DNA from: Arachis hypogaea
Taxonomy: Eukaryota; Streptophyta; Magnoliopsida; Fabales; Fabaceae
Direction: 5' to 3'
Assembly: GCF_003086295.3 (NCBI RefSeq)
Contig: NC_092051.1
Coordinates: 74,773,772 to 74,837,771, forward strand
Length of the DNA: 64,000 nucleotides
This document shows positions 1 through 64,000 of the stretch, piece after piece. Both the position numbers and the translations under genes were made by a program. The notes under the pieces were generated by a model, which was given only the letters and a program-made list of their open reading frames with translations, ran no database searches and was not told the origin of the DNA. Positions within the stretch are counted from its first letter, which is position 1. Each line of letters opens with the position of its first letter.

Positions 1-320
1 TGAGGGTTAGGATCATATGAGGGTGTTTGGTGGTAAGGGGCTTGTGAGTATGGTGGTCCAAAATGATGTTGAGGAGGTGGGTCATAGGTATATGATGGGG
101 GTCTACCATATCTATCGTCTTGGTATGCACCTTGGAATGGCTCTTGACTATAGCAGTTAGGTGGGTGTTGGTTGTCACGGAAGGGTCCACCATAACTGTT
201 GTTTTGACATGCATTGTGGAATGGTCGTGGTCTATGGTATCTTGGAGGGTGTTGTTGCCTAAAGAGTTGATCAGATCCTCGTGGCTCCTTCCATCTCTGA
301 TTGTTTTGACCTTGATGCAT
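1..320 (-). CDS. Element A: Pro/Gln/Tyr-rich ORF, N-terminal part, runs off the window
   Basis: The minus strand is open from an ATG at 318-320 to the window edge. The product starts MHQGQNNQRWKEPRG and continues as a Gln/Pro/Tyr/Asn-rich chain with motifs such as SQEPFQG and YDPPPQHH. No capsid domain, zinc knuckle or pol motif is visible. It lies about 630 bp downstream of the element's primer binding site, where gag normally starts. Its composition resembles the linker part of the B gag protein and the YQEP-repeat protein of element F, so I infer a gag-derived protein of a non-autonomous element. Function is unknown. The 97-residue frame on the opposite strand here is only its shadow. Confidence 0.55.
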   Translation of the reverse strand, partial: MHQGQNNQRWKEPRGSDQLFRQQHPPRYHRPRPFHNACQNNSYGGPFRDNQHPPNCYSQEPFQGAYQDDRYGRPPSYTYDPPPQHHFGPPYSQAPYHQTPSYDPNP

Positions 321-949
321 GTTCCTGTTATAATTTCAATTCCTTGCAACAGCATTGGAACTAAACTCAAAGCGAGAGGGGTGAGAACTCATAATAGTAA
401 AAAAAAAAATTAAAAACAAAAATAAAAACAAATTTTAAATTAAAAGGTTATTGAAATTTAAATTTTGAATTTGAAAATTAAATTTTGAAATTTGAAATTT
501 TGAATTTTAAATTTTTAAATTGAATTTTTGAAAATTAAAATTTGAAATTTTGAAATTTGAATTTTAATTATTTCTTTTAATTTGAATTTTGAAAATTGAA
601 ATTTGAAATTTGAAATTTGAGTTTTAAATTTTGAATTTTTTGAATTTAATGAGGAGAGAAAAAAATGATAAAATGACACTAAACTTAAAATTTTTAGATC
701 AAAACGAAGAAAACAACTAAGAACAAATTGAAGGTCAAGATGAACACGAAGAACAACTTGAAGATCAAGATGAACACCAAGAACAAATTTTTTTGAAAAA
801 AGTTTTTAATAACTAAATAAAAACCAATAACCTCTTAATTTATGAAAAAAGCAAAAATAAAAACAAAAATAAAAACAAAAATAGAAATAAATAAATAAGC
901 AAAATGAAAATATTTATAATAACCAATAATAAGGCACACATTTGCAATT
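321..949 (-). other. Element A 5' leader, AT-rich
   Basis: Leader between primer site and ORF, reading on the minus strand. Positions 413-660 are low complexity, made of irregular runs of AAATTT and GAAATTT. Short direct repeats of the type GAACAACTTGAAGATCAAGATGA occur at 720-790 in shifted copies. No ORF is supported here. Confidence 0.5.
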
Positions 950-966
950 CCCCGGCAACGGCGCCA
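950..966 (-). promoter_or_regulatory. Primer binding site of element A (tRNA-Asp)
   Basis: The minus strand reads TGGCGCCGTTGCCGGGG, a perfect 17-nt complement of the 3' end of plant tRNA-Asp(GTC). It starts 3 nt inside the LTR end, as expected for minus-strand DNA priming in Athila-type elements. Confidence 0.9.
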
Positions 967-969
967 TTT

Positions 970-2375
970 TGAAGAGAGGAACTTTTGCGTGGTCTAGAAA
1001 TTCGCAGATAAATTCTCGTTGCAGGTATAGCTTCTAAACCAACAAAAGTCCTTTCTTACAAACATTTTGGTTGTCACAAGTAACAAACCCCTTTGAAATT
1101 GATAACCGAAGTATTTAACCTCGGGTCGTCTTCTCAAGGAATTGCAGGGAAGTATGTTCTTATTTTTGGTTATGAGTCTTGTAAATTGGGGTTTTGAAAG
1201 TAAGGAACCAATATGTTAAATGATAAGAAAAATAAAATAATAATAATAAAATAAACCCTTGGCAAGGTATTAGAACTGGAAGTCCTATCCTTATCAATTG
1301 TGATGAGAATTGGATTTTAATCCCACTTTGTTAACCTCTAACTATGAAGGTAAATCAAGTGGATTAATTAGCTTAATCCTCAGGTCCTAGTCAATTCCTA
1401 TGGAAAGACTAGAGTTATTGGAGCAACTCCCAATTTCAACCACTGCTTTATTTGACAGCTCAAGTGTTACCAATTACTTAAGCTAAGCCAAAAGGGAGAA
1501 AATATCTAAATTAAATTAAAAGCATCAATATAAATAAAGCAAAGCAATCTTAAATCTGAAATACCTCAAATAATATTAATTAAGAAAATCATAACATGAA
1601 TGTAGCATAAGCCAAATTGAATAGATAAATAATAATTAAAAGTATATAATAAAAGTAGAAAATAAATAAAAGGAACATTGAACCTGTGATGAAGAAGAAA
1701 TAATCCTAAATCCTAAAACTAAATCCTAAGAGAGAGGAGAGAGCCTCTCTCTCTAAAAACTACATCTAAAACTAAAATTATGAATGGATGGATTTCCCCA
1801 CTTTATAGCCTTTAATCTGTATTTTTTGGGCCGAAAACTGGGTCGAAAACAGCCCAGAAATCGCTGGAGAAGAAAACTGCCACGCTGATTTTCGGAACTG
1901 CGACGCGTCCGCGTGGAGAGCGCGTTCACATTGCCTAGCGTCAGGGCAACTATGGCATATTATATATCAAATCGAAGCCCCGGACATTAGCTTTCTAACG
2001 CAACTGAAAACGTGTCATTTGGACTTTTGTAGCTAAAGTTATAGCCGTTTGAGTGCGAAGAGGTCAGGCTGGACAGCTTAGCAATTTCTCTAACTTCTTG
2101 TATTCCTCCCACTTTTGCATGCTTTCTTTCCATCCTCTGAGCCATTCCTGCCCTGTAATATCTGAAATCACTTAACACACACATCAACGCATCTAATGGT
2201 AATAAGAGAGGATTTAAACATAGGGAACTTAAGGCCAAAGAAGCATGTTTTCAATCAAAGCACATAATTAGGAAGGCAGATGTAAAACCATGCAAATAGT
2301 ATGAATAAGTAGGTAAAGAATTGATAAAAACCACTCAATTGAGCACAAGATAAACCATAAAATAGTGGTTTATCA
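970..2375 (-). mobile_element. Element A 5' LTR (Ty3-gypsy, Athila-like)
   Basis: LTR of 1406 bp read on the minus strand, bounded by TG at 2375 and CA at 970 and followed by the primer site. It opens with an inverted repeat, GATAAACCA facing TGGTTTATC. A TATA-like box (minus GGCTATAAAG) lies at 1801-1810. A segment around 1895-1935 holds the GACGCG/CGCGT words typical of this family. A stem-loop with arms CCGA and TCGG lies at 1104-1124 near the 3' end. A plus-strand copy of most of this LTR occurs at 19741-20790. The element is inserted in the 3' LTR of element B; the flanking CTCTC at 2376-2380 is the probable target-site duplication, but the other side lies outside the window. Confidence 0.85.
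1801..1810 (-). promoter_or_regulatory. Candidate TATA box of the element A LTR
   Basis: The minus strand reads GGCTATAAAG. The same box is present at 19997-20006 in the plus-strand LTR copy, followed by the same GTGGAG context, which suggests transcription starts about 30 bp downstream. Confidence 0.5.
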
Positions 2376-2538
2376 CTCTCTAAATGACACTGGCGTGCCA
2401 CGCCTGGGATTCAAGTGGCACGCCTAAGTGAAGAAAAGTGAGTGGCGTGCCACACCTTCAATACCAAGTGGCACGCCCCATGTAATTGGCCTCCTTCATC
2501 CACTCTGGAAACTTATACCAGCGTACCATGCCTAAAGG
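2376..2538 (-). mobile_element. Element B 3' LTR, distal segment
   Basis: Carries the family palindrome GGCGTGCCACGCC and the half-site AGTGGCACGCC. It matches the B-family LTR at 50470-50620 and 55225-55335. Cut off on the left by element A and on the right by the CACTA element, with TSD AGG at 2536-2538. Confidence 0.8.
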
Positions 2539-2939
2539 CACTACAACATTTTTTGCCTACGGTAACCCTTATTCGAAGCAACATTTAATAAAAGTTGTCT
2601 TAGATAGGCAAAGACAACATTTTTGATAAGTTGTCTTTAAGTAAAGCAAAGATAACAAAATTTTTTGCCACTCATAAAATAGTTGTCTTTGATATCTAAA
2701 ACCACATTTATAAAATGTTACAAAATAAAATTTTTAAGACAACATTTTTAAATAAAAATATAATATTTTATATGAGTTATCAAAAATATTAAACAAATAA
2801 CATTTATAAAAAGTTGCCTAAAATTGTTTATGATTAAAAATTAAAAAAAAAAACTTTTAATCATATCCCTAGCTACCAATTATTTTTTTCAATGAAAAAA
2901 TAAGTTAAACACAAAAAAAGAAAAAAGAGCTTCACTTGT

Positions 2940-3450
2940 TCCACTTCACGCACATACACAATGAAGAACCCTAACATTTCTCCCCTGCAACAACGTACAC
3001 ACCATACCCTTTCTCCCCTTCCTAACGGCAACAGTAGGTCAGCAGCGTTCAATCGCACGTACTCCTCCACTCACAGAGATGGCGCGGTGCTCTCCTCGAC
3101 GGGCGACGGCGCGGTGCTCTCCATAATCCCTAACATAGCCACTGCAACAACTCACCCTTTCTCCCCTTTCTAACGGCGACAGCAGCGTTCAATCGCGGTG
3201 CACTCCTCCACGTACGGCGACGGCGCTGTGCTATCCTCGACGGGCGACGGCGTGGTGCTCTCCACAAGTCCTAACATAGCCACTGCAACAGTGCACAGAC
3301 CCTTTCTCCCCTTCCTAACTGCGACAGCAGCGCTCAATCGCTAGAAACCCCTCTCTTCTTGGTGCTCTCCTTGACGGGCGCGGTGCTCAATCGCTAGAAA
3401 CCCCTCTCCCTTCTCTTCTCCTTCTCGTTCTTCCTATGTTCCTCCATTTT
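2940..3450 (+). repeat. GC-rich segment with tandem repeats inside the CACTA element
   Basis: The composition changes sharply from AT-rich flanks. Units such as GACGGGCGACGGCG followed by GTGCTCTCC recur about four times (3090-3120, 3215-3260, 3370-3390), together with CTTTCTCCCCTTCCTAAC repeats. The pyrimidine-rich stretch at 3400-3440 looks like a plant 5' UTR, so this may be the captured promoter or UTR of one of the source genes. Small frames on both strands here are not supported as genes. Confidence 0.45.
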
Positions 3451-3951
3451 CAGGTATTTGAGAAAACTAATTTTGATGTTCTTTGAATTAATTCATTACA
3501 GGTTAGTTAGAATTTAATTTTTAGTTAGTAAATTACTTTGTTGTTGTCTAATTTGTTGTTCTGTGATTTGTTGTTCTACAGATTATTATTGTTGTGTTTA
3601 AAAGTTTGTTATATATATATAAGAGCAAATAAAAATAAGTTTATAGAGTGATATAGAGATTATTGAACTCAGATGCTAAAAGCATGCGCAAACATTGTAA
3701 ACAATCTTGCTGTATAGGGCAACACACAAAGAAGTGCTAATCAGAGATAATATTTAGGATTAAATAGGACAGAATGTCAAAATAATTTTGAAGTTTCTTT
3801 ACACAGGCGTTCATATTCTTATGCTAATTAAAATATAAAATCCATTCTATCTTGTCTTGATTTGATAGGATATTCTCACGCTTCATCTAAATTATTATTT
3901 GAATAAAAACCATCATTAGTATTGATTTACATTATTTTGTGTGTCTTGTAG

Positions 3952-4182
3952 GATGCCGCTGAAGCATTTCTACATCTATTGTGCTCATTGAGAGAAGAAA
4001 TTGGAAGTTGTTATGCTCCAAAGATGAGTTCTTTAGCAGACATTTTTGCTTCTAATAATAGAATTCTTACTTGAATACATAGGGACTGGCAGAGTGAGCA
4101 TGAAAGATGGCACCAACTCTACCTTGGACCTTTTGATGGGATTCTTAGTAGCAGCTTGACCTGTCAGAGTTGCTCATCCCAG
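3952..4182 (+). pseudogene. Captured exon, UBP27-like ubiquitin carboxyl-terminal hydrolase
   Basis: A splice-acceptor-like TTGTAG precedes GAT at 3952. The frame reads DAAEAFLHLLCSLREEIG, then after one in-frame TGA at 4072-4074 continues in the same frame with WHQLYLGPFDGILSSSLTC and a following CxxC-type QSCSSQ segment. From family knowledge this matches the catalytic-domain zinc-ribbon part of plant UBP27-type deubiquitinases. The 3' boundary CAG at 4182 is followed by TT instead of GT, so the donor site is lost. Two further exons of the same gene follow in order. Confidence 0.75.
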
Positions 4183-4513
4183 TTATAGAAGGCTTTCAAT
4201 GTAGTTCTCTTACCTTTGCTGTTAATTGTGTGTACACTTTATGTATTGTCATACAGTTTTGATTTGACAATGTTGCATTAGGAGGAGAAAGGTTCCAAGG
4301 TAATCGAAATGGCTAAAATAGGAGAAATGTTAGAATTAACCAATTGATTTTGTATGATGACATGGGTTAGATTTGAGAAGCTAAGAAAAGACTCAGTTGT
4401 AGCTCTATCTAAAGATAATGGTACTCCTAACCTATATTTCTAATGTAAATGTTTTCTCGTATCTGTCTGAAATTTTAATTTAATTTCAAACTGTATATTT
4501 GTTTGTTTTGCAG

Positions 4514-4579
4514 ATCTCAATTAACTTAGAACAATTTGATTGTTTGCCTCTTTCACCTGTACTTAGTGGTTCTACCCTG
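4514..4579 (+). pseudogene. Captured exon 2 of the UBP27-like gene
   Basis: Bounded by TTGCAG before 4514 and GTGAGT from 4580, both good splice signals. It encodes ISINLEQFDCLPLSPVL plus SGSTL with no stop, in phase with the preceding and following exons. This is the expected continuation of the UBP27-type catalytic domain. Confidence 0.75.
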
Positions 4580-4698
4580 GTGAGTTTCAAAAATTCAGCG
4601 CTAATTATATTGTTGTTTTAACTTCAATATTATTTCTTGGGTAACTAAAATTCTACAAGCCTTCATCGCTCCCTGATAGTTGATGTCTCTCGCTTTAG

Positions 4699-4827
4699 AT
4701 ATTTGGATGTGCACTGCTGGATTGCCTGAAGCAATTCATTGTTGCTGAGCATTTTGAGAACTATCACTGTCACTACTGTTGGCATAATGCTGCGATTAAG
4801 TATCTTTCATTAATGGAACGAAATGAG
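4699..4827 (+). pseudogene. Captured exon 3 of the UBP27-like gene
   Basis: Acceptor TTTAG at 4694-4698 and donor GTAATT from 4828 flank an open frame of 43 codons. It includes CALLDCLKQFIVAEHFENY and HCHYCWHNAAIKYLS. The CxxC pair fits the second half of the zinc ribbon seen in plant UBP27 proteins. Downstream exons with the catalytic His box are missing, so no active enzyme could be made. Confidence 0.78.
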
Positions 4828-5618
4828 GTAATTGTTTCGTGGAGAGAATAATGAAAGAGGAGAGATATGATTATCAAGTTTTATTTGTTCTTTTAATTAT
4901 AAACATAGAAGAAAATATGTTTTGGTTACTTATTGCATTCCACTGTCGTCAAGTCTCACAAATATAACATGATTATTCCTTGAGCTATGCTAATACATCT
5001 TGTCCGGCTTTAATTTATGTTTGAGCTTATTTGTAAAAGTATTACATAATCAAAAACATATAATCAAAATTTTAACTAAAAGTTAATAATAATAATTGAA
5101 TTTAATGATAACAAGTAATAGTTCTTCATCTATTGACCGAATCCAGCTTTAACTTTAACTTTTATAATGTATTATGTTTAGAGGCATTTTAGAAAGTTGT
5201 TTGGAAGGAGTAAGGTGTTAAATTGATGTTATTTTAACTTTGTTTGTGTCTGATATTATTGCTGGTTTTTTTATCTTGGTTCTGCATTTTACATGAGTAC
5301 TTGATAGGAGTTTCATTTTTTTGTAACAGGTGCCCCTGCCATGACTTCTAGTTTACAGGATTTTTGAAAAACCTCAGGTTAGTAGGGTTCTTATAATTCA
5401 TCATCAATTTGTTCTCAAAAATTGAAAAAGGCATTAGAATTTAGATGTATAACTTTTGAAAAAGGACAGAAAAAATTCCTAGAAGTAGAACTCCTCAAAT
5501 TTTTATCATCTGGTACATTGAGTTAAATTGGAAATACCCTATCATTTGTTTGGTTGTTTTCTAAAGTAAGAAAGACATCATTAGGTTTATTCTTATCTTA
5601 TTTCAAATGTCATTGCAG

Positions 5619-5818
5619 GTGACACAGGCAACAAAATTGGGACCTATAGAATTACCTTGTGTACCAATTTTCACAATGTACCTTTTTATGTGGCTGCACC
5701 ACTGACTTCAATTGATTTGTCACTTTCTTTCGGAGAAGAAATCGTCATCGAGGAGAGATCTCCGAAGGAGTTGTTGAACATGCGAGGAGGACTTGGAGAG
5801 CAAGTTGCTGCCTCATGA
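5619..5818 (+). pseudogene. Captured exon of methylthioribose-1-phosphate isomerase (MtnA-like)
   Basis: An acceptor TTGCAG ends at 5618. The frame starting GAC at 5621 reads [20 protein letters not shown], then [20 protein letters not shown] and [20 protein letters not shown], and stops with TGA at 5816-5818. From family knowledge this is the conserved C-terminal half of the eIF2B-related isomerase MtnA, which acts in the methionine salvage (Yang) cycle. Only this exon is recognisable. A short exon-like piece at 5331-5379 bounded by CAG and GTTAG may belong to the same gene but I cannot confirm it. The gene is unrelated to the UBP27-like exons upstream in the same transposon. Confidence 0.8.
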
Positions 5819-6516
5819 TAAATGTTAAAGAAATTTTGTTCATAATGAGAAAAATATGTATTTTATTTACTTATGTTTATTATTTATTTGACTTGATAAC
5901 TTAGCAAGTATATAATTGACACTTGGAACACCTTTCTACATACATGCAATATATATTATTAGCTTATTCTCCCTACATTGATTAAATTGAATTTAAGCAT
6001 TGTTAGTTTGTGTTATATATCTTATAAATATAACAAAGGCAAAAAATATGTTGTTTTAGATATAAAAAAAGAGAACTTAAGAAAAATTCAATAAGGTGTT
6101 GCTTTAGATATTTAAAAAAAATTGCAAATAAATTTAAATAAGTGTTGCTTTAGGTCTATAGAAAGGCAAATTAAAAAAATCTAGACAAGTGTTGCTTTAT
6201 GTATTAGAAAATACAACTCGTAAAAAGAGTTGCCATAAAGTCTTTGTTAAAGTGTTGTGTTTGGATCCTCTAAGGCAACCCTTATGTGGAGTTGCTTTTT
6301 TTGTAGAAAAGGCAATGCGTCCTGAAGGTTGCCATAAAAAGGGTTCCCTTTTATACACAAAAGCGTTGCCTTAGACCAAAGGTAACGGCCGTATAGCCAA
6401 CCCCCCAAAAAGCGTTGCATTTTGTCGAAAAGTGTTGCCTTTGATCAAAGGCAACACTTTTTCTTATTATAGACAATGTTTTTAAAGGGTTGCCTCAACC
6501 AGAATTTGTTGTAGTG

Positions 6517-7358
6517 AGGCTGGCGTGCCACGCGCATGATCTTGCCTTGGTTCCAGTAGCTGGCGTGCCATGCCTTAGCCTTCAAGTGGGACGCCATAGT
6601 AAGATGCTTGGGTTGGCGTGCCACGCCTTCGATACCAAGTGGCACGCCCAGTCCTTGCTTTTGGTCTCTTTGTGCATTGGCGTGCCACGCCTGGTTGTTC
6701 AAGTGGCACGCCTAAATGAGATTGAGAGGTTGGCGTGCCACGCCTTTGACCTCAAGTGGCACGCCCAGTCTTCAATTGCCCACATCCCCTTCTCTGGATT
6801 ATTGTACCAGCGTGCCACGCCATACTGTTCAAGTGGCATGCCCATGCATTTGTGAACTCTTCAAGCTTGGCGTGCCACGCCTGGGTTCTTAAGTGGCACG
6901 CCCAAGTGACTTCTTGGAGCTGGCGTGCCACGCCTTCTATACCAAGTGGCACGCCAAAGTGGAGGTTCTTCTTGGAATGGTGAGTTGGCGTGCCACGCCA
7001 CGAACTCAAGTGGCACACCCGTAGTAGCTGATGCGTTAGGCGTGCCATGCCCATCCTGGCGTGCCATGCCCACATGCATGCTTGGACTTCCCCTCTGGAA
7101 TTTAGTACTGACGTGCCACGCCAGTGCATTTTTGTGGTGTTTGCTCCCATGTGGCACGTCAATTTCACACGCCTAGCTTCTTATTGTCTTCTACCCATTT
7201 TTGATGCCTTTTTCACCTGAAATTCAACACAACTCATCTCAAAGTAGTGTACCATAAAATTCATCAAATAATGCATGAATTGTACTGATCAAATGAGATT
7301 TATGCTCTTTTATGGTCTTCTTTATGCAAGAAAGAAGGGTAGAGGATGCAAGTCATCA
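6517..7358 (-). mobile_element. Element B 3' LTR, proximal segment with palindrome array
   Basis: Continues the LTR after the CACTA element. Positions 6520-7170 hold an array of GGCGTGCCACGCC palindromes alternating with AGTGGCACGCC half-sites, spaced about 30-50 bp. The LTR 5' end on the minus strand is TGATGACTTGCATC at 7358, preceded by the polypurine-like tract of the internal region. It matches the solo LTR end at 51340-51493 closely. Overlapping long frames on both strands in the array are repeat artefacts. Confidence 0.85.
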
Positions 7359-8276
7359 CAACACCAAACTTAAGCTTTGCTTGTCCCAAGCAAATCAATG
7401 TGAGTAAGCCTTTATAACTTGAGGCCTTGGCTTTGAATGATTGCAATACAACTAAGAGTAAAACTAAGTGTTCAACACATGTATGAATGTTTTAATGTCA
7501 TGAAACGCTCTTGGATCCTTGAGGGTTCTTTCAGGTATAGGCTTTAGGGGTCCTTTCTATTGATTGTCACCATGAAGTAGCAAGGGTTGTTTTGCTTTCT
7601 TGACCACGACTCTAAGTGTTTTGTCTCAAGACAACCCTTTAATTAGGCTTTCAATTAGCACTCCCAAACTAGTTGGTTTTAGGGTACTAGGTGTTGAGAC
7701 ACCCCTAATAATTTACTTGCTCACGTCTCTTCTTTACACATCTTTACCACAAGCATCTACTAAGGTCTTTAATTCTTTTTGCTTTTTTAATGTTTCTTTT
7801 TCCATCCCAGTAGTTGATGCTCAGAGCCTTGGGCCTTTAATGCTTACTACCAATTGATTCTATGGATATTCAAGGGAAACCCCTTAACCTTCTCTTGTTA
7901 TACCTTCTAGGACTAGTTGCTCTCCATGACTCATTTTCTTTTTAGTTCATCCAAGGTTCTACACTTAGTTTCTTATTTCTTAGTTTGTTTGATGATCTCT
8001 CTTGGCTTTGGTCTCTCTTATTATTTTTGCACAACTCACAGTAACTCTTATGGAGACAAGCTCTACTTTTATTTGTGTTGAAATGAAGACTTGAAATACA
8101 TGGAATTTTCTTTCTTGTAAACTTAAAAGACTCATAAAGACTTCAAACAGGAATTAAAACTGAGCATAAAACATAAACTATCCTTGCATGATTATTTATT
8201 CAAAGAGTAAATCGAACAAAAGCTTAAAACAGGATTTCAGAAATTAGAAAGTGTCAACCATGGGACTCAACAACCT
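7359..8276 (-). other. Element B 3' UTR with conserved RNA-like blocks
   Basis: Non-coding region between the env-position ORF and the 3' LTR. From the LTR inward it holds the AAGTTTGGTGTTG tract (7359-7371), a hairpin with TTTGCTTG and CAAGCAAA arms (7376-7394), a block shared with D1 and D2 with GGGGTG/AACACC-type hairpins (7640-7740), and the word CCAAGGCTCTGAGCATCA on the minus strand (7814-7831). No ORF is supported. Confidence 0.6.
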
Positions 8277-8291
8277 TGAGCAGTTTCATGT

Positions 8292-8345
8292 TCAGTTCAT
8301 TGGCCCCTTCCCTTTGTCCTTCTTCTTGGAAGGGGAGGAGCCACC
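8292..8345 (-). pseudogene. Element B env-position ORF, C-terminal remnant
   Basis: The minus strand reads GGSSPSKKKDKGKGPMN and stops with TGA at 8292-8294. It is a lysine-rich tail directly before the 3' UTR of element B. I infer that it is the far end of the ORF starting at 37691, split by the C complex and its neighbours. The missing middle part was probably lost or lies in diverged sequence. Function of the family is unknown. Confidence 0.4.
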
Positions 8346-8347
8346 TT

Positions 8348-9637
8348 TGGTGCGCGCGAATGTGATCTTAACACTTCTTCACAACTCCGCACAGCTGACC
8401 AGCAAGTGCACTGGGTCGTCCAAGTAATACCTTACGTGAGTAAGGATCGATCCCACGGAGATTCTCGGCTTGAAGCAAGCTATGGTCATCTTGTAAATCT
8501 CAGTCAGGCGGATTCAAATAGTTATGAGGTTTTGATAATTAAAATATAAATAAAATATAAAATAAGATAGAAATACTTATGTAATTCATTGGTGGAAATT
8601 TTAGATAAGCGTCTGGAGATGCTTTGTTGCTTTTGAACTTCTGCTTTCCTACTGCCTTCTTCCAATCATGCGTTACCTCTTTCCATGGCAAGCTGTAAGA
8701 TCCTCTCGGATGAAAACAAATCCATATGCGCTGTCACCGCACAACTAATCATCTGTCGGTTCCCGCTAGCGCCGGAATCGGACCATTGTCCTTTTGCACA
8801 CTGTCACTGCGCCCAACATTCGCAGGTTTGAAGCTCTTTACAGTCATCCCTTCCTAGATCCTACTCGGAATACCACAGACAAGGTTTAGACTTTCCGGAT
8901 CCCAGGAATGCTGCCAATGGTTCTAGCCTATACCACGAAGGTTCTAATCTTAGATTAGAAACCCAAGAGAATATACTCCAACTATCGTCCAATGACTACG
9001 TTGAACATCATGTAGACCGCTTTGTGGTTGTCAGGCACGTGATCTTGGCTAAGCGAGTAACGAAGATTGGGTGATTGTCACGGGTCACCCCTTTATTGTG
9101 ACTTAACTGAATTAAGTACGAGAGTATATCTTGGAGAAGAAGTAGGTGTGAATTGAATAGAAAAACAGTAGTAATTTCATTAATTCATGAAGAACAGCAA
9201 AGCTCCACACCTTAATCTATGGGGTGTAGAAACTCCACCGTAGAAAATACATTAGTAAAAAAGGTGTAGGCATGGCCGAATGGCCAGCCTCCAAACGTGT
9301 ACAAAATGATCTATGATAGCATAAAACTGATAAAGGATGTAAAATAAATCACTAAAAGTAGTTTTTATACTAAACTAGTAACTAGGTTTTACAGAAAATG
9401 AGTAACTAAGTGCAGATAGTGCAGAAATCCACTTCTGGGGCCCACTTGGTGTGTGCTTGCGCTGAGCATTGATGCTTTTTCGTGCTTAGGCTGTTCTTGG
9501 AGTTAAACGCCAGCTTTGGTGCTAGTTTGGGCGTTTAACTCCAATTCAGGTGCCAGTTTGGGCGTTTTACGCCAAGATGTTTTAGGCTAACTTTGGACGC
9601 CAGTTTGGGCCATCAAATCTCGGGCAAAGTATGGACT
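8348..9637 (-). mobile_element. Truncated FIDEL-like LTR
   Basis: Minus-strand LTR ending GCGCACCA at 8348. It matches the 3' five-sixths of the G and H LTRs, including the two U5 hairpins (8399-8445) and the family words GGGCGTTTAACTCC and GGCGTTTTACGCC (9506-9610). Identity stops at about 9637, roughly 250-300 bp short of the usual LTR start, where unrelated sequence begins. No primer site or internal sequence is attached. It marks the left edge of the insertion complex in element B. Confidence 0.7.
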
Positions 9638-10741
9638 ATTTTGTTCCATCCTATATGTCGAATGTTTATTATATTTATATGTTTGCATATGATTGAAGCC
9701 ATTAATTGTTTAGCTCACTTATCCAAATTAAACCTACCCTTTCAATTACCTTTGTTAGCCACTTTGAGCCTTTAAATCCCATTTGTTCTATATTTTACCA
9801 CATTACTAGCCTTAAGCAGAAAAAAAAAAGCAATTATATATCCCAAATTGAATCTTTGGTTAGCTTATGATAGAATTGTGTGTTCTAATTAAGTATGGGA
9901 AATTGTGGGAACAAAAGATAATAAGGGAATGTGTCATGATAATATAATGGGAATTTGGATACCTACTCATGTGAAACTATAAGAATTAAAAATCTATGTG
10001 CATTGATAAGTTATGTTTATTTTTATGCTTATGTTAGAAAAAAAAAACCAAAATTATTCAATAAATAAATAAAGGGACAAAATTACCCCATTGCTAAGTT
10101 AAGAATTCAAAGATCAATGCATGTATGATAAAATTAAAATAAAAAGTTGATACACGAGTATGGAATCTGAAAAGGAAATTCTGGGTAGCTAGGTATGAAT
10201 TCTAAAGTTATAAAGAATATATATAGGTTATGTTAAAGCTTGGGTTAATTAAAGATTCAGTTTATAAGCTTACTTAGCCACATATCTATCCTTACCATTA
10301 CCTTGGCCCCATTACAACCTTGAAAAGACCTCATGATGTTTGCATTGGTATATTAAATGTTGTTGATTGGTTAGGAGAAGAACAAAAATTAGAGAGCATG
10401 ATTAGAGAAGGGTAGAGTGATTGCCCTATACACTAGAGAGATTAGAGTGTACATACATCATCAGTGAGGGTTCAATGCTTAAAATTCTATGTTCCCTGCT
10501 TTCATGAGCTACCTTCTTGCATTTTTATCTGTTCTTACTGTATAAGAATTGAATTAGTGGAATTTGATTTGTAATTGTTTTGAAGAGCTTATTTACTATT
10601 GATCAAGTGGACAAGAATCATATAGTTGCATTCACATATATAGGTTGCATTGCATTGCATGAGTTTTACATGTTCCTACTCATTTATTTTATCTCCTTCA
10701 ACTAAGCATAAGGACATGCTAATGTTTAAGTGTGGGGAGGT
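9638..10741 (+). other. 3' untranslated end of a C-family element, with polypurine tract
   Basis: AT-rich sequence without supported genes. The last 220 bp match 20795-21010, the 3' end of element C, and both finish with the purine-rich AAGTGTGGGGAGG (10728-10740 here) directly before the LTR. The rest (9638-10480) shows no ORF. It shows that the LTR starting at 10742 also ended an element lying to its left, now truncated. Confidence 0.6.
10728..10740 (+). promoter_or_regulatory. Polypurine tract, C family
   Basis: AAGTGTGGGGAGG one base before the LTR start at 10742, the expected primer site for plus-strand DNA synthesis. The same tract is at 20997-21009 before the second C LTR. Confidence 0.75.
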
Positions 10742-12184
10742 TGATAAACCACTATTTTATGGTTTATAACGTGTTTAATTGTGTGGTTTTATCATGATCT
10801 TTACCCACTTATTCATATGATTAGCATGCATTTATATTTCCTTCCTAAAATTATTACATGATTGAAAACTTGCTTCTTAGAGACTTTTAATTATGTATTT
10901 TTAATTCTCCTTTATTCCATTCGATGCTGTGATCTGTGTGTTAAGTGTTTTAGGCTTTATAGGGCATGAATGAGTTGGAGATTGGAAAGGAAGCTTGCAA
11001 AAATGGAAGGAACACAAGAAATTGAGGAGATGACCAGCGAGAAGTGACGCGGCCGCATGGCTCACGCAACCATGTGGATTGGAATAGCACAAGTGAAGCG
11101 GAGGCGTGGACGACGCGCTCGCGTGGCAGGGCAAAACGCCGAATGACGCGGCCGCATGAATGACGTGATCGCGTGATGTGCGCGATCTGCATATTCTGCA
11201 GAATTCACTGGGGCGATTTTGGGCCCTGTTTTGACCCAATTTTTGGTGCAGAAAAGCAGACTAGAGCCAGAGAACATGCAGAGACCGAGAACAACATTCA
11301 TTCTACACAATTTTTAGTTTTTAGATCCAGTTTTACTCCTCCTCTAGGCTTTCTCTGTACACATTCATAGTTCTTAGGATTTTATTTCTATTGCTCTTTG
11401 CATTGGGATATTGAGAAGAGTTATTACCTCATCAAGACTTCGTCATTCTAGTTCGTTTTCTTTACTTGGCTCTTACTCTTCCATGTCCTTTAATTTACTC
11501 AATTTTACTATTGAATTATTTTTTGAATTTATTAATATAAGAATTACTTTTATTTTTACTTGATTTCTTCGATTTTTATTTATCATGTCTTTCTTTAATT
11601 CCCTTTCCTATGTTATGAATTCTACATTCACAATGAGCGAGTAGTCCCCTAACTTGATGGGGAGTTGATTGAAAGGAACTCTTGAGTTTGAATGCTCAAA
11701 AAGAAAAATTGTAATTGGGTTTATTGTTGGATTGCCCTCTAGTCGCTGACACCAATCCCTCTTAATTGAGTGAGTTGGAACTTGTGAATAGAAGTAGCAT
11801 TCCAACTTGTTTGACTTTTCTTTACCTAGTAAGGGATAACTAAACAAGACAACCTTCAATTGTCAATTAATCTTGAGAGTACTCCAACAAGAATAGGGTT
11901 TCCAGCTAAACTACTCCCAGTCAAGGCTTTTATTTAAAATACATAAATTCTCTAATTTAATTTCCTGTTATTCAATTCAAACCATTTTGAAAACATCTGA
12001 TTAATAAAGTAGCACACCTTTCTGCAACTCGTTGGGAGACGACCTGGGATTCATACTCCCAGTATTTTAATTTTAATTTTTGTGACACCCTTCTAAATTG
12101 ATAAGCGGGTTTCTGGTTGGTTAAGAACTATACTTGCACGCATATCTTATAACAATTCTTGATTCGCCAATTTCTGCCACGTCA
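10742..12184 (+). mobile_element. Element C 5' LTR (Athila-like)
   Basis: LTR of 1443 bp, from TGATAAACC at 10742 to GTCA at 12184. It has the family's GACGCGGCCGC and ACGCGAxCGCGT words at 11046-11175, a U5 hairpin with arms CTGGGA and TCCCAG (12044-12062), and a primer site right after it. Its match is the split LTR at 21011-21498 plus 36542-37545. Internal 3' sequence lies on its left and a primer site on its right, so it is shared between two elements in tandem or arose by recombination. Confidence 0.8.
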
Positions 12185-12189
12185 ATTTT

Positions 12190-12206
12190 TGGCGCCGTTG
12201 CTGAGG
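12190..12206 (+). promoter_or_regulatory. Degenerate primer binding site of element C
   Basis: TGGCGCCGTTGC is intact, followed by TGAGG in place of CGGGG. Either three bases have mutated or plastid DNA begins within the site near 12202. Confidence 0.65.
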
Positions 12207-12870
12207 TGAATAGGGTCCAAAATAATGATAGATATGTAAAAAGTGGGTCCGATTACGCCTATTCCTAATCCTAAATGGAACGGAACGACGCAGGGATGTA
12301 TTATATATAAACATAGTATCTATTTAGATACGCTCGAATGACCCCTTTCTCATAATGAGAATGTATATAACCCTATTCCGGTCTGGTCCGGTATGGAATG
12401 AACTTAGAATCATGGAATCGACTCGATCATCAGATTCTAGATTCTAAGTTCATAACCCTAGCCCATTCCCATTTTGGGCGGAACAGATCTACTAATTCTT
12501 TGATTCCAGTTAGTAAGATAAGAGGGGTCGGATCTTGAACTAAGAAATAGATTCTAGAAGCTAAAAAAGGGTATCCTGAGCAATTTCAATAATCGGGTTC
12601 ATTGATATTCCTGGTATAGTAGATGCTATCACACATACAATCATACTCAATTCGATGGAATTGTTTGATCTTAAAGGGGACCCTCTATAATTTCGCACGT
12701 GAGGAGTTATTTCTTGGTTTCGTCCAGTCATTAATAACTTGATTATTTTTAGATAATAGTAGATAGAAACAACGCTCGTAAGGAGTCCTATTGAAACCAA
12801 GAAATATAGGCCTGCCTGCCATCCACACCAGAATAAATGAAGTTTCCCGAAAAAACCTGCTAGTGGAGTG
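12207..12870 (-). other. Plastid DNA insertion (NUPT) in the element C leader
   Basis: The segment differs in composition from the retroelement DNA around it. Its right half encodes the end of plastid NdhB on the minus strand, and its left half reads like the spacer downstream of ndhB in the plastid inverted repeat. The left edge is uncertain by about 10 bp. The right edge is near 12871, where the match to ndhB stops after the codons for PLAG. The nuclear leader resumes and leads to the C gag start at 12949. Confidence 0.8.
12561..12870 (-). pseudogene. ndhB: ndhB, 3' fragment (plastid NADH dehydrogenase-like subunit 2)
   Basis: The minus strand is open from 12870 to a TAG at 12561-12563, about 102 codons. 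It starts [19 protein letters not shown] and ends EIAQDTLF. From family knowledge this is the C-terminus of NdhB, a membrane subunit of the thylakoid NDH complex, including the [19 protein letters not shown] membrane segment. Lack of stops and close agreement with the plastid protein suggest a fairly recent transfer. It has no start and no plastid promoter, so it is not a working gene in this place. Confidence 0.88.
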
Positions 12871-12948
12871 CTAAAGTTATTAATTGGAATTTATTTATTT
12901 GTATTTTATTTTATCCTGCTACTATGAGCTGCTTGTTTCTTTCGTTAG

Positions 12949-13992
12949 ATGACGCGTTCACTTCCTGATCCAAGCTTGCCAGTATTCGATCTTGAGATTG
13001 AAAGAACTATTTCACGAATAAGGCAAACTCGGCGTCGGTTAGTCCTCTCTGAGGGCGGATCCGAAACGTCACTTGAGAAAGAAACCAGCCCCTGTTCTAC
13101 TGATTCGGTTGATTTATGTGTAGGTGACATGGCAGCAGCTAGAGGAATTACTATCCAGGAGGCTGGAGCCCCTGATTTTTCAATGCAACCGTTTCAAGCG
13201 CATCACCCAACGGTGGCTACAGACTTTGAAATAAACACTGCACTACTCAATTTGATGCCCAAGTTTCATGGCTTACCTGCTCAAGAGCCTATCAAGCACC
13301 TGAGAGATTTTCAAGCAGCCTGTTCTACTGTCAGGCGTGATGGTGCAAATGAAACTTCAATTTTGTTGAAAGCTTTCCCGTTTTCTCTTGAGGGAATGGC
13401 AAGAGAGTGGTACTACACTCAACCCGCAGCAACTATATCCGACTGGGATACACTTAGAAGAGAATTTTTGGAAAAGTTCTTTCCAGCTGAAGTTACTGAT
13501 AAACTGAGGAAAGACATTTCCATGATTATTCAGGACGAATCCGAGACTCTCTATGAATACTGGGAGCGCTTCAATAATCTTCTGGAAGCATGCCCCCACC
13601 ATATGATTGACAAGATAGTGTTACTCGGTTACGTCACACAGGGCATGAGGCCCCAAGATAAGACCACATTGGAAAGTGCTAGCAATGGGTCTATGAAAAA
13701 GTACAAGACCACTGATGAGGCATGGCAATTGATCAGCGACTTAGCTGAATCTACTCGGAATCACACACAGAAACAAGGCCGTTCAAAAGCCGTTGCAGAA
13801 GTATCCTCTAGCAGAGAGACTGCTGCTCTAACTCAGAGTATTTGTGAAATGACCAACTTGTTGAAGCAGATGCAATTGAATCAACAACAATTTCAGCAAG
13901 CTCAACCTTCTCCACCACAGCAAAGCCAACAGTTAGTCCCACAGAGAGTTTGCGGAGTCTGTGCTGATTATAGCCATTATACTGATGAATAT
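12949..13992 (+). pseudogene. Element C gag, cut inside the zinc knuckle
   Basis: Open frame from ATG at 12949 for 348 codons. The capsid (Retrotrans_gag) domain lies at about residues 105-215, with MAREWYYTQPAATISDWDTL, FLEKFFPAEV and ETLYEYWERFNNLLEACP as typical blocks. A Gln-rich linker follows (about 300-330), then CGVCADYSHYTDEY, a CCHC zinc knuckle whose last Cys is missing. The genuine sequence stops at 13992, where element D1 begins, and the apparent stop codon comes from D1. No protease or pol follows on the far side, so that part was deleted. The leader before it contains the plastid insertion. Confidence 0.85.
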
Positions 13993-16011
13993 TGATGACA
14001 AGTCATATTGACCCAGTTTTACTAGCCTTTTTCTTTATTTTTATTTAGTTTTATACACTTTCTTGCATCCTAAGAAATCAATTTGGAATGAAAATGCACA
14101 ACTCCTTTGAATCAAACAACCACCATGAAATTTATGCTAAATCATGAGGTTTAAGCTAAATTTAATTAATTTTTAATGATTTATAAGCCTTGTGAATTTG
14201 GTGATACTTTGATTGGTTGTTTTGGTTATTTGTAGGTGAAGAAAAGAAGAAAAGAAGAAAAGCGTGGCCTAAGAAGTATGGCCAAGAAAGGAGGAAGTGT
14301 GGTGCAAAAAACTATGAAGCTCACTCCAAGAGCACCAAGCTCACTAAATGAGCGCTACACTCACTCCCAAGGGACCAAGGCACAAAGCTCAGCTCACTTT
14401 GTGAGCTGAGCACAACATGAGGCCAAGAAACAAGGAAAGAAGAACCAAGCTCAGCTCATAAAGAAATAATTCAAGGAAAATGATTTGCAATTGCATGCTC
14501 CAAGACTTGAACTCATGACCAAGGGGGATGGGGGAGGCGTTACTCACAAAGGAAAATAAGCCAAAAATGGCCAAATGCACTCCCCAAGGATCGAACCCCA
14601 CACCTTGAGGAAGCAAGGAAGTAAGGCAACCAAGAAAAGGGGTAGCGCATGCTACCCATGGGTTTCGAACCAAGGACCTTTCCTTGGATGTCCCAAGGCT
14701 CAGCTCACTTGGAGAGCTGAGCGCTACCTCTTGGTGCATGAAGCACAAATTTGACACGGCCAGGAGCACAAGGAGCGCGCATGACACGGTCCCTGGGCAG
14801 CACACAGCACACAACATTTGGCACCAAGGCACCAATGCTCAGCTCACAAAATGAGCTGAGCTCTTCCCTGATGCACCCCAAGACAGCAGCACGCTACCAA
14901 TGCTTCCCCACACTAAGTGTCAAAGCTCAGCTCACTTTGTGAGCTGAGCACTCCCCTGGAAGCATATTACCCATGGGTTGAAAATTCAACCAAAAGTCCA
15001 ATTTAATTCAAATCTTCACCAAATCAAAAGCCCATCCAAATTCCAATATCCGAGAATAGAAAGTGTGTAAATAGGAGTTAGTTTGATGTAATTAGAGAGT
15101 TGAATTTTATTTTAAATTTTTCTTTGAATTTTCATTTTCATTTTGAGCTTTTGTTTTTGAGTTTAGATTTCAGAGAACTTGGAAGGAGAATTGATCTCTC
15201 TTCTTCTTGTTTCTTGCTTGAGCTCTCTTTAATTTTCTTGCTTTGGATCTTGGGTGGAGAATTGAAGAACTTCTGTTTCAATCTCACCTTGAGATCTTGT
15301 TTTAATTTTCTGCATAATTGAATTTAAATTTCCATTTACTGCTTCTTCTTCTACAATCCCTACAATTCACTTTTCTTCATTTCTCTTGCAATTGTTCTTG
15401 TTGGATCAAGGAAGGATTTGAGATCTAGAATTGTTATCTAGTCTCTTCCACTCCTGAGATCTTCAACCTCTTTTACTTTGCTGCAAATTAAGCACTGCTT
15501 TCCTGTTTTTAAATTCTTCAAAGCATTTTACTCTTTTCTTCAAGATCTACTTCACTGCAAGTGAATTTTCTCTTTTATGTTTAATGCAATTTACTTGTTC
15601 TTGTTTAAATTCTGCAATCCCAATTCCCAATTCCTTTTATGATTCAAGCAATTTATATTTCTTGCACTTTAAGCTTCAGCCATTTACATTTCTTGCAATC
15701 TAAGTTTCTGTAATTTACATTACTTGCACTTTAAGATTCTGCTCGTTTACTTTCCTGCTCTTTAATTTACTGCACTTTACCCCTCTCCCTTTACATTTCA
15801 AGCAATTTAGTTTCTGCAAATTACAAATCACTCAACCAAATCATGATTCGCTTGGCTAAATCAACCACTAAACTAAAATTGCTCAATCCTTCAATCCCTG
15901 TGGGATCGACCTCACTCATATGAGTTATTATTACTTGATGCGACCCGGTACACTTGCCGGTGAGATTTGTGTGTTTTGGAAAATTCGTTTTTCCACAAAA
16001 AAACACCATCA
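13993..16011 (+). mobile_element. D1 5' LTR
   Basis: 2019 bp, TGATGACAAGTCAT at the start and CCATCA at the end. Palindromes with arms GCTCAGCTCAC and GTGAGCTGAGC occur at 14386-14410, 14698-14722, 14838-14862 and 14925-14949. A TATA-like TGTAAATAG is at 15066-15074, where D2 has TATAAATAG. The U5 hairpins are at 15911-15924 and 15945-15960. Confidence 0.85.
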
Positions 16012-16017
16012 AGTTTT

Positions 16018-16034
16018 TGGCGCCGTTGCCGGGG
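16018..16034 (+). promoter_or_regulatory. Primer binding site of D1 (tRNA-Asp)
   Basis: TGGCGCCGTTGCCGGGG, a perfect 17-nt complement of the tRNA-Asp 3' end, 6 nt after the LTR. Confidence 0.92.
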
Positions 16035-16371
16035 ATTGATTAGATTGACAATGATTAAGTAAAGTGGAGATCTAGATCAAGCACTTTTTCTTTTCCGTTT
16101 CTTTAACCTTTTGACTAACCCACTAACTGTTTGAATTTTTGCTTGAACTAACTGAAACTTCACTTTAGCAATAGAGTGAAGTTTTCGTGGTTTCTCTGGC
16201 TCTGTATGCTTCTCATGCTTTAGCTTGTTGAATATACGAGAGAAGCAATTTTCTTCCATTAAGCTTTCAAGTTTATCAACTATTTGACACATTGTGTCAA
16301 TTAATCCTCTAATCACATTCTGGCATGAATATACTCTATCTTCATTTGTACCGTTTGTGATTGTGTAGATC

Positions 16372-17535
16372 ATGGAGAAGAACCCAACGAATTCCAGTCA
16401 TTATGGGAGCAGTGTCCTAACCCCAGATGACAATGCAACCAATAACTTGAAGCACCCACTCGTCACAATGAACGACATTGCTCAATGGTTTGAAGCTTTC
16501 CCACAAGGAAACATTATCGGATGGGAAGAACTAATGAGTGAACTCCTGGCCAAGCTGAAACCACCTCAAGAAATTGTTAAACCAGAGGCAGAAGTGCAAC
16601 CATTCACACAAGAGAAGGAGATTGAAGGTGTCCGTGCAGTCATGAACCAAAACAAGCAGATGCATCAGCAGACTCTACAACACCTAGATATGATGGTTAG
16701 AAAAATCAATGAGCTGCGAACTGCTGTAGTACATGCATACAACCTAACTCAAAACTCATACGGTTGGAATCAGCCTGAATAAGGTTTTGGAGCAATTAAC
16801 CATGAGCAACAAAGTTATGAACAATCACACTCTCCAAACAGTTCCTCTAGCATGTTCCAACACAGGTCTCAGAATGATGTGTACACCCCACCCTGGAGAA
16901 CTTATTCCAACTGGAGGGGGGTTGAAAACCAAAATCAAAGACCAAGGGACTTCAACTGCAACAACCCCAACTTCAAAAACCAGCATAAAAACCACCCCCA
17001 CAACAACAACCATCACGCACCACCCCAATGCACACACTTCCAACCCCATCCTACCTCACAACTCGCCCAAAATGATTCTCACCAACCATCACAGTTGACA
17101 CAACCACAACAAATTCCAAACTCTCAAAGACTCTATGTTCTAGAAATGATGATGGAAAGATTCATGAAAGTTCAAGAAATGATAACAATAGAGCAGGAAG
17201 AAATAAGGAAAAATCAAGAGATGATAAGCAGGAACCAAGAGGCCTCACTTAGAAGAGTTGAAAGGAAAATGGAACAATTGGTTCAGAACCTTGCTGAATT
17301 GGGCGAGAGAGAAGCAAATATATCCCTAAGGGCCACTGAAGATGACCCAAAGAACAGTGAAAAAGCTACTGGGTTAAAAGGGAAAGCAGTTAGGGAAGAA
17401 AGTGAGAAGGCTATGGAAAAGGAAATAATCATCAAAGAAAGACACCACAGAGGAATTCCACAAAAAGAAACAGAGGAAAGGAAGCCCATAGTGAGAGGAG
17501 GAAACCAAAGGCAACAGAAGCCTCAACTTCCATGA
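16372..17535 (+). pseudogene. D1 gag-derived ORF with one in-frame stop
   Basis: Starts MEKNPTNSSHYGSS at 16372. A TAA at 16780-16782 breaks it, and the same frame continues to a TGA at 17533-17535, 388 codons in all. Residues about 37-66 (AQWFEAFPQGNIIGWEELM) look like a shrunken piece of the gag capsid domain. The second half is Asn/Gln/His-rich, then a predicted coiled coil (MMMERFMKVQEMITIEQEEI onward) and a charged tail. No zinc knuckle, protease or pol. I infer a reduced gag kept for packaging or RNA binding. Frames in the other phases here are shadows. Confidence 0.6.
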
Positions 17536-17549
17536 TCCGAGGATGAAAG

Positions 17550-17598
17550 ATGTCAAGCTAGTGACAATAAAAGAGCGCTTGTTGGGAGGCAACCCAAC
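17550..17598 (+). other. Conserved post-ORF block with hairpin (D1 copy)
   Basis: TGTCAAGCTAGTGACAATAA then GCGCTTGTTGGGAGGCAACC. The arms GTTGGG (17581-17586) and CCCAAC (17593-17598) enclose AGGCAA. Copies occur in D2, G, F and B at the end of coding sequence. Here it lies just after the stop codon. Confidence 0.7.
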
Positions 17599-19070
17599 CG
17601 GAGGTAACATTCTTTTCATAACTATTTCAATAAAAAGGTTAATTAGTTTTATCTATATTGCGAGAAGCTAAGTTTGGTGTTGCACACCAAAACAATCTAA
17701 GGAAGAATGAAGGATTCTAAGTTTGGTGTCCCACCAAAATTTCATCATAAAATATATTCTCACTTTCTGCATCATGCTAGCTTCAAGCATTCGGATAAAC
17801 TAGTTAACTATTTTGCTGTTTCCTAGTTTTCAGTTTTACTACTTTTAGCAAAGAAAAAGAGTTTCACATCTGGTTAGTTTGATGAACAAGAACCATTGGC
17901 AATGTACTAAGTTTGGTGTTCCCACACCAAAGTAAGTACAAAGGCCCACAAATAAATCGTGCATGCTAACCATTGTTTCTAAGTGCTTGGGGAACAAGCA
18001 ACTTTCAATATCACTGCAGAGTATCATACAAACTTTTGGGAAGATTTAGCATCATCAATCAATGAGATGAAAGAGGAATGTGAAGACCAGCAATGATAAT
18101 GAGGAAGAGGACAGCAAGTAAACTCCAAAAGGTTGTATTATTTATTATCAGATATTGCTGTGATTGAAAGTTATATTATACCCCTATCTGCCCTTCTGTC
18201 TAGTATAGTTTTTCTACAAATCAATAATCAAGATGCTTGATCATTTACAACACTATACTCTCCAAAACTTGTTTGCACTCAATATTTCAAAAAAATGCAT
18301 TACATGAAAGTTCTTTGAAAAGAAGGATTGAGGAATTAAACAATTTTGAGGCAAGCAAAAGATTAGGAGAAGTGGTGGTTCTAGTTGTATGATTATGCAT
18401 TGAGGTTGCATGCTTATGAAAACTTGCATGGGAGCTCATAGGCAGGACGTAGAGTTCAAAGAAGTGTTGTGGAGATTCTCAAACATTTATTGATCCAAGA
18501 AGCAGCAAACAAAACAAAAGAAAATAAAGAAAATACAAAAACAAAAAGAACATGGCCCAAGGCTCTGAGCATCAATTACTAGGCAGAAAAGAAAAAAGAA
18601 ATAAAAACTCAAAGAGCTGTTATCCTAGTAAATGCTTGTGGTCGAATTGTGTCAAAGAGAGAGGCTTGAGCAAGTAAATCCTTAGGGGTGCTTTAACACC
18701 TAATACCTTAAAACCAACTGGTTTAGGAGTATTGATTGAAAGCTTATCTAAAGAGCCGCTTTGAGACATGACACTTAGAGTCAAGGCCAAAGCACAAAAA
18801 CTATAAGCTGCTTCAAGGTGATTACCTATAGAGAGATCTCCATGATATCATTTGGATGAAAGTCCTAAGACCTAAGACTTCCAAGATGTAGGGACTAGTA
18901 AGCACTGAAGCCCTTGCAAGAGCATATAATTTAGAGTTCACTCCACTGTCACTTAATCACTTCACTCACAGGGCACTGCATGTTATTCTTCAAATCTATT
19001 TTAATTGAAAGAACCTTTAAGCATAATTCTTTTCTTGCTTGGGGACAAGCAAGTTTTAAGTTTGGTGTTG
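17599..19070 (+). other. D1 3' UTR with repeated hairpins and polypurine-like tract
   Basis: No gene. AAGTTTGGTGT occurs at 17670, 17719 and 17909, each followed by an ACACCAAA or CACCAAA arm that could fold back on it. GTGCTTGGGGAACAAGCAAC is at 17984-18003. CCAAGGCTCTGAGCATCA is at 18557-18574, followed by the shared block GAGCAAGTAAATCCTTAGGG (18667 on). A hairpin CTTGCTTG/CAAGCAAG (19034-19053) and AAGTTTGGTGTTG (19058-19070) abut the LTR. Confidence 0.65.
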
Positions 19071-19740
19071 TGATGACAAGTCATATTGACCCAGTTTTAC
19101 TAGCCTTTTCCTTTATTTTTATTTAGTTTTATACACTTTCTTGCATCCTAAGAAATCAATTTAGAATGAAAATGCACAACTTCTTTGAATCAAACAACCA
19201 CCATGAAATTTATGCTAAATCATGAGGTTTAAGCTAAATTTAATTGATTTTTAATGATTTATAAGCCTTGTGAATTTGGTGATACTTTGATTGGTTGTTT
19301 TGGTTATTTGTAAGTGAAAAAAAGAAGAAAAGAAGAAAAGCGTGGCCTAAGAAGTGTGGCCAAGAAAGGAGGAAGTGTGGTGCAACAAACCATGAAGCTC
19401 ATTCCAAGAGCACCAAGCTCACTAAATGAGCACTACACTCACTCCCAAGGGACCAAGGCACAAAGCTCAGCTCACTTTGTGAGCTGAGCACAACATGAAG
19501 CCAAGAAACAAGGAAAGAAGAACCAAGCTCAGCTCATAAAGAAATAATTCAAGGAAAATGATTTGCAATTGCATGCTCCAAGACTTGAACTCCTGACCAA
19601 GGGGGATGGGGGAGGCATTACTCACAAAGGAAAATAAGCCAAAAATGGCCAAATGCACTCCCCAAGGATCGAACCCCACACCTTGAGGAAGCAAGGAAGC
19701 AAGGCAACCAAGAAAAGGGGTAGCGCATGCTACCCATGGG
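19071..19740 (+). mobile_element. D1 3' LTR, truncated
   Basis: Follows AAGTTTGGTGTTG and repeats the first 670 bp of the D1 5' LTR with few differences. Identity ends after GCTACCCATGGGT, where A-family LTR sequence begins. Confidence 0.85.
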
Positions 19741-20790
19741 TGCTCTTCGCACTCAAACGGCTATAACTTTAGCTACAGAGGTCCAAATGATGCGGTTTCA
19801 GTTGCGTTGGAAAGCTAATGTCCGGGGCTTCGATTTGATATTTAATATGCAATAGTTGCCCTGACGCTAGGTGACGCGACCGCGTGCTCCATGCAGACGC
19901 ATCGCAGTGACGGAATTTCAGTATGTTTGAATTCGCAACCAGCGAATTCTGGGTTGTTTCTGACCTAGTTCTCGGCCCAGAAAACACATATTAGAGGCTA
20001 TAAAGTGGAGGAATGTATCCATTCATAAGGAGGCTTTCACATTCACAATTTTAGGAGTAGATGTAGTTTTTAGAGAGAGAGGTTCTCTCCTCTCTCTTAG
20101 GATTAGGATTTAGGACTTCTTTTAGTTTTAGGAGTGACTCTCAATCCTAGGTTCAATGTTCTTTTATTTCTTTTCTCAATTTTGTTTATGACTCTCTATG
20201 TTTAGATTGATTTTCTATTTAATATATTTTGAGGTATTTCAGACTTATGATTGCTTTCTTTTATTTATATAAATAATTTGGATTTTTTCCTTTTGGCTTT
20301 GGTTGAGTCATTGGTAACTCTTGAGTTATCAAACTCATTGTTGATTGAAAATTGGAATTCTTCAAGAATTAATTCGAGTTCCAATAACTCTAGCCTTTCC
20401 CAAGGAAAGACTAGGACTTGAGGAATCGAAAATAATTCATCCACTTAACTTACCTTCATACTTAGAGGTTAACAAAGTGGGAGAAAAATCCAATTCTAGT
20501 CACAATTGATAAGGATAACTAGGATAGGACTTCTAGTTCTTCATACCTTGCCAAGAGTTTTATTATTATTATTTTATCTTTCTTGTCATTCAACTAACTT
20601 TTTACCTTAATCCAAAACCCCAAAACACACTTTTTCATAACCAATAATAAGAACACCTCCCTGCAATTCCTTGAGAAGACAACCCGAGGTTTAAATACTC
20701 GGTTATCAATTTCAAAGGGGTTTGTTACTTGTGACAACCAAAACGTTTGTATGAAAGGACTTTTGAAGGTTTAGAAACTATATCTTGCAC
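19741..20790 (+). mobile_element. A-family LTR fragment
   Basis: Plus-strand match to the element A LTR, beginning at CTCTTCGCACTCAAACGGC (compare 2040-2063, minus strand). It contains the TATA-like GGCTATAAAG at 19997-20006 and the hairpin arms CCGAG and CTCGG at 20684-20702. The U3 start and the last 50-60 bp of the LTR are missing. Both ends are sharp joins to other elements, the right one at a CTTGCA shared with the C element, which suggests recombination or end-joining. Confidence 0.75.
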
Positions 20791-21010
20791 CTTTATCTGT
20801 CTTACTGTATAATGATAGAATTAGTGGAATTTGATTTGTAATTGTTTTGAAGAGCTTCTTTACTTTTAATCAAGTTGGCAAGAATCATATAGTTGCATTC
20901 ATATATATAGGATTGCATTGCATTGCAGGAGTTTCTACATGTTCATACTTATTTATTTTATCTCCTTCCATTAAGCATGAGGACATGCTAATTTTTAAGT
21001 GTGGGGAGGT
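20791..21010 (+). other. Element C 3' end with polypurine tract
   Basis: Matches 10520-10741. AAGTGTGGGGAGG at 20997-21009 immediately precedes the C 3' LTR. No gene. Confidence 0.75.
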
Positions 21011-21498
21011 TGATAAACCACTATTTTATGGTTTATATTGTGTTTAATTGTGTGGTTTTATCATGATCCTTACCCACTTATTCATTAATTTAGCATGCAT
21101 TTATATTTCCTTCCTGAAATTATTACATGATTGAAAACTGCTTCCTAGAGACTTTTAATTATGTATTTTAATTCTCCTTTATTCCATTCGATGCCGTGAT
21201 CTGTGTGTTAAGCGTTTCAGGCTTTATAGGGCATGAATAAGTTGGAGATTGGAAAGGAAGCTAGCAAAAATGGAAGGAACACAAGAAATTGAGGAGATAA
21301 CCAGCAAGAAGTGACGCGGCCGCATGGCTCACGTGACCGCATGGAAGAGGAGAAATCGCAGTGATGCGGCCGCATGGCTCACGCGACCGCGCAGAATGAA
21401 AAAGCACAAGCGACGCGGAGGCGTGGATGACGCGAACACGTGGCAGGGAAAAACACGAATGATGCATCCGCATGGATGACGCGATCGCGTGACATGCG
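21011..21498 (+). mobile_element. Element C 3' LTR, first part
   Basis: Starts TGATAAACCACTATTTTATG, matching 10742 onward, with GACGCGGCCGC-type words at 21314-21490. It is interrupted after ATGCG (21494-21498) by the Tekay-like LTR and resumes at 36542. Confidence 0.85.
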
Positions 21499-22499
21499 TG
21501 TAACGACCCAACTTCCAATACGTCATGATCGTACCAAAAGTAAGGCGTTACTGACCTGTTTTCCTTATTAACTATTTACTATTAAGCCTTTAGTTCGATA
21601 TCGCGATTCAATTTTAGTAAAAATACCAGAAATTTTTGTTTTTGTTTATTAAAATCATATAGCAAACATCACCAAGTAATAATAATCACATAATTACTAA
21701 TAATAATTTCTGTCATACAAAAGATTTAAAATAAAACTTAGATATAAATCCTATCCCTCTGTATAAAATAAAAATCTTAAGCAATAAGGGCGAGGGAATT
21801 CTATGAAAGAAACTCAAGTCATAAACTTAACTCGTAAATAAGGTTTAACAATCGCCCGCAGCTTCGAACGGAGTCTTCGAACCTGTGTCACTGAAAGGGT
21901 GGAAGATTTTGGGGTGAGAACAAACCACACGTTCTCAGTAAGGAATGGGAATGCCGTAAAAGTAATGATTAACATGCAAATAATTAACTTTGCTTAATAA
22001 ACATTCTTTGTCAACCCTTTGAAATACTTTTTAATCTTATTTTAGATAAATAGTTACTTTCTTTAGATTCCTAAACCCAAAACAGATCTCAATCACAAAA
22101 TTTGACATATTAAATATCTTTCAGCCACATAATTGATTCTCAGTCACAACAAACAGTTATCAATCATCTTTATACATTCACAAACTACTAGCACCAGTAA
22201 GTAACTCAATTAATCACACAAACAAATCACAATAAAATAAACAACACAATCACAGAGAAGTAATATAAGCAAACACAACTAAATCCAAATGCACAACCAA
22301 TATGATGCATGTCTGTCCTAAGCAGGCCATGAGCTCACGTGTCGGTTTACACCCTGCAGCCCGACATTACCTAGGAACAAGTCCCAGATATGGCTTCCCT
22401 TTATGTCCTTAGTGCATATGTGTCGGTGGTAAGAATACCACTCCTTCGTGACTACCGGCAGTCGGCACAAAGCCCGACCTCATAATATACGCACAAGGG

Positions 22500-22900
22500 G
22501 AAACAGTGATCCTCAGTTCGTGGGCGTCCCCGAGATCATTTCACAAACAAAACAGAGATCTTCAGTTCGTGGGTTATACCCGAGATCAATACACAATAAC
22601 ATAGCGATCTTCAGTTCGTGGGTTATACCCGAGATCAATACACAGCAAACATTGATCTTCAGTTCATGGGCTATATCCAAGATCAACATACAACAATTCA
22701 TGGGTTATCCCGTAATCAATGATTATCAGTCCGTGAATTTTTCCGGCATATAAAACAAATAACAATCTATAGGTTTTCCCCGAGATCAATGATCATTCAG
22801 TTCGTGGGTACTTCCCAAATTTTACCAATTTATCAATTCATGGATTTTCCCCGTAGTTAAACAACTAACAGTTCGTGGGGTTTTCCCGTATTTTATCACT
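22500..22900 (-). repeat. Tandem repeat inside the Tekay-like LTR
   Basis: About eight degenerate units of 45-60 bp built on CAGTTCGTGGGTTATACCCG and AGATCAATACACAA. Each holds the small palindrome GGGTTATACCC. The 101-codon frame across it merely reads the repeat. Confidence 0.7.
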
Positions 22901-25461
22901 TTTCATTTTCCTTTCTAAAACTCAACAATCCATATATCAGTTCCCCATTCTCTTTTCCCTTTGAATCCTTAACATATTTTCTTAAACCTTTCTTAACTTT
23001 CTCAAGCATTCGTTCGTAAAAATCTCAATTATCAATTCAGTTCATAATCTCTGCTTTAGCAACCTTGAGTCAAGCCAACTTTAAAACTATTTTTCAGTTT
23101 AGTCCTCTATCAAAAGACTCAAGAAAATCATTTATTTTAATTTCATTAAACACCTTTCAAAACATAGCCTCTCATTAGAAGTAATCAAATAAAACTTAAA
23201 TAATCATTTTTCAAATCCAAATCTTCTAAAATAATTTCTCAAATAAAACCTCAAATTTTATAAAATTTCGGCAGTACCTCCCCTAAAAACTCGGACTTAG
23301 CCACCCTTACGGGTTCCCTCTTTCTCAACAAGTCTCCCCCTTTCCTCAACAACTACCAAATAAGAGGTTCTCAAATCAGTCAAAAAATTCACAATTTACA
23401 ATAGCCAACAGTTCGGTCATAACCCACAATTCCCACATAACCCATCAATTCAACTTTCACCTCATCAATTCGTAACTAACTTTCACTTATCATATGATTC
23501 TTTCAAAATTAAACTCAATAAACTAGTATTCCAAGAAACTTGGTGTTGAGGTAATTTGATCACAATAAAAACTTGTACCATCTCTCTTATAATTCTGTTA
23601 TTGTTTCCTAAGAAAATGCAGAAAAACAGCAGCAAGTAGTAAGTTTGATAAATTCCTTAAAAATCCAGTTTTCACCCAATGCCTTTCAAAATTCACGACC
23701 TCAAACAAGACTCTTTTAGCTTTTTATTGAATCACATTCCAGATTAATACCATGTGATATGAAAAAGTTATGAAGTGAGAAACACAGCCAGGCCTTTTAG
23801 AATTCGGTTTCCAAAATCCAGTGAGTTATCCATACTCTTTTCAACATATCTACTTGGTTAAATAGGATATTGACATGAAATTTAAAATGAAGATTTTGGA
23901 CACAGGAAGCTTGAAAATGCCGTTAGTTTCAGCTCAAATACTTACCAGAATTTAAGGTTAAGTGAGTTGGAAGTTGGTGCTTCTGCAGTAAAGAAACAGA
24001 ATTTTCTGCAGAAACCATCAATCTTCAAAAATTCATTTCTCCCAAAATACTCATCAATAAATTCTGAATTTTTTATGAGATGCTCAAAACACAGTAAAGT
24101 TTCATGAAAAAATAGTTTCATTCAATTATATGACCTGGGATGCTCCCAGAAATTGATTCTTTCTACTGTCATGTATGCAGAAATTCTGCCTTAAGCATTT
24201 TCAACAACCTTACTTATCAAAAACCACATTTGAACTTATAACCCTTCCAAAATCACACGTTTAACCTCTTTCCAGTTATTCAAAATTGTCTTCATTGCCA
24301 ACACAGTCCAAGAACCCAGAATCAATAATTCACACGATGTCAAGTACTTAAGCATCATCAAACCTTTTCTTTTCTACACTATGCCAAGCATAATTTTCCA
24401 TATACACTCTTCATCATTCAAACACACAATAACTCATCAATTCACACCAGCAAGCTCAGCAACAAAAGTAACACCATTTATTCTATCCCTTACAACATTT
24501 AGTACGCACAATCATCAAATCAATCACCAACTACAGTTATAATTCAACTCAATAACAAAGCCCAAAGACATTCGTAGCCTTAACCTGAATTCAATAATCC
24601 AATTGAAGCACTAAAACATCATCAAACTTACTCCAAATTTCACAACCTCAAACCAAGCTTATTTCTATTAATTAGTCTCTCATAACAACAAAACTAATTA
24701 CATTCACAGCAATAATCAAAACTCAATTCATCAGTTATCCATACCACAGCTTTTCAATAATTAACTCGGCATATTTCAATTTAATAAACTATACTAAATT
24801 AATCATTGTTCACAACAGCATCTAAATTCAATCACAACTCAGAATAATCACAACAATTAACTAGTTTCAAATGCATTTCAAATCATTCATGTCAATTAAG
24901 AAATTCTTAACCATTTGCACTTATCCAAATAACTTTGTAGGCATTCTAAATTAAAAATGTTAAATCCCCTACCTCGACTAGCCGAAACCGTCGAAAATTC
25001 ACTAAACGCAGCTGCTCCATTAGCAGTTTCCAGCACCTATTTCCATGGCAGCAACAATGACAAGGTTAAACGCCTCCTCTCCTCTCCGATCTGGGATTCC
25101 AGAAGTAGCAGCCAAACAGGGCCAGCAGCAACGTGAGGTGGTCACGGTGAATTCAAATAGGATAATAGTAAAAATTATGGAAACTCCATGCTAACTCAAA
25201 CTAAAGCAAGAACCAGAATGCCTTACCTCCATTAGACAATAATAACAGAACGAGAAAACAACGGCAGCAGGAACAGCAGCCCAGGGGTGACGGCGATGCG
25301 GCTCCCCCACCAGTGACCAAGAAGCACGGCAGAGGCGTTTACCCCACTCAACGGCGTTTTCTCCCTCAACTGGCCTTCCTCCACCCATAAGCTCCTCTCT
25401 CAGCGGACCAGAGAAGCCTAAACGGAGCTCCATCAAGACCCTCTGCTTTGGACAGCGACGC
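22901..25461. other. Tekay-like LTR body, no gene seen
   Basis: A/C-rich sequence on the plus strand with many CATCAA and AACAC words and no long frame until the GC-rich block at 25040. A GTAAG donor-like site in minus orientation near 25220 follows the GC-rich segment, so a leader intron is possible. Confidence 0.4.
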
Positions 25462-27000
25462 TGATGAGCGGATAATTTATACGCTTTTTGGCATTGTTTT
25501 TACTTAGTTTTTAGTATGATTTAGTTGGTTTTTAGTATATTTTTATTAGTTTTTAATTAAAAATCACATTTCTGGACTTTACTATGAGTTTGTGTGTTTT
25601 TCTGTGATTTCAGGTATTTTTTGGCTGAAATTGTGGGAGCTGAGCAAAAATCTGATTCAGGCTGAAAAAGGACTACTGATGCTGTTGGATTCTGACCTCC
25701 CTGCACTCAAAGTGGATTTTCTGGAGCTACAGAACTCCAAATGGCGCGCTCTCAATTGCGTTGGAAAGTAGACATCCAGGGATTTCCAGCAATATATAAT
25801 AGTCAATAATTTGCTCAAGGATAGACAACGTAAACTGGCGTTCAACGCCAGTTCCATGTTCCAGTCTGGCGTCCAGCGCTAGAAACAAGTTACAAGTTGG
25901 AGTTCAACGCCAGAAACAGGTTACAACCTGGCGTTGAACGCCCAAAACAGCCCAAGCACGTGAGAAGCTTTAGTCTCAGCCCCAGCACACACCAAGTGGG
26001 CCCCAGAAGTGGATTTCTGCACTATCTATCATAGTTTACTCATTTTCTGTAAACCTAGGTTACTAGTTTAGTATTTAAACAACTTTTAGAGATTTATTTT
26101 GTATCTCATGACATTTTTAGATCTGAACTTTGTACTCTTTGACGGCATGAGTCTCTAAACTCCATTGTTGGGGGTGAGGAGCTCTGCAGCGTCTTGATGA
26201 ATTAATGCAATTATCTCTGTTTTCCATTCAAACACGCTTGTTCCTATCTAAGATGTTCATTCGCGCTTCACTATGAAGAAGGTGATGATCCGTGACACTC
26301 ATCACCTTCCTCAATCCATGAACGTGTGCCTGACAACCACCTCCGTTCTACATCAGATTGAATGAGTGTCTCTTAGATTTCTTAATCAGAATCTTCATGG
26401 TATAAGCTAGAATTGATGGCGGCATTCATGAGAATCCGGAAAGTCTAAACCTTGTCTGTGGTATTCCGAGTAGGATTCAAGGATTGAATGGCTGTGACGA
26501 GCTTCAAACTCGCGATTGTTGGGCGTAGTGACAGACGCAAAAGAATCAAGGGATTCTATTCCGACATGATCGAGAACCAACAGATGATTAGCCGTGCTGT
26601 GACAGAGCATTTGGACCATTTTCACTGAGAGGACGGGAAGTAGCCATTGACAACGGTGACACCTTACATACAGCTTGCCATGGAAGGAGCCTTGCGTGTG
26701 TGAAGAAGAAGACAGGGAGAAAGCAGAGATTCAGAAGACAAAGCATCTCCAAAACTCCAACATATTCTCCATTACTGCATACCAAGTATTTATTTTATGT
26801 TCCCTTGTTCATTTGCAAGTCAACTGATAATTATAATTGGCCTCTTAACTGAGATTTACAAGATAACCAGAAATTGCTTCAAACCAACAATCTCCGTGGT
26901 ATTCGACCCTTACTCACGTAAGGTATTACTTGGACGACCCAGTGCACTTGCTGGTTAGTGGTATGAATTGTGAAAAGTGTGATTCACAATTCGTGCACCA
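25462..27000 (+). mobile_element. G 5' LTR
   Basis: From TGATGAGCGG to GTGCACCA, 1539 bp. Includes the inverted pair TTGGAAAG/ATTTCCA with ATATATAATAG just after (25761-25802), the palindrome words GGCGTTCAACGCC and GGCGTTGAACGCC (25838-25945), a candidate TATA box TATTTAAA (26072-26079), and the U5 hairpins at 26908-26923 and 26939-26954. Confidence 0.92.
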
Positions 27001-27006
27001 AGTTTT

Positions 27007-27023
27007 TGGTGCCTTTGCCGGGG
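27007..27023 (+). promoter_or_regulatory. Primer binding site of G
   Basis: TGGTGCCTTTGCCGGGG, two mismatches to the tRNA-Asp complement. Confidence 0.85.
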
Positions 27024-27870
27024 ATTGTTCGTGTTTGAAAAACTGACGGTTTATTTTGTTGCTTAGATTAGGAAAAATTTTTCTTTTTGGTTTAGAGTCT
27101 CTTATTATTGTTTTTGGTTAAAAATTTTAGAATCCTTATTTTCTCTTTCAAAAAAAAAATATTTCTTTCATTCTTAGTTATTTAAAAAAAATACTTCTTC
27201 AAAACAAGTGTTACATTTACTGCCAAATTGGCTAGAGCGTTGGTCTAACTTCGTGGCAATTTGGTATACTCTTTCCAAACTCTTCTTTTTAAAAAAAAAA
27301 TAATAATTTCTCTATTAAATTTTGTGCCAAACTTTAAGTTTGGTGTTTTCTTGTTGATTTCCCTTTGGTTTTCGAAAATTTTAGCTTGGTTTTCTAAAAA
27401 TTTTAAGTTTGGTGTTCTTTCTCCATGTTCTTGTGTTCTTGTGAGTCTTCAAAGTGTTATTGAGTTTTCCTTGTGTCTTGATCTTAAAATTTTTAAGTTT
27501 GGTGTTCCTTGGTATTTTCCCTCCAAAATTTTCAAAAACAAGAAGCATTAGATCTAAAAATTTTAAATCTTGTGCTATCTTATTCTTTTTCTCTCTACTC
27601 TTTAAATTCAAAAATATCTTTTCTCTCAATTTGAAGCAAATTTTCGAAATTTACCTTTAAAATTCAGATTTTTATTTCAAAATTTAAAAACTTTTTTCAA
27701 AAATCATCATATCCTTTTCAAAACTTCCTAACCACTTTCTCTCTCCTCATTTTTTCGAAAATTTTCAACCATTTTTATTTATTTTATTTTAATTTATTTC
27801 ATTTTCGAAATAAATAAATAAATAAATAAATAAAAATAAAATTTTTTTTCATCATCTCCCTTTCTCCATC
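27024..27870 (+). other. G leader with tRNA-like piece and AAGTTTGGTGTT repeats
   Basis: At 27220-27262 an AAATTGGCTAGAGCGTTGG segment resembles the D-arm half of a tRNA; element H has a clearer version in the same place. AAGTTTGGTGTT is at 27336, 27405 and 27495, about 70-90 bp apart. T-rich elsewhere, with an ATAA run at 27805-27840. The small frames here are not supported. Confidence 0.55.
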
Positions 27871-29781
27871 ATGGATCTAAGTGGAAATGAACAGTCCAGA
27901 AGGACTCTGGGGTCATATGCTAACCCCTCTACTGCTTCATATGGGAGTAGTATCTGCATACCCTCCATTGGAGTCAGTAGCTTTGAGTTGAATCCTCAGC
28001 TCATTATCATGGTGCAGCAAAGTTGCCAGTATTCCGGTCTTTCACAGGAAGAACCTACAGAGTTTCTGGCACAGTTTTTACAGATTGCTGACACAGTACA
28101 TGATAAGGAAGTAGATCAGGATGTCTACAGATTATTATTGTTCCTATTTGCTGTAAAAGACCAAGCTAAGAGGTGGTTAAATAACCAACCTAAGGCCAGC
28201 ATAAGGACATGGAAACAGCTGACAGAAAAATTCCTGAATCAATACTTTCCCCCAAAACGGATGACACAGCTAAGGCTGGACATCCAAGGCTTTAAACAAG
28301 GAGATAATGAATTTCTTTATGATGCCTGGGAGAGATACAGAGAGATGCTACGAAAATGCCCCTCTGAAATGTTTTCAGAGTGGGTTCAGTTAGACATCTT
28401 CTATTATGGGCTTGCAAAAAGAGCTCAGATGTCTCTAGATTACTCAGCTGGTGGATCTATCCACATGAGAAAGACAATTGAAGAAGCTCAAGAGCTCATT
28501 GATATAGTTGCCAGAAATCAGCATCTGTACCTAAGCAGTGACCCTTCCATGAAAGAAGAGGTTAAAACAGTAACTGCTGAACTCAGTCCCGTAAAACAAG
28601 CTGCTGAATTCAATCAGCAATTGGACTTTCTAACAAAGCAGTTAGCCGAATTCAAGGATAGACTACAAGAGACAAGGATAGCTAATATAAATATGGAAGA
28701 ACAATTGAAGCAAACAAAGCAGCAGCTGTCAAAACAAATAACAGAAGAATGCCAAGCAGTTCAATTAAGAAGTGGGAAGACGTTAAATACCCCACCTCAA
28801 GGCAGCAAGAAGCCAAGAAATGAGCAAACCACCCAAAATCCACCTGAGGACAGTAAGAGCCCAGGGAAAAATAATTCTGGCGCTAAAACGCCAGAATTTG
28901 GGTGGAAGGCTGGCGCTGAACGCCCAGACCATGCTCAGGACTGGCGTTCAACGCCAGAAACAAGCAAGGATCTGGCGTTGAACGCCCAAAAGAAGCACAG
29001 TTCTGGCGTTCAGACGCCAGGAACAGATGAGGAGCTGGCGTCTAACATCACTCCAGCTTCTAACTCTGGCACTCAATTGCCAGTAAGGGATCAGACACAC
29101 ACAAGTGCTGATGACAACCCATCTAAAAAGGTTTCTTCAACCACTTCTGTAGGAAATAAACTTACATCAACTAAGGTTGAGGAATATAAAGCCAAGATAC
29201 CTTATCCTCAAAAACTCCGCAAAGAGGAGCAGGATAAGCAGTTTGCCCGCTTTGCAGACTATCTCAGGACTCTTGAAATAAAGATTCCGTTTGTAGAGGC
29301 ACTTGAGCAAATACCCTCTTATGCCAAGTTCATGAAAGATATCTTGAGTCATAAGAAGGGTTGGAGAGAAACTGAAAGATTTCTCCTCACTGAAGAATGC
29401 AGTGCAGTCATTCTGAAAAGCTTCCCAGAAAAGCTTAAAGATCCCGGGAGCTTTATGATACCATGCATATTAGAGGGTAACTGCACCAAGACAGCTCTAT
29501 GTGATCTTGGGGCAAGCATCAACCTAATCCCTGCATCCACTATCAGAAAGCTTGGCTTGACTGAAGAGGTCAAACCAACCCGGATCTATCTTCAACTTGC
29601 TGATGGCTCCATTAAATACCCATCAGGCATAATTGAGGACATGATTGTCAAGGTTGGGCCATTTGCCTTCCCTACTGACTTTGTAGTGTTGGAAATAGAG
29701 GAGCACAAGAGTGCAACTCTCATTCTAGGAGGACCATTCCAAGCAACTGGACGAACCCTCATTGACGTCCAAAAAGGGTAG
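27871..29781 (+). pseudogene. G gag-protease, ends at an in-frame TAG
   Basis: ATG at 27871 in MDLSGNEQSRRTLGSYANP, 636 codons. The capsid domain is at about residues 45-185 (AKRWLNNQPKASIRTWKQL, FLNQYFPPKRMTQLRLD, WERYREMLRKCPSEMFSEW). A coiled-coil-like stretch is at about 245-295 and a Pro/Lys-rich linker at about 310-430. The linker contains five copies of the element's palindrome word in coding DNA (28880-29060). No zinc knuckle is seen. The retropepsin is at about 535-630 with active site CDLGASINLIP in place of DSGA/DTGA, as in Athila-type elements, and ILGGPFQATGRTLIDVQKG before the stop. TAG at 29779-29781 probably replaced a sense codon, since the frame stays open beyond it. Confidence 0.88.
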
Positions 29782-31296
29782 ATAACCCTGAGAGTCAATG
29801 AGGATGAGTTTAAGTTGAATGTTGTCAAAGTTATGCAACATCCAGACACAACAGACGACTGCCTGGGTGTTGATATTATTGACTCCCTGGTGGAAGAGGT
29901 CCATATGACTGAGAGTCTCGAATCAGAGCTAAAGGATATTTTTAAAGATGTTCAGCCTGATCTGGAGGAACTAGAGGAAATAAAAGAACCTCTGAAAACT
30001 CCTCAGGAAGAGGAGAAACCTCCTAAAATCGAGCTCAAACCACTACCACCATCCCTGAAATATGCATTTCTGGGAGAAGGTGACACTTTTCCTGTAATCA
30101 TAAGCTCTGCTTTAGGGCTACAGGAAGAAAAAGCACTAATTCAGGTGCTAAGGACACACAAGACAGCTCTTGGGTGGTCCATAAGTGATCTTTAGGGCAT
30201 TAGCCCAGCCAGATGCATGCACAAGATCCTATTGGAGGATGATGCTAAGCCAGTGGTTCAACGACAGAGGCGGCTAAATCCCACCATGAAGGAGGTGGTG
30301 CAGAAAGATGTCACTAAGTTACTAGAGGCTGGGATTATCTATCCTATTTCTGATAGCCCCTGGGTGAGCTCTGTCTATGTTGTCCCTAAGAAGGGAGGAA
30401 TGACAGTGGTTCATAATGAAAAGAATGAACTGGTTCCTACAAGAACAGTTACAGGGTGGCGTATGTGTATTGACTACAGAAGGCTCAATACAGCCACCAG
30501 GAAGGATCACTTCCCTTTACCATTCATAGACCAGATGCTAGAGAGACTAGCAGGTCATGAATACTACTGCTTTTTGGATGGCTATTCAGGTTACAACCAA
30601 ATTGCAGTAGATCCTCAGGACCAAGAGAAAACAGCATTCACATGTCCTTCTGGAGTGTTTGCCTACAGAAGGATGCCTTTTGGTCTGTGTAATGCACATG
30701 CAACCTTTCAGAGGTGCATGCTCTCTATTTTCTCTGATATGGTAGAGAAATTTCTGGAAGTCTTCATGGATGACTTTTCAGTATTTGGAGACTCATTCAG
30801 TTCCTGCCTTAACCATTTAGCACTTGTTCTGAAAAGATGCCAAGAGACCAACCTAGTTTTAAACTGGGAAAAATGTCACTTTATGGTGACTAAAGGGATT
30901 GTCCTTGGGCATAAAATTTCAAACAAGGGAATAGAGGTGGATCAAGCTAAAGTTGAAGTAATTGAAAAATTACCACCACCTGCCAATGTTAAGGCAATCA
31001 GAAGCTTTCTGGGGCATGCAGGATTCTATAGGAGGTTTATAAAGGATTTTTCAAAAATTGCAAAACCTCTGAGCAATCTGCTAGCTGCTGACACGCCATT
31101 TGTGTTTGACACAAAGTGTCTACAGGCGTTTGAGACCTTGAAAGCTAAGCTGGTCACAGCACCAGTTATTTCTGCACCAGACTGGACATTACCATTCGAA
31201 CTAATGTGTGATGCCAATGACCATACCATTGGTGCAGTATTGGATAGAGGCATAACAAGCTTCTGCATGTCATTTATTATGCTAGCAGTGTTTTAA
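29782..31296 (+). pseudogene. G reverse transcriptase region, broken
   Basis: Continues the gag-protease frame. A second TAG at 30193-30195 separates the linker (29815-30192) from RT (from 30217). RT shows MCIDYRRLNTATRKDHFPLP, YCFLDGYSGYNQI, RRMPFGLCNAHATFQRCM and the catalytic VFMDDFSVFGD, then the thumb block RSFLGHAGFYRRFIKDFSKI. Near 31245, after DHTIGAVL, bases are missing compared with the B element, so the frame shifts and ends at 31296. The frame resumes as RNase H. Confidence 0.88.
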
Positions 31297-31299
31297 ATG

Positions 31300-31868
31300 A
31301 TGCCCAGAAAAATTACACAACCACAGAAAAAGAATTACTTGCAGTGGTTTATGCCATTGACAAGTTTAGATCCTACTTAGTAGGATCAAAAGTGATTGTG
31401 TACACTCACCATGCTGCTCTTAAATATCTACTCACAAAGCAGGATTCAAAGCCCAGGCTCATAAGATGGGTGTTGCTTCTGCAAGAGTTTGATATAGAAA
31501 TAAGAGACAGAAAAGGGACAGAGAATCAAGTAACTGATCACTTGTCCCGAATAGAACCAGTAGCAGGAGCATCCCTCCCTCCTACTGAGATCTCTGAAAC
31601 CTTTCTGGATGAGCAATTGTTTGCTATTCAGGAAGCTCTGTGGTTTGCAGACATTGCAAACTATAAGACACAAGGTTCTCCTTCTGTAACCATGGAGAGG
31701 AAGCATAAAAAGCTTCTCTCACTACAGAGTCAACCAAAGCCCCCACAGTCAAACTCTAAGTTTGGTGTTGGGAGGCCACAACTAAACTCTAAGTTTGGTC
31801 TTGAACCCCCATATTCAACTTCTAATTTTGGTGTTGGGAGGTCCCAACCTTGCTCAGATTATCTGTGA
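31300..31868 (+). pseudogene. G RNase H fused to a C-terminal tail; integrase deleted
   Basis: RNase H motifs [20 protein letters not shown] and [16 protein letters not shown] are followed by [13 protein letters not shown], the usual link to integrase. The next segment, [11 protein letters not shown], is the start of the integrase N-terminus in element B. Here it passes directly into [12 protein letters not shown] and a tail with three SKFGVGR-type repeats. All of the HHCC and DDE parts are missing, about 1 kb compared with B. The tail repeats are read from the AAGTTTGGTGTT word. The protein could not integrate DNA. Confidence 0.85.
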
Positions 31869-31886
31869 GGCTCCGTGAGAGCTCAC

Positions 31887-31934
31887 TGTCAAGCTATTGA
31901 CATTAAAAAAGCGCTTGTTGGGAGGCAACCCAAT
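31887..31934 (+). other. Conserved post-ORF block with hairpin (G copy)
   Basis: CTGTCAAGCTATTGACATTA then GCGCTTGTTGGGAGGCAACC. Arms GTTGGG (31917-31922) and CCCAAT (31929-31934). It lies after the stop codon. Confidence 0.7.
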
Positions 31935-33772
31935 GTTATTTAATTATATCTATTTATTTTCCATGGCTATTTTATGTTTTCTTTAGGTTGATGATCATGT
32001 GAAGTCACAAAAACAAATGGAAAATCAAAAACAGAATGAAAAACAGCATGAAAAACAGCACACCCTGGAAGAAGATCATTCTGGCGTTTAAACGCCAGAA
32101 ACAAGCATCTGTCTGGCGTTTAACGCCAGAAACAAGCACCAAGCTAGCGTTTAACGCCAAAAACAAGCATCAGTCTAGCATTAAACGCCAGAAATAGGCT
32201 ACATTTGGGCGTTTAACGCCAGAAACAGGCAGTAGTCTGGCGTTAAACGCCAGGATTGCATAGTAAGGGCATTTTATACGCCTAATTGGAGCAGGGATGC
32301 TAAATCCTTGACCCCACTAGATCTGTGGACCCCACAGGATCCCCACCTACCTCACCATTCAAATTCAAACCATTCCCCTCCCAAACCCACCCATTCACAC
32401 ACTTCCATCTCCACCATCTTCTCTGCTTCTTTCTTCCTTTGCTCGAGGACGAGCAAACCTTTTAAGTTTGGTGTGGTAAAAGCCTTGCTTTTGGTTTTCC
32501 ATCATTCAGAGGTAGAGCAATTGACTGCAGATCAAAGAGCTATGAGGAAAGAGCAACAAAGGCAAGAAAGAAACATAGAGGAGCTCAAGAGCACCATTGG
32601 TCCTTCAAGAAGAGGAAGACGCTACCCTCATTAAGGTGGACCCATTCCTTAATCTCCTTGTTCTTATTTTCCTATTTTTCATTTACTATGCTTCATGTTT
32701 AATTATGTTTGTGTCTTCACTATATGATCACTAGTATCTACGTGTCTATGTCTTAAAAATATGAATGTCCTATGAATCCATCACCTTTCTTAAATGAAAA
32801 TTGTTTTCTGAAAAAGAAAAAGAAGTACATGAATTTCGAATTTTAAAATAGTTTAATTATTTTGATGTGGTGGCAATACTTTTTGTTTTCTGAATGAATG
32901 CTTGAACAGTGCATATGTCTTTTGAATTTGTTGTTTATGAATGTTAAAATTGTTGGCTCTTGAAAGAATGATGAAAAAGGAGAAATGTTATTTGATAATC
33001 TGAAAAATCATAAAAATGATTCTTGAAGCAAGAAAAAGCAGTGAAGAACAAAGTTTGCAGAAAAAAATAGCGAAAAAAAAGAGAGAGAAAAAAAGCAAGC
33101 AGAAAAAGCCAAAAGCTCTTAAAACCAAAAGGCAAGAGCAAAAAGCCAGTAGCCCTTAAAACCAAAAGGCAAGGGTAAATAAAAAGGATCCCAAGGCTTT
33201 GAGCATCAGTGGATAGGAGGGCCTAAAGGAATAAAATCCTGGCCTAAGCGGCTAAACCAAGCTGTCCCTAACCATGTGCTTGTGGCGTGAAGGTGTCAAG
33301 TGAAAACATGAGACTGAGCGGTTAAAGTCAAGGTCCAAAGCAAAAGAAGAGTGTGCTTAAGAACCCTGGACACCTCTAATTGGGGACTCTAGCAAAGCTG
33401 AGCCACAATCTGAAAAGGTTCACCCAGTTATGTGTCTGTGGCATGTATGTATCCGGTGGTAATACTAGAAAACAGAGTGCTTAGGGCCACGGCCAAGACT
33501 CATAAAGTAGCTGTGTTCAAGAATCAACATACTGAACTAGGAGAATCAATAACACTATCTAAATTCTGAGTTCCTATAGATTCCAATCATTCTGAACTTC
33601 AAAGGATAAAGTGAGATGCCAAAACTGTTCAGAAGCAAAAAGCTAATAGCCCCGCTCATCTAATTAACACTAATCTTCATAGATGTCTTTGGAATTCATT
33701 GTATATTCTCATTTTTTATCCTACTTTGTTTTTAGTTGCTTGGGGACAAGCAACAATTTAAGTTTGGTGTTG
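31935..33772 (+). other. G 3' UTR: palindrome array, hairpins, polypurine-like tract
   Basis: Six copies of the GGCGTTTAACGCC word with AGAAACA spacers lie at 32080-32255. A hairpin with arms TTTGCTCG and CGAGCAAA (32438-32457) and AAGTTTGGTGTGG (32464) precede a short frame ending at 32634 (KEQQRQERNIEELKSTIGP), a likely relic of the env-position ORF. CCAAGGCTTTGAGCATCA is at 33190-33207. The hairpin TTGCTTG/CAAGCAA (33736-33753) and AAGTTTGGTGTTG (33760-33772) abut the 3' LTR. The rest shows no gene. Confidence 0.65.
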
Positions 33773-35311
33773 TGATGAGCGGATAATTTATACGCTTTTT
33801 GGCATTGTTTTTACTTAGTTTTTAGTATGATTTAGTTGGTTTTTAGTATATTTTTACTAGTTTTTAATTAAAAATCACATTTCTGGACTTTAGTATGAGT
33901 TTGTGTGTTTCTCTGTGATTTCAGGTATTTTCTGGCTGAAATTGAGGGAGCTGAGCAAAAATCTGATTCAGGCTGAAAAAGGACTGCTGATGCTATTGGA
34001 TTCTGACCTCCCTGCACTCAAAGTGGATTTTCTGGAGCTACAGAACTCCAAATGGCGCGCTCTCAATTGAGTTAGAAAGTAGACATCCAGGGCTTTCTAG
34101 TAATATATAATAGTCAATACATTTCTCAAGGATAGACGACGTAAACTGGCGTTCAATGCCAGTTCCATGTTGCAGTCTGGCGTCCAGCGCCAAAAACAAG
34201 TTACAAGTTGGAGTTCAATGCCAGAAACAGGTTACAAGCTGGCGTTGAACACCCAAAACTGCCCAAGCACGTGCAAAGCTTTAGTCTCAGCCCCACCACA
34301 CACCAAGTAGGCCCCAGAAGTAGATTTCTGCACTATCTATCATAGTTTACTCATTTTCTGTAAACCTAGGTTACTAGTTTAGTATTTAAACAACTTTTAG
34401 AGATTTATTTTGTATCTCATGACATTTTTAGATCTGAACTTTGTACTCTTTGACGGCATGAGTCTCTAAACTCCATTGTTGGGGGTGAGGAGCTCTGCAG
34501 CGTCTTGATGAATTAATGCAATTATCTCTGTTTTCCATTCAAACACGCTTGTTCCTATCTAAGATGTTCATTCGCGCTTCACTATGAAGAAGGTGATGAT
34601 CCGTGACACTCATCACCTTCCTCAATCCATGAACGTGTGTCTGACAACCACCTCCGTTCTACATCAGATTGAATGAGTGTCTCTTAGATTTCTTAATCAG
34701 AATCTTCGTGGTATAAGCTAAAATTGATGGCGGCATTCATGAGAATCCGGAAAGTCTAAACCTTGTCTGTGGTATTCGGAGTAGGATTCAAGGATTGAAT
34801 GGCTGTGACAAGCTTCAAACTCACGATTGTTGGGCGTAGTGACAGACGCAAAAGAATCAAGGGATTCTATTCCGACATGATCGAGAACCAAAAGATGATT
34901 AGCCGTGCTGTGACAGAGTATTTGGACCATTTTCACTGAGAGGACGGGAAGTAGCCATTGACAACGGTGACACCTTACATACAGCTTGCCATGGAAGGAG
35001 CCTTGCGTGTGTGAAAAGGAAGACACGGAGAAAGCAGAGATTCAGAAGACAAAGCATCTCCAAAACTCCAACATATTCTCCATTACTGCATACCAAGTAT
35101 TTATTTTATGTTCTCTTGTTCATTTGCAAGTCAACTGATAATTATAATTGGCCTCCTAATTGAGATTTACAAGATAACCAGAAATTGCTTCAAACCAACA
35201 ATCTCCGTGGGATTCGACCCTTACTCATGTAAGGTATTACTTGGACGACCCAGTGCACTTGCTGGTTAGTGGTACGAATTGTAAAAAGTGTGATTCACAA
35301 TTTGTGCACCA
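33773..35311 (+). mobile_element. G 3' LTR
   Basis: 1539 bp, the same length as the 5' copy, with scattered substitutions and no indel noted by eye. U5 hairpins at 35219-35234 and 35250-35265. Followed by TSD GACGC. Confidence 0.92.
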
Positions 35312-35316
35312 GACGC

Positions 35317-36536
35317 ACAGCGGTGAGACCCGGCGGCGGCGGCGCTATGGCTCAGCAACGGTGGCACGAACGGCAACGCGAATAGCTCGTCTTCCACCTC
35401 GTGCCACTCCACCTCTGTCTCCCTCAAACCCAACGTCGTTCTCCCCTGCTCCTTCGAGCTCGATGGCAATGGACCCACAGCGGCGCAGCGGGTCACGCTC
35501 CTCCAGCATCGCGCCTTCTCCCTCCCCCTCTCAGTGACAGTGGCGCGACTCATGTTTCTATGGACGGGATGACGCCGTGAAGCAGCTCGGTGGTGAGTTC
35601 CGTGGAGGCGGCAGTGACAGCGAACCTGATGGTGACGAGAGGTGCGGAAGAGCGAGCGGAGCTGGACGATGGCTAGGCGCGGCTCAGTCTTCTCCGGTTT
35701 CCCCTTCCCTGGTTCACCCTTGACTCCTCACTCTCCCTCTCTGATGTTCTATTCTGAAGCATGTATTACGTTGGAGGGATGTTTTGGGTGGCTGGGATAA
35801 GAAATTAGGGTTAGGGTTTCTGGGATTTGGGAATTAGGGTTTCTGATTCAATTTGGGAATTTAGTTTTAGGAATTAGGGATTTTATAAAGTAATATGGAT
35901 AAACATAAATAGATATTTTGATAAAATTGGAGGGTAGAGAAATTTTAAAATTAAATATACTCTATTAAAAATATTTAGGAACATTATTTGTCAACATATT
36001 GCTAAATTCAATCAATTATTTCTAATTTAAAATATAAAATGAATATATTAATCATATTTTTATAAAATATAGTTGAAACTCAATATTAATTATTTAAATT
36101 GAATGATATAACTTTCTATTATTTTTCTATCACCGAAACTTTAATTTCAATTTATAAAATAACTAATTATGATAAAATTGTGCATAAATATTAACTAGCT
36201 TAAACATAAAGTATTTATAAAAATTAATCTAATAATTTCTAGTAAATTAATTCCTAAGAGTTCAAATTAATGACATAATTCATTCAAAATAGAATTTTAT
36301 TTAAATTAAATTATACAATTCTTCTTATTTTTTTTAATTATCAAAATTATAATTTCAATTATACCAAATATCTAATAAAGATTATATAAAAAATTATAAT
36401 TAATTTAAACTTCAATTATTATGAAACTCCATTTAATTACCTTTAGTAAAATAATTTTCTTAAAATAAAATTATCAACAAGTAAAATAAATCACAAATAA
36501 TTAATTATTTGATTTTCAAAACCTAGGGTTGTTACA
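35317..36536 (-). other. Tekay-like LTR, right part
   Basis: GC-rich block to about 35750, then very AT-rich sequence to the terminus GGGTTGTTACA. On the minus strand the AT-rich part would be U3 and the AGGGTTAGGGTTT-like region (35810-35870) lies near the presumed transcription start. The overlapping 95-98 codon frames at 35241-35553 cross the G/LTR junction and are not genes. Confidence 0.5.
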
Positions 36537-36541
36537 ATGCG

Positions 36542-37545
36542 CGATCTGCATAATTTGCAGAATTCGCTGGGGGCGATTTTGGATCCTATTTTGACCCAGT
36601 TTTCGGCCCAGAACAGCAGACTAGAGCCAGAGAACATGTAGAAACCAACAACAACATTCATTCTACACAGTTTTAGTTTTAGATCTAGTTTACTCCTCCT
36701 CTAGGTTTTCTCTCCATACATTCATAGTTCTTAGGATTAAATTTTCTCTTACTTTTTTGCATTGGAACACTGAGAAGAGATATTACCTCATCAGGACTTC
36801 GTCATTCTAGTTCGTTTTCTTTACTTAGCTTTACTCTTCCATGTTCTTTGCTTTGTTTAATTTTACCATTGGAATATTTTTAGGATTATTTAATACAAGG
36901 ATCACTTTTATTTTTTATTGACTATTTTGATTTTTATTTACAATGTCTTTCTTTAATTCCTTTTTATATGCTATGAATTTTACATTCACAATGAGCGAGT
37001 AGTTCCCTAACTTGATGGGGAGTTGATTGAAAGGAACCCTTGAGTTAGAAGGCTTAAAAGAAAGATTGTAATTGGGTTTATGGTTGGATTGCTTTCTAGT
37101 CACTAACACCAATCTCTTTTAATTAAGTGGATTGCAACTTGTGAACAGACGTAGCATTCCAACTTGTTTAACTTTCCCTTACCTAGTAAAGGATGACTAA
37201 ACAAGACAACCTTTAATTGTCAATTAATCTTGAGAGTATTCCAACAATAATAGGGATTCCGACTAACCAACTCCCAGTCAAGGATTTTATTTACATTATT
37301 CAAATTCACCAATTTAATTTCCTATTTACTCAACTCAAACCTTTTTGAAAACATCTGATTAATAAAATAGCACACTTTTCTGCAACTCGTTGGAAGACGA
37401 CCTGGGACTTATACTCCCAGTATTTTAATTTCAATTTTCTGTGACACCTTTTTAAATTGATAGGCAGATTTCTGGCGAGTTAAGAACTATACTTGCAACG
37501 TACATAAATTAACAATTTTTAATTCGCCAATTTCTGCCCGCATCA
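36542..37545 (+). mobile_element. Element C 3' LTR, second part
   Basis: Resumes with GCGATCTGCATAATTTGC, matching 11180 onward, and ends CGCATCA at 37545. The U5 hairpin CTGGGA/TCCCAG is at 37402-37420. The two parts total about 1.49 kb against 1.44 kb for the 5' LTR. The base after it is element B coding sequence; ATGAT at 37546-37550 is the expected TSD but no left copy is found because that side is rearranged. Confidence 0.85.
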
Positions 37546-37691
37546 ATGATCTCCCTCTCACTCACCCAATCATAGAATTGATTTTTGTTGAATGCGGAGA
37601 GGAACTTGTAGTCATTGAAAGATCTTGAGGGTCTAGAGATTGGTTCCTTGGTTTTTCTTTTCTTTAAGCCTAAGCTTTTTGGTGGTGCCAT
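37546..37691 (-). pseudogene. Element B env-position ORF, N-terminal part
   Basis: The minus-strand ATG at 37691 starts MAPPKSLGLKKRKTKEPISR, followed by SRSFNDYKFLSAFNKNQFYD and WVSEREI, where element C is inserted. It lies downstream of pol, the place of the env-like third ORF in Athila elements. No signal peptide or membrane segment is visible in this part. The text recalls proteins often labelled 'putative plant transposon protein' in legumes, but function is unknown. The upstream ATG at 37748 would add 19 residues; I prefer 37691 because MAP also opens the relic ORF in F. Confidence 0.5.
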
Positions 37692-38849
37692 TAGGTTGAG
37701 AGAGTGTGTTTGAGGTTGTGAAAAAATGGGGGTTGCAAGAAAGAGCAAGCAAAATAAGGTTTTGCTCCAACACCAAACTTAAGACTTGATTGTCCCAATC
37801 AAGAAAAAGAAGAAAGAAAGTAGGGGGGAGAGAGATAGTAAAAGGTGAAAAGAGAAAGGAACGTGAAGGGTGTGTGTATGCTTTTTGCGTGTGATTGGGG
37901 TTCTGAAGTGGGAAAGGAGTTGGGGAGGTGAGGCTTTTATAAGGGGTAAATGGTGTGGTTCGAAAGGTGGGAAATAAAAAGGGTTAAATGTTTTCCCACT
38001 TGGGGAGTGGCGCCTAGCGTGGGAAGAGGCGCCAACTCTTATCTAATTGTGTCTTCTGCATGTGTTGAGTTCCAAAGTGCAAGTATATTTTGTGAGTTGT
38101 TCACCATGTGGGCCCCCTCCTCTCTCCTGAAATTGAAACCGAAACCCATTAGTAATAACAAAAGAACCCCTTCACATTTCTTCTCATCAAGAGTAATTTG
38201 GATTGCAACTGATGGGTGTCCCTTGGGACACCAAACTTAATCCTTTGGCATCTTAATAAATTGGTTCCATCATTGTGTATTTAATGTGTTCATAAGAATG
38301 GAATAATACCAATCTTTTCATTTTCTTTAGATTCCAATTCCTCTGAACTCATTAAGCCACGTTCATAATCTTGCCCAAAACATTAAGTGTGTTCAATTTG
38401 GGTAACTTGGGCTGCTAGATGATCCTTGGTGGTGGCCACACCAAACTTAATCTCTGGGCTTACTCTTCAAAATCAAGCTACTAATTGGTTGTAAGCCTAG
38501 ATTAAGTGGGTGAGTGGCCACACCAAACTTAGCAATTTAGCTAGTTCTCAGCCCATTTACTCACCATTAGTTATGCCTTCATCAAGTTGCAATTCCAGAA
38601 TAAAAAGAAATAGAAGAGTGTAAAAAAATATTCTAACTACCAAAGCTAATATCAAACTTTCTAACCTACTATTGTAATCTAATCCTAATATGGTAATGTA
38701 GCACAAATGTGAGACTGAAAGTTAAACTATCTAAAGAAATAGATTTTAAACTACTTTTAAGAAATGCAATTAAATCAAAAAGGATAAAGTGTTGGGGTGC
38801 CTCCCAACTAGCGCTTCTTTATTATCATTAGCTTGACATTCCTTCATCT
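37692..38849 (-). other. Element B UTR between integrase and env-position ORF
   Basis: No gene. On the minus strand it has AAGTTTGGTGT at 38530, 38448, 38238 and 37781 (5' ends), the hairpin CTTGATTG/CAATCAAG (37786-37804) just upstream of the ORF, and the conserved post-ORF block at 38791-38841 with arms GTTGGG and CCCAAC. Confidence 0.6.
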
Positions 38850-40326
38850 TTAGCTGAGCTTGTAGCTCACTCTCTGCTCCTCTAAGGAGCCTTCCAAGTA
38901 GTGTTTGAGTCTATGGCCATTGATAGTAAAAGTTCTTTGAGTCTTGTCCTCCATGAGCTCTACATGACCATAGGGAAACACCTTCAGTATGGTGAAAGGT
39001 GCTGACCATCGAGACCTAGGTTTCCCAGGGAAGAACTTGAGTCTTGAGTTGTAGAGTAGCACCTTCTGTCCTTTAGTGAACTCCCTTCTTGCTATCTCTT
39101 GGTCATGCCACCTTTTTGTGTTCTCTTTGTAGATTTTTGCATTCTCATATGCTTGATTTCTAAACTCCTCCGGTTCATTGAGTTGCATTAATCTCTTTTC
39201 TCCAGCAGCTTGCTCATCATAATTTAACATTTTTAGAGCCCAAAATGCTCTTTGCTCAAGTTCAATTGGCAAGTGACAAGCCTTACCATATACCAGTTGG
39301 TATGGAGACATCCCAATGAGAGTCTTACAGGCTGTTCTGTAGGCCCATAGTGCATCATCCAGCTTCTTAGACCAATCCTTTCTTGAGCTTCCAACAGTTT
39401 TTTCAAGGATTCATTTTAGCTTTCTGTTGGAAATTTCATCTTGCCCGTTGGTCTGTGGGTGGTATGGAATTGCCACTTTGTGCTTGAATTTATATCTGAG
39501 AAGGAATGTCTCGAGTTGTTTGTTGCAGAAGTGTGTCCCTCCATCACTAATGAGAGCTCTGGGAACTCCAAATCTGCTGAAGATATTCCTTCTCAATAAG
39601 CTTATCACAACTTTGTTGTCATTTGTTGCAGTGGCTATGGCTTCTACACACCTTGAGACATAATCAACAGCCACCAATATGTGGCTATTTGAGTAGGAGG
39701 TTGGGAAGGGTCCCATGAAGTCAATCCCCCATACATCAAATAGCTCCAGCTCTAGTATGAATTGCTATGGCATCTCATTTCTATTGGTTAGATTACCAGC
39801 TCTTTGGCATTCATCACACCTTGACACCATTTCCTTGGCATCCTTAAACATTGTTGGCCAGTAAAATCCAGATTGAAGCACTTTTGCTGCTGTTCTTTCT
39901 CCAGTAAAGTGACCTCCATATGCAGATCCATGGTACTGCCATAACACTTCTTGCCCTTCTTCATGGGATATACACCTTCTTAGGATTCCATCAGTACACT
40001 TTTTAAACAAATAGGGCTCATTCCAGATGTAGTGTTTGGCATCCTTGATTAGCTTCCTCCTCATGTGCTTATTGATGTTAGTTGGTAGTTCCCCAATAGC
40101 CTTGAAGTTAGCTATGTCTGCAAACCAAGGGGCTACTCGAATCATCATCAATTGTTCATCAGGAAAGCTTTCATTTACTGCTACTTGATGCATTTTTTCT
40201 TTTTGTGGGATCCTTGAGAGGTGGTCAACTACCTTGTTCTCTACTCCGCTCCTATCCTTAATCTCAATATCAAATTATTGGAGCAGCAGAATACATCTTA
40301 TTAGTCTGGGCTTAGATTCTTGTTTG
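38850..40326 (-). pseudogene. Element B integrase (and end of RNase H)
   Basis: From 40326 the minus strand continues RNase H (QESKPRLIR, VDHLSRIPQ), then integrase. The zinc-binding HHCC region shows WQYHGSAYGGHFTGER and CDECQRAGN. The DDE core shows [33 protein letters not shown] and [15 protein letters not shown]. The C-terminal part reads [19 protein letters not shown] and [17 protein letters not shown]. In-frame stops lie just before the core (near 39762), at 39411 and in the RNase H link (near 40270). The three visible frames are in one phase, so this is one gene with nonsense mutations. Confidence 0.88.
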
Positions 40327-42203
40327 TGATGACAAGTCATCATATACCCTTTTTATTAGTCTTTTTCTTTATTTTCATTTGGTTTTATACACTTTCTTGT
40401 ACTCTAAGTAAGTAATTTGGAATGGAATTGCATTACTTCTCTTAATCAAACAACCACCATATAATTGATACTAAATCATGAGGTTTAGGCCAAATTTAAT
40501 TGCATTTTTATGATTTGTAAACCTTGTGAATTTGGTGATACTTTGATTGGTTGTTTTGATTAATTGTAGGTGAAGAAAAGAAGAAAAGAAGAAAGCGTGG
40601 CCTAAGAAGTATGGCTCAAAGAAGAAAAAGTTGGCCAAGAAAAGAGGAAGTGTGGTGCAACAAAACCATGAAGCTCCCTCCAAAGCTCACTAAGTGAGCG
40701 CTACACTTATCCTCAAGGGACCAAGGCATAAAGCTCAGCTCACTTTGTGAGCTGAGCACAACATGAAGGCAAAAAAATAAGGAAAAGAAGACCAAGCTCA
40801 GCTCACAAAGTGAGCATTATCGAGAGCGCTAAGGAAGAAATTCAAAGAGCGCTCCTTGCAAGGAAAATAAGCCAAAATTGGCCAAAATGCTACTAGCAAG
40901 TCTCGAACACGGAGGCTTCAGCAAGGAAGGTGCACTCCCAGCACCACTAGAGCGCTACCTTGAAAGATGTCTAAGACTTGGCACGCGAAATATTTTAAGG
41001 GATCAAGGCGCACAATTTGGCACTAGCGCTCAGCTCACAAAGTGAGCTGAGTTCTCCCCTGATGCACCCAGCAACACGCACGCTACCATTCCTCACACTA
41101 AGTGCCAAAGCTCAGCTCACTTTGTGAGCTGAGCACTCCCCTGGAAGCAATTTCTTCATGGGCTGAAAATTCAACCAAAAATCCAATTTAATTCAAATCT
41201 TCACCAAATCAAAAGCCCATCCAAATTCCAAAATCCAAGAATAGAAAGTGTATAAATAGGAGTTAGATTGATGTAATTAGGGGGGGAGACTTTACTTTGA
41301 ATTTTCCTTTTTAGCTTTCATTTTAATTTTGAAATTTTTGCTTTGAGTTGGTAATTTCAGAGAACTTGGGAGGAGAATTGATCTCTCTCCTTCTTGGTTC
41401 TTGCTTGAGCACTCTTTTATTTTCTTGCTTTGGATCTTGGGTGGAGAATTGAAGAACTTCTGTTTCAATCTCACCTTGAGATCTTGTTTAATTTTTCTGC
41501 ACAATTGAAATTTCATTTTCTGTTTGATTCACTGCTTCATCTTCTACAGTTTTCTGCAATTTACTTTTCTTTGTTTCTTTAGCAATTGTTCTTGTTGGAT
41601 CAAGGAAGGATTTGAGATCTAGAATTGTTATCTAGTCTCTTCCACTCCTGAGATTTTCAACCTCTTTTAATTTGCTGCAACTTAAGCATTGCTTTCCTGT
41701 TTTTAAATTCTTCAAGTCATTTTACTTCTCTGTTAAGATTTGCTTCACTGCAAGTCAAATTTCTCTTTTATGTTTAATGCACTTTAATTGTTCTTGTTTA
41801 ATTCCTGCAAGTCCACGTCCCAATCCCTTTTATAATTCAAGCAATTTACATTTCTTACACTTTAAGTTTCAGTCATTTATATTCCTTGCAAGTTAAGTTT
41901 CTGCACTTTATTTTACATGCTCTTTAAGATTCAGTTTCTTTATTTTCCTGCTCTTTAGTTTACTGCAATTTTCCCTTTCCCAATTACATTTCATGCAATT
42001 TAGTTACTGTTAATCACAAACACTCAACCAATACTTGATTCGCTTGACTAAATCAACCACTAAACTAAAATTGCTCAATCCTTCAATCCCTGTGGGATCG
42101 ACCTCACTCATGTGAGTTATTATTACTTGATGCGACCCGGTACACTTGCCGGTTAGATTTGTGTGTTTTGGTGGAAATTTATTTTTCACCAAAATACTCA
42201 TCA
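40327..42203 (+). mobile_element. D2 5' LTR
   Basis: Opens TGATGACAAGTCATCA, a perfect palindrome of two 7-bp arms, and ends ACTCATCA. Palindromes GCTCAGCTCAC/GTGAGCTGAGC at 40734-40758 and 41110-41134. TATA box TATAAATAGG at 41251-41260. U5 hairpins at 42103-42116 and 42137-42152. Compared with the 3' LTR it lacks a 58-bp segment after AAATTCAAAG near 40850. Confidence 0.92.
41251..41260 (+). promoter_or_regulatory. TATA box of the D2 LTR
   Basis: TATAAATAGG, repeated in the 3' LTR from 46168. A good plant TATA box, placing transcription start near 41280-41290. Confidence 0.65.
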
Positions 42204-42209
42204 AGTTTT

Positions 42210-42226
42210 TGGCGCCGTTGCCGGGG
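42210..42226 (+). promoter_or_regulatory. Primer binding site of D2 (tRNA-Asp)
   Basis: Perfect 17-nt TGGCGCCGTTGCCGGGG. Confidence 0.92.
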
Positions 42227-42403
42227 ATTGATTAAATTGACAATGATTAAGTGAGGTGGTGGTCTAGATCAAGCATTTTCTTTATTTTTGTTCTCTGTTA
42301 TAGATTGAAACCAAGGTGTTTGAGTTTTTGCCTCACTAAGAAATTCTCATCTCTGATATGAGTAATTTCAATTTTCAAGGGTGTTGTGTTTTCCAAAATT
42401 CAA

Positions 42404-43663
42404 ATGGAGTTCAACTCATCTTATGATCAAAAAAATTTTATGGGATGTTACCCACCATCACCAATTTCCAATGATGGCTGGGAATATCACCAACAAATTA
42501 CAGATCCTGAGCACTCCAATTCATGGAGATTTGCTTCAGAGACACAAGATGAGCAAGAGAATCATATGGGATACTTCCCACCACCACAAAATAATTCAAG
42601 TCATTATTCTAATGGTGGCTGGGAGTATCACCAAGGAATGAAAGAGCATCCATCCTCACGTCCCAGTTTCTCATTTAAAAGTTCTTCATCACTTGATTAT
42701 GCCTCAACACAAAGTTTCCTCCAAAATCCATACAAGTCATCCCATCAATCACACAACTCATTCCACACCCCTCAACACAACTTCACCACAACACATTCAC
42801 GTCACAAAAATTACTCTCAACCTTCATCTCTTGAATTAGCAGTTGAGGATTACTTTCAATGGTCCAAAGAACCCTTAGAAAGCCAATGCCAAGCCATTGA
42901 AATACATAGAAAACTCGTGGAAAGATACACACAACCCCAATCCTGGAAAGAAACCATCCTCAAGAAGATGAATGGGCCCTTAGAGCAAACAAAGAGGAAC
43001 TTAGAACCATCAAACAGTAAGGATGAAGACCAATTTGTGAGTGAGGAAGTGGAAAAGCAAGATGAGGAAGCCTTTGTGTCAAGTAAAATTTCAATAGAAA
43101 AGGAGGTTGTGGAGGCATTTGAACATGTGGCTTCATATTCACAGAAGCTAATTGAGGTGATAGAGGAACCTGAAACTTCACTCCCAAAGGAATTAGTGGA
43201 AAATCATGAAGAAGAAATAGAGAAAGATACTCAAGAGAAGTCACACTCAACTGAAGCAGAGAAGTGCAAAGAGGAAAAGCCCATGGAACCTCCAATGCAA
43301 GAAACTCTTAATGAAGAAATCACTCCAACAACCACACAACCACCAAAACTTGGACTCAAGGAAGTGAAGGCAATTAACAAAAGCACCGAGAAGAGGATTG
43401 TGACCAAGCTACAAAGGACAACATTCAAGAGAAGGTCAACTGCAAACAATCCTTCCCCTGAACTAGCAAGCAAGCTCAATCAAGCTATGTACAAAAGGAG
43501 GCTTACTGAGAAGAGAATAAGAAAGGGGACAACAGCTGAAGCATTCCCCCCCCCCCTTGAGGTCATTCCTCTTAACCAACTGGAAGAAGAGGAAGAAAGT
43601 GAAGAACAACATGTCAAGCTAGTGACAATAAAGAAGCGCTTGTTGGGAGGCAACCCAACCTGA
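42404..43663 (+). CDS. D2 single ORF, intact, gag-like linker protein
   Basis: Open for 419 codons from the ATG at 42404 (MEFNSSYDQKNFMG); an ATG six codons earlier is possible, but the ME start agrees with D1 and F. The first third is Ser/Gln/His-rich with three GGWEYHQ-type repeats. About residues 145-210 (DYFQWSKEPLESQCQAIEIH) may be a capsid remnant. A long acidic Glu-rich part follows (about 210-320), then a basic tail ending VKLVTIKKRLLGGNPT, which is the translated conserved block. No zinc knuckle or pol. F has a related protein (STEKGIVTK shared with STEKRIVTK here). It is the only element ORF in the window of this size without a stop or frameshift. Role unknown; RNA packaging is a guess. 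Confidence 0.7.
   Translation: MEFNSSYDQKNFMGCYPPSPISNDGWEYHQQITDPEHSNSWRFASETQDEQENHMGYFPPPQNNSSHYSNGGWEYHQGMKEHPSSRPSFSFKSSSSLDYASTQSFLQNPYKSSHQSHNSFHTPQHNFTTTHSRHKNYSQPSSLELAVEDYFQWSKEPLESQCQAIEIHRKLVERYTQPQSWKETILKKMNGPLEQTKRNLEPSNSKDEDQFVSEEVEKQDEEAFVSSKISIEKEVVEAFEHVASYSQKLIEVIEEPETSLPKELVENHEEEIEKDTQEKSHSTEAEKCKEEKPMEPPMQETLNEEITPTTTQPPKLGLKEVKAINKSTEKRIVTKLQRTTFKRRSTANNPSPELASKLNQAMYKRRLTEKRIRKGTTAEAFPPPLEVIPLNQLEEEEESEEQHVKLVTIKKRLLGGNPT
43612..43659 (+). other. Conserved block with hairpin, inside the D2 coding end
   Basis: TGTCAAGCTAGTGACAATAA then GCGCTTGTTGGGAGGCAACC. Arms GTTGGG (43642-43647) and CCCAAC (43654-43659). Here it is translated, while in D1 and G it is downstream of the stop. 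Confidence 0.7.
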
Positions 43664-45301
43664 GGTAATTTTCTCTTCATAGATAATTTAATAAAAGAGT
43701 TGAGTAGATTTCTCAGTATTGCAAAGAGCTAAGTTTGGTGTTGCACACCAAAATAATTAAGGGGTGAATGTTGGATGCTAAGTTTGGTGTTCCACCAAAA
43801 ATTTCATTAAGAACATATTGCACCCTCAACGTGATCAGTATTGGCTCTAAACCATCAGAGAAACTGCTTAACAATTGTCATGTTTCTAGTTTTTAGTTGT
43901 TTTCTAGTTCATAGTTTGTTTTCTAGTCCATAGTTTATCTCCTTAATAAAAGTACTTGATGTTTCATGCATGTATTTATTCTGCTACATATAGAAGTAGG
44001 CAAGGAACTAAGTTTGGTGTTCCCACACCAACTTAGGTTCACAGAATCACAAGCATACATGCATGCTAACTGCCTCTCAAGTGCTTGGGGAACAAGCAAC
44101 TTTCAATATCTTTTGTAGGAAGTCATTCAATCTCTTGGAGGAAAAGGTACATCATCATGGACAGAGGAAGGACATGGAACCCAACAATGATGATGACACA
44201 GATGAAACAAACAGACTCCAAGAGGTTGTATTGTTCTCTGACTGATTCTAGTTCAAATATGTTAATTGAAAGTGCAAATGTCCCCTGTTGATTAGTATCT
44301 TTCTAGATTCATTTACTGTCTGCAAGTTTGTTTGTTTTCATGCTGTTATGGCTTACTAGTCTAAGTGCTTGATTCACTTTCATCTTACTTGAATTATATG
44401 CTTTGTTCCTCATGCTTGAATAAAAGAAAAATAACTGTGAAATAGAGAAAGAGTAAAAGTCTGGTATGATATGAGACAAAATAAGATTATGTGGTGGTAT
44501 GTGCTGGTTCATTAGGTGATTTATAAATAAGGCTGAATGCTGGCATGACTTTGTGATATAAACTTGAGTTACATTTCATGAGACTTGACAAATGAAAAAG
44601 GTCCAAAATGAAAGAAAAAAATGCAAAAGAAAGAAGCAAAAAAAAAAAAAAAAAAAAAGAAATACACAAGGCTAGGCACCAATGGCTGCAAATTTGGATA
44701 AATGCCTGTGATGTTCTTGTACAAAGATAAGCTTGGATAACTAGGTTCTAAGGGGTGCTTCATCACCCGGTAACTTGGGTTAACTAACCCGGGATTGCCA
44801 ACCGAAAGTCCACCATCAAGAGCTACTTTGAGACAAAGCATTTAGTAACCCAAAGAGGTGCTGGGCATCAATTTCCAAAGAACAAACAGAGATGAACAAA
44901 ATAAGCTAAATGCCTGTGATGTGTGTGTGCTAAGGAGAGGCTTGAGCAAGTAAGCCCATAGGGGTGTTTCAACACCTAGCATCTTGAACCAACTGGGGCG
45001 GGAATGTTGGCTGAAAGCTTACTCTAAAAAGTTGCCTTACCACATAGCATTAAGCCTCAGCCAAGAGAAAAAAATCCCAAGCAATAACAAGTCTCATTTT
45101 TTGTGTAATTCAAGTAAGGATCCAAAGGAATGTTGATGTCTCAGCCCCAGAATAAAAATCCCTAAGATACCATGCATAAAAATCCCATTTACCAGTATTC
45201 AATGTCTTCTAATAAAAGGCTTATACGCTTCTCTGCTTCTAGTAATTTTCCTTATGTTTTACTGCTTGCTTGGGGACAAGCAAGTTTTAAGTTTGGTGTT
45301 G
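43664..45301 (+). other. D2 3' UTR with hairpins and polypurine-like tract
   Basis: AAGTTTGGTGT at 43731, 43780 and 44010, each with a following CACCAAA or CACACCA fold-back arm, then GTGCTTGGGGAACAAGCAAC at 44081-44100. A 21-22 base A run sits at 44637-44658. Shared hairpin-rich text lies at 44730-45060 (GGTTAACTAACC, GGGGTGTTTCAACACC). The hairpin CTTGCTTG/CAAGCAAG (45265-45284) and AAGTTTGGTGTTG (45289-45301) abut the LTR. No gene. Confidence 0.65.
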
Positions 45302-47120
45302 TGATGACAAGTCATCATATACCCTTTTTAATAGTCTTTTTCTTTATTTTCATTTGGTTTTATACACTTTCTTGTAAACCTTGTGAATTTGGTGATACTT
45401 TGATTGGTTGTTTTGATTAATTGTAGGTGAAGAAAAGAAGAAAAGAAGAAAGCGTGGCCTAAGAAGTGTGGCTCAAAGAAGAAAAAGTTGGCCAAGAAAA
45501 GAGGAAGTGTGGTGCAACAAAACCATGAAGCTCCCTCCAAAGCTCACTAAGTGAGCGCTACACTTATCCTCAAGGGACCAAGGCATAAAGCTCAGCTCAC
45601 TTTGTGAGCTGAGCACAACATGAAGGCAAAAAAATAAGGAAAAGAAGACCAAGCTCAGCTCACAAAGTGAGCATTATCGAGAGCGCTAAGGAAGAAATTC
45701 AAAGAAAAATGATTTGCAAATGCATGCTCCAAGGCTTGAACCCATGACCCAAGGGAGAGTGTGGAGCGCTCCTTGCAAGGAAAATAAGCCAAAATTGGCC
45801 AAAATGCTACCAGCAAGTCTCGAACACGGAGGCTTCAGCAAGGAAGGTGCACTCCCAGCACCACTAGAGCGCTACCTTGAAAGATGTCTAAGACTTGGCA
45901 CGCGAAATATTTTAAGGGATCAAGGCGCACAATTTGGCACTAGCGCTCAGCTCACAAAGTGAGCTGAGTTCTCCCCTGATGCACCCAGCAACACGCACGC
46001 TACCATTCCTCACACTAAGTGCCAAAGCTCAGCTCACTTTGTGAGCTGAGCACTCCCCTGGAAGCAATTTCTTCATGGGCTGAAAATTCAACCAAAAATC
46101 CAATTTAATTCAAATCTTCACCAAATCAAAAGCCCATCCAAATTCCAAAATCCAAGAATAGAAAGTGTATAAATAGGAGTTAGATTGATGTAATTAGGGG
46201 GGGAGACTTTACTTTGAATTTTCCTTTTTAGCTTTCATTTTAATTTTGAAATTTTTGCTTTGAGTTGGTAATTTCAGAGAACTTGGGAGGAGAATTGATC
46301 TCTCTCCTTCTTGGTTCTTGCTTGAGCACTCTTTTATTTTCTTGCTTTGGATCTTGGGTGGAGAATTGAAGAACTTCTGTTTCAATCTCACCTTGAGATC
46401 TTGTTTAATTTTTCTGCACAATTGAAATTTCATTTTCTGTTTGATTCACTGCTTCATCTTCTACAGTTTTCTGCAATTTACTTTTCTTTGTTTCTTTAGC
46501 AATTGTTCTTGTTGGATCAAGGAAGGATTTGAGATCTAGAATTGTTATCTAGTCTCTTCCACTCCTGAGATTTTCAACCTCTTTTAATTTGCTGCAACTT
46601 AAGCATTGCTTTCCTGTTTTTAAATTCTTCAAGTCATTTTACTTCTCTGTTAAGATTTGCTTCACTGCAAGTCAAATTTCTCTTTTATGTTTAATGCACT
46701 TTAATTGTTCTTGTTTAATTCCTGCAAGTCCACGTCCCAATCCCTTTTACAATTCAAGCAATTTACATTTCTTGCACTTTAAGTTTTAGTCATTTATATT
46801 CCTTGCAAGTTAAGTTTCTGCACTTTATTTTACATGCTCTTTAAGATTCAGTTTCTTTATTTTCCTGCTCTTTAGTTTACTGCAATTTTCCCTTTCCCAA
46901 TTACATTTCATGCAATTTAGTTACTGTTAATCACAAACACTCAACCAATACTTGATTCGCTTGACTAAATCAACCACTAAACTAAAATTGCTCAATCCTT
47001 CAATCCCTGTGGGATCGACCTCACTCATGTGAGTTATTATTACTTGATGCGACCCGGTACACTTGCCGGTTAGATTTGTGTGTTTTGGTGGAAATTTATT
47101 TTTCACCAAAATACTCATCA
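45302..47120 (+). mobile_element. D2 3' LTR
   Basis: Same ends as the 5' LTR. It lacks about 116 bp after CACTTTCTTGTA near 45378 and has the 58 bp missing from the 5' copy (45705-45765). U5 hairpins at 47020-47033 and 47054-47069. TATAAATAG at 46168-46176. Confidence 0.92.
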
Positions 47121-49002
47121 GTTTGGTAAGCAAGTATTTGAGTGCTGCATGATCAGTGAACACAATTACTTTTGAGCCAATAAGATATGATCTAAACTTA
47201 TCAAAAGCAAAAACTATGGCTAAAAGTTCTTTCTCCGTGGTGGTATAGTTCCTTTGATTCTCATTAAGGACCTTACTAGCATAGTAAATAACATGTACTG
47301 GCTTGTCTTTCCTCTGTCCTAGAACAGCACCAACAGCAAAATCAGATGCATCACACATTAGTTCAAAGGGAAGATCCCAGCTTGGTGGTGCTATAATAGG
47401 TGCAAAGGAGAGTTTCTTCTTAAGTTCATCAAAGGCTACCATGCACTCTCTATCAAAAACAAAGGGAGTATTTGAGACAAGTAGGTTGCTAAAGGGTTTT
47501 GCAATCTTTGAAAAATCTTTGATAAACCTCCTATAGAACCCAGCGTGTCCCAAAAAACTTCAGATTGCTTTGACATTGCAAGGTGGAGGTAATTTTTCAA
47601 TTACTTGCAATTTTGCGTTGTCCACTTCTCTACCATCTTATGAAATCTTGTGACCAAGAACCACCCCTTCAGTTACCATAAAATGGCACTTCTCCCAGTT
47701 TAAAACCAGGTTGGTTTCTTGACACCTTTTTAGCACAAGAGCAAGATGGCATATGCAATTAGAATATGAGTTCCCAAACACAGAAAAGTTGTCCATGAAT
47801 AATTCTATGAACTTCTCAATCATGTCTGAAAAAATGGAGAGCATGCACCTTTGGAATGTTGCAGGTGCATTGTATAATCCAAAGGGCATTCTCCTATAAG
47901 CAAAGACACCATATGGACAAGTAAATGAAGTTTTTTCCTGATCCATGGGGTTTACAACAATTTGATTGTAGCCCGAATACCCATCCAGGAAGCAATAATA
48001 CTCATGTCCTGCCAATCTTTCAAGCATCTGGACCATGAAAGGTAGGGGAAAGTGATCCTTCCAGGTGGCTTCATTAAGTTTCCGGTAGTCAATGTACATA
48101 CGCCATCCGGTCACTGTCCTTGTGGGTATCAATTCATTCTTCTCATTTGCCACAACAGTGATCCCTCCCTTCTTAGGGACTACTTACACCGGGCTTACAC
48201 AAGGGCTATCTAAGATGGGGTAGATCACCCCTGCTTGCCACAATTTCAACACTTCTTTCTGAACCACTTCATTCATAGTTGGGTTCAGCCTCCTTTGTTG
48301 TTGTCTTGAAGGTTTGGCATCTTCTTCAAGTAAGATTTTATGCATACACATTGAAGGACTGATCCCTTTTAAATCTGCAAGTGTCCAGCCTATGGCATCC
48401 TTATGTTGCCTCAACACTTGGATAAGCTCCTCCTCTTGTTCTTTGCTCAGACTTGAATTTATGATTACTAGGTGAGTGTTTTTGGCACCCAGATATGCAT
48501 ATTTCAAACTAGGTAGAAAGGTTTTCAACTCTAATTTTGGTGCCTCTGCATCTTTGTTGTCTGTGGTGATTGGCATGATTGAATTTCTCATGGTTGCTTG
48601 TGGTGGTTCTCTATCTGGTGCTTGTTCCAGCTCAATGGTTCCTCCACATTGTTTTTCTTCCAAGACTCCTTGAACTATTTGTTCCATGGTGTCTATTAGC
48701 ATGCATTCTCCTATGGATTCTTTTGGGTAACTCATTGCTTTAAAGACATTGAAGACCATTTTCTCCTCATACAAACTCAAGACTAGTTTCCCTTTTTGCA
48801 CATCAATGATGGCTCTAGCAGTAGCTAGAAATGGTCTTCCTAGGATAATTGACGTGTTGGCCTCTTCTTTCATATCCAGCACAATGAAATCAGCAGGGAA
48901 AATGAATTCTCCCACCTTCACTAGCAAGTCTTCCACCACCCCATGTGGAAACTTAAATGTTCTGTCAGCCAATTGGAGTGCCATTCTTGTTGGCTTCGCT
49001 TC
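47121..49002 (-). pseudogene. Element B protease end, RT and RNase H
   Basis: From 49002 the minus strand gives the end of the protease (ADFIVLDMKEEANTSIILGR), then the linker and RT. RT blocks are RLNPTMNEVVQKEVLKL, MYIDYRKLNEATWKDHFPLP, YCFLDGYSGYNQI, RRMPFGLYNAPATFQRCM and the catalytic site LFMDNFSVFG, where the second Asp has become Asn. RNase H shows CDASDFAVGAVLGQRKDKP and [20 protein letters not shown] up to ALKYLLTK, where D2 is inserted. In-frame stops lie at 48182-48184, near 47638 and near 47556; the frame is otherwise kept. Dead by several independent changes. Confidence 0.88.
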
Positions 49003-51493
49003 TGATGAGTCGAATTCACACCCCATTCAAAATTTGTGAATTAGTCCTTTTGGCAAGCGTACCAAAATTATCGTCAAGTAATAACCCACAGTGGAGTGGG
49101 ATCGTATCCACAGAGATTGGCAAATTCGAGCAGTTTTAATCAATTGATGAATTAGTCAAGCGGATCAATATGATTGTAGAGTGCAGAATTGTAAATAACA
49201 TAAATGTAAATGACTAGAATATAAAGAAAAGCAATAAAGTGCAGAAATATAACTGGTAGAAAGTAAAGGGCAAAATCATAAATGACTTAAATGTAAATGG
49301 GAATGGGGAATTGCTGAATGTAAAAATAAGCTGTAAAGAAAAGGATAGATAAGAATGGGGAAATTCATTGAGATTGGGAGGTGTTGTCTCTTTGGATCAA
49401 ATCTAGCTTATATACTCTTCAATCATGCAACTCATTGACCTCTTGGCAATCATGATTGATTGAGCCCCAATCCCTTGGTGACTCAATCTCTCAGATCTTG
49501 ATCAATAGCCAATTCCTTGGTCTAATTGTTCATGAAGAGAGATATGCTTGGTCCTTGATTATACCACACACCATTATAGGTCCAAGTAGAGGGAGGATTA
49601 TATGTCACATATCCAAACACCAAAACCCAGATTCTACTCTAGTGTTAGAAGGGATTTCAAGCATGGTTTCATGTTTCCTTTCCCAAGGTTCCCATGAAAC
49701 CCAATTGCATTCAATCTCTTTCCCAAGATAATTGAATACTAAGCATTAAGAACGAAATTCCTTCTAGCAAATCAAAGATAAGATGAAGAGAAGAAGAATT
49801 TCACTACTATCAATCCATCAAGTACAACAGAGCTCCCTCTCTCAATGAGGGGGAAGTTAGGTACTCATAGCTCAAAAAGTACTCAAAAGTGAAGTGTAAA
49901 AATGGATCTAAAACTGACTGCTTAACCCCCTTCTTCAGTACTCCTTGGGGGTATTTATACTACTCCTAGTAAAATAAAAGAATTACAAAAGTGAAAAAGG
50001 AAAATTACATTTTAGAGGGAAAAGAGAACATTCAATAAGCATGACTTCTCAACTGGCGTGTGGCTGGCACTTTTCTGGCGTGTCACGTGCCCTTCACTTC
50101 CAGCTTGGTGTGCCACGCCTAATCCTTCAAGTGGCATGCTCGTCCCTCTCTCAATCTTGGCGTGCCACGCCTTCGAACTCAACTGGCACGCCATAGTGGA
50201 TTTCTTGTATTGGCGTGCCACGCCTTCGAACTCAAGTGGCACGCCCCTTGCCTTTCTCACTTATCTTTGCCTCTGGAAACTTGTACTGGCATGCCACGCC
50301 CAAGGTCTGGCATGCCACGCCCTTGCTTTATGCTTGGCTAGGCTTCTCTGGAATGTTGAACTAGCGTGGCACGCCCAGGGTCTGGCGTGCCACGCCCCTT
50401 TTGTGAGTGAGTAGTTCCTCTGTTTGGCATGCCACGCCACGAACTTAAGTGGCACACCCCAATGCTTCGCTTTGAATGACACTGGCATGCCACGCCTGGT
50501 TACTCAAGTGGCACGCCCAATTGAAGAATGGTGAGTGGCGTGCCACGCCTTCGATACCAAGTGGCACGCCCCATGTAATTGGCCTCCTTCATCCTCTCTG
50601 GAAACTTATACCAGCGTGCCACGCCCATGATCTTGTCTTGGTTCCAGTAGTTGGCATGCCACGCCTCAGTCTTCAAGTGGCACGCCATAGGGAAATGCTA
50701 AGGTTGGCGTGCCACGCCTTCGAACTCAAGTGGCACGCCCAGTCCTTGCTTTTGGTCCTTTGTGCATTGGCGTGCCACGCTTGGTTGCTCAAGTGGCACG
50801 CCCAGTCTTCAATTGCCTTTAGCCCCTTCTCTGGATTGTTGTACCAGCATGCCACACTATGCTGCTCAAGTGGTACGCCCATGGATTTGTGAACTCTTCA
50901 AGCTTGGCGTGCCACACATGGGTTCTCAAGTGGCACGTCCAAGTGACTTCTTGGGGCTGGCGTGCCACGCCTTCGACACCAAGTGGCACGCCATAGTGAA
51001 GGTTCTTCTTGGAATGGTGAGTTGGCATGCCACGCCTTTTTGCTCAAGTGGCACGCCCATAGTAATTGATTGGCCAGGCGTGCCACGCCCAGCTTGGGGT
51101 GCGACGCCCCTTTTGTGTCCTCAATTGTAGCTCTCTAGGATTTTGTATTAGCGTGCCATGCCCAGTCTCTGGCGTGCCACGCCCACATGCATGCTTGAAC
51201 TTCTTCTCTGGACTTTAGTACTGGCGTGCCATGCCCAGCTCCTGGCGTGCCACGCCAGTGCATTTTTGTGGCGTTTGCTTCAAGTGGCATGCCAGTTTCA
51301 CACGCCCAGCTTCTTGTTTGTCTTCTACCCATTTTTTGATGCTTTTCTCATCTGAAATTCAGCACAACTCATCTCAAAGTAGTGTACCATAATATTCATC
51401 AAATAATGCATGAATTGTACTGATCAAATGAGATTTATGCTCTTTTATGGTCTTCTTTATGCAAGAAAGAAGGGTAGATGATGCAAGTCATCA
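49003..51493 (-). mobile_element. Solo LTR of the B family in the B protease gene
   Basis: 2491 bp with TG and CA ends and a 5-bp TSD GCTTC at 48998-49002 and 51494-51498. Minus orientation: start TGATGACTTGCATC at 51493, end ATTCGACTCATCA at 49003. U5 hairpins: arms CCCAC/GTGGG (49085-49100) and TTTTGG/CCAAAA (49048-49067). TATA box (minus TATAAATAC) at 49951-49959. The palindrome array of GGCGTGCCACGCC is at 50055-51300. Removing it with one TSD copy rejoins protease codons KMKIEEA and KPTRMALQLAD in frame. Long frames in the array are artefacts. Confidence 0.92.
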
Positions 51494-51663
51494 GCTTCCT
51501 CAATCTTCATCTTTCTCATCATGGTTAGGGACATGAAATTTATGCTAGCCCCTAAGTCATACAAAGCTTTCTCAATAGTGATATCCCTATAATGCAGGGG
51601 ATTTAAAAACTCTCTGGGTCTTTCAACTTTTGAGGAAGCTTCTTCTGTATGATAGCGCTGCAT
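51494..51663 (-). pseudogene. Element B protease, N-terminal part
   Basis: Minus-strand frame with ITIEKALYDLGASINFMSLT, the retropepsin active site with DLGAS as in G. It is in a different phase from the preceding gag frame, which ends at 51603 after KLKDPESF, so a frameshift lies near 51610-51640. It is cut by the solo LTR after KMKIEEA. Confidence 0.8.
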
Positions 51664-53460
51664 TCCTCGGCCAATACTATGGTATCTTTTGCCTCCCAGT
51701 TCATCTTTCTTGTTATAAGCTCCTTCAAAAATTTGGCATAGAGTGGCATTTGTTCTAATGCCTCAGCAAATGGTATGTTGATTTGGAGCTTCTTGAAGAT
51801 CTCTAGGAACTTAGAGAATTGGCCGTCTTTCCCACCTTTTCCCAGTCTTTGTGGGTATGGTGCTTTTGGCACATAAAGCTTCAAGACTGGTTTTGGTTGA
51901 GGTGGAGCAGGGATCTCTTCTTCATCCTTATTTCCATGCTTTTCTGCAACTTCTTCATGGTTGTCTTTGCTTGGGGTTCCTTCCTCCACAACCTTCCCAC
52001 TTCTTAGTGTAACGACCTTGCATTCTCCTCTTGGGTTAGCCATGGTATCACTGGGAAATGTGTGTGTGGGGAGTAGGATTTGCTTGGATAAAATCCCCAC
52101 TTGTGCTTTCAACTTTGAGATTGCTTTGCCTTGATTTTTTAGATTTGACCTATATTCTTCTTGATTAGCGTCAATCCTTCTTTCAGTTTGTGCTTTTCTG
52201 TCCATGAGGGTGGAGACTGCCCCTGTAATCTGTGATGACAGTTGTGCTATTGCAGCCTCCATCCTCTCAAAGTTGCTCTTGATTTCACATGGTTGCATAG
52301 TTGAGGGTGGTGTGTCTTGATTGAGGTTATTGTGTATGGGTTGGTTGCTATGGTATGATGTGTTTTTTGAGTTATGGTAAGGTCTATGGTTCCCTGTTTG
52401 ATGGTTGGGGTTGTGGGTGGAATGCTGATTTGATGGATAAGGTTTGTTGTGGTCCTGGTTGTGGTTTTGTTGGTTTTCCCACCCAAAATTTGGGTGGTTC
52501 TTCCAACCTGGGTTGTATGTCTTAGAGTGTGGGTCATATGGTGGTCTGGATGAATTATTCACATAATTGGCTTGTTCCCAGTCACCTTCAGATTCTGGTG
52601 CATTCCCTTCTTGTTGAGGAGTTTGGTCTTGAATGACTGAGGCTTGATTGGCCTCCATCCTCTTGGTTAAGGCTGCTATTTGGGCTACAATTTCCTTGTT
52701 CTGAGCTAACAAAGAATCTACAGAGTTGAGTTCTAGCACTCCCTTCTTCTGAGTCCTTTCTGAAGCATAGAAATACTCATTTTCAGCTACAGACTCAGTG
52801 ACATCTATGGCCTCTTCAATGGTTTTCTTTTTTTTTGAGTGAGCCTCCTGAAGAATGATCCACGGCCTTCTTTGATTCATAGGATAGCCCTTCATAAAAG
52901 ATATGTAGTTGTACCCACTCATTGAACATTTCTGGTGGGCATCTTCTTGTCAGATCTTTGAATCTCTCCCATGCTTCATAGAGTGTTTCCCCATCTTGTT
53001 GTCCGAAGGTTTGCACCTCAGCTCTCAGCTTGTTGATTCTTTGTGGAAGGTAAAATCTTGTAAGGAATCTGTTCACGACCTCCTCCCATGTAGTTAGGCT
53101 CTTCTTGGGGAATGATTCTAACCACTTTGCTGCTTTATCTCTGAGTGAGAAAGGGAACAAGAGTAGTTTGTAGATTTCAGGGTGTACCCCGTTGGACTTT
53201 ACAGTATCACATATCCTCAAGAATATGTTGAGATGTTGATTAGGGTCTTCTTGGGCAGTTCCTCCATATGAGTAATTATTCTGAACAAGTGTGATGAGCT
53301 TAGGCTTCAGCTCAAAATTATTGGCATGAATTATTGGCTTTAGGATGCTGCTGCCACAATTTCCTGGGTTTGGGTTGATATAGGAGCCTAAGACTCTCCT
53401 TTCTTGCCTAGTATGATTGCCAACTTCTTCTTCAACATGGTTATGTGCTTCTTCTTCCAT
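51603..53460 (-). pseudogene. Element B gag, frameshifted
   Basis: Starts MEEEAHNHVEEEVGNHTRQE at 53460. The capsid domain (DKAAKWLESFPKKSLTTWEE, RFYLPQRINKLRAEVQTF, YEAWERFKDLTRRCPPEMF) runs to about 52830. There an A/T homopolymer (minus GGAAAAAAAGAAAACC-like run near 52826) shifts the frame after HSSGGSLKK. The second frame continues with TIEEAIDVTESVAENEY, an Asn/His/Gln-rich linker (PNFGWENQQNHNQDH), a coiled-coil-like stretch and the pre-protease block AEALEQMPLYAKFLKELITR. No zinc knuckle, as in G. Frames in other phases are shadows. Confidence 0.88.
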
Positions 53461-53864
53461 GGTGGTTTCTAGATTTTCCTCTACTATTTCCTCAACAATT
53501 ATGCCTTTGCCTCTTGCTTCCTTTCTTCGCCTAAGGAGGGTCCTCTCAACTTCACTATCAAAGGGAGATGAAGTCTCTCATCTTCTACCTGTCATACAAT
53601 TGGCAAATAACCAGCAGGGAACAAGTGCAGTAGGGAAAACCTTGTTGAGATTAGTGATTAGCTTTGTTGATGTAATTAATCGAACAGTTAGAAGAGTGGA
53701 AATATGGATGATGAATAAAAATAATCAAGAAGAAAGAAATAGAACTCAGAGTGGAAAGCAAAAAAAATAAAAGGTGCTAAATAAAAGAAAATAAAATAAC
53801 AAGGAATTTAAATTGCTTAATCTAGCTCTCCAATCAATTTAATCACTGTCAAATTTAAGCCAAT
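53461..53864 (-). other. Element B leader
   Basis: Between primer site and gag ATG. No AAGTTTGGTGT copy is seen here, unlike G and H. The 117-codon plus-strand frame is a shadow. Confidence 0.5.
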
Positions 53865-53881
53865 CTCCGACAACGGCACCA
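53865..53881 (-). promoter_or_regulatory. Degenerate primer binding site of element B
   Basis: The minus strand reads TGGTGCCGTTGTCGGAG, three mismatches to the tRNA-Asp complement, in keeping with the age of B. Confidence 0.8.
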
Positions 53882-53888
53882 TAAAATT

Positions 53889-55340
53889 TGCTGAATCCAA
53901 TTCACACCCCATTCAAAAATTGGTGAATTAGTTCTTTTGGCAAGCGCACTAAAATTATCGTCAAGTAATAACCCACAGTGGAGTGGGATTGTATCCATAG
54001 AGATTGGAAAATTCAAGCAGTTTTAATTAATTGATGAATTAGTCAAGTGGATCAATATGATTGTGAAGTGCAGAATTGTGAATGACATAAATGTAAATGG
54101 CTAGAATATAGAGAAAAGCAATAAAATGCAGAAATGGAAATGGCAGAATGTAAAGTGCAGAATCATAATTGACTTGAATGTATAATTAAGCTATAAAGAA
54201 ATGGATAGATAAGAATGGGGAAATTCATTGAGATCAGGAGATGTTGTCTCTGTGGATCAAATCTAGCTTATATCCTCTTCAATCATGCAACTCATTGACC
54301 TCTTGGCAATCATGATTGATTGAGCCCAAATCCCTTGGTGACTCAATCTCTTAGATCTTCATCAATAGCCAATTCCTTGGTCTAATTGCTCATGAAGAAA
54401 GATATGCTTGGTCCCTGATTATACCACACACCATCATAGGTCCAAGTAGAGGGAGGATTATATGTCACACATCCAAATACCAAAACCCATATTCTACTCA
54501 AGTGTGACAAGGGATTTCAAGCATGGTTTCATGTTTCCTTTCCCAAGGTTCCCATGAAACCCAATTGCATTCAATCTCTTTTCCAAGATAATTGAACACT
54601 AAGCATTAAGAATGAAATTCCTTCTAGCAAATCAAAGAGAAGATGAAGAGAAGTACTCAATGAGAGGGAAGTTAACTACTCATAGCTCAAGGAAAAGAAC
54701 TCAAAAGTGAAGTGTAAAAGTGGATCTAAAACTAACTGCTCAACCCCTTCTTCAGTACTCCTTGGGGGTATTTATACTAGTCCTAGTAAAATAAAAGAAT
54801 TACAAAAGTGAAAAAGGAAAATTACATTTTGGAGGGAAAAGAAGCTCAATAAGTGTGACCCCACAATTGGCGTGTGATTTGCGCTCTAGTGGCGAGTCAC
54901 GTGCTCTTCAATTTTAGCTTGGTGTGCCATGCCCAGCCCTTCAAGTGGCACGCTCGTCTTCACTAACAAACTTGGCGTGCCACGCCTTCGAGCTCAAGTG
55001 GCACGCCCTAGTCTTTTTCCACTTCTCTTTGACTCTGGAAACTTGAACTAGCGTGGCACGCCCAGGGTTTGGCATGCCACGCCCTTGCTCTATGCTTGGC
55101 TAAGCTTTTTTGGAAAGTTGCGTGGCACGCCCAGGGTCTGGCGTGCCACGCCCCTTTGTGTGTGAATGGTTCCTCTGTTTGGCGTGCCACGCCACGAACT
55201 CAAGTTGCACGCCCCAATGCTTCTTTGCTCTCTGAATGACACTGGCGTGCCACGCTTGGGATTCAAGTGGCATGCCTAAGTGAAGAATAGTGAGTGGCGT
55301 GCCACGCCTTCGATACCAAGTGGCACGCCCCATATAATTG
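53889..55340 (-). mobile_element. Element B 5' LTR, interrupted by F
   Basis: The 3' end is at 53889 (minus GGATTCAGCA). It matches the solo LTR from 49003 on, with U5 hairpins at 53935-53954 and 53972-53987, the TATA box at 54768-54776 and the palindrome array from 54870. The match stops at 55340, where F starts after ATTGG; the rest lies beyond the window. A stretch near 54180 lacks about 45 bp found in the solo LTR. Confidence 0.85.
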
Positions 55341-56782
55341 GTGATGCGTGAGCATCTTCTCTATCTTTTCCTAGTAAATTTGCATTCAAATTGTTGAGTT
55401 TAATCAAGATTTAAATATCTTTTAGCCACTATGGATGCTACTTTGAGTTGTGCACAATTCTATTTATTTCAGGTAGCATCCAGAGGGAGTTTACGGAGTT
55501 TTGTAGCAGAAAAGGGAGAAAGCAAATGATGCTGTCAATCCTGACCTCCTTGCACTCAAACTGGAATAACCTGAGCTACAGAGGTCCAATTGACGTGATT
55601 CTAGTGGCATTGAAAGTTAACTTCTAGGGCTTTCCAACGATATATAATAGTGCACATTTCTTCTCCAGCAACCTCTGCATCCCCCACGTTGAACTTGGTT
55701 CCTTCCAAGTTCGGCGTGGATTGGAGAACTTCCAAGGAAGCACTTGCTGCCTTCTCCACGTTGAACTTGGAAAAAGCCAAGTTCAGCGTGGAGCTTAATG
55801 AATCCAATGGTCCCCACACTCTTCAAGCCCCACACAGATCAATTAAATTAATTTTGAATCAACTTTTATTTTATTTACAATTAGGAAAAGATATTATTTT
55901 AGTTTTAGGAAATATATTTTACATTAATTAGGATTAGATATAAAAGGGAAAAGAATCAGCCCTTCGGCTCTCTCTTCTCTTTTACCTCATTCCGTACTTT
56001 ACAGTTTTACGAATCCTAGTTTTTCTCTCTACATCATGAGTAACTAAACCTCTACTGTTAAGGTTAGGAGCTCTATCTATTGTATGGATTGAGACTATTA
56101 TTTTTCTATTTTAATTCATGTACTGATTTATATTTCAAGAATTGTTTTCGTTCTTTATTTTATGAATTTGGGTGGAACGGAAGTATGACCCTTTTTCTAA
56201 TTGAGTTCTTGTATAACTTGGAAAAGCTCTTTATTTGAACAACAGCTTGAAAACATATTCTCCTAAATTTCTAATTATCTAGACTTAATGGAATACGTGA
56301 CATATAATCCTCTTATATTTGGGTAATTAGGATTTTTGTGGCATATAAACTAGAATTGAACTTCATCCTCTAATTGGAATTAAGTGACCAAGGAATTGGT
56401 GGTTGATGAAAGTTAGAGTAGACTAAGAAGGTCTAAGGAATTAGGGCTTAGTCATATATAGTTTGCCATGAATTAAATCTTGCATGAGTAAAATAGTTAG
56501 TAAGAAAAGTTAATCCGAAAAATAGATATCTCTGAAACCTTAACTGTTTCTCCATATATTATTCACAACTCGTTTACTGCTTGCTTTCTAATTTACCGAA
56601 TTTACTGTTTAATGCTTTTGAACTCTTAAACACCATTTTCTGCTTGTCTAACTAAGTAAATTAATCAACCATTGTTGCTTAGTCCATCAATCCTTGTGGG
56701 ATCGACCCTCACTCACCTGAGGTATTACTTGGTACGACCCGGTGCACTTGCCGGTTAGTTTGTGGTTTTTAATTCCGCACCA
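55341..56782 (+). mobile_element. F 5' LTR
   Basis: 1442 bp, from TGATGCGTGAGCATC (arms GATGC/GCATC) to CCGCACCA. It shares with G and A the block GAGCTACAGAGGTCC and the TTTCCAACGATATATAATAG element (55630-55655). Palindromes built on CACGTTGAACTTGG and CCAAGTTCAGCGTGG at 55687-55795. TATA box TATAAAAGG at 55939-55947. U5 hairpins at 56707-56722 and 56739-56754. Confidence 0.88.
55939..55947 (+). promoter_or_regulatory. TATA box of the F LTR
   Basis: TATAAAAGG in an AT-rich to mixed transition, 600 bp into the LTR. Confidence 0.6.
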
Positions 56783-56788
56783 AGTTTT

Positions 56789-56805
56789 TGGCGCCGTTGC
56801 CGGGG
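56789..56805 (+). promoter_or_regulatory. Primer binding site of F (tRNA-Asp)
   Basis: Perfect 17-nt TGGCGCCGTTGCCGGGG, 6 nt after the LTR. Confidence 0.92.
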
Positions 56806-57069
56806 ATTGACTGTGATTAACAAGTATTAGTTGTTTGATTGCTTAGATTAGGCGTTTTAATTTTAATTTTATTAAAATTTTGTTTATTTATTTTCGAAAA
56901 AAAAAATTAAATAAATAGTACTAATATTTTTCTTAATTTCTGAAATTAAGTTTGGTGTTTCCTAGTTAGTTTTATTTTAATTTTTAGAATTCTGTTCTTT
57001 CTTCTCTGTCTTCCTGTTAACCACATGGTGCGTTTAATTCTTTTTGGTGTTTTGTGCTAAGAAAAAATA

Positions 57070-58144
57070 ATGGAGATAGATCACATGGGTTACTACTCAC
57101 ACCCAAGGAGTGATTCATGTTATTGTGAATGGGGGAACTACCCAAATTTTGGTTGGCAAAGTCAAAACCAGAGAAACTTCAGTGCTCCATGTTCCAACTA
57201 TCAAGAACCACCACCTCCATATTCATACCAAGAACCACCACATCTCTACCCATATCAAGAACCATCATCTTTCTACCCATATCAAGAGCCACTATCTTCC
57301 TATTCATACCAAGAACCATCATCTTTTTACTCTTATCAAGAATCATCATCTCCTTCTTATTCATGTCAAGAACCACCATCTCCTTATTCATCTCAAGTAC
57401 CATTAGATATTGAGCTTTTCATGAAAGAATTCATACATGATACAAAGACAAGTGTCAAAAAATGTAGAGAAACATGTGCAGTCGATTATCAAGTCCCAAA
57501 AAGTGGAACAAGCAAATTCCTTCCCAAGAGATATAATGCAAGATCCTATAGAAGAAAGTGAGGAAATCAATCAAAGGAGTTTATACTCCAATGAATTAAA
57601 GAACTTTCCACCCTCACAACTGGAAGAAGAGGATGATTCAAAAACAAAAGAGGAAGATGCACAAACAAAGGAGGTTGTAAGGAATGAAAACAATTATGGG
57701 AATCTACACTCCAATGAAGTAGAGACTGGCATAGATAGTGAGTTTATTGAACCACCAATTCAAGAAGTTCTTGATGAAGGGTACACTCTAACCATCACAC
57801 AACACCTAAATTTTGAAATCAAAGAAGTGAAGGAAACCAAGGAAAGCACTGAAAAGGGGATTGTGACCAAGAAACCAAAGAAAACATCCATGGAAAAGAG
57901 AAGGTCAGAAAAAATCAATCCAACCTCTACACCAACAAGCAAGGTGAATCAAGTTAATCACAATAAAAGAAAGCTTGTTCGGAGGAATTTATATCAGGGG
58001 GCACTAATTTTCACATCTCCCCCCTTGGAGACATTTCTTTTAACCAACTGGAAGAAGAGGAAGAAAATTCAACAATCAAGTGTCAAGCTAGTGACATTAA
58101 AGAAGCGCTTGTCGGAAGGCAACCCGTTGATTTCGTATCCTTAG
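57070..58144 (+). pseudogene. F single ORF with YQEP repeats, frameshifted
   Basis: Starts MEIDHMGYYSHPRSDS at 57070. About residues 20-35 (PNFGWQSQNQRN) match the B gag linker. Residues 45-115 are about eight YQEPxxxYx repeats. At the A6 run near 57457-57462 the frame shifts, and the protein continues in another phase (VEKHVQSIIKSQKVEQA) to a TAG at 58142-58144. The second part is Glu/Lys-rich and contains KESTEKGIVTKK and SSVKLVTLKKRL, related to the D2 protein. No enzyme domain. A reduced gag of a non-autonomous element is the best reading. Confidence 0.65.
58078..58130 (+). other. Conserved block (F copy), translated
   Basis: TGTCAAGCTAGTGACATTAA then GCGCTTGTCGGAAGGCAACC. The hairpin is weakened by two changes (GTCGGA for GTTGGG). 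It forms the end of the ORF, as in D2. Confidence 0.65.
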
Positions 58145-58829
58145 TTATTTTTCCGTTGCGTTGATTATATTACTTGTTCGAATTTTTATGGAGTTTTTAC
58201 TATTTTCCTTTGTTTTACATATGTTTGATCGTGCAGAATTTTTAGAACAGGAACCGGACACTTAGAAAAATTTTTGAACACTCTAGAGGATGTTGAGTCT
58301 GCCAACTCCGCGCTGAACTTGGAATTTTCCAAGTTCAATGTGGAGTATGCGTAATAGCTAGACAAAAGGCACTGTACAGTCCATGCTGAACTTTGGATTT
58401 TCCAAGTTCAGCGTGGAGAACGACGTAACAAGGAACAAAATCAAGCAAAAGTTCACGCCGAACTTGATCCTTTGCAAGTTTCGCGTGGAGAGGAACGCAT
58501 GCATTTGAAGGCTGCGGCACTGAACTTACCTTTCATCGAGTTCAGCGTGGAATCAGATTACATTACCCCCTTTATATAACATATATATATATCATACCCC
58601 CTCCCCTTATATTTATACGTATCCGCCCCCCACCCCCTTATATAATGTATATATCTCATGCCCCCTTATATATGTATACGTAAACCCCCCCCCCCTTTTA
58701 TCTACACATAATATATATTATATGTACGTAACCCCCCCCCCTCTTATATATATAAATAAATCACTATATATATATATATATAAAAAAATAAATAAATACA
58801 AACAAAAACAAAAAAAACAAAAAAAATAT

Positions 58830-58868
<39 letters not shown>

Positions 58869-59640
58869 AATTAGTTTTAATTTTTATTTTTCTTTTATTA
58901 TTTTTTTAAATTTTATTTTTCATCCTCCGTGCACTTTTTATGTTCCTCCTTGTTTTTAGATTTTCTTTGCTTGAGGACAAGCAAACTTTTAAGTTTGATG
59001 TTGTCGCTTCGCTTGTGACTTTTCTGTTTATTTTAATGGCACCAAGGGAGGTGAATCATCTTCATGATGGAGCACAGCCTGAAGAATGAAACGGCCACTA
59101 GGATAACTGAGGTGGTTGAGTTCCTTTCATTCTATATTCCTTCCCGTTCTTACTATGTTATGTTCCGGTTTTCTGCTGTTGTGTTTTTGTTATTGCATGA
59201 TCAATTGTTATTTCAATTTCTAAGTTCTAGTTTAGTTTACTGTTTATTTTGCTATTTGATTTTTATTCCGAAAGGGTGTCTCATGTATTACTCACTGAGT
59301 TTGAAATCAAGAAGAAAAGAAAAGAAGTGATGTATTGCATGAGAAATTGAGTTTATATTAAAGAATAGCCTTATTTACTTAAATGTGGTGGTACTATTTA
59401 TAATTCTGAATGAATGACATAAATAGTGCATATTTGAATTTCAATCAAGAGATGTTGATGTATAAGGAACAAGAATTTAGAGAACTATTATGACTTCTCT
59501 GAAATTAATGAAAGCTTAATCCTTGAAGCAAAAGAAACATAAAAGCAACGTCCAAGGCTCTGAGCATCGTCAATGACTAAGGAGGTCAGACATGATTAAA
59601 AGCTCAAGAGTTGTTTCCATAGTCATAGGCTTGTGGTGTT
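58145..59640 (+). other. F 3' UTR: palindromes, microsatellites, relic ORF start
   Basis: Palindromes with CGCTGAACTTGG and CCAAGTTCAGCG arms at 58305-58560 repeat the LTR words. Positions 58560-58870 are alternating C runs and TATATA tracts ending in a long TA repeat. A hairpin with TTTGCTTG and CAAGCAAA arms (58966-58985) and AAGTTTGATGTTG precede an ATGGCACCAAGGG start at 59036, a relic of the env-position ORF. CCAAGGCTCTGAGCATCG is at 59552-59569. The 88-codon frame at 59064-59330 shows no domain. Confidence 0.55.
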
Positions 59641-61179
59641 TGATGAGTGAATAATTTATACGCTTTTTGGCATTGTTTTTACATAGTTTTTAGTATGATT
59701 TAGTTAGTTTTTACTATGTTTTTATTATTTTTATGCAAAATTCACGTTTCTGGACTTTACTATGATTTTGTGTGTTTTTCTGTGATTTCAGATATTTTCT
59801 GGCTGAAATTGAGGGACCTGAGCAAATTCTGATTCAGAGGCTGAAAAAGGACTGTAGATGCTGTTGGATTCTGACCTCCCTGCACTCGAAATGGATTTTC
59901 TGGAGCTACAGAAGTCCAAATGGCACGCTCTCAATTGCGTTGGAAAGTAGACATCCAGGGCTTTCCAGAAATATATAATAATTCATACTTTGCTCGAGTT
60001 TAGATGACGTAAACCGGCGTTCAACGCCAGTTCTCTACCCTATTCTGGTGTTAAACGCCAGAAACAGGTTACAAGTTGGAGTTAAACGCCCAAAACAGGT
60101 TACAACCTGGAGTTTAACTCCAAAAATAGCCTAGGCACGTGTAAAGCTTAAGTCTCAGCCCCAGCACACACGAAGTGGGCCCCGGAAGTGGATTTCTGCA
60201 CTATCTATCATAGTTTACTCATTTTCTGTAAACCTAGGTTACTAGTTTAGTATTTAAACAACTTTTAGAGATTTATTTTATATCTCATGACATTTTAGAT
60301 CTGAACTTTGTACTTTTTAACGGCATGAGTCTCTAAACTCCATTGTTGGGGGTGAGGAGCTCTGCTGTGTCTCGATGAATTAATGCAATCACTTCTGTTT
60401 TTCATTCAAACACGCTTGTTTCTATCTAAGATATTTATTCGTACTCCAATATGATGAATGTGATGATCCGTGACACTCATCACCATTCTCAACCTATGAA
60501 TGCGTGCCTGACACCCACCTCCGTTCTACATTAGATTGAATGGGTATCTCTTGGATTCCTTAATCAGAGTCTTCGTGGTATAAGCTAGAATCCATTGGCA
60601 GCATTCTTGAGAATCGGGAAAGTCTAAACCTTGTCTATGGTATTTTGAGTAGGATTCAGGGATTGGATGACTGTGACGAGCTTCAAACTCACAAGGGTTG
60701 GGCGTAGTGACAGACGCAAAAGGATCAATGGATCCTATTCCAGCATGAGTGAGAACCGACAGATGATTAGCCGTGCGGTGACAGCGCACCTGGACCATTT
60801 TCACTGAGAGGACGGATGGTAGCCATTGACAACGGTGATCCACCAACACACAACTTGCCATAGGAGGAACCTTGCGTGCGTGAAGAAGAAGACAGGGGGA
60901 AAGCAGAGATTCAGAAGACAAAGCATCTCCAAAACTCCAACATATTCTCCATTACTGCATAACAAGTATTTAATTCATGCTCTTTTATTTTTCGCAATCC
61001 AAACTAATAATTATAATTGATTTCCTGACTAAGAAATACAAAATAACCATAGCTTGCTTCAAGCCGACAATCTCTGTGGGATCAACCCTTACTCACGTAA
61101 GGTATTACTTGGACGACCTAGTGCACTTGCTGGTTATTGGTACGAGTTGTGAAAAGTGTGATTTACAATTCGTGCACCA
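59641..61179 (+). mobile_element. H 5' LTR
   Basis: 1539 bp, exactly the length of the G LTRs despite many substitutions. Starts TGATGAGTGAATAATTT and ends GTGCACCA. Family palindromes at 60014-60125, where some words are GGAGTTTAACTCC. U5 hairpins at 61087-61102 and about 61118-61134. Confidence 0.9.
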
Positions 61180-61185
61180 AGTTTT

Positions 61186-61202
61186 TGGCGCCGTTGCCGG
61201 AG
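61186..61202 (+). promoter_or_regulatory. Primer binding site of H (tRNA-Asp)
   Basis: TGGCGCCGTTGCCGGAG, one mismatch. Confidence 0.9.
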
Positions 61203-62292
61203 ATTGTTCGAGTTTGGACAACTGACGATCTATTTTGTTGCTTAGATTAGGAAAATTTTTTATTTTTGGTTTAGAGTCTTCTATTATTGTTTGTGGTTGA
61301 AATTTCTTTTTTTAAATCTTTATTTTCTCTTTTTAAATTTTTCGAAAATTTTTTAAACGGATAATTGAGTTTTTCTGTTTGAGTTTAGTTTCATATTTTA
61401 AGTTTGGTGTCAATTGCATGTTTTTGTTTTCTTTTAAATTTTTGAATTTGTGTTCATTGTTCTTTCTTAATCTTCAAGTTGTTCTTGTTTATTTTCCTTG
61501 TTTGATCTTTAGTTTTCCTTGTTTTGTGATTTTTCTTATTTTTCTTGTGTATTTTCGAATTATTAGTATACAAAAAAAAATTTTAAATATTTTATATATT
61601 AAATACCTTTATTAAAACACTTTCAATTTATAGCTCAATTGGGTAGAGCGGTGTTCTTATGTTCTTGGTAATTGGGAATCATCCTTTAAAAACTTTTTCA
61701 AAAATAATTTTTCTTTGACTAAATCTCATGTCAAACTTTTAAGTTTGGTGTTATCTTGTTATTTTTTTATTTTATTTTCGAAAAATTATTTTTAGTGTTC
61801 TAAAAGTTTTAAGTTTGGTGTTCTTTTTATGTTCTTATGAGTCTTCAAAGTGTTCTTGAGGCTTCTTTGTGTTTCGATCTTAAAATCTTTAAGTTTGGTG
61901 TTCCTTGGTGTTTTCTCTCCAAAACTTTCGAAAAACAAGGAGCATTAGATCTAAAAATTTTAAGTCTGGTGTTTTATCTTTATTTTAAATTGAGTTTCGA
62001 AAATTACTTTTAAAAATTCAGATTTTTATTTTAAAAATCAAATCTTTTCAAAATTCAAAATCTTTTTCAAAAATCATATCCAAAGTATTTCAAATCTTCT
62101 CAATTAAGCAATTATTCTCACTTTCAAATTTATCTTTTCTCTAAGTTTTTGAAATTTACATTCTAATTTCTAATTATTCTATTTTTATTTTATCTTATTA
62201 TTTTTATCTTAATAATTTGGTTTATTCTACTTAAATAAAATAAAAAAAAATATATTTTATTTGTAATTTATACCAATTCCCTTCTCTCCATC
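61203..62292 (+). other. H leader with tRNA-like piece and AAGTTTGGTGTT repeats
   Basis: At 61630-61680, TAGCTCAATTGGGTAGAGCG and the following bases look like a tRNA 5' half: the D-stem GCTC/GAGC encloses AATTGGGTA, and an A-box-like TAGCTCAATTGG is present. AAGTTTGGTGT occurs at 61400, 61741, 61811 and 61891, with a mutated copy near 61966. No gene. Confidence 0.55.
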
Positions 62293-64000
62293 ATGGACTT
62301 AAGTGGAAATTAACAGTCCAGAAGGACTCTGGGGTCATATGCTAACCCCATTACTGCTGCATATGGGAGTAGCATCTGTATACCTCCCATCAAAGCAGAC
62401 AATTTTGAGCTAAATCCTCAGCTCATTGTCATGCTGCAGCAAAACTGCCAGTATTCTGGTCTTCCACAGGAAGAACCTACTGAGTTTCTGGCACAATTCT
62501 TGTAAATTGCTGACACAGTACGTGACAAGGAGGTAGATCAGGATGTATACAGACTGTTACTGTTTCCGTTTGCTGTAAAAGATCAAGCTAAAAGGTGGTT
62601 AAATAACCAACCCACAGCAAGCATAAGGACATAGAAACAGTTATCAGACAAATTCCTGAATCAATATTTCCCTCCAAAAAGGATGACACAACTAAGGCTG
62701 GACATCCAAGGCTTTAAACAAGAGGATGACGAATCCCTGTATAATGCCTGGGAGAGGTACAGAGGGATGCTAAGGAAATGCCCCTCTGAAATGTTTTCAG
62801 AGTGGGTGCAATTGGACATCTTCTACTATGGGCTTACAGAAGGAGCTCAGATGTCCTTAGACCACTCAGCTGGTGGATCTATACACATGAGGAAAACTAT
62901 TGAAGAGGCTCAAGAGCTTATTGATATAGTTGCTACAAACCAACATCTATACATAAGTAATGGGTCCTCCATAAAAGAAGAAGTCAAAGCAATGTCTACT
63001 GAACTTGGACCTCCAGAACAAGTTGGTGAACTCAATCAACAATTGTGTTTTCTAACAAAACAGCTAACAGAATTCAAGGAGATGCTACAAGACACTAAAA
63101 ATGCTAATAAAAATATGGAAGCACAATTGAATCAGACAAAATAGCAGCTATTAAAGCAGATAACAGAAGAGTGCCAGGCAGTTCAATTAAAAAGTGGAAA
63201 AACATTAAATACCTCACTTCAGAGCAGCAGAAAGTCAAGGAAAGAACAACTGACAGAGGATGAGCAAAACATTATCTAAAATCCCTCTGAGGATAGTAAG
63301 AGCCCAGAGAGGAACAATTCTGGCGTTCAAATGCCAGAAACAGGCAAGGAGCTGGCGTCAAACGCCCAATAGAAGCTCAGTTCTGGCGTTCAAACGCCAG
63401 AAACAGGTAAGAAGCTGGCGTTCAACGCCAATCAAGCTTCTAACCCTGGCATTCAAATGCCAGTGAGGGATCAGACACACACAAGTACTAATAACAACCT
63501 CTCTAAAAAGGCTTCTCCAACCACCTCTGTACGAAATAAACCTGCAGCAACCAAGGTTGAGGAATACAAAGCCAGGATGCCTTATCCTCAAAAACTCCAC
63601 AAAGAGGAGTAGGATAAGCAATTTGCTCGCTTTGCAGACTATCTCATGACTCTTGAAATAAAGATTCTGTTTGCAGAGGCACTTAAGCAAATACCCTCAT
63701 ATGCCAAGTTCATGAAAGAGATCTTGAGTCATAAGAAGGATTGGAGAGAAACTGAGAGAGTTCTCCTCACTGAAGAATGCAGTGTAGTTATTCTGGAAAG
63801 CTTCCCAGAAAAGCTTAAAGATCCCAGGAGCTTTATGATACCATGCATATTAGAGGGTAATTGCACCAAGACAGCTTTATGTGATCTTGGGGCAAGCATC
63901 AACCTAATACCTGCATCCACTATCAGAAAGCTTGGTTTAACTGAAGAAGTCAAACTAATCCGGATATGTCTCCAACTTGCTGATGGCTCCATTAAATACC
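62293..64000 (+). pseudogene. H gag-protease, seven in-frame stops, runs off the window
   Basis: Starts MDLSGN at 62293 and stays in one phase with the G gag-protease. In-frame stops are at 62311, 62503, 62632, 63142, 63277, 63370 and 63610. Capsid motifs are clear (FLNQYFPPKRMTQLRLD, WERYRGMLRKCPSEMFSEW). The linker again carries the GGCGTTCAAACGCC-type palindromes (63318-63465). The protease region shows ALCDLGASINLIP near 63880. Nonsense changes without visible indels indicate long decay, in contrast to G. Confidence 0.88.

Follow-up and report, generated by a model that had tools for sequence, protein, structure and literature searches.

Stems formed by the U5 region of retroviral RNAs act in starting reverse transcription. 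In the U5-IR and U5-leader structures of retroviruses, the 3' arm of the U5 stem ends near the primer site (PMC3601003). A structured 5' leader with kissing loops is similarly found near the primer site in the LTR retrotransposon Ty1 of yeast (PMC5454406). In plants, packaging signals have been proposed for BARE1/BARE2 LTR elements, and are kept in a non-autonomous family (PMC3735527), and Sireviruses host conserved non-coding motifs, among which a stem loop (PMC2829016). The peanut module described here resembles the retroviral and Ty1 structures in being a leader or LTR structure located close to the primer site. Unlike the retroviral stems, it belongs to plant Ty3-type elements with a tRNA-Asp primer and features two additional covarying hairpins with kept loops. 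Ty1 is a Ty1/copia element, and the loop palindrome is not general in the peanut module. BARE1/BARE2 are also Ty1/copia, and no covarying U5 hairpins are given in the available text (PMC3735527). Sireviruses again are Ty1/copia, and their stem loop is located at the polypurine tract, and their palindromes upstream of the TATA box, instead of where U5 faces the primer site (PMC2829016).

The Athila/Tat grouping of plant Ty3/gypsy elements is already in print, and tRNA-Asp figures among the various primers that non-chromoviruses use (PMC6317226); tRNA-Asp priming has been described for Calypso and Diaspora (PMC1142308). No description of the module was found in the searchable part of the open-licence PubMed Central literature, and printed LTR letters sought in the same portion gave matches that, judged by title, are unrelated. 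The terms hairpin and secondary structure, and the string "dimeriz", are absent from the main text, as available, of a life-cycle review of December 2025 (PMC12786077). Elements of this kind occur in very large numbers in plant genomes. A covarying leader domain is a defined target for learning how plant retrotransposon RNA gets packaged and primed, bears on how non-autonomous families are carried along, and provides a structural mark for the annotation of LTR ends.

LTR elements in the window

The window, i.e. the whole stretch of 64,000 nucleotides analysed (C16:74773772-74837771 of the 2.557-Gb genome of Arachis hypogaea), is a pile of LTR elements, as revealed by self-BLAST. The LTR pair denominated G1/G2 is bordered on both outer flanks by the sequence GACGC. 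The G LTR possibly corresponds to FIDEL, a known peanut family. Among the best 120 of 7,981 relatives of the G reverse transcriptase, the named one most similar to it is from Arachis hypogaea (92% identity). Ty3-type gag and reverse transcriptase are recognized by Pfam in the G element, and also in others that the window contains; by these matches, as by the tRNA-Asp primer, the elements are putative members of the Athila/Tat (OTA) superclade; "Tat-like" and "Athila-like" are working labels of the author only. Pfam found neither gag nor reverse transcriptase in the ORF of the D element, which may be non-autonomous. The D element between LTRs D2 and D3 contains a 433-aa open frame (42362-43663) with no Pfam match. 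A 100-base tRNA-Leu (caa) is identified by ARAGORN on the minus strand (14647-14746), just before LTR D1.

Beyond the window, the sample covered 20 segments of 10 kb and a shorter one of 4 kb from the same genome. Similarity searches provided 30 places in these segments, a few of which (L069+6630, L077, L078) are not of this kind, and 14 places in the window. In addition, 39 further ends were read beside exact primer sites along one chromosome.

Organization of the module

Two hairpins surrounding a TTACTTG spacer are found at 26908-26954 and at nine further LTR 3' ends of the window (Table 1), and the ten copies are all identified by a covariance model. The same two-hairpin module is found at many LTR 3' ends elsewhere in the genome. 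Matches to the hairpin 2 pattern in the window are 8, versus 0.57 expected, and the largest number obtained in 100 shuffles is 3. No Rfam family reaches the gathering score in the window.

The hairpin arms that the original prediction had listed for the G, F, D1-D3, B (minus strand), A and C LTRs are all present at their places. The order hairpin 1, TTACTTG, hairpin 2 is confirmed for G, F, D and B; its extension to A and C is not supported, and these have only hairpin 1 in common with the others. As to the hairpin 2 described for B, B1 conforms to it and B2 deviates at one position. The module is moreover larger than had been noticed, as it includes a third, terminal hairpin.

Upstream of hairpin 1 (26848-26903), LTR ends of this first group share a further kept stretch (CTAACTAAG/CTGACTAAG, TTGCTT, CTCTGTGGGATCGACC). 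The tract GGGATCGACC within it resembles the tRNA-Asp T arm in antisense, a likeness that is weakly supported.

Table 1. Position of the module, of its copies and of related structures in the window
Feature	Position	Strand	Remarks
LTR G1	25462..27000	+	module at its 3' end; TG..CA ends
LTR G2, partner of G1	33773-35311		96.9% over 1539 bp (self-BLAST)
G1 hairpin 1	26908..26923	+	CCTTAC/GTAAGG, loop TCAC
G1 kept spacer	26924..26932	+	TATTACTTG
G1 hairpin 2	26939..26954	+	CCAG/CTGG around TGCACTTG
G1 hairpin 3	26961..26996	+	14 bp, adjoins LTR terminus (27000); z -4.59
Primer site	27007..27024	+	tRNA-Asp type, two mismatches to search pattern
G2 hairpins 1 and 2	35215..35270	+	covariance model
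G3 hairpins 1 and 2	61083..61138	+	covariance model
G4 hairpins 1 and 2	8394..8449	-	covariance model
D1 hairpins 1 and 2	15907..15965	+	covariance model
D2 hairpins 1 and 2	42099..42157	+	covariance model
D3 hairpins 1 and 2	47016..47074	+	covariance model
F hairpins 1 and 2	56703..56759	+	covariance model
B1 hairpins 1 and 2	49045..49104	-	covariance model
B2 hairpins 1 and 2	53932..53991	-	covariance model; one mismatch in hairpin 2
A1 hairpin 1	20684..20702	+	LTR end cut, so no terminal hairpin
A2 LTR 3' end	967..1145	-	hairpin 1 and long terminal hairpin
C1 hairpin 1	12044..12062	+	terminal hairpin follows before 12190
C2 LTR 3' end	37358..37550	+	hairpin 1 and terminal hairpin
Loops with older LTR end (beyond the window)			L085, L088, L090, L092, L093, L095-L097, L099, L103, L106, L107, L113, L114, L117, L120, L122, L124

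Paired changes in hairpins 1 and 2

The arms of hairpin 2 include CCAG/CTGG, CCGG/CCGG, TTTTGG/CCAAAA, TTCGG/CCGAA and ACCC/GGGT. When ends were parsed on spacer and loop letters alone (29 of 45, reduced to 19 distinct rows), 93.9% of the hairpin 2 cells were found to pair, versus 22-48% with a slid partner. Four of the six pairs have changes on both sides, and such cells number 16, versus 4.6 in shuffles. Within the 8-base loop, the two outermost bases at either side are also paired (37 of 38 cells), so that a 6-bp stem is the better reading of hairpin 2. Hairpin 1, counted over 13 distinct arm sets, all from the first group, is paired in 78.2% of the cells (18-46% when slid), and a change on both sides is seen at five of its six pairs. 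The outermost pair fails in 5 of the 13 versions and the innermost in 7, and the dependable core is therefore of 4 bp. In a plain sequence alignment of 17 ends, hairpins 1 and 2 pair in 87.1% of the cells versus 33-40% when slid.

Covariation was also compared with a tree-based null, used as a home-made substitute of R-scape. Substitutions assigned by parsimony to the branches of a FastTree tree were dealt, branch by branch, to random columns in 60 null alignments. Rows derived from 50 of 84 ends, which could be parsed, plus L015, which was added by hand, and 42 of them were distinct; the 3' arms of L067+5085, L083+5582, B1 and B2 had been set by hand to the spacer boundary beforehand. In the 42 rows the covariation summed over the 12 structure pairs is 135.5, versus 2.7 in the null (s.d. 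19.7, largest value 55.6). Among all 1,431 column pairs, the highest score belongs to the fourth pair of hairpin 1 (T-A, C-G, G-C), and no null pair out of 85,860 attains it. Next comes the third pair of hairpin 2 (A-T, G-C, C-G), with E about 0.1 over all pairs. The remaining 10 of the 12 structure pairs are not significant after correction, and three of these have nominal p values of 0.024-0.032. The proposal that covariation exceeds phylogenetic expectation thus survives the substitute test through one pair in each hairpin.

Changes at one pair of hairpin 1 were also counted throughout the genome as exact copies in a fixed 26-letter context, the numbers being lower bounds. The main form, A-U, is present in at least 42,739 copies and G-C in at least 1,979, versus at least 105 and 100 for the half-changed forms G.U and A.C, respectively. 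The doubly changed form outnumbers each of the half-changed ones about 19-fold; it has therefore been amplified, and they have not. Amplification may correspond to few events. Many of the 100 G-C places listed are same-strand pairs about 10 kb apart, as the LTR pairs of whole elements would be. These counts reveal no excess of G.U over A.C, such as a preference for RNA wobble would produce, and the equal numbers suggest decay after insertion. The double change at another hairpin 1 pair was found in only 17 copies in the same context.

Paired changes in excess of slid, shuffled and tree-based controls support the view, put forward originally, that the hairpins are a selected RNA fold with a kept loop. 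The hairpins might alternatively be inherited by shared descent and pair by chance, with no selection on the fold. The arm sets are few and mutually related, which counts against selection, and the nulls are home-made; yet the outcome of the tree-based null, the slid controls and the excess of double over single changes make this explanation very improbable. The fold is well supported; its function we infer from the location and the features of the module.

A terminal hairpin next to the primer site

Folding reveals a stem at the LTR terminus, which is 14 bp long in G1, longer in D2, and made of other letters elsewhere; most families have it. Over 25 first-group ends the mean z of this hairpin 3 is -2.25, and 14 of the 25 ends have p < 0.05; the other 11 miss this threshold, and neither L073 nor L075 beats shuffles. 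The set omits L065+7954, L067+683, L071-6110, L082+4302, the near-duplicates D3 and L064+9150, and L015, in which the LTR ends right after hairpin 2, leaving no room for hairpin 3. Within the G kind the arms change in step, as in TTGTGA/TCACAA (L066) and TTGCAA/TTGCAA (L081). Hairpin 3 is located in U5, its 3' arm is at the LTR end and it adjoins the primer site, an arrangement of the U5-IR type. The primer site of G1 starts 6 bases past hairpin 3 and the LTR terminus. In every family having a primer site the module adjoins it, up to inserts in hairpin 3. One primer-site 25-mer has 32,511 exact copies in the genome.

Long inserts are found in hairpin 3 of many copies, and consist in part of an earlier LTR end accompanied by the remains of a primer site. 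Of the 39 additional ends 35 were parsed, and an inner end was recognized by text pattern in 17 (another, L085, by eye). In 17 of these 17 the true end pairs better than the inner one with the 5' arm (mean -18.7 versus -7.3 kcal/mol), the cases not being independent because the copies are related. The loop of the terminal hairpin holds in these copies the older LTR end and a stretch resembling a decayed primer site (ACCAAGTTTTTGGAGCC...), as though the LTR had become longer by taking up its own end together with a portion of the primer site.

LTRs A and C, together with six further ends, constitute a second group outside the two-hairpin order. They share a hairpin 1 of the CCGAG/CTCGG type, imperfect in some, and a long terminal hairpin, the loop region of which carries CTATACTTGCAACG or close forms. 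The terminal stem beats shuffles in 8 of 10 ends (p <= 0.03), the exceptions being L068 (p 0.077) and A1 (p 0.95), where the LTR end is cut. Paired changes are found also here, as in TTTAGAA/TTCTAAA (L074) and TTTGGAA/TTCCAAA (L071). The motif TATACTTGC is common to the two groups, being located in the terminal hairpin in the second and in some hairpin 2 loops in the first; the sequence found in the second group is, letter for letter, the hairpin 2 loop of L069.

Plausible function of the module

TATA boxes are located 412-1206 nt from the LTR end in five of the six LTRs scanned (G1 and G2 were entered 2 bases short), and none was found in the sixth, C1. Since they lie upstream of the module, genomic transcripts would be expected to include it in their 5' leader, next to the primer site. 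In G1, hairpins 1 and 2 are 46-93 nt from the LTR end; this position, relative to that of the TATA boxes, makes a role in polyadenylation, one of those originally envisaged, unlikely. Packaging or the start of reverse transcription, also envisaged, would best fit the place of the module.

Matched changes in the arms point to a functional RNA signal in either packaging or copying, a subject little studied in plants. We propose, with a probability of about one half, that in the genomic RNA of these Ty3-type elements the hairpins constitute a selected, structured U5 domain of the 5' leader, serving Gag recognition and packaging as well as presentation of the primer site. Hairpin 3 would be the U5 stem, with the 3' arm ending at the LTR terminus, and, by analogy with retroviral U5 stems, might keep accessible the tRNA-Asp primer site, located 6 nt downstream. 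Because their stems are free to vary and their loops are kept, hairpins 1 and 2 look like protein recognition hairpins. They would present short kept loops (U-R-Y-R-C-U-U-G in hairpin 2) on stems of free sequence, and the loops would most likely be recognition points for the Gag of the element itself. Recognition by Gag would lead to the choice of the genomic RNA for packaging and to the setting up of the primer complex.

Dimerisation was also among the roles initially considered. Hairpin 2 loops could let two genomic RNAs pair as at a retroviral dimer initiation site; the location in the leader is suitable, and 6-base palindromes are found at the loop in G and F (GTGCAC) and in L069-type ends (GTATAC). 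These are not common to all versions, however. D (GTACAC), B1 (GTACGC) and L015 (CTACAC) have no 6-base palindrome, and a dimerisation site shared by all versions through a loop palindrome was rejected; moreover TT and, nearly always, the C before it are kept regardless of self-pairing. Dimerisation through hairpin 2 is thus an unlikely function. Selection might otherwise operate on DNA, through integrase recognition of the LTR end or a protein binding palindromic DNA, the RNA fold being incidental. Integrase must bind the LTR end, which hairpin 3 reaches, and half-changed G.U pairs are no commoner than A.C, as symmetry of DNA would give. Hairpins 1 and 2, however, are 46-93 nt inside the end, and have arms free to vary and kept loops. 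On the plus strand, 37 of 38 cells at the inner two positions of hairpin 2 hold wobble or U-A/A-U pairs, most of which would be lost on the opposite strand. We hence regard selection on DNA as improbable.

A role of the module, as a structured leader or LTR element, in processing or translation of the leader RNA (3' end formation, splicing, ribosome entry) or in small RNA silencing has similarly little likelihood. Adjacency to the primer site fits reverse transcription rather than gag start codons, and in the LTRs scanned the tract from hairpin 1 to the LTR end contains no poly(A)-like hexamer. Along the line of Gag recognition, which remains our preferred reading, we tentatively suggest that the UAYACUUG or URCACUUG loop, on free stems, may be an old signal for Gag or a host protein, placed in different hairpins in two Ty3-type groups, and may allow families such as D, in which neither gag nor pol is recognised, to be carried by the particles of other families.

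The region features a weak trend to complementarity with the T arm of tRNA-Asp. Against shuffles, 8 of 14 ends have p <= 0.05. In a comparison with 31 decoy T arms, where the T arm lacked one variable-loop C, the mean rank is 0.23, and ranks are < 0.5 in 15 of 16 cases and <= 0.03 in 3 of 16.

Relatives in other sequence collections

At E < 1e-5 the covariance model retrieves 32 matches from 50 sources, and each corresponds to a plant-type LTR end; 17 of the 32, L015 included, are training rows. The 23 sources that are prokaryotes or phages yielded no match at this level, a single one having E 0.29. No match was obtained in L021, L028, L035 and L037, which are other plant-like ends. Viral contigs provided no relatives by reverse transcriptase and none by primer site. 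The DNA pattern hits 10 loci in them, which were discarded as chance matches, as flanks inspected by eye lack the module.

Scanning prokaryote genomes for the primer site retrieved 23 loci, which are mostly bacterial DNA. L028 has only the TGTGGGATCGACC stretch, L021 has no clear module, and L015 hosts the module. The latter is a 3.9-kb contig, with 37% GC, of a Streptomyces assembly, and is read as plant contamination. Plant-like LTR ends found in bacterial assemblies (L015, L028, L035 and L037, from Streptomyces and Candidatus Burkholderia humilis) probably all derive from contamination by host or sample. In L035, which lacks a match to the covariance model, the 170 bases preceding the primer site include CTCTGTGGGACGA, followed by a hairpin (ACAATTAC/GTAATTGT) with GACTT in the loop, which is perhaps a further variant of the module.
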